The notes below the pieces were generated by a model. It saw only the letters and a program-made list of their open reading frames with translations, searched no databases and was not told the origin of the DNA. A stretch of 43,309 nt of DNA from a virus. Made by a program: the position numbers and the translations under genes. Position 1 is the first letter of the stretch; each line of letters opens with the position of its first letter. This document shows, piece after piece, positions 1 through 43,309 of the stretch. The DNA lies in IMG/VR virus record IMGVR_UViG_3300034104_004059, positions 1 to 43,309 of that record; one strand, 5' to 3'.

Positions 1-2
1 CT

Positions 3-470
3 CAAAGTCATGCTGATCAATTAAAATTAAAACAAGCTGGAATTGATTCTATAGTTATACCTAATGAAACTTTATTAGAAAAAGCTAAAAGATTATATCC
101 TGTTGGAACTAAATTTAAATGTATTTATCAAAGAAATAATTCTATTAATGAAATTTATCAAGTTATTGAAATAGCATCACAAAAATCATTATTGTCAGAT
201 ATAAAAGTTAAAACAAATAACCCTAAAGGATTTTGGAAAAATATTTATGATAGTTCTTTAAATCAATGGGCTGAAATTATTGAAGATAAACCTAAAGTTG
301 GTGATAAATTTGAATTTATAGACGGTCATTGGAGAAAAGATATTAATGATATTAAAGTTATATCTAGAATTTTTGAAGAAAGTGTTGCTTTTAATATTAG
401 ACATCATTATGATACTGAATTTATTTCAGGTGGTACAGTTTTACTTAAAAATATCAAAATAATTAAATAA
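3..470 (+). CDS. Phage protein of unknown function, 5' end cut by window edge
   Basis: The reading frame is open from the first complete codon of the window to a TAA ending at 470, so the gene starts upstream of the window; a later TTG near 192 is not a credible start. The visible 155 residues are hydrophilic. They hold two short segments of similar layout, PVGTKFKC followed by a strand-rich stretch and then PKVGDKFEFIDG, suggesting two copies of a small beta-rich unit. I see no catalytic motif and do not recognise the family. The stop codon overlaps the next start (TAATG), so translation is probably coupled. Confidence 0.75.
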   Translation, partial: QSHADQLKLKQAGIDSIVIPNETLLEKAKRLYPVGTKFKCIYQRNNSINEIYQVIEIASQKSLLSDIKVKTNNPKGFWKNIYDSSLNQWAEIIEDKPKVGDKFEFIDGHWRKDINDIKVISRIFEESVAFNIRHHYDTEFISGGTVLLKNIKIIK

Positions 471-943
471 TGGCTCAAGATACTAAAATATATCTAAAAT
501 TAGATAAAAGACCTAAAAATGTTGATGAAGTATTAAAATTATTTTGGAATAAGTATGGAAGTAATGAAACTTTTCATGATAAAGAATGTACTAAACAGCA
601 ATGTGGATCTAATAAAGGAAGAAGTTTTGATGATTTATATTATTGTTGTAAAACATATTTTCCAAATGTGACTGTTAAGAAGGTATTTCATGAAGTTGTA
701 ATATATAATTTAAATAATAAAGTATTTGCTTTTATGAATTGTAGTGGTATTAGAAAAATTAAATTAATTGCTTATCCTTATCAACTAATAATCAATTCTT
801 TTGGGAATATATATAAGCATGATTGTGATGTTAAGAAATATGATTCAATTTGGTCTTGGAAAGAATTACATTCAATGTTAGATATTAAAAGTAATAACGA
901 TTTGACTAATTATAGAAAAAAATATAACGTAAAATTAAAATAA
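470..943 (+). CDS. Cysteine-containing phage protein, member of a three-gene paralogous set
   Basis: This is a 157-residue soluble protein of unknown function. Its middle shows the pattern C-T-x-Q-Q-C-G followed by R-S-F-D-D, then a Y-F-P and a run of beta/alpha residues. The same order (Cys-Thr, Arg-Ser, an acidic/helical segment, then FP or YP) occurs in the proteins at 6725-7210 and 7213-7623, so the three look like diverged paralogs. The C-terminal third is also comparable: a Y or W segment before a short predicted helix. The cysteines could bind a metal or simply be structural. The start overlaps the previous stop by one base. Confidence 0.75.
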   Translation: MAQDTKIYLKLDKRPKNVDEVLKLFWNKYGSNETFHDKECTKQQCGSNKGRSFDDLYYCCKTYFPNVTVKKVFHEVVIYNLNNKVFAFMNCSGIRKIKLIAYPYQLIINSFGNIYKHDCDVKKYDSIWSWKELHSMLDIKSNNDLTNYRKKYNVKLK

Positions 944-944
944 T

Positions 945-1022
945 ATGGAAGAAATACATTATTTAGATCAAATGGAAGACGAATGGATGTCAAATAATAA
1001 TGATTTATATGTATCATCATAA
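945..1022 (+). CDS. Very small acidic ORF (25 aa)
   Basis: An ATG one base after the preceding stop opens a 25-codon frame rich in Glu, Asp and Asn that ends in TAA. It fits the head-to-tail packing of the region and leaves only about 45 non-coding bases before the next gene. No motif is visible. It could be a genuine small protein or a chance ORF. Confidence 0.4.
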   Translation: MEEIHYLDQMEDEWMSNNNDLYVSS

Positions 1023-1067
1023 ATTAAAAATAATAAAAATAAATTAAAAATTAAATAAATAGAAATT

Positions 1068-1346
1068 ATGAAAACAGATCAAACAAGAGTATTTTTTAAA
1101 TACGAAGAAAATGGTGAAATTAAAGCAATTATGAAAAGTGTAGAAACTGATCAAGAAATTGCAGTTAGAACAGTTAAACCTCGTCATGGTGATGTTCCAA
1201 ATAAAGTAATTGGTAGAAAATACGCTTTCAAGAAACTTATGACTCATAGTCTTGAAAAGGAATTAGTACCAAAAACTGAAATTGGATTATTATGGAAACT
1301 ATTTGGTTCTACTTGTAAACAACCAAGTCAAAAATTAGCTTATTAA
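1068..1346 (+). CDS. Small basic phage protein of unknown function (92 aa)
   Basis: This 92-residue protein begins with a strand-rich segment (RVFFKYEENGEIKAIM), followed by a basic middle (RTVKPRHGD) and a helical C-terminus. No catalytic motif is recognised and there is no signal peptide or membrane segment. The A-rich leader (about 45 bases of A/T, no Shine-Dalgarno) is typical of this genome. An antisense frame over the same DNA is a shadow. Confidence 0.75.
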   Translation: MKTDQTRVFFKYEENGEIKAIMKSVETDQEIAVRTVKPRHGDVPNKVIGRKYAFKKLMTHSLEKELVPKTEIGLLWKLFGSTCKQPSQKLAY

Positions 1347-1348
1347 TT

Positions 1349-1525
1349 ATGAAAATATTAATATTAAAAATTATTTTATTTATAATATTTCTGATTATAC
1401 TAATAGTTGGAAATATGTATATATTTAGAAGTGATTATCCTTATTTAAGTTTTATTACATTAATAGGAAGTGTAATAGGATTATTATTTATTCCTTATAA
1501 CAAATTATTTAAATTAAACAATTAA
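1349..1525 (+). CDS. Small membrane protein, two predicted TM segments (58 aa)
   Basis: A 58-codon frame starts two bases after the previous stop and ends two bases before the next ATG. It encodes two hydrophobic segments, roughly residues 4-25 and 34-50, joined by a short loop with Arg, Asp and Tyr, and ends in a Lys/Asn tail. It fills the gap between genes exactly. The role is unknown. It precedes a lipoprotein gene, so both products may act at the host envelope. Confidence 0.6.
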   Translation: MKILILKIILFIIFLIILIVGNMYIFRSDYPYLSFITLIGSVIGLLFIPYNKLFKLNN

Positions 1526-1527
1526 AA

Positions 1528-2301
1528 ATGAAAAAATTATTTAGTATTTTAAGCTTAGTTTTAGTGTTAGTATCTTGTAATCGTCCAGAACCTAATTATG
1601 AAGGAGTCTTAATGACTGATTATGGTAGAAATGGTATTGAATCATTTAAAGTAGTTACAGGAGCACAAGGTCCATTAGGACCAGGATCAGAATTATATCA
1701 GGTTCCAATGTTTGAACAAAAAGCGGATGTTGATGCGGTTAGAGTATCAGCTAAAGATGCAGGTATATTCACTATTGACCCAAGTTATACTTATCAAGTA
1801 ACTAGAGGTAAAGGTCCAAATGTAGTATTAAATTATAAACATTTAGGAGCAGGATCTGAATTTTTAGATAATGTTGAAGACAATGTCCTAGATAAATTAG
1901 TTACTGATACATTTAGAGAATTATCTAGAAATTATACAACAGATAGTTTAATGAATAATTTAGGATCTTTTGAAAAAGAAGTAGAAACTGTATTACAAGA
2001 AAAATTTAATAATAAATTTTTTACATTAAATACACTTACTTCAGGATTAACTCCACCTAAATCAATGGCAACTGCAATTGAAGATCGAAATAATGCTATT
2101 CAAAAAGCTAATATGGTTAAAAATGAATTAGAAACTTCTAAAATGTATTTAGAAAAAGCTAAAATTGATGCTGAAACTAATAGAATGAAATCTAGTGGTT
2201 TAACTAAAGAAGTTTTACAACAACAATATATTGAAGCAATTCGTAATAGTAAAAATAGAATTATTATTACAGATGGTAAAACACCAATTATATTAAATTA
2301 A
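1528..2301 (+). CDS. SPFH/band 7 (prohibitin-like) lipoprotein
   Basis: The N-terminus is a lipoprotein signal: K2-K3, a hydrophobic stretch to residue 15, then a lipobox ending VSC with Cys17 as the lipidated residue, followed by N-R-P. The mature protein resembles SPFH/band-7 proteins: an N-terminal beta-rich segment with turns such as GPLGPGSELYQVP, then a DNVEDNVLDKLV helix entry and, after about residue 170, a long charged helix rich in Ala, Lys and Glu. Known SPFH proteins oligomerise on membranes. Such phage homologues may affect envelope proteases or superinfection; that is inference. Length (257 aa) is near that of HflC/prohibitin. The next stretch is a non-coding leader. Confidence 0.75.
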   Translation: MKKLFSILSLVLVLVSCNRPEPNYEGVLMTDYGRNGIESFKVVTGAQGPLGPGSELYQVPMFEQKADVDAVRVSAKDAGIFTIDPSYTYQVTRGKGPNVVLNYKHLGAGSEFLDNVEDNVLDKLVTDTFRELSRNYTTDSLMNNLGSFEKEVETVLQEKFNNKFFTLNTLTSGLTPPKSMATAIEDRNNAIQKANMVKNELETSKMYLEKAKIDAETNRMKSSGLTKEVLQQQYIEAIRNSKNRIIITDGKTPIILN

Positions 2302-2309
2302 AATAAATT

Positions 2310-2377
2310 AATAATTAGGTGCTTATTCATGATAAGTTAAATGTCCCAGTCACCATGCTGCAAACAGCCTAATTATT
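2310..2377 (+). ncRNA. Cloverleaf-like structured RNA upstream of DNA polymerase
   Basis: A closing stem of 9 bp pairs 2310-2318 with 2369-2377. Inside it lie a 5-bp hairpin (2322-2326 with 2332-2336, loop TCATG), an unresolved arm around 2337-2356, and a 4-bp hairpin (GCTG 2357-2360 with CAGC 2365-2368, loop CAAA) that abuts the 3' strand of the closing stem. G+C is visibly higher than in flanking DNA. The shape is tRNA-like but it is not a tRNA. A U-rich stretch follows, so it might instead attenuate transcription. A similar layout occurs at 28692-28766. Confidence 0.5.
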
Positions 2378-2386
2378 TTATTTCAT

Positions 2387-2422
2387 ATAGTTTTAAAAGT
2401 TATGACTCAACTTTAAAACTAT
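2387..2422 (+). promoter_or_regulatory. Long leader hairpin four bases before the polymerase start codon
   Basis: 2387-2401 pairs with 2409-2422 in a 14-bp stem with one bulged A and a 7-base loop (ATGACTC). It ends just before the ATG at 2426, so in RNA it would sit in the ribosome-binding region. It lacks a following U-tract, so it is not a standard terminator. It could control polymerase translation. Confidence 0.55.
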
Positions 2423-2425
2423 TAT

Positions 2426-4303
2426 ATGGATAAACAATTGTATGACATTGAGGTATATAAAAACTACTTTTGTGTTGGACTAAAAAATTATGTTACTAAA
2501 GAAATAATTTTCTATGAAATAAGTGAAGAAAGAAATGATATTCATCAAATCTATAAATGGTTTGATGAATATTGTGGATTTCTTGTAAGTTTTAATGGAA
2601 TTCATTATGATAATATGGTTATTAAATATTTACTATTAAATTATAATAACTATAAAAACCTTAATTATATTGATATAACATTAGATTTAAAATATTTTTC
2701 AGATAAAATTATTTCAGATGTTTATGATGATGAAATTAAAAAAATTAAATATAATAAAGTAAAATGGATTGATATTGATTTGTTCAATTATTGGTCTAAA
2801 ATGCTTAGAATATCTAAAAAAATTAGTTTAAAATCATTAGGTGTACAATTAGGTTATCCTGTTGTGCAAGAATTACCTTATAAACCAAATTCAATATTAA
2901 AAATTAAAGATTTACCTACGTTAAGGTATTACAATTATACTCATGATTTAGGTATTCTTGAACTTTTATTAAAGGATATGGAAGAAGAGGTTAAACTTAG
3001 AGCTTCTATTAAACAACAATATAATTTAGATTGTTGGAGTTGGGATGCACCTAAGATTGCTTCTGAAGCATTATTACAAGATTATTGTAAGATTACAAAT
3101 AAAAATGTTTATGAAGTTAGAAGTCAAAGATTTGAAAGACCTACACTATATTTAAATGAATGTCTTAAAGGATTTGATCCTGAATTTAAATTACCTATAT
3201 TTCAAGATCTCTGGACAGAAATACTTAGTTCTAAAAATAACTTTAGTAAAGATTTAATTGTTAATCAAGCAAACACATCAATTATATTAACTTATGGTGT
3301 TGGTGGTTTACATTCTGTTAATAGTAATGAGCAATATTACACAGATGATAAATATCAAGTTATTACGTCAGATGTAGCATCGCTATACCCAAATTTAATG
3401 ATTAATTATGCTTGTTTAAGATTTCCTGAAGTTTTAAATAGATATATTCAAGTTAAAGATGAAAGACTTGTAGCTAAAGCTAATAAAGATAAAGCTAAAG
3501 ATAAATTTCTTAAACTTATTCTTAATAGTACATCAGGTTTAATTGATAATCAACATAGTTGGTTATATTATCCAGAAGGAGCTATGAGATTACGTCTTAT
3601 TGGACAAATTATTTTGACTAAATGTATTGAAGAATGTATTTTAAATAATTGGCAAGTTGTTAGTGCAAATACTGATGGTATTGAAGTAATTATACCTAAA
3701 GACAAAATTAAATATTATGAAGATACTTTGAATAAAGTATGTACTAAATTTAATCTTATTTTAGAACACGAATTGTATAATAAAATTGTTTATAAAAACG
3801 TAAATAATTATATTGCTGAAACTGAAAGTAAAGCTATTAAACGTAAAGGTTTTTTTAAATTACCATTTAATGAATATAACCAACGTGAAATACCATTAGG
3901 TGATTCTTGTAATGAATTAGTAATATCTAAAGCTTTATTTAATTATTATATTAATAATATCGATCCTAAAGAATTTATTAGTAATCCTGATAAATATAAT
4001 TTACATATTTATGATTATTGTAAATCTAATAAAATTAGTAAGAATTTTGTAGTTTATTGGAATGGTAAAATTCAACAACAATTAAATAGATATTACTTTA
4101 GTAAAAAAGGTGCTTATTTATTTAAACAAAAAGATGGTATTGGTACAATGCAACATGTAAATGTCGGACAAGGTGTAATGTTATTTAATCAATATGAAGA
4201 CAAACAATGGTCTGACTATAATATTGATTATAATTATTATATATCAGCAACACAAAAAATTATAGATGAAATAAATCGATTTAATCAGCTAACTTTATTT
4301 TAA
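2426..4303 (+). CDS. Family B DNA polymerase with 3'-5' exonuclease domain
   Basis: This 625-residue protein is the replicative polymerase. The exonuclease domain shows Exo I (D7-I-E9) and Exo II (NGIHYDN, N57 to D62), with an Exo III-like THD near residue 180. The palm has motif A (SDVASLYPNLM, D316), a motif B-like K..LILNSTSG (N367) and motif C as ANTDGIE (D417). Motif C has Asn415 where most family B enzymes have the first Asp of D-T-D; the second Asp is kept. Motif B lacks the usual Tyr. The protein is shorter than typical family B enzymes. It is preceded by a structured leader and a hairpin and followed by small genes. I am sure of the family; activity is inferred. Confidence 0.92.
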   Translation: MDKQLYDIEVYKNYFCVGLKNYVTKEIIFYEISEERNDIHQIYKWFDEYCGFLVSFNGIHYDNMVIKYLLLNYNNYKNLNYIDITLDLKYFSDKIISDVYDDEIKKIKYNKVKWIDIDLFNYWSKMLRISKKISLKSLGVQLGYPVVQELPYKPNSILKIKDLPTLRYYNYTHDLGILELLLKDMEEEVKLRASIKQQYNLDCWSWDAPKIASEALLQDYCKITNKNVYEVRSQRFERPTLYLNECLKGFDPEFKLPIFQDLWTEILSSKNNFSKDLIVNQANTSIILTYGVGGLHSVNSNEQYYTDDKYQVITSDVASLYPNLMINYACLRFPEVLNRYIQVKDERLVAKANKDKAKDKFLKLILNSTSGLIDNQHSWLYYPEGAMRLRLIGQIILTKCIEECILNNWQVVSANTDGIEVIIPKDKIKYYEDTLNKVCTKFNLILEHELYNKIVYKNVNNYIAETESKAIKRKGFFKLPFNEYNQREIPLGDSCNELVISKALFNYYINNIDPKEFISNPDKYNLHIYDYCKSNKISKNFVVYWNGKIQQQLNRYYFSKKGAYLFKQKDGIGTMQHVNVGQGVMLFNQYEDKQWSDYNIDYNYYISATQKIIDEINRFNQLTLF

Positions 4304-4304
4304 A

Positions 4305-4412
4305 ATGACACAAGAAAATTGTCCTTGGGCTTTCCTTATATTAGGATTAATTATTACAATTCTTTTTATTATTGCTTTAATTAATTTAATCATATATGAA
4401 AATAAAAAATAA
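4305..4412 (+). CDS. Small single-TM protein (35 aa)
   Basis: A 35-codon frame starts one base after the polymerase stop and ends just before the next gene. After the N-terminal MTQENCPW it has a strongly hydrophobic segment of about 22 residues and a short Lys-rich tail. It is a likely small membrane protein; the role is unknown. Confidence 0.5.
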   Translation: MTQENCPWAFLILGLIITILFIIALINLIIYENKK

Positions 4413-4415
4413 ATT

Positions 4416-4628
4416 ATGAAAAAACCTTATTCAGAATTATCATTTGCTGTAGATCTTATACAAGAAGAATTTAAATTAAATAATCCTATCCATATTGTAG
4501 ATAAAGTACAAGAAGAATTAGGTATTGAATTATCAATTCATGCTGTATCAGATTATTTAGATATTAATAGACAAGAAGATTATGAAATGGAATCTCATAA
4601 ACAAGATTATTTTAACCAATATTATTAA
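4416..4628 (+). CDS. Small helical phage protein of unknown function (70 aa)
   Basis: This is a 70-residue, acidic, mostly helical protein. The segment between about residues 20 and 50 (HIVDKVQEELGIELSIHAV) could form a helix-turn-helix-like pair, but no DNA-binding signature is clear. It sits four bases after a small membrane-protein gene and is followed three bases later by a Zn-finger gene in the same transcript. Confidence 0.65.
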   Translation: MKKPYSELSFAVDLIQEEFKLNNPIHIVDKVQEELGIELSIHAVSDYLDINRQEDYEMESHKQDYFNQYY

Positions 4629-4631
4629 AAT

Positions 4632-4829
4632 ATGAATACAAAAGAATGCCCCAACTGTTTAGGTGCTAAAGAAATTATGTTACCTAAAGAAACTAGAGGT
4701 TTTGAATATAAAAAATGTTCATTATGTCATGGTGAAGGTGAAGTACCAAATCAAATCTTTGATGATTATATTTTTTCATTAGATGAAGATAATTTTGATG
4801 ATGATTTTGAAGTTAATAATGGTTGGTAA
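4632..4829 (+). CDS. Small DnaJ-like zinc-ribbon protein (65 aa)
   Basis: Two C-x-x-C-x-G knuckles are visible, C6-PN-C9-LG and C31-SLC-HG. They match the repeat of the DnaJ central zinc domain and related small zinc ribbons. The C-terminal half is strongly acidic (Asp/Glu/Phe/Asn). Zn binding is a confident guess; the partner is unknown. The stop codon overlaps the next start (TAATG). Confidence 0.7.
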   Translation: MNTKECPNCLGAKEIMLPKETRGFEYKKCSLCHGEGEVPNQIFDDYIFSLDEDNFDDDFEVNNGW

Positions 4830-4912
4830 TGAATGAGTTTGAATTAGGAATATTATTAATTGTATTTTTTTTATTAATGATATGTTTAAATAAATTTAAA
4901 AACAAATATTAA
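4829..4912 (+). CDS. Very small single-TM protein (27 aa)
   Basis: The ATG overlaps the stop of the preceding Zn-ribbon gene and the stop is directly followed by the next ATG at 4913, so it fills the gap exactly. It encodes one hydrophobic helix (about residues 6-19) and a Lys/Asn tail. The overlap arrangement makes a real small gene plausible. Confidence 0.5.
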   Translation: MNEFELGILLIVFFLLMICLNKFKNKY

Positions 4913-5719
4913 ATGAAAAACATTCACATGTTACCAACAAATAAACCAAGTAGTTTAATTTTTGATAAAGAAGAAAATAGACTACTTCCTTTACAAAAGG
5001 AACCTGTTTTTATGGAACATCAAGATTTAGTTGAAAACCAAAACATCTACATCACTTCTGATGAAGAAATTAAAGTAGGGGGTTGGGTGTTAGGAGATTT
5101 TCCTGATAAACCTATTGGTAAAGTTATTTCTAAATATGGAGAAGAATTTACTGCTAAATCTTTAAATGGAGATAAATATGGATTAGCACAATATGATTCT
5201 AAAAAAATCATCCTAACAACAGACCAAAACTTAATCAAAGACGGTGTACAAGCTATTGATGATGAGTTCTTAGATTGGTTTATTAAGAACCCAAGTTGTG
5301 AGAGTGTTGAGGTAAATAAAGGTAATTATGAACTTAGTCCAGTGGAAAAAATGTTAGAAAAAGAATTTGTTCCAAAAGGTACATTTGATAAATACAAAAT
5401 CATCATTCCAAAAGAAGAACCTAAACTAGAGACATTAGAAGAAGCTGCTGAAAGAACTGAATTTGAAAGGTATGGTGAAACTCTTACAAACTATACTAAA
5501 CAAAGACCTGCTTATAATTTAGGATTCAAGAATGGTACTAAATGGCAACAAGAACAAATAACTATTGCTACTGATGATGCTTATTCAGAAGGTTTTGAAA
5601 ATGGTAAACAATATCAAGCTGAAAGAAGTTATAGTGAGGAAGATATGAAGAAAGCATTTAGAGGGTTTACATCAGGAAAAAGTTTTAAAGAGTGGTTTGA
5701 ACAATTTAAAAAGAAATAA
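4913..5719 (+). CDS. Conserved-type Bacteroidota phage protein, no known function (268 aa)
   Basis: The N-terminal half has a beta-rich domain (DEEIKVGGWVL, GKVISKYG, KIILTTD), then an acidic helical stretch (QAIDDEFLDWFIKNPSCESVEV). The C-terminus carries repeated short motifs of the type YxxGFxNGxxWQ and YSEGFENGKQYQAE. This plan is common in hypothetical proteins of Bacteroidota phages from memory, but no function is known to me. No membrane segment is present. The stop overlaps the next start. Confidence 0.75.
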   Translation: MKNIHMLPTNKPSSLIFDKEENRLLPLQKEPVFMEHQDLVENQNIYITSDEEIKVGGWVLGDFPDKPIGKVISKYGEEFTAKSLNGDKYGLAQYDSKKIILTTDQNLIKDGVQAIDDEFLDWFIKNPSCESVEVNKGNYELSPVEKMLEKEFVPKGTFDKYKIIIPKEEPKLETLEEAAERTEFERYGETLTNYTKQRPAYNLGFKNGTKWQQEQITIATDDAYSEGFENGKQYQAERSYSEEDMKKAFRGFTSGKSFKEWFEQFKKK

Positions 5720-5931
5720 TGGAAAAATATTTTATAGAATTTATGAACATTTATTTTTGGGTAGCAAGTATTTATTTATTTTTAGTATTATTAAATATTA
5801 AAAAAGAACTTGAAATATTTGATCAAAATAAAACAAATGCAATTAAAAAAGGAATATATAAAAAACCTCAATGTTTTGGAATGTGTTTTTATATATTATC
5901 AATTATTGTATATTTTAACTTAATAAAATAA
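5719..5931 (+). CDS. Small membrane protein, two predicted TM segments (70 aa)
   Basis: Two hydrophobic segments (about residues 8-26 and 51-68) flank a charged Lys-rich middle of about 24 residues containing IKKELEIFDQNK. The start overlaps the preceding stop. One of several small membrane proteins scattered through this block; the role is unknown. Confidence 0.6.
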   Translation: MEKYFIEFMNIYFWVASIYLFLVLLNIKKELEIFDQNKTNAIKKGIYKKPQCFGMCFYILSIIVYFNLIK

Positions 5932-5933
5932 AT

Positions 5934-6542
5934 ATGAATGAAAAGTTAGCGTTGATTCTAGACTTTAATTTTTTAGAATCAAGTAACCTTTCATTAATAG
6001 AATTTATAACATTATTAAAAATTAATTATGATCAAATTGATTTAGAAATTAATGATAATGTTTTAAATAATTTACAAGAGAAACAATTTATAAAAATAGT
6101 TAAAGATGAAAATGAAAAAATAATAATACTTCGAGAGAAGAGTAAATTATTAATAGATTTTCTATTAATAGAAGGTTTAAATGATAGTTATAAAGAAAAG
6201 AAAATAACTAAAAAATCTAGTAGAGTTTTAAATGATGGTTTTGATAATTTTATAACTGAATACAGAAGTTTGTGGAAAGGACTTAAAGTAGGTTCAATGG
6301 GTAGTCATAATAGCTGTTCTGATAAATTATCTAGATGGTTGAAAGAAAATACACAGTATTCTAAAGAAGATGTCTTAAAAGCAGCTAAAATCTATATTAA
6401 TTCATTAGATAACTATCAATATCTTCAACAAGCTGATTATTTTATTTATAAAAAAGATGCACATGGAGAAAGTAGTAGATTATCTGCTTTTATTGATGAA
6501 ACAGAAGTTAACAATACAGATTGGACTTCAAAACTTAACTAA
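5934..6542 (+). CDS. Phage protein with possible N-terminal winged helix (202 aa)
   Basis: Residues 15-70 read like a winged helix: a helix (SLIEFITLLKIN), a second helix ending LQEKQFIKIV, and a hairpin-like strand pair with Lys/Glu. The C-terminal half contains YRSLWKGLKVGSMGS, W-L-K-E-N-T, and SRLSAFIDE, a plan I associate with uncharacterised phage proteins near replication genes. It might be a replication organiser or loader, but this is only a suggestion. No ATPase motif is present. Confidence 0.65.
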   Translation: MNEKLALILDFNFLESSNLSLIEFITLLKINYDQIDLEINDNVLNNLQEKQFIKIVKDENEKIIILREKSKLLIDFLLIEGLNDSYKEKKITKKSSRVLNDGFDNFITEYRSLWKGLKVGSMGSHNSCSDKLSRWLKENTQYSKEDVLKAAKIYINSLDNYQYLQQADYFIYKKDAHGESSRLSAFIDETEVNNTDWTSKLN

Positions 6543-6545
6543 ATT

Positions 6546-6722
6546 ATGAAATTAACATTTGAAGAATTTAAAAAATCATGTTATCATACACAATATTATG
6601 TTATAGTTCCTTTATTAAGACGTATGAAAATTAATAAATTAGAGTTATTTACAAAAGGTAAATATGATAGTGAAAAACTAGATAATATATTATTAGATCT
6701 TTATGAAAAAAATTTTAAATAA
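6546..6722 (+). CDS. Small basic protein (58 aa)
   Basis: A 58-codon frame fills the gap between two genes (three bases from the previous stop, two bases to the next ATG). It has an aromatic N-terminal helix (MKLTFEEFKKSCYHTQYY), a basic patch (LLRRMKINK) and a helical C-terminus. The function is unknown. Confidence 0.5.
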   Translation: MKLTFEEFKKSCYHTQYYVIVPLLRRMKINKLELFTKGKYDSEKLDNILLDLYEKNFK

Positions 6723-6724
6723 AA

Positions 6725-7210
6725 ATGGAAGAAAAAATAATCTTATATACTCAGTTACCTAAGCAAAATACAATACTTGAATATATTGAATCTTTATTTA
6801 GTTGTGATTATCATGGACCTTATAGTAAACATTATAGAGCGTGTATATCAACATTTAAAGATAAAGCTTGTACACAACTTGATAATAAACCAGCAAGACG
6901 TAGTTTTGAAGATATATTGAGTTTAGTTTGGTCTAAATATCCTAGAGCAACAGAAGAAGATGTAGCTAAAGCTATATGTGAATCTTTTGAAAATGGTAAT
7001 ATAAAATCATTATATTGCAGTGATATATCTAAAAATGTATTTTTAATTGCTACTGATGATTTTAAAGGAAAATATAAACTTGCTTGGAATGGTTATTTAC
7101 CAAATGATGATATTACATATAAAGGTGATGGTAAATATTCAATTAAAGATGTATTAGATTTAGCAGGAATAACTGATTATGAGTGTAAAAAAGAAATAAA
7201 AAATGAATAA
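6725..7210 (+). CDS. Second member of the three-gene Cys-Thr / Arg-Ser-Phe paralog set
   Basis: The 161-residue protein carries C-T-Q-L-D, then R-R-S-F-E-D, then K-Y-P, followed by a mixed alpha/beta half and a YKGDGKYSIKDVLDLAGI tail. This order matches the proteins at 470-943 and 7213-7623. Here the second cysteine of the C-T-x-x-C pattern is missing, so strict metal binding is unlikely for the whole family. The function is unknown; it is adjacent to its closest paralog. Confidence 0.75.
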   Translation: MEEKIILYTQLPKQNTILEYIESLFSCDYHGPYSKHYRACISTFKDKACTQLDNKPARRSFEDILSLVWSKYPRATEEDVAKAICESFENGNIKSLYCSDISKNVFLIATDDFKGKYKLAWNGYLPNDDITYKGDGKYSIKDVLDLAGITDYECKKEIKNE

Positions 7211-7212
7211 AA

Positions 7213-7623
7213 ATGAGTATTTATATTAAAGAATCTGATATTCCAAAAACTGGAACTAGAAAAGATTTAATTAGAAAATTTTTACGAGGTGTTGTATATC
7301 CTTCATACTTAGATACTGAATGTACACAAGTTCAATGTCAAGGTAGTAAGTTTAGAAGTATTACTGAATTACATGAAATTGTAAAATCTAGATTTCCTGT
7401 TACAAGTCTTAAAGCTATAATTAAGATTATTTATCAAATTATTGCAGAAGATCAATCTGTTATATTAGTTTATTGTACACAAGTTAATAAAGTTGTGTTA
7501 AAATATCAACCTAATAAATCTGCAGAATGGATTAGTAATTATAGTAGAAAAAACTATTTTACTACTAAAGGTGAAGATGGTTATAGTTTAGAAGATTTTG
7601 AAAAAATTAAAGAAACTTTGTAA
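7213..7623 (+). CDS. Third member of the three-gene Cys-Thr paralog set
   Basis: The 136-residue protein has TECTQVQCQG, F-R-S-I-T-E-L, then R-F-P and a hydrophobic beta/alpha half ending KGEDGYSLEDFEKIKE. It closely follows the neighbour at 6725-7210 in plan and shares the C-T-x-x-Q-C pattern with the protein at 470-943. It lacks the N-terminal 40 residues of the others. Tandem duplication is the simplest origin. The stop overlaps the next start. Confidence 0.75.
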   Translation: MSIYIKESDIPKTGTRKDLIRKFLRGVVYPSYLDTECTQVQCQGSKFRSITELHEIVKSRFPVTSLKAIIKIIYQIIAEDQSVILVYCTQVNKVVLKYQPNKSAEWISNYSRKNYFTTKGEDGYSLEDFEKIKETL

Positions 7624-7964
7624 TGGAAAAAGAATTTATACCATACGAACAAGCATTAAAACTTAAAGAATTAGGATTTGATAAAGAATGTTTAAAAAGA
7701 TATTACGAAAAAGAATTAGTTGGTAATGGTGGTTATTTTCCAAATTCAATTAAAGCACCACTTTATCAACAAGCATTTAGATGGTTTAGAGAGGAGTATA
7801 AACTACATTCTACTATTACATCTATAAGTCAAGAATCTTGGCAATGGCATATAACTAAACCTGGAGAATCTTTAGGTAAATTATATGATGAAGATTTTTA
7901 TACTTATGAAGAAACAGAACTTGAATGTCTTAAAAAATTAATAGAAATAGTTAAAAATAAATAA
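7623..7964 (+). CDS. Conserved-type hypothetical phage protein (113 aa)
   Basis: The protein reads EFIPYEQALKLKELGF, then APLYQQAFRWFREEY, then W-x-W and a Y-T-Y-E-E-x-E-x-x-C-L-K-K-L-I-E tail. From memory this pattern is widespread in Bacteroidota phages and prophages, and no function is known to me. The start overlaps the previous stop (TAATG). Confidence 0.75.
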   Translation: MEKEFIPYEQALKLKELGFDKECLKRYYEKELVGNGGYFPNSIKAPLYQQAFRWFREEYKLHSTITSISQESWQWHITKPGESLGKLYDEDFYTYEETELECLKKLIEIVKNK

Positions 7965-7966
7965 AA

Positions 7967-8587
7967 ATGATAGAAAAAATTAAATGTGTTGATAATAGAG
8001 GATATTCTTTAACAGAAGATCAAGAATATGATGTAATTAAAAGAGAAGGTAATTTTATTTTTGTTAATAATGATAAAGATAAATTAGCTAGATATTCTGC
8101 AGAAATGTTTGAAGAACCTGCTCCAATACCACCTCCACCACCAGCTAGAACTGAAGCTGATTGTATTGCTAGTATTACTAACAATGAATCTCAAACTAGA
8201 TATGTTAATTTAAGTAATGAAACTAAAATTATTACTTGTAATTTTGGAATTACTGAAGCGGGAAATGCTTTTAGTTGTGGTGTTAAAATGGTAATTGGTA
8301 TTAATGGTACAATGGATAGTATTAATAATACTACACAAGCAGATCAAAATATTGCTGGTGATGATTTATTAGATCTTCAAAAAGCTTTACTTAAATCTCA
8401 TTTAAAAAATTACATGATAAGACAAGGTAATAATGCTGGTATTTATTTAGTTTCAACTAATTTAAATTATAATGAAGATTTAGTTACTGCTATTGATGAA
8501 ATTGCAGATTTTCAATCAGAATCTGAATTAAATCCAAATAGTAACAATCAAATTAAAGTTTGGGGATTTTTAAGAAGTAACCTATAA
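7967..8587 (+). CDS. Two-part phage protein with proline linker (206 aa)
   Basis: An N-terminal segment of about 48 residues is a small beta-rich module (KIKCVDNRGYSLTEDQEYDV). It is followed by a proline-rich linker with a five-proline run (near residues 53-60) and then a larger Asn/Thr-rich domain of unknown fold. No catalytic motif is visible. It is the last gene before the structured leader of the replicative helicase. Confidence 0.7.
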   Translation: MIEKIKCVDNRGYSLTEDQEYDVIKREGNFIFVNNDKDKLARYSAEMFEEPAPIPPPPPARTEADCIASITNNESQTRYVNLSNETKIITCNFGITEAGNAFSCGVKMVIGINGTMDSINNTTQADQNIAGDDLLDLQKALLKSHLKNYMIRQGNNAGIYLVSTNLNYNEDLVTAIDEIADFQSESELNPNSNNQIKVWGFLRSNL

Positions 8588-8591
8588 CAAA

Positions 8592-8658
8592 TAATAGTCT
8601 TAATAAAAATAGACAAAAATGATTAAAAATTCATAAGATTATTAGTAAATACTAATAA
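8592..8658 (+). promoter_or_regulatory. Leader with two mutually exclusive stems before the DnaB-like helicase
   Basis: An 11-bp stem (one G-U) pairs 8592-8602 with 8634-8644 around a 31-base A-rich loop. A perfect 8-bp hairpin with an AAAT loop occupies 8639-8658, six bases short of the ATG at 8664. The two share 8639-8644, so both cannot form fully at once. There is no U-tract after it. Related layouts precede the genes at 10454 and 26637. Confidence 0.55.
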
Positions 8659-8663
8659 AATTA

Positions 8664-9779
8664 ATGAGTGAAAAAAAAGTAAGTCTTTTTGATAGAACTT
8701 ACAAAAATATTACAGAAAAAAGAAATAGAATATTATCAGGTAAGATAAATAGTATTCCATTAGGATTTCCTAGATTTGAAAATGAAATGCCTGGTATTGA
8801 ACAAGGTAAGAGCGTGCTTGTATCTGCGAATTCAAAAGTGGGTAAGTCACAAATTACAGACTGGATGTTTCTTTATAATCCTATTCAGCAAGTTATTGAT
8901 AAAGGTTTAGATATTAGATTAAAAATCTTTTATTTCACTTTAGAAATGACAGCTGAACAGAAGATGTTATCAGCATTTTCTAATATACTTTATATTAAAG
9001 AAGGTGTTAGAATAGCACCTAAAGATTTGAGATCTAGTAAAGAAGATAAAATATTATCTGAAGAAAATTTAAATTTAATTTCTAAATATGAATCTTATTT
9101 TAGAAAAATTGAAGAAATTGTTGAATTTGTAGATGATATTAGAAATCCATATGGAATTTATACAACTGTTCGTGATTATGCTTTAGCTAATGGTAAAATA
9201 CACACTAGAAATATTGAAACAAAACCTGGTGTTTTTATTGAAGTTGAAGATTATTATGAACCAAATGATCCTGAAGAATATGTAATAGTTATTGTAGATC
9301 ACATAAGTCTTATACAACCTGAGAAAAATAGAGATACTGGTTTACCTATGACTCTTCATGAATCAATAGGTAAACTTAGCTCTGATTATCTTATTAAACT
9401 TAGAAACAGATTTAAATATATTCCTGTAGTTGTACAACAACAAGCTCAAGCTCAAGAAAGTGTTGAAAATAAAAAGTATAATAAACTTAAACCTTCATTA
9501 GATGGTTTAGGTGATAACAAAATGACTCAACGTGATTTTGATTATATACTTGGATTATTTAGCCCTTTTAGACATGAGATACCTGAATATATGGGATACG
9601 ATGTAACTAGATTTAAAGATAATATTAGATTTCTTGAAATATTAGGTGGTAGAGAAGGTGGTGGTGGAACAGTATGTCCATTATATTTTGATGGAGCTGT
9701 AAACTATTTTAAAGAATTACCATTACCTAATGATAACAAAATTAAAGAAGTTTACGAATTTATAAAAAATATTAAATAA
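8664..9779 (+). CDS. DnaB-like (SF4) replicative helicase
   Basis: This 371-residue RecA-fold ATPase has a Walker A SANSKVGKSQ (K61, S62), a Walker B VIVIVDH (D212) and an aromatic-rich motif FYFTLEMTAEQ typical of DnaB-type helicases. The QQQAQ segment and a D-G-L-G-D-N-K region match later RecA-like motifs. It lacks the N-terminal DnaB/DnaG-binding domain, so it is shorter than cellular DnaB. As the hexameric helicase it would unwind DNA ahead of the polymerase at 2426 with the primase at 12083. The start is the first ATG after a structured leader. Confidence 0.88.
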   Translation: MSEKKVSLFDRTYKNITEKRNRILSGKINSIPLGFPRFENEMPGIEQGKSVLVSANSKVGKSQITDWMFLYNPIQQVIDKGLDIRLKIFYFTLEMTAEQKMLSAFSNILYIKEGVRIAPKDLRSSKEDKILSEENLNLISKYESYFRKIEEIVEFVDDIRNPYGIYTTVRDYALANGKIHTRNIETKPGVFIEVEDYYEPNDPEEYVIVIVDHISLIQPEKNRDTGLPMTLHESIGKLSSDYLIKLRNRFKYIPVVVQQQAQAQESVENKKYNKLKPSLDGLGDNKMTQRDFDYILGLFSPFRHEIPEYMGYDVTRFKDNIRFLEILGGREGGGGTVCPLYFDGAVNYFKELPLPNDNKIKEVYEFIKNIK

Positions 9780-9791
9780 TTATGAAAAAAT

Positions 9792-10346
9792 ATGAGAATT
9801 GGTTTAAAGTGGGGAAGTAATTCTCCTGTAAGTTATGATATTGTTTATGAAAATCATACTGATAATTTTAAAAATGAAAATTGTTTTTCAAATTTACCAA
9901 GAAATTGTAAAGATATAAAATATATTATTATTTATGATATTGAATGTGATATAACAAAAGATTATACAGATTTTTATATTCAATATATTATAGATATGTA
10001 TAAATTAGAAGCAACTTTTGAAAATAACATTTTTAAATTTAAAGCTTTTGATAATAGATATAAAAATATGTTAATTTGTGCAACAATTAGAATATTATGG
10101 GAAAATATTGGAAGTATTTCTCCAGCTTTAAATACAGTTACATATTTATTTGAATTATTAAAAAATGGTAAATGTATTTATAAAGATAAATTAAAAAGAT
10201 TTTGTTATTTTTATTCAAAGATACCTTATAATAATTATTGGAATGGAGGTCATTCTTGGGATCCTAAATTAACAAAGATAAAATCTACAAAAGATTTTGT
10301 AAATACATTGCAATTAAATTCAGTAAATGGATTTTTTGAAAAATAA
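9792..10346 (+). CDS. Unknown phage protein (184 aa)
   Basis: This 184-residue protein is rich in Asn, Lys, Tyr and Phe, with no signal peptide. It carries two hydrophobic strands (KYIIIYDIECDI) and a helix (NMLICATIRILWENIG), ending with Y-N-N-Y-W-N-G-G-H-S-W-D. There is faint similarity of layout to the protein at 30929-31639 (a helix with IR after a KA-x-x-Y, then a later G-x-H-S), too weak to claim. The function is unknown. Confidence 0.7.
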   Translation: MRIGLKWGSNSPVSYDIVYENHTDNFKNENCFSNLPRNCKDIKYIIIYDIECDITKDYTDFYIQYIIDMYKLEATFENNIFKFKAFDNRYKNMLICATIRILWENIGSISPALNTVTYLFELLKNGKCIYKDKLKRFCYFYSKIPYNNYWNGGHSWDPKLTKIKSTKDFVNTLQLNSVNGFFEK

Positions 10347-10350
10347 AATT

Positions 10351-10430
10351 AGTTTATAATTAAAAAAATCTAAAAATATATAAAACAAACTAAAAATTAT
10401 ATTATAAACTCTATTAACAATTAAATAGAG
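10351..10430 (+). promoter_or_regulatory. Leader with long stem plus hairpin before the Sak4-like gene
   Basis: A perfect 10-bp stem pairs AGTTTATAAT (10351-10360) with ATTATAAACT (10401-10410) around a 40-base A-rich loop. A 7-bp hairpin (10409-10415 with 10424-10430, 8-base loop) starts inside its last two bases. The gene starts at 10454, 23 bases later. The arrangement mirrors that at 8592-8658 and 26553-26639. Confidence 0.55.
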
Positions 10431-10453
10431 GTAGGATATGGTCGGTTTTTTAT

Positions 10454-11221
10454 ATGATAGAACTTCCAAAAGAGAAGATTAAAGCAAGTAGAGTAAATCC
10501 TAAAAAACTAATACTTTTTTCAAAGGCTAAAGTTGGTAAAACTGAAGCAATTAGTAAATTAGAAAATTGTTTAATATTAGATTTAGAGGATGGATCTAAC
10601 TTTGTAGATGCTCTTTCCATTAATATTGTGAAAGAAGCTAAAAAGCAAGATGTAAGTGTTATTGCAGCATTAAAACAAGTCATTAATCAAATTAAAGAAG
10701 CAAATAAAGCTCAAAATGGTTTTGTCTATAAATATGGTGCAATTGATACAGTTACAGCTTTAGAAGATGCTTGTTTAGTATTAGCTAATAAATTATATCG
10801 TGATACAGCTCAAGGTCGTAACTGGCAAGGAGATGATGTAACTCAATTACCTAATGGAGCAGGTTATCAGTACACTAGACGAGCTTTATGGATGGTTTTA
10901 GAAGAATTAGAAGAATGTTTTGACACTTTAATTATTTTAGGACATTTAAAAGATAAATTAGTTGAAAAAGAAGGTAAAGAAATGACTGAAAGAGGTCTTG
11001 ATTTAATAGGTAAATCTGCATCAATACTATGTTCTCAAGTAGATGCAATTGGTTATGTATATCGAGATGAAAATAAAACTATTGTCAATTTTGCACCTTC
11101 AGATTCATTAATTTGTGGTAGTCGTAGTGAACATCTTAAAAATCAAAAGATTACATTAATTGAAGCTGGCGAAGCTGGTAAATTAACTGTAGATTGGAGT
11201 AAGATTTTTATAAAAGAATAA
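10454..11221 (+). CDS. RecA-fold recombination ATPase (Sak4-like / AAA_24-type)
   Basis: The 255-residue protein begins with a short N-terminus and a Walker A KAKVGKTEA (K29, T30), followed by LILDLEDG and a long central region with a hydrophobic strand before GHLKDK. The order fits the phage AAA_24/Sak4-type ATPases, which help single-strand annealing and recombination with a cognate SSB. The SSB-like gene at 11385 directly downstream supports this, as Sak4 and SSB often pair. It could instead be another phage P-loop protein. A structured leader precedes the start. Confidence 0.8.
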   Translation: MIELPKEKIKASRVNPKKLILFSKAKVGKTEAISKLENCLILDLEDGSNFVDALSINIVKEAKKQDVSVIAALKQVINQIKEANKAQNGFVYKYGAIDTVTALEDACLVLANKLYRDTAQGRNWQGDDVTQLPNGAGYQYTRRALWMVLEELEECFDTLIILGHLKDKLVEKEGKEMTERGLDLIGKSASILCSQVDAIGYVYRDENKTIVNFAPSDSLICGSRSEHLKNQKITLIEAGEAGKLTVDWSKIFIKE

Positions 11222-11234
11222 AAGTACAATAATA

Positions 11235-11370
11235 TAAAGCCTGAAGTACAAAGGATCGAAGACACTTAATTTAACTATTTATAGTTACCACTGAAAGTTA
11301 GAATCGTAGGTCTACACAGTTAGGACTCTGGGGGTATTTCAAAAGTCCAAATATATATAACCCATACAAA
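11235..11370 (+). promoter_or_regulatory. GC-elevated structured leader of the SSB-like gene, possible pseudoknot
   Basis: The 163-base gap before the SSB-like gene is richer in G+C than its surroundings. It holds a 6-bp hairpin (11272-11277 with 11282-11287, loop TTTA) and a potential H-type pseudoknot: GGACT 11323-11327 pairs with AGTCC 11344-11348, and GGGT 11332-11335 with ACCC 11360-11363. No ORF of note is seen. It might be a regulatory RNA or an RNA-binding site for autoregulation by the SSB-like protein. Confidence 0.45.
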
Positions 11371-11384
11371 TAAAAGAAAAGAAG

Positions 11385-11948
11385 ATGAATTTCAATCTAA
11401 ATGAAAAGGCTCAAAGTGGTGTAACAGTATTTAACAACGGTGTTGCAGGAAAAGTAGAAAATGTATCAATTACAGTAGAAAAAAGACGAGCTGATGAACC
11501 AGACTCCTATCCAACATATAAATTAATCGTAGATGATGGATCAGGAGCAATTCCATTAAATGCTGGATTTTTTATAGATGAATCTCATAATGAAGCAAGG
11601 CAAAATATGACTTATCAAAGAGTTAAATCTATTGCTGATGCTGTTGTTCCAGAAGATTTTGTATATCCTGAAGTTAATGGATACATGGATGCAATGAGTA
11701 CTTTATTTAAAGTAATTAAAGAGAATTCTGATGGTAAAAAAGTATCTGTATTTACAACATACGGATATTCAGCAAAACCAAATAAATTTTTAGGATTAAG
11801 AATGTTTGACTTTATTCAAGGTCCAAATGCATCTTTTGATAAAATGAAACCAAAACCTTCTGATATTTTAGTTAGACCAGAAGCAGATGCTCCAACAACT
11901 GGAACAGATGTTAATGAAACTAAAAAAGCTACAGAAGATTTGTGGTAA
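11385..11948 (+). CDS. Single-stranded DNA-binding protein-like, acidic C-terminal tail
   Basis: The 187-residue protein is beta-rich at the start (residues 1-60), consistent with an OB fold, and ends in an acidic tail (VNETKKATEDLW) whose Asp-Leu-Trp end resembles the acidic, hydrophobic-ended tip that SSBs use to recruit partners. It follows the Sak4-like ATPase gene and precedes the primase, the expected place for an SSB. It is not close enough to bacterial SSB to be sure by eye. A terminator follows at 11958-11982. Confidence 0.65.
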   Translation: MNFNLNEKAQSGVTVFNNGVAGKVENVSITVEKRRADEPDSYPTYKLIVDDGSGAIPLNAGFFIDESHNEARQNMTYQRVKSIADAVVPEDFVYPEVNGYMDAMSTLFKVIKENSDGKKVSVFTTYGYSAKPNKFLGLRMFDFIQGPNASFDKMKPKPSDILVRPEADAPTTGTDVNETKKATEDLW

Positions 11949-11957
11949 TATAAATAT

Positions 11958-11982
11958 GGGGAGTTAATAGCTCCCCTTTTTT
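11958..11982 (+). terminator. Intrinsic terminator after the SSB-like gene
   Basis: GGGGAG pairs with CTCCCC (6 bp, extended by a T-G pair) around a TAATA loop, followed by seven T residues. It lies 10 bases after the SSB-like stop and would end or attenuate transcription before the primase and amidoligase genes. Confidence 0.85.
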
Positions 11983-12002
11983 AATTAACTAAATTAAAAA
12001 TT

Positions 12003-12083
12003 ATGAAAAAAATAGAAATTGGAGATAACATATTTTGGTCTATATTTTGGATATGTGTCACATTAATAATAATATATGGATAA
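12003..12083 (+). CDS. Very small membrane ORF (26 aa)
   Basis: This 26-codon frame has one hydrophobic segment (about residues 10-25, rich in Ile, Phe, Trp). Its stop overlaps the primase start by one base (TAATG), the coupling seen throughout this genome, which supports it as a real gene. The role is unknown. Confidence 0.45.
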   Translation: MKKIEIGDNIFWSIFWICVTLIIIYG

Positions 12084-13114
12084 TGACAATAGATTTAAAT
12101 GCTAAAAAAAGACTTCTTACTAAACAAGATATATTACAAAAGTTTAATGAATTAGAAATATTTCAAAAATATATTAACGAACCTATAACAATTGGTGGTA
12201 AACCAATATTATCTCCTATTAGAAAAGAAAGTAATCCATCATTTGGATTTTTTATGGGAGAAGGTAATGAGATATGTTTTAATGATTTTAAATTAGGTAA
12301 AGGAGATTTTATACAATTTCTCAGACTTAAATTTGGACTTACATATTTTGAAGCTTTAAGTAAAGTTGCTTGTGATTTTGATATGCAAAATGATTTTATA
12401 TGTAAAATATTTGATAAAACTAATACTAAAGATACTAAAGTTTCTAATATTACTAAAAATGAATTACTTGCTAAATATACAGGTTATAAATTAGGTAAAA
12501 ATAAAAGAGAATGGAAAGAGCATGATACTTTATATTGGAGACAATTTGGAATATCTTTAGAAACTTTAAAGTTTTTTAATGTTGAAGCAATTAGTTTTAT
12601 TCATATTGGAGATAGTATATATCCAGCTGATAAATATGCATATTGTTTTAAAGAATTAAAAGATAATGTTGAAACATATAAAATTTACCAACCTTATAAT
12701 GAAAAATTTAAATGGATTAATAATCACGATAATTCTGTATGGCAAGGTTGGACACAATTACCTGCATCTGGAAATAACTTAGTAATTACTAAATCTTTAA
12801 AAGATGTAATGTGTTTATATGAATTAGGTTTTACAGCAGTATCTTTACAATCTGAAAATTTATTTCCTAAAAGACATGTATTTAAACAATTAGAAGATAG
12901 ATTTAAATTTATTGAAATATTATATGATAATGATTATGATTCTGAAACTAATTGGGGTAAATTATTTGGTGATAAATTAGCTACAGAATTAGGATTAAGT
13001 CCATCTTATATTCCAGATAAATATCAATCAAAAGATCCGTCAGATCTAGTTGCTAAATATGGTAAAGTTAAAGCTGAAGAAATAATATCTAAAGAAACAT
13101 TATTACCATTTTAA
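12083..13114 (+). CDS. DnaG-like primase with degenerate Zn domain and variant Toprim
   Basis: I chose the ATG at 12083 because it overlaps the stop of the preceding small ORF; a longer frame from 12035 adds 16 residues in the reading frame of that ORF's DNA. The 343-residue protein has a CHC2-like N-terminal region (SPIRKESNPSF then CFNDFKLGKGDFIQF) whose order fits the primase Zn-ribbon, but the metal-binding Cys/His set is not complete. The later region resembles Toprim: NNLVITKSLKDVM and ILYDNDYD. The usual Glu of Toprim motif 1 is replaced by Lys, while the D-x-D-like motif is kept. It would prime lagging strands with the DnaB-like helicase. Confidence 0.75.
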   Translation: MTIDLNAKKRLLTKQDILQKFNELEIFQKYINEPITIGGKPILSPIRKESNPSFGFFMGEGNEICFNDFKLGKGDFIQFLRLKFGLTYFEALSKVACDFDMQNDFICKIFDKTNTKDTKVSNITKNELLAKYTGYKLGKNKREWKEHDTLYWRQFGISLETLKFFNVEAISFIHIGDSIYPADKYAYCFKELKDNVETYKIYQPYNEKFKWINNHDNSVWQGWTQLPASGNNLVITKSLKDVMCLYELGFTAVSLQSENLFPKRHVFKQLEDRFKFIEILYDNDYDSETNWGKLFGDKLATELGLSPSYIPDKYQSKDPSDLVAKYGKVKAEEIISKETLLPF

Positions 13115-13126
13115 AATAAATAAAAT

Positions 13127-13732
13127 ATGGGTAGAAGTAAAAGAAGTAAAAATAAATATTCAGCTAAGAAAAAAGAACAAAAACTTCAACATAAATTAAT
13201 GTTAAGTCTTAAAAAAAAAGTTAATAGAAAAATGGAAAAAAGATATTTAGTAGGAATCTACGATAGTTTTAGAAAAGGTGGAATTTATCATAATAAAATT
13301 AATACTGCAAATTCTAAATTAATAGGTTCTTATAGCACACAACCTATTTATAATATGTATGATGTAGGTGTAGATGATGTTATAATTGTTAAAGATGGTA
13401 ATCATTCTATTAAAATTGAAGTTTGGGAAATATCTGAAAAAGTATTAGCTATTCTTGAAAAAGAATATAATTATTATCCAGAATTAGAACAAGGTCAAAA
13501 TTTATATTTGAAAGAAACCGTTTCTTCACCATTTGGAGATATATTATTATATACTTACAATGATACATATGATGCAACAGATATGATTGTATTAGGTGAT
13601 TGGATAGAACATTTAAATATATTAAAAGCTAAAAGAATTATAACAACTCCTACAACTAACTATATGAGAAATGGTTATAATAAAATAATGAACAGTAGTG
13701 AATTTGCAATAGATAAAGAATTTATGGATTAA
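13127..13732 (+). CDS. Divergent gamma-glutamylcyclotransferase-like (AIG2/GGCT fold) protein
   Basis: This is the first gene of the amidoligase cluster. A basic N-terminal extension of about 35 residues, rich in Lys and Arg, precedes a second possible start at residue 36. The core then reads VGIYDSFRKGG (residues 42-52), equivalent to the Y-G-S-L-R-x-G motif of the fold but with Gly replaced by Asp. A segment ILEKEYNYY may carry the catalytic Glu. Members of this fold cleave gamma-glutamyl-amine bonds to give 5-oxoproline or act as binding proteins. The motif drift makes activity uncertain. The fold is reasonably clear; the substrate is unknown. Confidence 0.65.
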   Translation: MGRSKRSKNKYSAKKKEQKLQHKLMLSLKKKVNRKMEKRYLVGIYDSFRKGGIYHNKINTANSKLIGSYSTQPIYNMYDVGVDDVIIVKDGNHSIKIEVWEISEKVLAILEKEYNYYPELEQGQNLYLKETVSSPFGDILLYTYNDTYDATDMIVLGDWIEHLNILKAKRIITTPTTNYMRNGYNKIMNSSEFAIDKEFMD

Positions 13733-13744
13733 TAAAATAAAATT

Positions 13745-14230
13745 ATGAAAACATTAGAAGTTTTAGATAAATATAAAAAAATAATTTCAGGAATTCTTAA
13801 TTGTAAATCTGAAGAAATTAAATTTTATACAAATAATAACAATGAAGAAATTGGAACTATTGATTTTGATAAAAATGAAATTTCAAAAAATTGGGAGTTA
13901 GGTTGCTATAAAGTAATTCAACAAGTTGAAAATGAACAAATATTAATTTCAGATTGGAAATTATATCAATTACAACATTGTTGTGCTTTTATGGTATCTT
14001 GTAATGTTAGAGTTAAAGATGAATATAGAAATAAAAGAATTGGAACAATATTAAATCAATGTCGTCAAGATATTGGTAGATTATTAGGATATTCTGCAAT
14101 TTTATGTACAGATATTGAACAAAATCAAAATCAAAGAAAATTATTAAAAACAAATGGTTGGAAAGATATATTCTCAGTTGTAAATAAAAGAACTAATAAT
14201 AGAGTATATTTAACAGTTGTAAATATTTAA
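13745..14230 (+). CDS. GNAT-family N-acetyltransferase-like protein
   Basis: The 161-residue protein has the GNAT core: NVRVKDEYRNKRIGTILNQC, in which the R-x-x-R-I-G-T segment fits the acetyl-CoA pyrophosphate-binding loop, then a helix (RQDIGRLLGY) and a later strand with TNGWKDI. GNAT enzymes move acyl groups from acyl-CoA to amines; here a product or intermediate of the amidoligase pathway is a plausible substrate. It lies between two cyclotransferase-fold genes. The first 50 residues are poorly conserved by eye. Confidence 0.75.
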   Translation: MKTLEVLDKYKKIISGILNCKSEEIKFYTNNNNEEIGTIDFDKNEISKNWELGCYKVIQQVENEQILISDWKLYQLQHCCAFMVSCNVRVKDEYRNKRIGTILNQCRQDIGRLLGYSAILCTDIEQNQNQRKLLKTNGWKDIFSVVNKRTNNRVYLTVVNI

Positions 14231-14231
14231 A

Positions 14232-14645
14232 ATGAGTAAAAATAAAATATTAGTTGCATGCTATGGTAGCTTACGAAAAGGATTGGGAAATCATCATTAT
14301 TTAGAAAATGCTAAATATTTAGGAAATTTTAATACAGAACCAATTTATAACTTACATTCTTTAGGTAGTTATCCAGGTTTAAAAGAAAATGGAAATACTT
14401 CTGTAGTAATGGAAGTATATGAAGTTACTCCAATAGAAGCTCACAGTATAGATAGATTAGAAGGTTATACACCAGGTTCTAATAGTAATACTTTTTATGA
14501 TAAAAAAGATATAAATACACCTTGGGGAGTAGCTTCAGTTTACTTATATGTAAGTGAATTACCTAAATCAACTATTGTAAAAAGTGGTGATTGGAAAGAA
14601 TTTAAAAATAATACATCGAATTATTATTCAATAAGAAACAATTAA
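14232..14645 (+). CDS. Gamma-glutamylcyclotransferase-like (AIG2/GGCT) protein, canonical motifs
   Basis: The 137-residue protein shows the signature VACYGSLRKGLGNHHYL (Y11-G-S-L-R15) and a later DRLEGY with Glu77, the predicted catalytic acid. The length and order are typical of the family, which acts on gamma-glutamyl-amine compounds. It is a better match than the neighbour at 13127. In this cluster it may trim glutamyl-amide-type products. Two bases separate it from the GNAT stop. Confidence 0.85.
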   Translation: MSKNKILVACYGSLRKGLGNHHYLENAKYLGNFNTEPIYNLHSLGSYPGLKENGNTSVVMEVYEVTPIEAHSIDRLEGYTPGSNSNTFYDKKDINTPWGVASVYLYVSELPKSTIVKSGDWKEFKNNTSNYYSIRNN

Positions 14646-14659
14646 AAAATAAATAAAAA

Positions 14660-15355
14660 ATGGCAAAAAAGAAAATAGGAATTGTTGGACATTTCACAGG
14701 TCAAAATAGTTTTGGAATTAGTAAACCATATATGGATTTCTTTAGACACTTTGGAACAGTTTCATTAATTACACCTTGGGAAGAAGATGTTAGAGATTTA
14801 GATTTATTAGTATTACCTGGTGGTCCAGATGTTAATCCTTTAAGATATTTAGAACCAGATGATGAATTAAGTATTTATGTAGGAGCACCGTGCCCATTTA
14901 AAGAAAGATTTGATAGACATTTGTTGCCTCAATATATTGAAGCACAAACTCCAATATTTGGAATTTGCAGAGGACATCAATCATTAGCTGTTCATTTTGG
15001 TGCTAAATTAGTTCAAGATATGTATCATGAAACTAACCCAGATCATGATGGAGTTAAAACAATGCATACAGTTATTGCACCAGATTTTATTACAGAAATG
15101 ATTCCTACTATGCATGATTTCAATAAATTAGAATTTGATGTTAATAGTAGACATCATCAAGTAGTTATGAATTGTCCAGCAAATGCTACAATAATTGGAG
15201 AATATAATGGTAAATATAAAGAATTAAATGAACCTGGATGTATTGAAGCATTATCATATTTTCCAAATTATCCAGCTCATACAGTACAATGGCACCCTGA
15301 AGATAAAAGAGATTTATTTAGTGTCAGATTAATCCAACATTTATTAGATTTATAA
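14660..15355 (+). CDS. Class I glutamine amidotransferase-like / gamma-glutamyl hydrolase (peptidase C26-like)
   Basis: The 231-residue protein has a Rossmann-like start (KIGIVGHF), LLVLPGGPDVNP, then the nucleophile elbow FGICRGHQ with Cys103 and the catalytic WHPED with His212 and Glu214. That is the complete Cys-His-Glu triad of class I glutamine amidotransferases and gamma-glutamyl-GABA hydrolase. Without a fused synthetase domain, the PuuD-like hydrolase reading fits best. It would cleave gamma-glutamyl linkages or deliver ammonia to a partner ligase. The stop overlaps the ATP-grasp start. Confidence 0.85.
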   Translation: MAKKKIGIVGHFTGQNSFGISKPYMDFFRHFGTVSLITPWEEDVRDLDLLVLPGGPDVNPLRYLEPDDELSIYVGAPCPFKERFDRHLLPQYIEAQTPIFGICRGHQSLAVHFGAKLVQDMYHETNPDHDGVKTMHTVIAPDFITEMIPTMHDFNKLEFDVNSRHHQVVMNCPANATIIGEYNGKYKELNEPGCIEALSYFPNYPAHTVQWHPEDKRDLFSVRLIQHLLDL

Positions 15356-16287
15356 TGATAAAACAAGTTAAAAAAGTTAAAAATCCTACTTTATTTAGAC
15401 CAATGATTTATAGTAGACATCCAAGTCATAATGTATTAAGGTCTAATACTAAGAATATTAGATTATTACCATATCGTTCAGTTATAAGGTTTGGCTCAAC
15501 TACTGAATGTCCTGATACAGTTGCTAAAGGAGGTAATAGAATTGAAATTAATACGATAGAAGCTGTTAAAAATTCAGCTTCTAAATTATTAATGAAACAA
15601 AAGTTTACTGAAGCTCAAGTTAGTACTGCAGATTGGTTTTGTCCTATCAATAAAAATGCTGAAGATTATTTTGAAAGTTATAATAAAGATGAAAATAATA
15701 ATTTTTATCTAACTGTTAATGGTATAGGAAATATTGAAAGACTATATTATCCTATTGTTGCTAAAGCACATTTTGGTTCTAAAGGTAAAGGTAATACTTT
15801 AATTAAAACTAAAGAAGACTTAGATTCTTGGGTTGTTGGTAAAAATTTATCTCATTATATTTTTGAGAAATTTGTGAATTATGGTCATGAATTTAGATTA
15901 CATGTTACAGAAGATGGTTGTTTTTATGCTTGTAGAAAAGCTTTAAAATCAGGTGTTCCAGATTCTGAAAAATGGAGAAGACATGATGATATTTGTATTT
16001 GGTTTTTAGAAACTTCACCAGAATTTTATAAACCTAATAGTTGGAATAACATTGAAGAAGATTGTATTAAGGCTTTAAAAGCTATTGGTGCAGATATATT
16101 ATCTTTTGATGTTAAAGTTCAAACACCTACAGACGCTAAAGGTAATCTTAGAGGTTATCAAGAGTTTATTTTAATAGAATGTAACTCAGCATCATCAATG
16201 GATAATGGTACAGGAAATATTTCTGTATGTGCTCAAAAATATATTGAAGAATTACCTAAAATTATAACAAGAAAAGCTACAAAATAA
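15355..16287 (+). CDS. ATP-grasp carboxylate-amine ligase
   Basis: The 310-residue protein has the ATP-grasp core: PIVAKAHFGSKGKGN (K137 and the glycine-rich loop), EKFVN and EFRLHV strands, and the metal-binding FILIECNSASSM (E275, N277). ATP-grasp enzymes activate a carboxylate as acyl phosphate and join it to an amine or thiol. The N-terminal 60 residues are variable. It is translationally coupled on both sides (one-base overlaps at 15355 and 16287), which suggests joint work with the amidotransferase-like and neighbouring genes. Substrate unknown. Confidence 0.88.
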   Translation: MIKQVKKVKNPTLFRPMIYSRHPSHNVLRSNTKNIRLLPYRSVIRFGSTTECPDTVAKGGNRIEINTIEAVKNSASKLLMKQKFTEAQVSTADWFCPINKNAEDYFESYNKDENNNFYLTVNGIGNIERLYYPIVAKAHFGSKGKGNTLIKTKEDLDSWVVGKNLSHYIFEKFVNYGHEFRLHVTEDGCFYACRKALKSGVPDSEKWRRHDDICIWFLETSPEFYKPNSWNNIEEDCIKALKAIGADILSFDVKVQTPTDAKGNLRGYQEFILIECNSASSMDNGTGNISVCAQKYIEELPKIITRKATK

Positions 16288-16790
16288 TGGAAAGAATTAG
16301 TCCTATTACTGGGAATCCTGTTAGAAAATATACTAGAAAATCTGTTCCAGTTGAAATTGCAGAAGTTGTTGAAAAAAAAGTACAAGTAGAAAAAAAAGAA
16401 GAATATGATGGTATTCTTAAAAAAGAAGATTTTATATTTTATAAAGATGTTTCTAGTATAAGTGATTATGATTTTAAAATGGCTGTTATTAAAAGAAGTA
16501 CGTATTCATCTTCTACTTTATATTTTAGTTATGGACCTACTGTTAATTGTCAAATGATGACAGTTGGAGCTTTTGGACCTTTTTTACAAGTTGAGACTAA
16601 AATACTAGAACAACTTAAAGCTATAAAAGATAATTTTAAAAAAAATATACTTTTAGTAGATATAAGACACGAATATATGAAATATTTTAATGGAAAAATA
16701 CCAAAAGATATGATTATAATGATTTCTCCATATGTATCAACAAATGGTAGTAAAATGAATATATGTTTAATTAATATGACAAAATTATAA
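16287..16790 (+). CDS. Unknown protein inside the amidoligase cluster (167 aa)
   Basis: The N-terminal 50 residues are rich in Lys, Glu, Val and Pro (MERISPITGNPVRKY), likely flexible. The rest has strands around FIFYKDVSSI, STLYFSYG, TVGAFGPFLQVE and NILLVDIRHEYM, a beta-alpha plan somewhat like an acyltransferase half but with no recognised catalytic residue. It is coupled to the ATP-grasp gene by a one-base overlap. It could be a carrier, adaptor or unrecognised enzyme of the pathway. Confidence 0.6.
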   Translation: MERISPITGNPVRKYTRKSVPVEIAEVVEKKVQVEKKEEYDGILKKEDFIFYKDVSSISDYDFKMAVIKRSTYSSSTLYFSYGPTVNCQMMTVGAFGPFLQVETKILEQLKAIKDNFKKNILLVDIRHEYMKYFNGKIPKDMIIMISPYVSTNGSKMNICLINMTKL

Positions 16791-16792
16791 AA

Positions 16793-17971
16793 ATGAAAGA
16801 AGAATTAGAAGAATGGTTAAATAAAACAATTGAAATATATCCTGAAATTACTAGAGAAAAAATGGATAGTTTATTAAATAGAGATATGTCTAGTCGTTTA
16901 TATAGTGAAATTCCTTCAAATAGTATTATTAATGGACATCAACAAAAAATTGATTATATGATGAATACGTTAAAAGAATTAAAACAACCTAAAGAAAAAT
17001 CTAAATTAAATTTAGTAATTGCAGATGGTAGTAGTTCTATGGAATATGTAGAATATTTATCAACAGAATTTGATGTTAATGTTGTTAATATTAAAAATGT
17101 TAAACGTAAAAAAGATATTGATTTAGTATTATTTACAGGAGGAGAAGATGTTGATCCAGAATTATATGGAGAAAAAGTTGGTAAACATACATATATTAAT
17201 AAAACTCGTGATAAAAAAGAAAGAGAGTGTTTTAATTTCTTTAAAGGTTACGTACCAATGCTTGGTATATGTAGAGGAAATCAACTATTATGTGTTCTTA
17301 ATGGTGGTAAATTAATTCAACATGTTGAAGGTCATGGTAGAGAACATACTATGATAATTGATGGAAATTCTAGACCTGTACCAATTACTTCAACACATCA
17401 TCAAATGGTATATCCTTTTAATTTAAAAAATGATAAATATAAATTAGTTGCTTATTCTGAATTTTATAAAAGTAAAACATATTTAAATGGTGATAATAAA
17501 GAAATTGAATTAAGTAAAGATTTTTTAGAACCTGAAATTGTATATTATCCAAATACTAAGTGTTTAGGTATTCAAGGGCATCCTGAATATGGAAGCTGTG
17601 ATGATAGTACTAAAAAACTTTGTATGAGGTTAATTAAAAAGTATTTATTTAGTGATAATGAATCTAAAAAATCTGAATCATATAAATGGGAAGATAATTA
17701 TGATTATATAGAAACTGAAGAACCAGCTATTGGTAGTTATGTACATAAAACCATACCTTCAAATTATAAAAATTTTTACCATGATAGCTTTAAAAGTGGG
17801 ATAGATGCTATTCCAAGTTTAGATTCAGATAGTAATCTTGATAAAAAACTTAATGCTTTTTCTAAAGAATATATTGATAAAGTGTTTATTGATCCTAGTG
17901 TATATTATAGTAACACACCTTCAGAATTTCAAACTAAAACTATTCCTGTAAATAAAGAATTTAAAGATTAA
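16793..17971 (+). CDS. Second class I glutamine amidotransferase-like / C26 hydrolase, with C-terminal extension
   Basis: The 392-residue protein has an N-terminal helical segment of about 75 residues, then the amidotransferase fold: LVLFTGGEDVDPELYG, LGICRGNQLL with Cys160, THHQMVYP and IQGHPEYG with His263 and Glu265. The triad is complete. After about residue 290 there is a charged, Ser/Lys/Tyr-rich tail of about 100 residues absent from the paralog at 14660. The tail may bind partners. It is likely a hydrolase or amidotransferase acting on glutamyl-amide bonds, like its paralog. Confidence 0.82.
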   Translation: MKEELEEWLNKTIEIYPEITREKMDSLLNRDMSSRLYSEIPSNSIINGHQQKIDYMMNTLKELKQPKEKSKLNLVIADGSSSMEYVEYLSTEFDVNVVNIKNVKRKKDIDLVLFTGGEDVDPELYGEKVGKHTYINKTRDKKERECFNFFKGYVPMLGICRGNQLLCVLNGGKLIQHVEGHGREHTMIIDGNSRPVPITSTHHQMVYPFNLKNDKYKLVAYSEFYKSKTYLNGDNKEIELSKDFLEPEIVYYPNTKCLGIQGHPEYGSCDDSTKKLCMRLIKKYLFSDNESKKSESYKWEDNYDYIETEEPAIGSYVHKTIPSNYKNFYHDSFKSGIDAIPSLDSDSNLDKKLNAFSKEYIDKVFIDPSVYYSNTPSEFQTKTIPVNKEFKD

Positions 17972-17985
17972 TAAAAAGTATAAAA

Positions 17986-18798
17986 ATGACAAAAATAAAA
18001 AATATTACAATTGGTACAGATCCAGAAATGTTTCTTAAAAAAGATGGTGTTATAATTTCAGCAATTGGTAAAATAGGAGGGTCTAAACATGATCCTCTTC
18101 CAATCTCTGATAATGGACATTTTATTCAAGAAGATAATGTTGCAATTGAATACAATATTCCAGCTTGTACAACTAAAGAAGAATTTATTTACCATAATAA
18201 TTTTGTAAAAGATTATTTAGATACAGTTGTTACAGCTATAGGTTGTGAATTAGATTTCTCAGCATCTGCAATTTTATCTGATGAAGAATTAGATTCTGAT
18301 CAAGCTAGATTAGCTGGTTGTGAACCTGATTTTGATGTATGGAGACAAGATGTTAATATAGCTCCAGATTTAAGTGCTAGTAATATGAGAGTGTGTGGTG
18401 GTCATATTAGTATTGGTTGGGATAATCCAACAGAATCTTCACAAGAAGATATGGTTAAAGCTATGGATGCAACCTTAGGTTTAAAATCATTATTTTTAGA
18501 TTCTGATACAGAACGTAAAAAATTATATGGTAAAGCAGGTTGTTTTAGATTTCGTGATTATGGAATTGAATACAGAACTTTATCTAATTTTTGGATTAAA
18601 ACTAATGAATCTTTAGCTTGGGCTTTTGATACAACAATGGAAGCTATTGAATTAGTTAATTCTGGTAAAATAGATTTGATTAAAGAAAAATACGCAGACA
18701 AAATTGTTGAAGCAATTAATACAAATAATAAATCATTAGCTCAGGAATTATTAAATGAATTTTCACTTATTAATTCAGAAAAACTAGAATTAGTATAA
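17986..18798 (+). CDS. COOH-NH2 ligase, phage phiEco32-type (amidoligase-like)
   Basis: The 270-residue protein shows the family's signature: ITIGTDPEMFLKKDG (Glu14), DNVAIEYN (Glu55), CGGHISIGWD (His140) and DYGIEYRTLSNFW (Glu195, Arg197). These acidic and histidine residues form the ATP/Mg site of glutamine-synthetase-fold carboxylate-amine ligases. The family was first noted in phages such as phiEco32. It would make an amide bond between a carboxylate and an amine. It is followed by the class II amidotransferase and a second amidoligase. Substrate unknown. Confidence 0.88.
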   Translation: MTKIKNITIGTDPEMFLKKDGVIISAIGKIGGSKHDPLPISDNGHFIQEDNVAIEYNIPACTTKEEFIYHNNFVKDYLDTVVTAIGCELDFSASAILSDEELDSDQARLAGCEPDFDVWRQDVNIAPDLSASNMRVCGGHISIGWDNPTESSQEDMVKAMDATLGLKSLFLDSDTERKKLYGKAGCFRFRDYGIEYRTLSNFWIKTNESLAWAFDTTMEAIELVNSGKIDLIKEKYADKIVEAINTNNKSLAQELLNEFSLINSEKLELV

Positions 18799-18819
18799 AA
18801 TAATTAAAAAAAAATAAAA

Positions 18820-20805
18820 ATGGCAATAAAAATAATTCTAATATTAGCATTATTACAATATATATATTACTTTATATTTAAACCTAAATTAAATATTTTA
18901 TCTTGTGGAATTTTTGGTCAAGCTACAAATACACCAGTGAAATTAGATGTATCTTCTGTTAATATTCTTGGAATATATAATATAGAAAGAGGTAAACAAT
19001 CTTGTGGTTTAACTTGGGATGGAGATATTCAACATGGCATTGATAAAGATAAACTTTATAGTGACTTTATTAAAAATAGAAATATTAAACCAAAATATTT
19101 TCCAACTATGTTTGGACACACTAGACAATCTAGTTATGGAAATATTGTTAATTTAGATAACGCACATCCTTTTGGATATGGTATCAGTGCTGATAAAAAT
19201 AGTTATGAGTTTATATTTGTTCATAACGGAACATTAAAAAATTCTAAAGAATTAGCAGCTAAATATAATATTGATACAATTGTAAAGTATCAAAAAAAAA
19301 TGCATAATAGTGAAAATACATATGAAACAACTAGAACTAAAATTGACTCAGAAATTCTAGGTGAAATATTATGGCAAGAAAAATCTTATCATGTATTGAG
19401 TGAATATGTAGGTACAGCTGCTTGTGCTTGGATGTGGTGTAATGAACCTAATAAATTATATTTATGGTCAGGTGCTTCTAAATTACATATAGATGATACA
19501 GATGGTAAAATATTTGAAGAAAGACCTTTGTGTGTTTATAATAAAAGTAAAAATAATATGTTTTTTTCATCATTAGAAGATAGTTTAACTACTATTGGTG
19601 GTGTTTTAAACAATAATATTGAACAAATTGCTGTAAATACAGTACATATAATTACTAACGGTGACTATAAAAATTGTGAAAAAATTCTTTCTACTAGAAA
19701 AAATGCTTGTCAAGATGATAGTTATAAAGCACCCAGGCACAATCATTACGGAGGAAATCATAGAACTCAAAACTATTATGATACCATACTTAATGATGGT
19801 ATTGATTATAGTAATCCTAGTTCTGCTTATTGTAATGTAAAAAATGTAACAGGTATGGATATAACAGAAGATATTCCATTACATAATATAAACAATTATT
19901 TAGGTAAAGTTTATTCAAAAGGTCTTAGATATTGGAAAAACGGACATGTAATTAATGGTATATATATGTATATTCTTGGTTATGGTTTTAAAAGACTTGG
20001 TGATAGTTATGTTGAAGCTTATGCTGAAATTGAAAAAAATCGTGGTAAAGTATTTTCAACAGGAGGAGATTTTTCTTATACTATAACAGAAGGTCAAATT
20101 CCAATTCAAAAAGAATCTAAAATACAATTACATTATTTTATTGATGGTGCAATGTTAAAAACTCATTCTGATTATATTAAATGTCAAGAAATGAAAAAAA
20201 ATATGACATCTGGAACTAAATATATAGGAGTTGTAGAATTATCAAGTATGTCTAAACATCCAGTAGCAACCATGTTAACATCTAAAAAACCTCCAGTTTA
20301 TCTTGACGGTGGTTATTATACAGGAAATTGTGTAGAATTAGGTTTTGAAAAAGTTTATTATTTTGATAATGGTAAATTTATGAAATGTAGTAGAAGATTA
20401 GATTTAACTGAAGAAAAACCAGTTATTCAATTACCTATAAATTTTAAAAAAGAAGAACCTCAAATTGTACATAATCCACAAATTTTAAATCAGGCTGTTA
20501 ATAATATTAGAAATTATGAAAAAGAATGGGAAGATGATCTTAAAAAAGAAACTTTAAATAAAATCATTGAAACTCATTTTGAAACAGAAATTGATGAAGA
20601 ACTAAATGAAGAAGATGTTGATGAATTTATTACGGATTTTGTTAGTGAAAGTTTTATATCATTAATAGAAGATATTGAATCTAAAATGAAAGATTTAAAA
20701 GATTACAAAGAAAATTCAATTGCAAAAGATGCGATTAGAACTTTTGATATGATTTTAAATGTTTGTAATCAATATATTACAGAACCAAGAAAAGAAAAAG
20801 AATAA
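18820..20805 (+). CDS. Class II glutamine amidotransferase-like (Ntn hydrolase) with hydrophobic N-terminal leader
   Basis: Residues 29-260 resemble class II (Ntn-type) amidotransferases: C29-G-I-F-G-Q, then GHTRQSSYGN, ANPFG-like DNAHPFGYG, FIFVHNGTL and a later SSLEDSLTTIGG. In this family the Cys must be the N-terminal residue after processing. Here it is preceded by 28 residues, of which about 4-20 form a strongly hydrophobic segment, so leader cleavage or a membrane anchor is needed. The C-terminal 400 residues are unknown, with two Cys/Gly-rich parts and an acidic helical tail. It probably supplies ammonia to the nearby ligases. Coupled to the next gene by a one-base overlap. Confidence 0.8.
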   Translation: MAIKIILILALLQYIYYFIFKPKLNILSCGIFGQATNTPVKLDVSSVNILGIYNIERGKQSCGLTWDGDIQHGIDKDKLYSDFIKNRNIKPKYFPTMFGHTRQSSYGNIVNLDNAHPFGYGISADKNSYEFIFVHNGTLKNSKELAAKYNIDTIVKYQKKMHNSENTYETTRTKIDSEILGEILWQEKSYHVLSEYVGTAACAWMWCNEPNKLYLWSGASKLHIDDTDGKIFEERPLCVYNKSKNNMFFSSLEDSLTTIGGVLNNNIEQIAVNTVHIITNGDYKNCEKILSTRKNACQDDSYKAPRHNHYGGNHRTQNYYDTILNDGIDYSNPSSAYCNVKNVTGMDITEDIPLHNINNYLGKVYSKGLRYWKNGHVINGIYMYILGYGFKRLGDSYVEAYAEIEKNRGKVFSTGGDFSYTITEGQIPIQKESKIQLHYFIDGAMLKTHSDYIKCQEMKKNMTSGTKYIGVVELSSMSKHPVATMLTSKKPPVYLDGGYYTGNCVELGFEKVYYFDNGKFMKCSRRLDLTEEKPVIQLPINFKKEEPQIVHNPQILNQAVNNIRNYEKEWEDDLKKETLNKIIETHFETEIDEELNEEDVDEFITDFVSESFISLIEDIESKMKDLKDYKENSIAKDAIRTFDMILNVCNQYITEPRKEKE

Positions 20806-22535
20806 TGAGTAAAGAAAAAGTAGTTATAACAGTTAAAGATGAAAGTTTACCTATATCTAAATGTAGACAATTTGATAAAAAATGGTATAAAATAGGTGAT
20901 GTTAAAATAGAAAATTCTGGTGATTGTTATTTTATTAAAAATAGATATTATCGAGAAGAAACTGGTAGTGTTGTATTTAATTACAGTATCAATGAATATG
21001 TTTTAAAAGATGATAGTGTAATTAAAGGAATTATTAATATTGATGAAAACAACATTGTTAAATTTGGTTATTTTAACTATGATAAAAAACATGCTGTTAT
21101 TAAATTAGAAAATGGTAGTAAATGTAATATATTAAATGAAGAATGTCTTTTAAATAATAAATTATATCGTGAAATTTTATCTACTGGTGAATATTCACAT
21201 ATTAGTTTAATTCCAGCTAAGAAATTTAATAGTATGTTAATTCCAAAACAAGAATATAAACATAGTTTACCTTATGACTCAAAGGGAATTACAAATCAAT
21301 TTTTAAGTTTATATAATAATAATTACAATCCCAAAATATTTGAAAATGTTTCTTTATATTCTAAAGTATTAGGAAATTTAACATTTGGATTAGAGTTTGA
21401 AACGACTAAAGGTTTTATTCCTGAGAGAATTATTAATAATTATGGTTTGATTCCTTTAAGGGATGGTAGTATTAGTGGTATTGAATATGTTACAGTTCCT
21501 TTACAAAGTGAAAAAGGGTTACAATATGTAATTGATATTTCTAAAATATTAGAACATAGGACTGTTTATGATAAAACTTGTTCTTTACATCAACATATTG
21601 GAAATATACCTAGAACTAAAGAATTTATTTTATCTTTCTTTAAAGTAACATGTGCTATTCAAAATGAAATTTTTGAAATGTTTCCATTATTTAAAAAATA
21701 TAATTTTAGAGTTAAAAATAAAAATTATAGTAAACCTTATCCTATTTATAATTTGTTAAGTCAAATGGATAGTGTAATTAATACTAATAATATTGATGAA
21801 AACTTTAATATATTATATAAATATTTATCTAGTGGACAAGAATTTAAAGATGTTGGAAGTGATTTAGATAATGTAACCATTCATCCAAGTGATCCAAATG
21901 GTAATCAAAAATGGTTGATAAAAAATAGATATTATATTCATAATATGATCCCTCTTATTTTTGGTAATAAACAAACTATTGAATTTAGAATTCATACTCC
22001 TACATATGATGTAAATAAAATAGTTCCTTTTATGTTTATAAATAGTATTTTAATTAATTATACTATTCAAAATCAAAATGAAATATTAGGAACTCGTGGT
22101 TTTTTATGTAATAAAAATTTATCAAATATTATTACAGAGTATCTAAATAATTTTAAATTTAATGATGGTGGTAATTTACATGCTTCTTTATTACATTATA
22201 TTGATAGTAGAAAAAAAGATACTGAATCACAAAATATTAATGGTGATATTGTTGGTGATGAAACTAAAATTAGATCTTGTAATTTTGTAAATTGGACTAA
22301 AGAAGTTAATGAAAAACAAGAATATTTATATATGGATAAAAAATCTATTTATAAACATATTGATGGTTTTGTGTCAGATCCGTATGAAGTAGAAATAGAA
22401 CGAATATTAGACCATATGGTTAAAGGAAGAATGTCTGTTTCTACAGGTAATTCTAAAATAAGTTTTTACAGAAAAGAACAGAAAGATTATAGAAATAAAA
22501 ATAATTTATCTCCAATTTTAACATATGAAGAATAA
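20805..22535 (+). CDS. Amidoligase (PF12224-type) with N-terminal extension
   Basis: The C-terminal catalytic part has FGLEFETT (Glu197, Glu199), RDGSISGIEYVT, SLHQHIGN (His262, His264) and TIEFRIHTPT (Glu393, Arg395). These match the glutamine-synthetase-fold amidoligases. The first 190 residues include a small beta-rich region and are not recognised. The total of 576 residues is longer than a simple amidoligase. With the neighbouring ligase at 17986 it makes two distinct ATP-dependent amide-forming enzymes in one operon. It is coupled to the UDG-like gene by a one-base overlap. Confidence 0.88.
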   Translation: MSKEKVVITVKDESLPISKCRQFDKKWYKIGDVKIENSGDCYFIKNRYYREETGSVVFNYSINEYVLKDDSVIKGIINIDENNIVKFGYFNYDKKHAVIKLENGSKCNILNEECLLNNKLYREILSTGEYSHISLIPAKKFNSMLIPKQEYKHSLPYDSKGITNQFLSLYNNNYNPKIFENVSLYSKVLGNLTFGLEFETTKGFIPERIINNYGLIPLRDGSISGIEYVTVPLQSEKGLQYVIDISKILEHRTVYDKTCSLHQHIGNIPRTKEFILSFFKVTCAIQNEIFEMFPLFKKYNFRVKNKNYSKPYPIYNLLSQMDSVINTNNIDENFNILYKYLSSGQEFKDVGSDLDNVTIHPSDPNGNQKWLIKNRYYIHNMIPLIFGNKQTIEFRIHTPTYDVNKIVPFMFINSILINYTIQNQNEILGTRGFLCNKNLSNIITEYLNNFKFNDGGNLHASLLHYIDSRKKDTESQNINGDIVGDETKIRSCNFVNWTKEVNEKQEYLYMDKKSIYKHIDGFVSDPYEVEIERILDHMVKGRMSVSTGNSKISFYRKEQKDYRNKNNLSPILTYEE

Positions 22536-23245
22536 TGGTACTAGTACATAAAGAAAGTTTAACAAATCGTCGTATTAGTATAAACTGGCAAAAAGATATA
22601 GGGGATTGGGTAGATCCTCTATATTCTTTGCTAGAATCTGACTATATTGATGATTTAGTAACTTTTATTCAACAGAAATATTTACAATCTGAACATGTTT
22701 ATCCTAAAAAAAGTAGATTATTTAAACCCTTTCAATATTGTAAATATGATGAACTAAAAGTTGTAATGATTTCAAACAATGCTCCTATTAGTGAATATGC
22801 TTCAGGTTTTGGATTTGGTATTAATAGTTTTGATGAAAAAGCACTTTTACCAAACTTATTAGAAAGTCTTAAAATATTAATTAAAGAAAGTTTATATCCT
22901 AGTATTAAAGGAACTATATTTTTTGATAGTACATTACAAGATTATGCTGAACAAGGTGTTTTATTTTTAAATACATCTTTAACAGTAGAAGCAAATGAAA
23001 GTCATAGTGATATTTGGAGAAACTTTGTTAGACAAGTTATTAAAACAATTAGTAAAGAAAAAGATAATATTATATTTGTATTTTTAAATGGTGAAAATGA
23101 ACTATTTGAAAAATACATTGACGTTAATAAACATTATATTTTAAGAAATGCAGGATCTACTTTACCTCATTATAGTAATATAATTAGTAAAATAGAAGAT
23201 ATAATATTATGTAAATACGGTTCAAGAGAACATATACAATGGTAA
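22535..23245 (+). CDS. Uracil-DNA glycosylase-fold protein, catalytic residues replaced
   Basis: The 236-residue protein aligns along its length with UDG: KVVMISNN, then GFGFGI, QGVLFLNTSLTVEANESHS (Asn146 kept) and FVFLNG. However the GQDPYH motif is SNNAPI (Asn82 where the catalytic Asp belongs), and the HPSPLS motif is GSTLPH (Gly207 where the His belongs). By eye it cannot be a normal UDG. Catalytically altered UDG homologues can act as polymerase processivity factors in poxviruses; a similar role here is only a suggestion. Immediately downstream of the amidoligase cluster. Confidence 0.75.
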   Translation: MVLVHKESLTNRRISINWQKDIGDWVDPLYSLLESDYIDDLVTFIQQKYLQSEHVYPKKSRLFKPFQYCKYDELKVVMISNNAPISEYASGFGFGINSFDEKALLPNLLESLKILIKESLYPSIKGTIFFDSTLQDYAEQGVLFLNTSLTVEANESHSDIWRNFVRQVIKTISKEKDNIIFVFLNGENELFEKYIDVNKHYILRNAGSTLPHYSNIISKIEDIILCKYGSREHIQW

Positions 23246-23712
23246 ATAATATGATATTTATCCCTTATAACACTCCTTCACTTAAAAATAGTAAGGTTAA
23301 AACAAGTAAAGGGATATTTAGTTCAACAACAGTTAAAAAATATCTTAGTAAACTAGGTATTCAATCTTATTCTTCAAGTAAAAAGATTGTTAAAGGTTAT
23401 GTTAATAGACCAAATAAATTTGAAGCTTTAAAAGAACAATTTGAATTAGCTTTAGGTAATAAAGAATTTCCAATATTAATATGTTTTCATTTTATTAGAG
23501 ATAGTAAAAGAGCATTTGATTTTGGTAATGCTTCAGAAGTAATTTTTGACTTATTAACAGCTCATAACATTATACCTGATGATAATATTAAATTTACAAT
23601 ACCGTCTGTAATGACTATAGACGGTATTTTACCTACAGAAGAAAATATGCATAAATTAGAATGGTATAGTGTTGACAAAGAAAATTGTGGCACGTGGATT
23701 AAAATAATTTAA
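23239..23712 (+). CDS. RusA-family Holliday junction resolvase-like
   Basis: The 157-residue protein has a beta-rich N-terminus (MIFIPYNTPSLKNSK) and the RusA-type segment KRAFDFGNASEVIFDLLTAHNIIPDDNIKF, in which the D-F-G-N and I-P-D-D acids fit the metal-binding site. RusA enzymes cut Holliday junctions. The start used here overlaps the previous stop; an internal ATG at 23251 giving MIFIPYNT is equally likely. It is placed among recombination genes. Confidence 0.78.
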   Translation: MVNNMIFIPYNTPSLKNSKVKTSKGIFSSTTVKKYLSKLGIQSYSSSKKIVKGYVNRPNKFEALKEQFELALGNKEFPILICFHFIRDSKRAFDFGNASEVIFDLLTAHNIIPDDNIKFTIPSVMTIDGILPTEENMHKLEWYSVDKENCGTWIKII

Positions 23713-23722
23713 TTAAATAAAA

Positions 23723-24022
23723 ATGAAAAAAGAACTGTTACAAAAAATTAGTGAATTATGTTATTTTGTTTTAGATGATAAAGAATGTAAAAAATTTTTA
23801 TTATATCTTATTAAAGATGATGTTAATTCTGCAAGATTATATTTAGATAAAGTGATTGAAAATATTGAATTTCAATTTGCATTTGAATCAGAAGATGAGG
23901 AATTAAAACGTCAATTAAAACATTCTAACACACTAATGGATTTAGTAATAGAACTGACAATAGTGAATGATAGAGACAACGAAGAAGGAAAGCAAGTTAG
24001 AGAAATTACTTCAGGACAATGA
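23723..24022 (+). CDS. Small helical protein (99 aa)
   Basis: A mostly helical 99-residue protein (KKELLQKISELCYFVL..., EDEELKRQLKHSN) with no enzyme motif. It overlaps the start of the nuclease gene by about 56 bases, so translation is coupled or the start of the next gene is later. The function is unknown. Confidence 0.6.
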   Translation: MKKELLQKISELCYFVLDDKECKKFLLYLIKDDVNSARLYLDKVIENIEFQFAFESEDEELKRQLKHSNTLMDLVIELTIVNDRDNEEGKQVREITSGQ

Positions 24023-25004
24023 AGAAATTGATTTAAATTTATCTTATAGTAAAATAAGTGATTTTGATAGAAATGGACCAAAAGCTTTAATTAGACCATC
24101 TAATCCAGATGGAGAAGGTTTAAGATTTGGTTCTTTATCAGATGATTTACTTTTAGATAAAGTAATGAATAATAATACATTTAAACAAAAGTATTATCTA
24201 TTTGACGGTAATAAACCAACCGCTACATTAGGTGAATTATGTGATATAATTGTAAAAAATTATGATAAATTACCTGATGTAGAAACGGTTTTAAAAATAG
24301 TAAGACATAATGCATTTTGGAGTGGTGTAAAAGTAGAAGAAACTTTAATTAAAAAGTTTAATACTGATGAATTTTGGAATTATTTAAATATAATGTTTAA
24401 AGTTCAAAATAGAATTATAGTTACTTCTAACGATTACAATGATGCTTTAGAATGTGTTAATTTATTACTAAATCATAAACACACTTATAAATTATTTAAT
24501 AATGAATTTGAAAATCATTATCAATATAAATTTAATTTTAGTTATAAAGGATTTAATTTAAGAGGAATTATAGATAAACTATCCATAGATCATACTAATA
24601 AAATAGTGTACATGGAAGATATTAAAACTAGTTCATCTAAATGTGAAGAATTTGTTAAAAGTTTTATTAAATATTGTTATTATTTTCAAGAATCTGTATA
24701 TAGTTTAGCATTTGAACAAATATGTAAAGAACTCAATTTAAAGAATTATACTTTAGCTCCATTTAAATTTATAGTTATTGGAAGATATGAGAAAGTTCCA
24801 CATGTATTTGAAGTTAGTGAAAAATGGCATAATGCAGCTTTAAATGGATTTAAAACTAAATCTGGTTATAAATATAAAGGTCTAAATGAGAACTTAGACA
24901 TTATATATTATCATTGGAAAAATAAATTATATGAGTTTAACAAAGAAGTTTATGAACAGAACGGAAGTTTAATTTTAAATGATGATTTTATAGAAGTAAA
25001 TTAA
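23967..25004 (+). CDS. PD-(D/E)XK-family exonuclease-like
   Basis: The 345-residue protein has the nuclease signature in its middle: NLRGIIDKLSID followed by IVYMEDIKTSS (the E-x-K), then a helix with YYFQESVYSLAF, whose Gln is typical of RecB-like members. The N-terminal 100 residues include a lead-in region. It would digest or trim DNA during recombination or packaging. The overlap with the preceding gene leaves some doubt on the exact start; the motifs are clear. Confidence 0.8.
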   Translation: MIETTKKESKLEKLLQDNEEIDLNLSYSKISDFDRNGPKALIRPSNPDGEGLRFGSLSDDLLLDKVMNNNTFKQKYYLFDGNKPTATLGELCDIIVKNYDKLPDVETVLKIVRHNAFWSGVKVEETLIKKFNTDEFWNYLNIMFKVQNRIIVTSNDYNDALECVNLLLNHKHTYKLFNNEFENHYQYKFNFSYKGFNLRGIIDKLSIDHTNKIVYMEDIKTSSSKCEEFVKSFIKYCYYFQESVYSLAFEQICKELNLKNYTLAPFKFIVIGRYEKVPHVFEVSEKWHNAALNGFKTKSGYKYKGLNENLDIIYYHWKNKLYEFNKEVYEQNGSLILNDDFIEVN

Positions 25005-25570
25005 TGAGTAAACTAAAGTACACAAAATCGAAAACATATTTATTACCTTTAATGAGTGAAGTATTAGATTTAAATCTAAAATTCATACCTTATTTACTTA
25101 ATACATATATGTTTGATGATAAAAATGAATTTCAAAATTGCATATTCATATTACATGAATTCAATTTTAAGAACCCTGAATTTACCGCATACGAACACAA
25201 ACTTATAAATAATCCATTGTTTGTAAAACATATTGATTTAGATAATAAAGTAGTGTATGTTTTCAAATTTCCAGAAGAATATTTAACTGAATATTATCAT
25301 TTGACAAATAGTAATTATTCACTATTTGGAAATGACGCAAAACAGTTAATATTAAAGTTTTGGGGACAAGTGTATTCAGGTAATTCATTAGGTGTTAACT
25401 TTCTATTAAAAGTAAAAAATATACTATATAAAGATAAAAAATTAAAAGAAAAACTCGAAAAAGACTTAGGAGTTAAACTTGATGATAATCAAGAATTAGG
25501 GGATTATGTAGATCTCGAAAATGAAACGTTTAAAATAGAAGAATTTAAACAAAATATAATTGTAAATTAA
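25004..25570 (+). CDS. Unknown phage protein between nuclease and NrdB (188 aa)
   Basis: A 188-residue protein with a basic N-terminus, several hydrophobic segments that read as strands and helices rather than membrane spans, and an acidic C-terminal part (KDLGVKLDDNQELGDYVDLENE). I do not recognise the family. It is coupled on both sides by one-base TAATG overlaps, so it is co-translated with the nuclease and the NrdB gene. Confidence 0.7.
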   Translation: MSKLKYTKSKTYLLPLMSEVLDLNLKFIPYLLNTYMFDDKNEFQNCIFILHEFNFKNPEFTAYEHKLINNPLFVKHIDLDNKVVYVFKFPEEYLTEYYHLTNSNYSLFGNDAKQLILKFWGQVYSGNSLGVNFLLKVKNILYKDKKLKEKLEKDLGVKLDDNQELGDYVDLENETFKIEEFKQNIIVN

Positions 25571-26544
25571 TGAGCATATTTGATAAAAGAATAAACATAT
25601 TGCCTTATGAATATCCTCAATTATTATCGTATAAAGATGCGATTAGACATAGTTATTGGATAGATACTGAATTTAATTTTACTTCAGATATTAGTGATTT
25701 TAAAACAAACATTAATAATGTTGAAAGAGATATTATTAAAAAAAGTATGTTATCTATTGCTCAAATTGAAGTTAATGTAAAAACTTTTTGGGCAGACATG
25801 TATAAAAGAATGCCTATTTCAGAAATAGGTGATGTTGGAATGACGTTTGCGGAATCAGAAGTTAGACATAAAGATGCTTATGCTAAATTATTAACAATAT
25901 TAGGATTACAAAATGAATTTGAACATGTTGTTGAGGTTCCAGCAATACAAGGAAGAATTAATTACTTAAACAAATATTTAGATGGGACTAGAAGTAAAGA
26001 TAATAAAATGTACACTAAAAGTGTATTATTATTTTCTTTATTTATTGAACATGTTTCTTTATTTAGTCAATTTTTAATTATGATGTCTTTTAATAAAGAA
26101 AAAAATTTATTTAAAGGAATTAGTAATGTAGTTGAAGCAACAAGTAAAGAGGAAGATATTCATGGTAATTTTGGTGTTGAAATAATTAATATTATAAAAC
26201 ATGAATTTCCTGAATGGTTTGATAAAGAATTTGAAAATTTAATTTATTCAGCATGTGATAAAGCATATAAAGCTGAATGTGGTATTTTAGATTGGATATT
26301 TGAACAAGGAGAATTAGAATTTCTACCTAAAAATGTAATTAAAGAATTTATTAAAAATAGATTTAATAATTCATTAAATAAAATAGGAATGAATTCTATA
26401 TTTGATATAAATATAGAATTATTAGAACCAACATTATGGTTTGATGTAGAAATTAAATCTACAAAAGAAGGTGATTTCTTTTATAAAAAATCTATTGATT
26501 ATAATAAAAAATCACAGTCTATAACAGAAAATGATTTATTTTAA
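25570..26544 (+). CDS. nrdB: Ribonucleotide reductase class I beta subunit (NrdB)
   Basis: The 324-residue protein shows the diiron/tyrosyl-radical set: FAESEVRHKDAY, with E97, H100 and Y104 in E-x-x-H-x-x-x-Y order, plus the later FIEHVS and EEDIHGN segments that supply the other iron ligands. The Tyr suggests a tyrosyl-radical (class Ia/Ib-type) enzyme. The radical is passed to the NrdA gene just downstream. The length is typical of NrdB. Confidence 0.93.
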   Translation: MSIFDKRINILPYEYPQLLSYKDAIRHSYWIDTEFNFTSDISDFKTNINNVERDIIKKSMLSIAQIEVNVKTFWADMYKRMPISEIGDVGMTFAESEVRHKDAYAKLLTILGLQNEFEHVVEVPAIQGRINYLNKYLDGTRSKDNKMYTKSVLLFSLFIEHVSLFSQFLIMMSFNKEKNLFKGISNVVEATSKEEDIHGNFGVEIINIIKHEFPEWFDKEFENLIYSACDKAYKAECGILDWIFEQGELEFLPKNVIKEFIKNRFNNSLNKIGMNSIFDINIELLEPTLWFDVEIKSTKEGDFFYKKSIDYNKKSQSITENDLF

Positions 26545-26552
26545 ATAACTTA

Positions 26553-26639
26553 GAAAGATTTATTAAATCAAAAATAAGTAAAACATAAAATAAATTATAA
26601 AAAAAATATTAATAAATCTTTCATTAAACAAAATTAATG
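26553..26639 (+). promoter_or_regulatory. NrdA leader: 14-bp stem and a hairpin over the start codon
   Basis: A perfect 14-bp stem pairs 26553-26566 with 26609-26622 around a 42-base A-rich loop. Next to it CATTAA (26622-26627) pairs with TTAATG (26634-26639) around ACAAAA, placing the NrdA start codon inside the stem. Base 26622 is shared, so the structures compete. There is no U-tract. Confidence 0.6.
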
Positions 26640-28268
26640 ACAGAATATAATAAATATTATTGGTTAAATGACGAAAGTAGAAAATTTCTTTCAAGAGGTT
26701 ATTTAAAAGGTGAAACTCCAGAACAAAGAATAAAAGATATTTCTAATCATGCTGAAAAAATATTAGGAATAAAAGATTTTGCTGAAAAATTTGAAAGCTA
26801 TATGTCCAAAGGTTATTATTCTTTATCTACTCCAGTATGGTGTAACTTTGGTAAAGAAAAAGCTTTACCTATAAGTTGCTATGGTTCAGATGTAGATGAT
26901 ACAATGGATAGTATTTTAAATGCAGGTAGAGAAATTGGAATGATGTCTAAATATGGAGGTGGTACTTCAATATATTTAGGTAATATTAGACCAAGAGGAA
27001 CTTCTATATCTGTAGGTGGTACTGCTGACGGACCAATTCATTATGCTAAAATTTATGATACAATTATAGATACTTGTAAACAATCTGAAGCGAGACGTGG
27101 CGCTTGTGCTGTTTATTTACCTGTAGAACATAAAGATATTTTAGATTTTTTAGATATTGGTACAGAAGGTAATCCTATTCAAAATCTTCAATATGGAATT
27201 ACTGTTACAGATAATTGGATGAATTCTATGAAAGAAGGGGATTCAGATAAACGTAAAATTTGGGCTAAAATAATTCAAAGACGAAGTGAATTTGGATTCC
27301 CATATATTATGTTTAAAGATAATTCTAATAATAATAGTCCATATAAAAAATTAGGTTTAGATATAAAAGCTTCAAATTTATGTAGTGAAATACAATTACC
27401 TCAAGACACATATAATTCATTTGTGTGCTGTTTAGGTTCAATTAATTTACTTCATTGGGATGAAATTAAAAATACAGATGCTATTGAAATTTATACTATA
27501 TTTTTAAATGCTGTAATTGAAGATTTTATTAAGAAAGCTGAAAATCTTCCAGGAATGAAAAGAGCTTGGAGATTTGCAAAAGAACATAGAGCTATTGGTT
27601 TAGGTGTATTAGGTTATCATTCATATTTACAATCTAAATTAATTGCATTTGAAGATTTAAAAGCTAAACAAATAAATCATGAGATATTTAAAACATTAAA
27701 AGAAAAATCTGACTCTGCTTCAAAGTGGTGTCATGATTCATTAGGTTATAAATCAATTAGAGAAAATTTTGCGAATACAACATTAGTTGCAATTGCACCA
27801 ACAAAATCTAGCTCTTTCATATTAGGTCAAGTATCTATGGGTATAGAACCAATTAAATCTAATTATTTTATTAAAGATTTAGCTAAATCTAAATCTGTAT
27901 ATAAAAATCCATTTTTAGAAAAAGAATTAGAAAAATATGATTTAAATAATTTAGATATTTGGAAATCTATTTTAGATAATGACGGATCGTGTCAACATTT
28001 AGATTTTCCAACAAAAGAAGTATTTAAATCTTTTATTGAAATTAGCCCTAAAGAATTAGTATTGCAAGCAGCTCAAAGACAAAAATTTATAGATCAAAGT
28101 CAATCATTAAATTTAATGATACATCCTTCTGTATCAGCTAAAGATATAAATCAATTATATATTTACGCTTGGGAAGAAGGAGTTAAAACACTTTATTATC
28201 AATTTAGTCAAAGTGCAGCTCAATCATTTAGTAGAAATATTAACGAGTGTGTTGCTTGTGAATCTTAA
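26637..28268 (+). CDS. nrdA: Ribonucleotide reductase class I alpha subunit (NrdA), short form
   Basis: The 543-residue catalytic subunit has C81 (PISCYG), N247-L-C249-S-E251 (active-site thiyl radical Cys and Glu), C264/C265 before LGSINL, the APTKSSSF loop, a YY pair near the end (TLYYQF) for radical transfer, and a C-terminal C538-x-x-C541 tail for reduction. The N-terminal ATP-cone domain of many NrdA proteins is missing, so the overall dATP brake is probably lost, a common trait of phage enzymes. It makes dNDPs with NrdB. Confidence 0.93.
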   Translation: MTEYNKYYWLNDESRKFLSRGYLKGETPEQRIKDISNHAEKILGIKDFAEKFESYMSKGYYSLSTPVWCNFGKEKALPISCYGSDVDDTMDSILNAGREIGMMSKYGGGTSIYLGNIRPRGTSISVGGTADGPIHYAKIYDTIIDTCKQSEARRGACAVYLPVEHKDILDFLDIGTEGNPIQNLQYGITVTDNWMNSMKEGDSDKRKIWAKIIQRRSEFGFPYIMFKDNSNNNSPYKKLGLDIKASNLCSEIQLPQDTYNSFVCCLGSINLLHWDEIKNTDAIEIYTIFLNAVIEDFIKKAENLPGMKRAWRFAKEHRAIGLGVLGYHSYLQSKLIAFEDLKAKQINHEIFKTLKEKSDSASKWCHDSLGYKSIRENFANTTLVAIAPTKSSSFILGQVSMGIEPIKSNYFIKDLAKSKSVYKNPFLEKELEKYDLNNLDIWKSILDNDGSCQHLDFPTKEVFKSFIEISPKELVLQAAQRQKFIDQSQSLNLMIHPSVSAKDINQLYIYAWEEGVKTLYYQFSQSAAQSFSRNINECVACES

Positions 28269-28277
28269 TAAATAAAT

Positions 28278-28463
28278 ATGGAAAATAGTAAATCAAAAAG
28301 AAGTAATACTGGATATAAAGGTATTTATTTTAATAAAGAAAATGGTAAATTTAGAACTAGAATTACATTATATAAAAATGGTAATGGTTTTGAAATAGGT
28401 CAATATGAAACATTAAAAGAAGCAATTAAAGCAAGAAAAGAATTTATTAAATCATTATTTTAA
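28278..28463 (+). CDS. Stand-alone AP2-domain protein (61 aa)
   Basis: The protein is a single AP2/ERF-type DNA-binding unit: GYKGIYFNKENGKFRTRI, then a strand and a helix (YETLKEAIKARKEFI). Such domains are common in phage homing endonucleases. No nuclease part follows, so it may be a remnant or a small regulator. It is placed directly after NrdA. Confidence 0.7.
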   Translation: MENSKSKRSNTGYKGIYFNKENGKFRTRITLYKNGNGFEIGQYETLKEAIKARKEFIKSLF

Positions 28464-28473
28464 ATACATAAAT

Positions 28474-28684
28474 ATGCAACAACCAAAAAAAAAAGTTTGT
28501 AACAAAACAAGCTGCTGAAAAAACTAGAGATTCTTTAGATTATGAAGCAAAAATGAAAGCTAATGCTGCAAGACAAGCTAAAAACTTTGATACTAGTCAA
28601 AAATTAATGAATAGTGCAAGTAAAGACTTCGATCAAGCTAGAAAATGGGATGAAAATATTAAAAAAGCTTTAAGAAATAAATAA
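28474..28684 (+). pseudogene. Small helical gene split by a 10-A homopolymer (frameshift or slippage)
   Basis: The ATG at 28474 opens MQQPKKK and then hits a stop at 28516 in that frame. After a run of ten A (28485-28494) a second frame continues KFVTKQAAEKTRDSL and on to a TAA at 28682-28684 without any Met at its start. If the run had nine A, one ATG-initiated 69-residue helical, charged protein would result. Either the run is a sequencing or assembly error, a true frameshift mutation, or a programmed slippage site. Confidence 0.6.
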
Positions 28685-28691
28685 TTAATAA

Positions 28692-28766
28692 TAGAGAGAA
28701 GTAACTCAAGGTTAGAGTATCCAGGCGTAATAGTCCAGGAGTTGTAGTGATCCCTACCTTCTCTCT
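28692..28766 (+). ncRNA. tRNA-like cloverleaf RNA before the SF2 helicase
   Basis: A 9-bp closing stem pairs 28693-28701 with 28758-28766 over 74 bases. Inside are a D-arm-like hairpin (ACTC 28704-28707 with GAGT 28715-28718, loop AAGGTTA), a middle arm made of CCAGG 28721-28725 and CCAGG 28735-28739 (one A-A mismatch), and a T-arm-like hairpin (GTAG 28744-28747 with CTAC 28754-28757, loop TGATCC). It lacks a proper anticodon arm, so it is not a working tRNA. A U-rich stretch follows. It might be a degenerate tRNA, a leader or an attenuator. Confidence 0.45.
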
Positions 28767-28784
28767 TTATTTTAAAATATATTA

Positions 28785-29993
28785 ATGAATAATTTATTAA
28801 AAGATAAAATCCAGAAAGAATCAATACAAGCTTGGTTAAAATCAGATAAAAAAGGTACATTAGAGCTTATAACAGGTTTAGGTAAAACTTTTTGTAGTTT
28901 ACATGCTCTATACGAAATGCCTAGAGATGATAAATTACATCTTTTTTTAGCTGAAGCTATTGATAGACAAACTGATTTAATTAGAGATATTGTTAAATAT
29001 AATAAGATTTTTAATAGAGATGTTTTAAATGATTATAATTTACAATTTCAATGTTATCAAACAGTTTGGAAATGGAAAGATAGAGATTTAGGTCTTATAA
29101 TTGCAGATGAAATTCATGATAGTTTAAGTCCAGCTTATTCTCAATTTTATTTTAATAATAATTATGATGCTATTATTGGATTATCAGCAACTATTAATAA
29201 AAAAGTTGAGTATATTGATAAAGATGGTAAAATGTTTACTAAAGGTGATTTGTTAAATAAAATTGCACCTGTATGTTTTAAATACACAGTTAATCAAGGT
29301 CAATTAGAAGGTACTAGTAGAAAACTTAATATTTATGTAATTAATCATGAATTAGATGAAATTAATAAAACAGTTAAATCTGGTAGTATTAAAAAATCAT
29401 TTTATCAAACTGAAAAAGTAGCTTATGATTATTGGGATAAACAATTTAAAAGATCTTTATTCTTACAAGAAGAAGAATCTATTAAAGACTTAAAAATTAA
29501 AGTTGCTTCTAATAAAAGAAAGAAAATATTATATACTTTAGAATCTAAAATTATAGCAATTAAAGAATTGTTAAATAATATAAATGGTAAATCTATTATA
29601 TTTGGAAATGATTTAGATAGTTTATTAAAAATTACACCTAATGTTGTATCTTCTAGAAATAATATTAGTACAAATAATTTAATACGTAATAATTTTGATT
29701 TAGATAAAATTAAAGTAATAGCTAGTTTTAAAAAGTTAGAACAAGGTGCTAATTTATCTAGTTTAGATAATGTTATATTACATTCTTATTACGGTGTTGA
29801 AGGTAAAATTATTCAACGTATTGGAAGAAATCGTATTAATGGTGATAAAGTAGGAAGTATTTTCGTATTAGTTACTAAAGATACTCAAGAAGAAAAATGG
29901 TGGAATAATGCAACAGAAAATATGACAGAATTTAATATTATTAATTGTGATAATATTGAAGATTGTATTAAAAAATATAAAAAAAATGAATAA
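28785..29993 (+). CDS. SF2 helicase (DEAH/DExH-like)
   Basis: The 402-residue protein has motif I TGLGKTF (K34), motif II IADEIHD (D108-E-I-H111), motif III GLSATIN and motif VI QRIGRNR (residues 344-350), the order of SF2 helicases. It likely unwinds or remodels DNA or R-loops during phage replication. It is more compact than RecQ or SNF2 proteins, with no extra domains seen. An overlapping frame on the other strand is a shadow. Confidence 0.88.
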   Translation: MNNLLKDKIQKESIQAWLKSDKKGTLELITGLGKTFCSLHALYEMPRDDKLHLFLAEAIDRQTDLIRDIVKYNKIFNRDVLNDYNLQFQCYQTVWKWKDRDLGLIIADEIHDSLSPAYSQFYFNNNYDAIIGLSATINKKVEYIDKDGKMFTKGDLLNKIAPVCFKYTVNQGQLEGTSRKLNIYVINHELDEINKTVKSGSIKKSFYQTEKVAYDYWDKQFKRSLFLQEEESIKDLKIKVASNKRKKILYTLESKIIAIKELLNNINGKSIIFGNDLDSLLKITPNVVSSRNNISTNNLIRNNFDLDKIKVIASFKKLEQGANLSSLDNVILHSYYGVEGKIIQRIGRNRINGDKVGSIFVLVTKDTQEEKWWNNATENMTEFNIINCDNIEDCIKKYKKNE

Positions 29994-30231
29994 AATACCA
30001 ACAGCAGAAGACTTATTAAAACAAATTTACAATGAAGATTCAGGAGCAGGAGGTGATTCTTATAGTCAAGGAGACATAGAAAGATTAATGATTGAATTTG
30101 CTAAATATCATGTAGAACAAGCTTTAAAAGAAGCTAGTGAAAAAGCTGAATGGAGTGGTTATGCATTAGCTAGTGTAGAAATAGATAAAGATTCAATTTT
30201 AGATGCTTATCCATTAGAAAATATTAAATAA
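29986..30231 (+). CDS. Small conserved-type phage protein (81 aa)
   Basis: The likely start is the ATG at 29986, inside the end of the helicase gene, because the earlier in-frame ATG at 29947 would add a Lys/Ile-rich stretch read from helicase sequence. The protein begins MNKIPTAEDLLKQ and ends YPLENIK, with a helical EFAKYHVEQALKEASEKAE middle. This plan is common in Bacteroidota phages. No function is known. Confidence 0.7.
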   Translation: MNKIPTAEDLLKQIYNEDSGAGGDSYSQGDIERLMIEFAKYHVEQALKEASEKAEWSGYALASVEIDKDSILDAYPLENIK

Positions 30232-30957
30232 ATGAACAGAGTTAATTTTAAAAATGCAAATACCAAATCTGTAGATCAATCTTATTTTAAACCTAAAGTT
30301 AATGTAAAAGTTAAAAAAAAAGTTGAAAATAAACTTTTTGAAGTAAAAACACCATATACAAAACTTGAAGAAAAATATCCTAATTGGTGGACACATGCAG
30401 GTTTTAATGTAAAAGAAACCAATGAAAAAGCTATACACGGTAAAGGAATATTAGAACAAATTCAAGATCAAAAAGAATTTTCTAAAATTGAAATTCCTAA
30501 AGAAATGAAATTTAATTCTGAAATTATTGTAAAAAATTTAAAAGATGTTGTACAAGTAACTCAAATTCAAAATAATGAACGACGTTATGAAGATAGAGGT
30601 TATAAATGTTGGCATAGTCATAACAAATATACATTAAATGATTGTGTAATTAAAATATCTGATAATGCTGGTGGATGTAGTGTTCAACAATTATATTATT
30701 GGGGACATAATGCAAATAATGAAAATATTCCTAAATTACTAGATTATATTTTAGATAATTTAGATAAAGGTGTTGGAGTTATATTATGTCAAGTAGGTAG
30801 TATGTTTTATAAAAGTTTATTTTGTAAAACAATTGAAAAATTAGGTTTTAAATATTATGAAGAATATGAAAATCATCAACATGGAGATGGAGATACAGGT
30901 AGATTATATACTTTGATTATAAAAAAAAATGAAAAAAATAAAAGAGTTACAGAATAG
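30232..30957 (+). CDS. Unknown phage protein (241 aa)
   Basis: A 241-residue protein with a basic N-terminus (residues 1-45, many Lys), a W-W-T-H-A-G segment, and a C-terminal alpha/beta part ending KLGFKYYEEYENHQHG. The last part could be a small acyltransferase-like fold, but no motif is decisive. It overlaps the next gene by 29 bases. Confidence 0.65.
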   Translation: MNRVNFKNANTKSVDQSYFKPKVNVKVKKKVENKLFEVKTPYTKLEEKYPNWWTHAGFNVKETNEKAIHGKGILEQIQDQKEFSKIEIPKEMKFNSEIIVKNLKDVVQVTQIQNNERRYEDRGYKCWHSHNKYTLNDCVIKISDNAGGCSVQQLYYWGHNANNENIPKLLDYILDNLDKGVGVILCQVGSMFYKSLFCKTIEKLGFKYYEEYENHQHGDGDTGRLYTLIIKKNEKNKRVTE

Positions 30958-31639
30958 AAGTAAATTAAATGAAGGTAGAAATTTTGGTACTGGATTTACT
31001 ATATTAAATAAAAAAGGTAGTAAATTTGAAACTTATTTACCTTTTACAGCATGTCGAGATTATTTAAATGATTTTATATATTGTGAATTAGCTAAAGAAG
31101 AAATAGGTAATGCTTGTGGTTATGAACATAAAGTTTTAAATTGTTTTGACAATAAAAGATTATTTTATTTAGGAGTTAATACTTTACATACTCAAAGACG
31201 TGGTAAATATAATCAATTTGATCAACATAAAAAGTTATTAATTGAAAATTATAAAAATTTAGAATCTTTATTAAATATAATAGAATCTAAATTAAATTTA
31301 AAATATAAATCTAAAATTGAATTAGATGAAGATACTTTAATTATTAAAGCTCCAATTTATTGGACCAAAAGTACAGCTTTAATTAGTGTTTATACTTTAT
31401 TTATTAGATGTTTTTTTGATGTTAATGAAATTATTACAGAAGAAAATATTGATAATATTATTGAAACTAAGAAACCTTTTATTGCTTCTGATTCATTTTA
31501 TAATTATTACAAAGTATTTTATAATAATATGTTAAATAGAAATTTTATTAAATTAGATTATAAACCATGTATGAAATATAGTAAAACTGGAGTCCATAGT
31601 TTTGGAATTCAAAAAGCAATTTTACAAGTAGCAATATAA
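30929..31639 (+). CDS. Unknown phage protein (236 aa)
   Basis: A 236-residue protein rich in Asn, Leu and Lys. It has segments such as YLPFTACRDYLNDF, YLGVNTLHTQRRGKYNQFDQHK and a hydrophobic helix TALISVYTLFIRCFF. I do not recognise it. Its stop overlaps the next start (TAATG). Confidence 0.65.
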   Translation: MKKIKELQNRSKLNEGRNFGTGFTILNKKGSKFETYLPFTACRDYLNDFIYCELAKEEIGNACGYEHKVLNCFDNKRLFYLGVNTLHTQRRGKYNQFDQHKKLLIENYKNLESLLNIIESKLNLKYKSKIELDEDTLIIKAPIYWTKSTALISVYTLFIRCFFDVNEIITEENIDNIIETKKPFIASDSFYNYYKVFYNNMLNRNFIKLDYKPCMKYSKTGVHSFGIQKAILQVAI

Positions 31640-31929
31640 TGACAGATAAAGAATTAATAAAATACCTTGTAGATAATAATGATTATAAATATAATCTTTT
31701 AAAAACTGCAGAAGAACTCAATGAGTTATCTACTATTTTGTTACAATATGTAAATAAAGAAAATAAAGTAGATAAACAAAAAATAATAGAGGAAATAGGT
31801 GATTCTATTATAAGAATAGAAGTTTTAAAAAAATTATTTAATGAAAAAAAAATAAAGTTAAGAATCAACTTTAAATTAAAAAAATTTAAAACTTATATTA
31901 AAAATAAAAAATATATTGGTAAAATATAG
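31639..31929 (+). CDS. MazG-like nucleoside triphosphate pyrophosphohydrolase
   Basis: The 96-residue protein has TAEELNELS (E-E-x-x-E) followed by IIEEIGDSIIR (E-E-x-x-D), the metal-binding acids of the all-alpha NTP pyrophosphatase fold. Such enzymes hydrolyse dNTPs or modified NTPs to monophosphates. The position among nucleotide genes fits. The basic C-terminal 30 residues are not typical and may be poorly folded. Confidence 0.78.
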   Translation: MTDKELIKYLVDNNDYKYNLLKTAEELNELSTILLQYVNKENKVDKQKIIEEIGDSIIRIEVLKKLFNEKKIKLRINFKLKKFKTYIKNKKYIGKI

Positions 31930-31969
31930 TTAAAAAAATTAGGATTTATCATAAATTTTTTGTATATTG

Positions 31970-31988
31970 CATAAATTTAAAATTTATG
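31970..31988 (+). repeat. 19-base palindrome before the GIY-YIG gene
   Basis: CATAAATTT and AAATTTATG flank a single A, five bases upstream of the ATG at 31993. It may be an operator or a transcript hairpin. It is the only clear element in the 63-base gap between the MazG-like gene and the endonuclease gene. Confidence 0.45.
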
Positions 31989-31992
31989 TATT

Positions 31993-32658
31993 ATGATGGG
32001 AATTTACAAGATTACAAATCCTAATGGAAAAATATACATTGGTCAAACAACAAACTGGTTAAAAAGATATAATAATTATAAAAAATATAATTGTAAATAT
32101 CAAACAAAATTATATAATTCTTTAAAATTTTATAAATTTGAAAATCATATATTTGAAGTTATTGAAGAATGTGAAGAGTCAGAATTAAATATTAAAGAAA
32201 GATATTATCAAGATCTATATAATTCATCTAATAAACAACATTTAAATTGTAGATTAACTTCTACAGATGATAAATCAGGTAAATTAAGTGAAGAAACTAA
32301 ATTAAAATTGTCTAAATCAAGAAAAGGTAAATATTGTGGTGTAGATAATCATATGTTTGGTAAATTTGGTGAAAAGCATCAATGGTTTGGTAAAAAACAC
32401 ACAGAAAATGCAAAATTAAATATTTCTGAAAAACAAAAAGGAAATTTAAATCATATGTATGATAAAAAATATGATTTAAATCCTAATTCAAAAAAAGTTA
32501 TTAATGTTGAAACTGATGAAATTATAAATTCAATTAAAGAATTATCGGAAATTTTACAAATTAAATATTCTTATTTAAGAAGTATGATTTCTGGTAATTG
32601 TAAAAATAAAACAAAATATATATATTATGAAGAAGATAAATATAAAGATGAAATATAA
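31993..32658 (+). CDS. GIY-YIG homing endonuclease with NUMOD3-like repeats
   Basis: Residues 3-30 give GIYKITNPNGKIYIGQTTNWLKR, the GIY-YIG catalytic start. Residues about 96-160 carry repeated NUMOD3-like units (SEETKLKLSKSRKGK, HMFGKFGEKHQWFGKKH), and the C-terminus has a helix-turn-helix-like NUMOD part (SIKELSEILQIKYSYLRSM). Free-standing homing endonucleases cut intron- or gene-lacking alleles. It lies between two nucleotide or DNA-repair genes and has its own upstream palindrome, unlike the tightly overlapping neighbours, fitting a recent insertion. Confidence 0.88.
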   Translation: MMGIYKITNPNGKIYIGQTTNWLKRYNNYKKYNCKYQTKLYNSLKFYKFENHIFEVIEECEESELNIKERYYQDLYNSSNKQHLNCRLTSTDDKSGKLSEETKLKLSKSRKGKYCGVDNHMFGKFGEKHQWFGKKHTENAKLNISEKQKGNLNHMYDKKYDLNPNSKKVINVETDEIINSIKELSEILQIKYSYLRSMISGNCKNKTKYIYYEEDKYKDEI

Positions 32659-33146
32659 TGGGAGTAATTAGATATATTTCCGACACACATTTTAGGCATA
32701 GAAATATGACTATTAAACGTGGTTTTAAGGATGAAAATGAAATGGATGAACACATTGTGTCAGAATGGAATAAAGTTGTTAATAAACGTGATACAGTGTG
32801 GATTCTTGGTGATGTAACAATGGAAAAGTCTAATTATGAAATATTAAATAGATTAAATGGTATTAAAAAAGTTATTCTTGGAAATCATGATCAACCTCAA
32901 CATGTTCATAAATTATTACAATTTGTAAATAAAGTTTGTGCTTGTTTATATGTTAAAAATAAAACTTTTGGAAATATTATTTTTAGTCATATTCCAATAC
33001 ATCCTCAAGAACTTGAATACCGATTTAATGTTAATATTCACGGTCATGTACATGAAAATACTTTACCAGATAAACGTTATATTAATGTTTCTGCTGAAGT
33101 TATCGATTATAAACCTAAATTATTAAACGAATTAATTAAAATATGA
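32658..33146 (+). CDS. Calcineurin-like metallophosphoesterase
   Basis: The protein has the five-motif set of the family: YISDTHFRHR (D9, H11), ILGDVT, VILGNHDQ, FSHIPIHP and NIHGHVHENT. The family hydrolyses phosphoesters, including cyclic nucleotides and polynucleotide phosphates. In phages this sort of protein may process DNA or RNA ends; the substrate here is unknown. The start overlaps the endonuclease stop. Confidence 0.9.
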   Translation: MGVIRYISDTHFRHRNMTIKRGFKDENEMDEHIVSEWNKVVNKRDTVWILGDVTMEKSNYEILNRLNGIKKVILGNHDQPQHVHKLLQFVNKVCACLYVKNKTFGNIIFSHIPIHPQELEYRFNVNIHGHVHENTLPDKRYINVSAEVIDYKPKLLNELIKI

Positions 33147-33472
33147 CAGAACAAAGATTTGATGAAGTAGTAGATGTATTTTTAAATAGTATTAGAGAAA
33201 CACTTTTAATAAAAGGACGTGAGTATCGCCGTAATAACAATCCATTTCATAATTTTGATATTGGTTCACAACGTAGTGGATTAATACGTGAAAAAGTATT
33301 AGATGGATTTTTATTAAAACATGAAATATCTATTGCAGATATAACTAATGATTTAGAAAAAGGTATTTTACCTAAAATTTCTACATTAGATGAGAAGTTT
33401 GGAGATAATGTTATTTATTTAATATTAAAAATGGCTTCTATAATTGATAAAATAGAAAGTAAAGATGAGTAA
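33143..33472 (+). CDS. Nucleotide-metabolism associated phage protein (DUF1599-like)
   Basis: The 109-residue protein reads KGREYRRNNNPFHNFDIGSQRSG and later LDEKFGDNVIYLILKMA. This combination resembles a phage/Bacteroidota family seen near thymidylate synthase and other nucleotide enzymes (DUF1599 / nucleotide-modification-associated), as I remember it. It is mostly helical. It starts four bases inside the previous gene. The exact role is unknown. Confidence 0.65.
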   Translation: MTEQRFDEVVDVFLNSIRETLLIKGREYRRNNNPFHNFDIGSQRSGLIREKVLDGFLLKHEISIADITNDLEKGILPKISTLDEKFGDNVIYLILKMASIIDKIESKDE

Positions 33473-33680
33473 ATATATTTATGATTATAAAGAAGTAAAA
33501 TCTGGTAGAACTGCTAAATGGTGTAGTTGTTGCAGTAAAACAATTAAACCTGGTGAATCAAGCATAACTATAACTTATTATAATTCTGAATTTTTTACTA
33601 ATTCAGTATGCTCTAAAAAGTGTAAAGACAAGTATTACGAAAATTTTAATAGTGACGAAGAGGAGGAAGAAGATGAGTAA
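33465..33680 (+). CDS. Small Zn-binding protein with acidic tail (71 aa)
   Basis: CSCC at residues 20-23 and CSKKC near residues 49-53 give a possible Zn-binding site in a short beta-rich protein. The C-terminal tail is strongly acidic (Asp/Glu run). It overlaps the start of thymidylate synthase (ATGAGTAA). The function is unknown. Confidence 0.7.
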   Translation: MSKYIYDYKEVKSGRTAKWCSCCSKTIKPGESSITITYYNSEFFTNSVCSKKCKDKYYENFNSDEEEEEDE

Positions 33681-34782
33681 AATAGATAAAACATATCATC
33701 AGTTGTTACAAAAAATAATGACTGATGGTTATACATATGAAGATCCTAATAGAAAAGGAGTTAATAGACTTGAAATACCAAGTTATACATTTAGACATGA
33801 ATTTAAAGATGGATTTCCTGCAATAACCACAAAAAAACTTCATTACAAAAATGTTGTAACAGAGTTAATATGGTTTTTACGTGGTGATACAAATATTAAA
33901 TATCTTGTAGATAATGGTTGTAATATTTGGAATAAAGATGCTTATAATTATTTTAAAAAACATGTACCTTCAAAATTTGTATCATTTGAAAAATACATTA
34001 AATTAATTAAAGAAGATAAATTACAATCACTTCTTAGGTTTAAATTAGGTAATTTAGGTCCTGTTTATGGAAAACAATGGCGTGATTTTAATGGTGTAGA
34101 TCAAATTAAAGATTTAATTCAGGGATTAAAAGATAAACCTTTAAGTACTGAACATATTGTTACAGCTTGGAACCCTGGAGAAAAGTTTAAAATGGCTTTA
34201 CCAGCATGTCATTATGGGTTTCAAATAGTTGTAAGACCTTTAAAATATGATTTTGAAGAAATGTCAGAAGAATGTGAAAAACATTTTAACAAAGAATATC
34301 ATAAATATTCAGATGGAAATTCTAGTTCTGAAGATTTTTGGAATCAAGGATGGTATAAATATGCACATAAAACTTATCCACAATATGGATTTGAACTTCA
34401 TTGGACACAGCGCAGCTCAGATTCATTTTTAGGAATTCCTTACAATATAGCTTCATACGCTACATTAGCGTTGATTTTAGAGAAGATAACTGGTTATAAA
34501 GCATTAGCTATAGAATCACCTTTAAAAAAAGTTCATTTGTACGATAATAGTTTAAATGCTGTTAAAGAACAATTAAGTAGAAATGTTGATAAATATGATA
34601 AATGTGAATTAAATTTAGAATATTTAAAAGAACATATGTTTGATATTTATCCTGCGTGGGAAACTAAAGGAGGTTTAAATATTGATAAATTTATAAATTT
34701 GTTAAAATTTGAAGATTTTAAATTAGAAGGATATAAATCATATCCAGCTATTAATGTAAAAATGTTAGAAAGAGATGAATAA
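33673..34782 (+). CDS. thyA: Thymidylate synthase (ThyA-type)
   Basis: The start at 33673 is an ATG overlapping the preceding stop; a GTG at 33652 in the same frame would read out of the upstream gene. The 369-residue protein has DPNRKGVNRL, GPVYGKQWRDF, TAWNPG, PACHYGFQ with Cys179, QRSSDSFLGIPYN with Asn258, and an HLYDNSLNAV region. Asn258 marks it as a dUMP-using thymidylate synthase rather than a dCMP hydroxymethylase. It is longer than ThyA of E. coli due to inserts around residues 90-125 and 190-225. It makes dTMP using methylene-tetrahydrofolate. Confidence 0.93.
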   Translation: MSKIDKTYHQLLQKIMTDGYTYEDPNRKGVNRLEIPSYTFRHEFKDGFPAITTKKLHYKNVVTELIWFLRGDTNIKYLVDNGCNIWNKDAYNYFKKHVPSKFVSFEKYIKLIKEDKLQSLLRFKLGNLGPVYGKQWRDFNGVDQIKDLIQGLKDKPLSTEHIVTAWNPGEKFKMALPACHYGFQIVVRPLKYDFEEMSEECEKHFNKEYHKYSDGNSSSEDFWNQGWYKYAHKTYPQYGFELHWTQRSSDSFLGIPYNIASYATLALILEKITGYKALAIESPLKKVHLYDNSLNAVKEQLSRNVDKYDKCELNLEYLKEHMFDIYPAWETKGGLNIDKFINLLKFEDFKLEGYKSYPAINVKMLERDE

Positions 34783-34786
34783 AAAC

Positions 34787-34833
34787 AAAAATAGCCGTAG
34801 CGACCTTAATTGGTTACTACGGCTATTTTTTTT
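34787..34833. terminator. Bidirectional intrinsic terminator between convergent gene blocks
   Basis: ATAGCCGTAG (34791-34800) pairs perfectly with CTACGGCTAT (34817-34826) and the stem is extended by A residues at 34787-34790 with T residues at 34827-34830. The loop itself can add ACC/GGT pairs. T runs on one side and A runs on the other allow termination from both strands. It separates the + strand replication block from the - strand block. Confidence 0.93.
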
Positions 34834-34853
34834 AGACCCTTTAATTATTTTCC

Positions 34854-35345
34854 CTAATTATAAAGATTAGGTTCTTTGTTTTTAAATTCATTCCACCATT
34901 TTTTATTATGAGTTTGTATTACAGGTTGATACTTTTTTCTAAGTAATTTTCTACAATTTCTACAATAATATGAAAATCCATCTACAGTTGTTTTATCGTT
35001 ATTAAATTCTCTAACAGATTTTGTAGTACAACAATTTATACATTTTTTAAGTCTAAATTCACTATCTATATCAGGATATACTATTCCGTTATAAATTTGA
35101 TAAATTATTGACTCTAAAAACTCTTCTTCATACCATTCATATCTTTTGTTTGAACTATGATATTTGTGAAATTCTCTTTCAAAATCTTGAGCATCTTCTC
35201 TATAATATGTTCCTATAATTTCTAATAATGGATTATGTCCTCTATAACTTTCAATTCTTTTATTCATTACAGCAGAATATCCAAATTTTATTACAGAATT
35301 ACCTTCTCTACCAAAAACTCTAATTATATATAAATTATCTTTCAT
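34854..35345 (-). CDS. T5orf172/MUG113-like (GIY-YIG-type) nuclease with zinc finger
   Basis: The 163-residue protein has the T5orf172-type plan: YIIRVFGREGNSVIKFGYSAVMNKRIESY, then E-F-H-K-Y-H and EWYEEE, a divergent GIY-YIG nuclease. The C-terminal part has KKCINC and, about 22 residues later, YCRNC, a Zn-finger (C-x-x-C, C-x-x-C). It is the last gene of the - strand block, next to the convergent terminator, a frequent landing site of such elements. It is likely a homing-type or defence-type endonuclease; target unknown. Confidence 0.8.
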   Translation of the reverse strand: MKDNLYIIRVFGREGNSVIKFGYSAVMNKRIESYRGHNPLLEIIGTYYREDAQDFEREFHKYHSSNKRYEWYEEEFLESIIYQIYNGIVYPDIDSEFRLKKCINCCTTKSVREFNNDKTTVDGFSYYCRNCRKLLRKKYQPVIQTHNKKWWNEFKNKEPNLYN

Positions 35346-35354
35346 GTTTAAAAT

Positions 35355-38300
35355 TTATCGACCCCACCTTGAGTTAAGCCCATTATACATTTCTTCAGAA
35401 GTTACTTCTAATTTACTAATAACAGGAATTAATTTTTCAAATTTTCTTTTTATTTTTAATTCGTCTTTATTTTTACCAGATTCATATCTATCATTAATTT
35501 CAGCCCAATTCCAAGGTAAAATATATTCAGCTACATCTAATGTTTGTTCAATAATTCTAAGTGACGGAATAGGACTTTTCGTAATTTTAGTAGCTTCACG
35601 AGGATCTCTAAATTGACTTAATTCTGATTCTAAACGTCTTGCTAAAAACGCAACTGTCCATAACCATTCATCATCTCCATCTCCTGCACCACCAGCCGCT
35701 AACATTCCAATTAATGGTAATATTGCTCCAGTTAAAGCTAATTCCATTACAGAACGTTTTATACCAGCTTTTTTATCATTTGATAATTTATTCCAATTAG
35801 AACTTAATATATCAAATTTAAGTTGTCTTAATGCTGGATAAACTCCGTGTATTAAAAATCTAGCTGTACTTACATAAGAACCTTCTTCAGTAGTTCTTAA
35901 TGCATTATTAAAATGAATATCATTTTCAGTTAAATTATCTTGATGTTTATAAAAAGATTGAGCACCTCTAAATCTAGCTACAGCTTGAGGTATTAAATAA
36001 CGTCTAAATAACATTATCATTTTACCCCACCAATGTCTATAAGCCTCAGGTTGTAAATTAGAATCATAATTACCCATTGTATCAAATATTTTCTTTTTTA
36101 CAAATAATAATAATTGTTCTTTACCACCTTCATTAATTTTAGAATTTAAACTTCTAGTTGTATAAACAACTTTATCATTCATTCTAACAATACCTTTATC
36201 ATCTTTAGCTAACATATCTAAAACTGATATTGCTTTATCTTCTTTTACAATATTACCATCTTTATCAATATAGTTATTATTAGCATCCATAACTTTAATA
36301 GATTCTAATGTAGCCAATACCATAACAGATTGAACATAATGTTCACCTCCAGAATGTAATATTTGTAAAGATTCAAAATTAATTGCTGTTTTAGCAATAG
36401 TGTTTTTAATAAATTCTTGTTGTTGAACTGTAAATCCACCAAATGTATCAAACATTTGATTAACTTGATTTACAAATGATTGTTTAACTGGTCTAGAATA
36501 ATCTCCAATAATATTTGCAAAATCTTTAGTATAAATTTCATGAGCTTTTTTAACAGAACCTTTAGCTAAATGATTACCTGCAACCCTTTCTAAAAATATT
36601 TGAGCTTGAGCATTAAGAATATTTGCTGCTGCAGAAAATGTGTTTAAAGATAAACCTACAGAAGAAACCCATCCATTAGCTGTGCTAATAACTTTATTAA
36701 TATCTAATGGACCTAATTTACCATATGTAATATTAAATAAATCATAAATATTTTTTTCAATTAAATTATTAATCATTTGATACTCATTAGAATCAATACC
36801 TCTTTTAGTAGATTCTTGTTCTCTTTTAGCAAATTTATTTAAAATAGATATTCCTCCTACAGTTTTATTATAATATTCTTTATTTTTAGCAACCATTTTA
36901 ATAGCTTCAACTTGTAATGAAATAGCTTGCTTTTCTTTATAATTTATACCATTAATTCTATTTAAACGATTAATTGTAAATAAGTCTAATGATTGTTGAT
37001 CTGGACTAATATCACCTCTGTAATGAACTCTTAACATATTTACAGAATTACCTTTACTATCTAAACGTTGTTTAACATATCCAATATCATCAGGTCTAAT
37101 TTCAGTTAAATCTTTAATTTTATCTTTAACAATACCTTTTAAATTACCTTCAATAGTTCTTTCTACATCAGATTTAGTTACAGAAGGTAAATTATAATAA
37201 TTAATACCAATAAAAGGTTGTATTAATGATTGAATACTATTAGTTTGAGAATCTGTAGTTTTAGTATCATTAATAAAATGATTAAGAACTTCTTTTTCAA
37301 TTTTACTTAATTTAGATAAATCATTTTTCCATTTACTTGTAGGTACTAAAACACCGTCTTTAAGAGTAGTATTTTCTTTTTTCCATTTAGCAAATTTATC
37401 TTTAGCTTTAATATATTCAGCATCTTTAAAATTATTTTCAGAAGCTGTGTATTTAGCATTTTTGTCTGCCTTTAATTTTTGAAATTCTTCTTTAAATTTA
37501 ATAGAATATTCTCCTTTATAATAAGCTTTTCCAGTACTATCAAATTCTAATAAATTAGCATATAATTTAGTAGGTACACTAGTTCCTTTTTCTTTAACTA
37601 AACTTTCAAATAATTTAGCATCTTTAAAATCACCCTCTCTAGTTTGCTCAATAGTTTTTTCTCTAGCTTGAGTTAATAAATTCATTGTTATACTAACTAA
37701 TCTAGAATTATTATTAATAGCATCCATAAATTTAACAGAAGCTGAAGATATGTCTGTACCAATTCCATTTAATAAAAATTCAATTTCTTTATCTAAATCA
37801 ATTTGAATTTCATCTTTAAATGTAGTATTCATTTGTTGAGCAACCCATTCAGTTTGACTAATATTATTTAAACCTCTTTGTTTAAATTCCTTACTTAATC
37901 TTTCTTTCCAATTATTTTCAACTTGAGGTAAATAATTAATATTATTTAATTGAGTTTTAAGAATATCTTTTAATTTACTATTGAGTCTTTTTTCTAATAA
38001 ATCATGTTTACCTGTTGCATCAGAAATACTTTTTTCTATTTCATCAACAAGTTCTTGACCAACTTCATCAATTTTATCTTGATTTAAAGATGTAATTAAA
38101 GTTGAAACATCTTCAATTAAATCATAAGAAGACATATAACTTTTATATAATTCAATTATTTCTAAACCGTTAGCTTGAGTTAAATCTTCACCTTTAAGTC
38201 TAGTTTCTAATTGTTCAATAGTTGACAACATTGATTTAGTATAAACAGCTACACCTTTCCATTGATTAATACTATCAACTTTTTCAATTTCAGCAATTAA

Positions 38301-41300
38301 TTCTTTAATATGTTGTTCAAATTTAGCACCTTTAGATTCATTATTTTTTTTATATGATTTACTACGTTCTAATAAATTATCTAAATTATCTTTAGCTTTA
38401 TTTAAAGTTTTTTCAAGTCTATTTTCAATTGTTTCAATTTTAGATCTAGAAGATACTATTTTATTAGCAAATAAAGTTCGTTGTAAATTAGTTCCTCTAT
38501 AATCTCGTCTATCTTGTTGAACATAATCAATAATTTCTTCAATAAGATTATCAGTTTCTTTAGTTTTAGCTAATCCAAATAAACGTCTTAAAGACTCTAT
38601 AAATTGTTTCCAATATGAAGTATTATTTTCTTTATCTAAACTCTTTAATTCATCTCTAAATGATTTATTTGCATATATTTCAGCTACAAATTCTTTTTCA
38701 TTAGTAAAACCATATCTTGCTTTATCATCGTCATAAGTACCAGTTTCATCAAGTTGTTTTTGAACTTGTTTATTCCAATACTTTTCATACATTTCTTTAA
38801 TTAATTTAGCAAATTCTTTTTCTTCAAATGTAATTGGATTTAATAATGCTTGTAATGTTTGAGCATGTGCTAATTCATGAATAAAAGACATAACTACTTC
38901 ATCAGTAGTAAAATTATTTAATCTATTTCTATTTACTTGAATTGTATTAGTTTCACTATTAATTTGCATAACAGTATCTTTATCTACTAATTGTTGTTCA
39001 GAAACAAATTGAAATTTAGCTCCAGTTCTACCAATCAATCTTCGAGCTTTTTCTAATAATTCAATACCTGTAGGAGATAAATTTTTATAATTATTAAGAA
39101 TGTTTTCAAGAATTTCATCTACAGTAATTTTACCTTGTTGATTATTAAATAAAACTCTATTATTTTCAATAGAATAATTTGTTTCTTCAACAGCAGGAAC
39201 TTCAGTATTTTTATTCCAATCTAATTCATTTTTTTTAGACCCTTTAAGATTGTTAAAATCTACACTTGGTATTTTTTGAAATGGTAATTCATCTCCATCA
39301 AAACCTAATTCTCTATTTTTTTGAGCTATTTTATTAACTAATACAACTTCACTTCTAATTAAACTTCTAGGTTGTTTTTTAGCTACTTCTTTTAATGCAG
39401 CTATTTTAGTATTAATTAAAGCTTGATTTTTTTCATAACCTTCTCTAAATTTTCTTATTTCTTTTTTATTAGATTTAAAACTTTTTTCAATAACACCTAA
39501 ATATTCTCCGTTTTCATCAAAAACTTCTTCATATTGATTTTCTTCATAATATAAATCATCAGGCATTGGTTCATAAATACTACCATCTTCGTGAATATAA
39601 TAATTATTATAAGAAATATTTAAATACTCTTTTTTAATACTTTCAATACTTTCTGTTAAAGTTTCATTAGTTTGAGTTGGTTGAATACCTACTTGTCTAT
39701 CATAAATTTTAACACTAACTGGAAAAGGAATATCATCTCTATTTTTTACAAAATCTCTATGTATAGCTAATTGATTATAATAATAATCCCAAGCTTCTTG
39801 CTCTGTATTAAAAATTTTAGAAGACAATACTTCATCTGTATTTGGATCAGTTTTTATTATTGAAAAAACTTTTTCTTTTTTACTATTTTTAATTTCAGGT
39901 TTAACTAATTTACCATATTTTTGGTCTAATATTTTATTAATACCATCGATAATTTTTTTAGTAGTATAAGGAATATCTTCATCATACTCAAGTCTAAAAT
40001 TATTACCTGTTAATGCAATACCAAGTTCATTATGATGATGTGCTAAATCATCTACAATAGATGCTAAATTAGGTTGTACTGAATTTACATTAGATAAAGA
40101 AGGATATTTAGTGTAACTAACTCCAAGTAATTCAGATTTTTTATCTTTATTAACTTTTTCAGAAGCATCCCAAACACTACCACTATATACATCAATATTT
40201 GATGCCCATAAAATATCATTAGATTGTGGATATATTTTAAATTTAATTTTACCTCCACCACCTTCTAAATGACCTATTTGTCTATCAATAGGTTTAGTGT
40301 AAGCAGAAATAGCAAATTTACCACCAGCTTTTTCATTATCTTCAATATGAGATAATAAGTTCTGCATCATAAGATTTACATCAAAATTAGAATATGCACC
40401 AACTACAGAACTAAATTCTTGTCCTCTTGAATATATTTCTTCAGGATTATATTGAATATTATTTACTTTTTTCCATTCTTCTATAATTTCTTTAGACTGT
40501 TCATATTCTTTGTTTTTATCTATAAAAGATTGAGGTAAAGAATTTGCTTTTTCTATTGTTAATTCTCCAAAATATTTTTTATTATTTATATTATTATAAA
40601 ATTTTTCAGCTTCTTCTTTAGTATTAAATTCTTCGTTTACATAACCATCTTGTACTATTGCTCCATCTTCATCATAAGACCATCTTAATCCTGTTACTCT
40701 CCATTTATTTTTTGGAGTAAAATTATCTAAATCAACTTCTTTACTACTTTTAGCTAATTCACTAATATGATTACTAGCTTCTTGATAAGTTTTAAATTTC
40801 ATATTATCAGGAGTAGTATATTCTACTTCATATCCAGGTAATATAAGCTTATTATTAGAGTAAGCTAATATATCAGCTAAATCATTAATAGTCATATTAT
40901 CAGGTAATTTATCTATTTCTATCTCTTTCTGATTAATTAAAGATCTTACAAATTGTTTCATTTCCTTTAATAATCTTTTAAGTAAAGATATTAATTTACC
41001 ATCTTTAACATTATCAAGTTTCTCAGCAGTCATTAAACCTAATAGTTCTACAATAGCTTCTTCTTGTTGTTCTTCTAAAGTATATTTAAAAGGGGTGTTT
41101 TTTTTATTTAAATGTTCTTTAGCTTTTTCTAAATCAAAAGAATTAAATATATCATCAGTACTATAATTTTCATTTTTATCAACTACTTTATAATATTTTG
41201 TATATTCATCTTGAATAATTTTATATGTTTCTTTTATTTCTTTAAATTGATAATCTTTTTTAATTCTATCTAATACTTCTTTACCTTTACCTGTTTCAAG

Positions 41301-42068
41301 TTCTTTAAGTAAGTTTTGGTATAAATTAGTTGAATCTTTTAATAAAACATCTTTTATTTTTTTAACAAATTCTTTACCTTCTTCTTGAGTTTTAAATTTT
41401 TTATTATAAAAGGTTTCACCATCTTCTACTTCTTTATCAAACAAATGTTTAACTTTATTTTGAGATTCTGTATCTTTTAATGACTTTAAATCTATAAAGT
41501 ATTCTGGATTTTCTTTAGTTCCATAATTATTAAAATCACTTTCTAAAAAAACTTCTAACTCTTTATGTGATTTTTTATTTTTAATAGCTCTAATAATAGG
41601 ATGTCCTAATATTTCGTGAATAGGTGTGTCAAGTGTAGCATAAGCTAAGTTAACATAAGCTACGTTATTTTCAATTTTACCTTTATAATCTTTAGTTCTA
41701 TCAGATTCAAATTTAACAGTCATACCAATTCTATCTGCAATTCTAGCAGATAAATCTCTAATGGTTTGTTCAGAAGCAATTATACCTTGATCTGAAACAG
41801 ATTGAGTATTTTGGTAAAAAATACCTTTAGCATTATCTATTTTCTTAAAAGCTTCTTTATTAGCAACAGCTTTATCATTTTCATTATAAAACAATTTACC
41901 TTCAATACCAAATCTTTCTACAGCATCTACAGTCCATTTTTTATTAAGTCTATTAAATACATTAACATCTAATATATTTAAAAATTTATCAATAGCCCCC
42001 TTAGTTCGTAAGGAGGCTTTACTTGATGCTTCTGCGGTTTTAAATTTTTGTTTATCTTTACAACTCAT
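35355..42068 (-). CDS. Giant 2237-residue virion-type protein with two zincin motifs
   Basis: The N-terminal region contains HEILGHP at residues 151-157, and a second FIHELAHA at about 1064-1068; both are H-E-x-x-H-type metalloprotease motifs. In between are many charged segments, and from about 1220 to 1560 the protein is Lys/Glu-rich and helical, probably coiled coil. A hydrophobic, Gly-rich segment near residues 2105-2125 may insert in or cross a membrane. Such large multi-domain proteins in Bacteroidota phages are usually virion-associated and ejected with DNA. I see no RNA polymerase D-x-D-x-D motif. It lies next to another large gene and a nuclease gene. The function is inferred. Confidence 0.8.
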   Translation of the reverse strand: MSCKDKQKFKTAEASSKASLRTKGAIDKFLNILDVNVFNRLNKKWTVDAVERFGIEGKLFYNENDKAVANKEAFKKIDNAKGIFYQNTQSVSDQGIIASEQTIRDLSARIADRIGMTVKFESDRTKDYKGKIENNVAYVNLAYATLDTPIHEILGHPIIRAIKNKKSHKELEVFLESDFNNYGTKENPEYFIDLKSLKDTESQNKVKHLFDKEVEDGETFYNKKFKTQEEGKEFVKKIKDVLLKDSTNLYQNLLKELETGKGKEVLDRIKKDYQFKEIKETYKIIQDEYTKYYKVVDKNENYSTDDIFNSFDLEKAKEHLNKKNTPFKYTLEEQQEEAIVELLGLMTAEKLDNVKDGKLISLLKRLLKEMKQFVRSLINQKEIEIDKLPDNMTINDLADILAYSNNKLILPGYEVEYTTPDNMKFKTYQEASNHISELAKSSKEVDLDNFTPKNKWRVTGLRWSYDEDGAIVQDGYVNEEFNTKEEAEKFYNNINNKKYFGELTIEKANSLPQSFIDKNKEYEQSKEIIEEWKKVNNIQYNPEEIYSRGQEFSSVVGAYSNFDVNLMMQNLLSHIEDNEKAGGKFAISAYTKPIDRQIGHLEGGGGKIKFKIYPQSNDILWASNIDVYSGSVWDASEKVNKDKKSELLGVSYTKYPSLSNVNSVQPNLASIVDDLAHHHNELGIALTGNNFRLEYDEDIPYTTKKIIDGINKILDQKYGKLVKPEIKNSKKEKVFSIIKTDPNTDEVLSSKIFNTEQEAWDYYYNQLAIHRDFVKNRDDIPFPVSVKIYDRQVGIQPTQTNETLTESIESIKKEYLNISYNNYYIHEDGSIYEPMPDDLYYEENQYEEVFDENGEYLGVIEKSFKSNKKEIRKFREGYEKNQALINTKIAALKEVAKKQPRSLIRSEVVLVNKIAQKNRELGFDGDELPFQKIPSVDFNNLKGSKKNELDWNKNTEVPAVEETNYSIENNRVLFNNQQGKITVDEILENILNNYKNLSPTGIELLEKARRLIGRTGAKFQFVSEQQLVDKDTVMQINSETNTIQVNRNRLNNFTTDEVVMSFIHELAHAQTLQALLNPITFEEKEFAKLIKEMYEKYWNKQVQKQLDETGTYDDDKARYGFTNEKEFVAEIYANKSFRDELKSLDKENNTSYWKQFIESLRRLFGLAKTKETDNLIEEIIDYVQQDRRDYRGTNLQRTLFANKIVSSRSKIETIENRLEKTLNKAKDNLDNLLERSKSYKKNNESKGAKFEQHIKELIAEIEKVDSINQWKGVAVYTKSMLSTIEQLETRLKGEDLTQANGLEIIELYKSYMSSYDLIEDVSTLITSLNQDKIDEVGQELVDEIEKSISDATGKHDLLEKRLNSKLKDILKTQLNNINYLPQVENNWKERLSKEFKQRGLNNISQTEWVAQQMNTTFKDEIQIDLDKEIEFLLNGIGTDISSASVKFMDAINNNSRLVSITMNLLTQAREKTIEQTREGDFKDAKLFESLVKEKGTSVPTKLYANLLEFDSTGKAYYKGEYSIKFKEEFQKLKADKNAKYTASENNFKDAEYIKAKDKFAKWKKENTTLKDGVLVPTSKWKNDLSKLSKIEKEVLNHFINDTKTTDSQTNSIQSLIQPFIGINYYNLPSVTKSDVERTIEGNLKGIVKDKIKDLTEIRPDDIGYVKQRLDSKGNSVNMLRVHYRGDISPDQQSLDLFTINRLNRINGINYKEKQAISLQVEAIKMVAKNKEYYNKTVGGISILNKFAKREQESTKRGIDSNEYQMINNLIEKNIYDLFNITYGKLGPLDINKVISTANGWVSSVGLSLNTFSAAANILNAQAQIFLERVAGNHLAKGSVKKAHEIYTKDFANIIGDYSRPVKQSFVNQVNQMFDTFGGFTVQQQEFIKNTIAKTAINFESLQILHSGGEHYVQSVMVLATLESIKVMDANNNYIDKDGNIVKEDKAISVLDMLAKDDKGIVRMNDKVVYTTRSLNSKINEGGKEQLLLFVKKKIFDTMGNYDSNLQPEAYRHWWGKMIMLFRRYLIPQAVARFRGAQSFYKHQDNLTENDIHFNNALRTTEEGSYVSTARFLIHGVYPALRQLKFDILSSNWNKLSNDKKAGIKRSVMELALTGAILPLIGMLAAGGAGDGDDEWLWTVAFLARRLESELSQFRDPREATKITKSPIPSLRIIEQTLDVAEYILPWNWAEINDRYESGKNKDELKIKRKFEKLIPVISKLEVTSEEMYNGLNSRWGR

Positions 42069-42077
42069 ATTTTTTTA

Positions 42078-43286
42078 TTAAAATGGTACACACGTATCAT
42101 CATTATCTTCATTTTGCCAATCATCTTCAACACTTTTCTTTAAAGGAATTAAATCAATATCTTCATTTACTTCATTTTTTACTGTAAAATAAGAATCCTT
42201 AATTTTAATAATTGTACCAGTAGGTAATTGTTTTCCACCAAAAGTACCGTCTTTTTTTTGACCTTCTATTTTAGCAATAGCGTCATCTTCGTTATCAAAT
42301 ATATATTCAGTTTTAGGTTTAACTTCTAATTCTTCTGCTGTAGCACCAAATAAACTTAATTGATCACCTTGAGATTTACTTGGTAATGTATCAAATACAG
42401 GAGTTTTAGATTCATTCAAATTATTATCTTTTTTAATTATAATATTTTCTCTATAAAATATATCTCTAGAAATAACAGCTTCATTATTTAATAATTCTAT
42501 TTGTTTTTTATCAACAGATTTAGCTACTTCAGGATTGGTTTCAGTAATAGCTTTTAAATTAATACCATTAGTATCAAAATTTACAATTCTATTACCTTTT
42601 TTATCTCTAACATTAAGAGGTTTAATTTCAGAAAATTCACTATTAATATTAGGAATAAATCTAGTATAAACACCTTGATAATTTGAATTATATCCAATTA
42701 ATTTATAATAAATATCTAGATCATCGTCAGATTTTTTAACTCTATAATAACCTACTTTTCCAGGTTTTTTAACTACAAAACCATTAATAGTTTTTAATTC
42801 TTTTTGAATTTGACCATCTGTTATATTTTTAACAAATTTTCTATTATCTAAATTAGATAAATAAAATTGATCTATAAAATTAACATCATTATCTTCATTA
42901 TAATTTTTATATTTAGTATCAGAATCTATAATATATCTATTAATATTATTTCTACTAAACCATTGTGTAGGTATCATATTAAAAAATTGAGTAGATGTGT
43001 TATTAAATCCAGAAGTTAAATATGAATATTTAATAAGTTTATTTGCAAATTCTTCATTATCGTTTAATAAATCTAAAAATGAATTAATCATACTTTCTTC
43101 AAATTCTTTAGATTTTTTTCTATTATTTAGTCCAACAAATTCAAAACTATCTCCAGGTTTAACAGTAATTTGTTCTGTTATAATATATGAATTATTATTT
43201 TTAAAAGTTTCAAACTCTTTAGGAAAATTTAAAATTAAATCTCTCCTTTCTTTACTAGTTATTTTAAGTGGTTGAAAACCTGACAT
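42078..43286 (-). CDS. Large phage protein, likely virion-associated; may extend beyond the window
   Basis: The 402-residue protein is rich in Asn, Lys and Asp, with an N-terminal part containing SFLDLLNDNEEFANKLIKY and FNMIPTQWF. The C-terminus has a small beta-rich module (PTGTIIKIKDSYFTVK) and an acidic tail. The frame stays open upstream of the proposed ATG to the end of the window with no stop, so this may be the C-terminal part of a longer gene. It ends nine bases before the giant-protein start. The function is unknown; position suggests a virion role. Confidence 0.65.
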   Translation of the reverse strand: MSGFQPLKITSKERRDLILNFPKEFETFKNNNSYIITEQITVKPGDSFEFVGLNNRKKSKEFEESMINSFLDLLNDNEEFANKLIKYSYLTSGFNNTSTQFFNMIPTQWFSRNNINRYIIDSDTKYKNYNEDNDVNFIDQFYLSNLDNRKFVKNITDGQIQKELKTINGFVVKKPGKVGYYRVKKSDDDLDIYYKLIGYNSNYQGVYTRFIPNINSEFSEIKPLNVRDKKGNRIVNFDTNGINLKAITETNPEVAKSVDKKQIELLNNEAVISRDIFYRENIIIKKDNNLNESKTPVFDTLPSKSQGDQLSLFGATAEELEVKPKTEYIFDNEDDAIAKIEGQKKDGTFGGKQLPTGTIIKIKDSYFTVKNEVNEDIDLIPLKKSVEDDWQNEDNDDTCVPF

Positions 43287-43309
43287 TATATAACTATAAA
43301 AAGTTTTAC

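What the first reader, a model, noticed from the sequence alone, without database searches (positions are those of the whole stretch)
13127..22535. Ten-gene phage amidoligase/ATP-grasp/amidotransferase cluster: possible peptide-like product or tagging system
The sequence shows two different glutamine-synthetase-fold ligases (17986, 20805), an ATP-grasp ligase (15355), a class II (18820) and two class I (14660, 16793) amidotransferase/hydrolase-fold proteins, two AIG2/GGCT-fold proteins (13127, 14232), a GNAT (13745) and one unknown (16287). All are on one strand with 1-base overlaps or gaps of up to 21 bases. The families and their clustering in phages are established from comparative genomics of amidoligases; product and target are not known to me. 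The set has ATP-driven bond formers, ammonia donors, trimming hydrolases and a capping enzyme, so a pathway that builds and edits amide-linked conjugates is inferred. It might alter host wall, host protein, DNA bases or a small molecule.
Basis: partly seen in the sequence, partly recalled or inferred. Interest (0 to 1): 0.88.

Follow-up and report, generated by a model that had tools for sequence, protein, structure and literature searches.

The report
Known phage amidoligase cassette, crAss-like version
This is a crAss-like phage's copy of a gene cassette that many unrelated phages carry and that has been proposed, but never shown, to change the host cell wall by making and breaking amide bonds; the cassette is already known, but this lineage adds a membrane leader on one enzyme and an inactivated duplicate of another.

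Summary
Ten same-strand genes (gaps -1 to +21 bases) encode two glutamine-synthetase-fold ligases, a RimK-like ATP-grasp ligase, a class II amidotransferase, two Peptidase_C26 and two GGCT-fold proteins; the GNAT call is weak and one gene is unknown. The window is a crAss-like fragment nearest phi14:2. The set is not new: it is a published phage cassette (LUZ24, phiEco32, PA11, RIO-1, phiM6) called a 'peptidoglycan modification' module, whose product has not been shown. The four core enzymes travel together in 55 of 56 loci with enough flank, in several gene orders, and catalytic residues are almost invariant. Likely chemistry: ligases build gamma-glutamyl or peptide amides; C26 and GGCT enzymes trim them. 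The target is inferred to be an envelope peptide precursor; DNA is disfavoured because DNA of cassette-bearing phages is cut by many restriction enzymes. Two features seem undescribed: a transmembrane leader ending at the catalytic cysteine of the class II enzyme (28 of 94 sequences, 22 contigs), and a duplicated GGCT whose first copy lost its catalytic glutamate in all 16 pairs (10 contigs). New member of a known kind; moderate interest.

The parts
13127..13732 (+). GGCT/AIG2-fold protein, predicted pseudoenzyme (catalytic Glu replaced by Tyr)
   Evidence: Pfam GGACT E 1e-4; catalytic column Y/H/N in all 16 first paralogues, E in all second and single copies
13745..14230 (+). possible GNAT acetyltransferase, accessory
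   Evidence: Pfam E 0.03, PHROG E 0.014; relative L006 E 0.005; homologues in 19 other loci, not all beside the cassette
14232..14645 (+). gamma-glutamyl(amine) cyclotransferase, catalytic Glu present
   Evidence: Pfam GGACT 2.5e-17, PHROG 2520 1.2e-24; LEGY motif kept
14660..15355 (+). Peptidase_C26 / class I GATase-fold, Cys-His-Glu present
   Evidence: Pfam 2.5e-24; C, H, E, D, P, Y at the checked positions
15355..16287 (+). RimK-like ATP-grasp ligase
   Evidence: PHROG 2599 1.8e-20; family profile hits RimK / S6-glutamate ligase structures E 1.6e-11 to 2e-11 and cyanophycin synthase 1e-7; K77, E179, R181, K195, D252 and E275 invariant in 95 sequences
16287..16790 (+). unknown accessory protein
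   Evidence: no Pfam family; weak homologues at about the same place in L010/L029, L028 and L047
16793..17971 (+). Peptidase_C26 with about 100-residue extensions at both ends
   Evidence: PHROG 7218 2.5e-42; C160, H263, E265
17986..18798 (+). COOH.NH2 ligase, glutamine-synthetase fold
   Evidence: PHROG 3815 1.8e-74; AlphaFold pLDDT 95.6, Foldseek to glutamine synthetases E 4.4e-5, prob 1.00; catalytic-type residues invariant in 98 sequences
18820..20805 (+). class II (Ntn) glutamine amidotransferase with N-terminal transmembrane leader and about 400-residue uncharacterised C-terminal part
   Evidence: Pfam GATase_6 1.5e-7; profile hits PurF 1.8e-20 and GlmS; Cys29 follows a 28-residue hydrophobic leader with no in-frame ATG/GTG/TTG between the first ATG and the Cys
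20805..22535 (+). Amidoligase_2, glutamine-synthetase superfold, with N-terminal beta-rich region (residues about 1-135)
   Evidence: PHROG 2443 2.5e-28; invariant G195, E197, E199, D220, S222, E227, H262, H264 in 59 sequences; AlphaFold pLDDT 88.4; Foldseek weak to glutamine synthetase, GshAB, YbdK and PafA, E 2e-3 to 4e-2

Best explanation
The ten genes are a crAss-like phage's version of a widespread phage cassette that makes and trims amide (mainly gamma-glutamyl-type) linkages. Shown here: membership of the cassette, intact catalytic residues, and conserved co-occurrence of the core four enzymes plus a C26 and/or GGCT enzyme. Inferred from the families: the two glutamine-synthetase-fold ligases and the RimK-like ATP-grasp enzyme use ATP to join an amino acid or amine to a carboxylate; the class II enzyme hydrolyses glutamine, or a gamma-glutamyl amide as EgtC does; the C26 and GGCT enzymes remove gamma-glutamyl groups, setting the length or releasing a protecting group, as in the Puu, ergothioneine and butirosin pathways. 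Inferred, less certain: the acceptor is an envelope peptide, most likely a lipid-linked peptidoglycan precursor handled at the inner face of the membrane, so that the infected cell's wall is changed early, against superinfection or to prepare lysis. The membrane leader on the class II enzyme and the early expression of the cassette in phage PSA-HP1 fit this. Cassette identity is about 0.95 certain; the envelope target about 0.45, which is the confidence given.
For: Same gene set in phi14:2, cr108_1, Lbo-JY46, PaP3, phiEco32, TC6, CVT22, BUCT695, Privateer and phiM6. Core four in 55 of 56 loci, in at least seven gene orders, which argues for functional coupling rather than mere shared descent. 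Catalytic residues almost invariant. Gamma-glutamyl theme: the C26 profile hits PuuD and related enzymes; the class II profile also touches EgtC, weakly. The ligase clade is almost confined to viruses: 518 relatives in IMG/VR against 12 in about 85,000 bacterial and archaeal genomes, mostly on short MAG contigs carrying other cassette genes; the two scans used slightly different patterns. Published proposal of peptidoglycan modification; cassette expressed immediately after infection in PSA-HP1. Transmembrane leader before the nucleophile in 28 of 94 class II sequences. Every named host in the rows seen is Gram-negative or cyanobacterial.
Against: No product or substrate has been shown for any member in the literature found. 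Peptidoglycan modification is itself a prediction made from families. Most members lack the membrane leader. A RimK-like ligase could equally modify proteins. Membrane placement does not name the substrate. The host list is also explained by sampling.
Confidence: 0.45

Rival explanations
1. Small-molecule pathway: the cassette makes and later deprotects a gamma-glutamylated amine or short peptide (glutathione-like, polyamine or another metabolite) used during infection, for example to detoxify, to act on a defence, or to condense DNA.
For: GCL-like ligase + ATP-grasp + GGCT + C26 + Ntn hydrolase is the logic of glutathione, Puu, ergothioneine and butirosin chemistry; the C26 profile hits PuuD and the class II profile weakly EgtC. 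In Lbo-JY46 the cassette sits next to PncB and PrsA.
Against: The ATP-grasp enzyme is closest to RimK and cyanophycin synthase, not to glutathione synthetase; the membrane leader is unexplained; no transporter or amine-producing gene was recognised in the neighbourhoods read.
Confidence: 0.25
2. Protein tagging: the RimK-like ligase and the amidoligases add glutamyl or other amino-acid tags to a host or phage protein, with the hydrolases as tag editors.
For: ATP-grasp profile best hits are S6 / alpha-L-glutamate ligases; Amidoligase_2 is distantly of the PafA/Dop superfold.
Against: Fold match to PafA is weak (E 0.044); no Pup-like or other tag precursor was recognised in the cassette, though small ORFs were not searched systematically; GGCT and C26 enzymes normally act on small gamma-glutamyl compounds.
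Confidence: 0.18
3. DNA hypermodification: the cassette decorates phage DNA bases with amino-acid groups.
For: It lies in the replication region, next to primase and a uracil-DNA glycosylase homologue.
Against: DNA of cassette-bearing phage tf is cut by RsaI, HpaI, EcoRV, SmaI and HaeIII and serves in primer extension; DNA of LUZ24-like phage U17 with the module was sensitive to 11 of 16 enzymes. No base-kinase or base-exchange partner was recognised in the cassettes read.
Confidence: 0.05
4. No single pathway: the genes are a loose island of unrelated metabolic genes.
For: Accessory members (GNAT-like, 16287, second C26 and GGCT) vary between relatives.
Against: Core four together in 55 of 56 loci despite changed gene order.
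Confidence: 0.03

Closest known systems
'Peptidoglycan modification' cassette of podoviruses (RIO-1, PSA-HP1, PA11, LUZ24, PaP3, tf, phiEco32, 7-11, CW02, phiM6)
   Same: Same core: COOH.NH2 ligase, Amidoligase_2, RimK-like ATP-grasp, class II GATase, plus GGCT and/or C26; one strand; near primase
   Different: Window has two C26 and two GGCT proteins, a membrane leader on the class II enzyme, an N-terminal extension on Amidoligase_2, a different gene order, and lacks the roughly 200-residue family that follows the COOH.NH2 ligase in many podoviral cassettes
Cellulophaga phage phi14:2 (Crassvirales, Steigviridae) genes g037-g041
   Same: Same neighbourhood from primase to uracil-DNA glycosylase; ATP-grasp 44%, COOH.NH2 ligase 34%, amidoligase 35% identity; also has the membrane leader
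   Different: phi14:2 has one GGCT, and no C26, GNAT-like or 16287 gene in the cassette
PuuD-type gamma-glutamyl hydrolases (Peptidase_C26)
   Same: Catalytic Cys-His-Glu and the GGxDxxPxxY motif
   Different: Partner ligases are not recognisably PuuA-type; substrate unknown
Ergothioneine EgtA/EgtC pair
   Same: Glutamine-synthetase-superfold ligase plus class II Ntn enzyme that can cleave a gamma-glutamyl amide
   Different: EgtC similarity is weak (E 0.1); PurF and GlmS are closer

Membership tests
Phage amidoligase / putative peptidoglycan-modification cassette | phiEco32-like COOH.NH2 ligase | tested here: met
   PHROG 3815 E 1.8e-74, Pfam COOH-NH2_lig over cut-off; glutamine-synthetase fold
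Phage amidoligase / putative peptidoglycan-modification cassette | Amidoligase_2 ligase | tested here: met
   PHROG 2443 E 2.5e-28; invariant catalytic-type residues; Pfam alone is under its cut-off
Phage amidoligase / putative peptidoglycan-modification cassette | RimK-like ATP-grasp ligase | tested here: met
Phage amidoligase / putative peptidoglycan-modification cassette | class II glutamine amidotransferase | tested here: met
Phage amidoligase / putative peptidoglycan-modification cassette | GGCT and/or C26 trimming enzyme | tested here: met
   two of each
Phage amidoligase / putative peptidoglycan-modification cassette | contiguous, one strand, beside primase in the replication/early region | tested here: met
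   compare
Phage amidoligase / putative peptidoglycan-modification cassette | changes host peptidoglycan | not testable with these tools
   not shown for any member in the papers found
Crassvirales | crAss-type marker genes and gene order | tested here: met
   primase best hit phi14:2 41.7% over 92%, then crAss-like phages; 2237-residue protein hits the phi14:2 'RNA polymerase accociated protein' and crAss-like phages. Capsid, portal and terminase were not identified in this fragment
DNA hypermodification system | virion DNA altered, resistant to many restriction enzymes | not testable with these tools
   for relatives only, from papers: tf and U17 DNA is cut by most enzymes named, which speaks against it
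Pup-type tagging (PafA/Dop/Pup) | ligase of PafA type plus a Pup-like tag protein | tested here: inconclusive
   PafA fold match only E 0.044; small ORFs not searched for a tag

The most novel reading that the evidence does not exclude
In Crassvirales the cassette is a membrane-tethered factory: the class II amidotransferase is made with a transmembrane leader that must be cut exactly at the catalytic cysteine, coupling enzyme activation to arrival at the membrane, and a dead GGCT homologue acts as a substrate-binding or regulatory subunit; together they install a new amide-linked group on lipid-linked wall precursors.
Probability: 0.15. Interest if true: 0.75.

Novelty: new member of a known kind. 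Interest (0 to 1): 0.4.

Why it matters
The cassette is carried by phages of Pseudomonas, Escherichia, Vibrio, Bacteroidota and cyanobacteria, yet no product was found in the literature although it was predicted in 2009. The crAss-like version gives concrete handles: a membrane leader that ends at a nucleophile, a conserved pseudoenzyme pair, and an enzyme set with near-invariant active sites. An infection with and without the cassette, read by muropeptide, metabolite and protein mass spectrometry, would settle the target and may reveal a new wall or peptide chemistry.

Tried and rejected
DNA base modification: disfavoured by restriction data on relatives. Chance clustering: rejected by co-occurrence. 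Lipoprotein signal on the class II enzyme: judged by eye unlikely, because charged residues lie between the hydrophobic stretch and the Cys and the -3 to -1 residues do not fit a lipobox. An alternative start directly before the Cys: no ATG, GTG or TTG between the first ATG and the Cys in the window, and none at Cys-1 in relatives with a leader; in phi14:2 a GTG lies a few codons before the Cys, so a short form is possible there. Cellular operon context: the genome scan gave only 12 loci, mostly with the phage cassette; L105 lies near a lytic transglycosylase gene, but most of its neighbours have no family. Function of the roughly 200-residue podoviral family: no PDB hit. PF14395 search of the own record: nothing rang, including in controls, so uninformative. 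No near DNA match in phages. Repeats: nothing notable. Iyer 2009 and De Smet 2016 are not held, so their content is known here only through papers that cite them.

Full report
What is there. The ten ORFs stand as described, all on the + strand with gaps of -1 to 21 bases. Profile searches support both glutamine-synthetase-fold ligases, the ATP-grasp ligase, the class II amidotransferase, two Peptidase_C26 proteins and two GGCT-fold proteins; the GNAT call is weak, and 16287 has no family. The gene run goes on beyond the finding: primase ends 12 bases upstream, and a homologue of the phi14:2 uracil-DNA glycosylase overlaps by one base downstream.

Where it is. The window is a 43,309-base virus record without tRNA genes. 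Its primase and its 2237-residue protein are closest to Cellulophaga phage phi14:2 and then to other crAss-like phages, and the primase-cassette-UDG order matches phi14:2. It is a crAss-like fragment; no near DNA relative is in the phage collection.

The cassette is known. The same enzyme set lies in phages PaP3, phiEco32, TC6, CVT22, BUCT695, Privateer and phiM6, in the crAss-like phages phi14:2 and cr108_1, and in Leptolyngbya phage Lbo-JY46. Papers describe it as a seven-gene peptidoglycan modification cassette or module, suggested to block superinfection or prepare lysis (PMC10580990, PMC5498523, PMC6256558, PMC11945000). In Pseudoalteromonas phage PSA-HP1 these genes are expressed immediately after infection (PMC7082346), and three of the enzymes were found by mass spectrometry of amplified, concentrated phage SU10, a phiEco32 relative (PMC4281155). 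No paper found shows a product.

Co-occurrence. A scan of viral contigs with a ligase alignment gave 518 relatives, of which 80 loci were kept. Among 56 loci with at least 7 kb on both sides (the window, named phages and viral contigs pooled), the core four were together in 55, and with a C26 or GGCT enzyme in 51; several gene orders occur. Some loci are duplicate fetches of one contig, so the effective number is smaller. In about 85,000 bacterial and archaeal genomes the ligase clade was found 12 times, mostly with other cassette genes on short MAG contigs; it is essentially a viral family.

Active sites. The COOH.NH2 ligase positions D12, E14, D50, E55, H140, R177, R188, E195 and R197 are invariant or nearly so in 98 sequences; the class II Cys, R102, N136, G137 and D176 are kept in nearly all of 111; ATP-grasp K77, E179, R181, K195, D252 and E275 are invariant in 95; the C26 Cys-His-Glu are each kept in 88 or more of 91. 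Amidoligase_2 keeps E197, E199, D220, H262 and H264. That these match the ExE, HxH and ExR positions of glutamine synthetase is my reading of the motifs, not a computed superposition. Models: COOH.NH2 ligase pLDDT 95.6, glutamine-synthetase fold with no closer solved relative; Amidoligase_2 pLDDT 88.4, weak matches to glutamine synthetase, GshAB, YbdK and PafA.

Chemistry. The C26 profile hits PuuD and other probable glutamine amidotransferases in the PDB; the class II profile hits PurF and GlmS best and EgtC weakly; the ATP-grasp profile hits RimK-type glutamate ligases best. From established knowledge of these families, gamma-glutamyl amide formation and removal is the shared theme. This is inference; no substrate was tested.

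Two lineage features. First, in 28 class II sequences (22 contigs), including the window, a 26-48-residue leader with a transmembrane-like stretch ends directly before the catalytic Cys, without a start codon at Cys-1; 62 others begin at the Cys after one start residue. The script's count of 29 includes one false case, L048. Positive residues lie mostly on the Cys side, which by the positive-inside rule puts the enzyme in the cytoplasm. Leader removal, autocatalytic or not, is inferred from class II chemistry. Second, in all 16 loci (10 contigs) with paired GGCT genes the first copy has Tyr, His or Asn at the catalytic Glu position, while the second copy and all 44 single copies keep Glu.

Target. 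Wall precursors fit the membrane leader, early expression and the published proposal, but nothing here excludes a small molecule or a protein. DNA is disfavoured: phage tf DNA is cut by five enzymes named in its paper (PMC3517423) and U17 DNA by 11 of 16 (PMC11945000).

Verdict. A real, conserved and already described cassette, in a lineage where it has been little noted: no paper tying it to crAss-like phages was recognised in one search. New member of a known kind; its function is an open and testable question.

Noticed in passing
window 33652-34779: Thymidylate synthase of 376 residues whose Pfam match comes in two stretches, suggesting an insertion within the protein.
   Followed up: no
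window 31993-32658: Homing endonuclease (PHROG 314; GIY-YIG PHROG 5123) inside the replication region.
   Followed up: no
window 1528-2301: SPFH/Band 7 protein, Pfam E 3e-14; a Band-7-like protein also lies near the cassette in Proteus phage Privateer.
   Followed up: no
window 35355-42068, - strand: 2237-residue protein related to the phi14:2 'RNA polymerase accociated protein' and putative RNA polymerase subunits of crAss-like phages.
   Followed up: partly
L006 6195 and 7653; L053 8609 and 10067; L009 6726 and 7147: The COOH.NH2 ligase gene appears as two ORFs, perhaps split by an intron or an insertion.
   Followed up: no
podoviral cassettes, e.g. L059:10787-11503, L015:7857-8402: A divergent family of about 200 residues follows the COOH.NH2 ligase in 30 loci; no Pfam family for the members scanned and no PDB relative for the profile.
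   Followed up: partly
L002:8549-12758 (Leptolyngbya phage Lbo-JY46): The cassette lies next to PncB and PrsA genes (NAD and PRPP metabolism), with two weak homologues of window 16287 between them.
   Followed up: no
L048, L049, L052, L054, L058, L060, L062, L071, L073, L082: These cassettes carry a second class II amidotransferase-like gene, mostly beginning Met-Cys.
   Followed up: no
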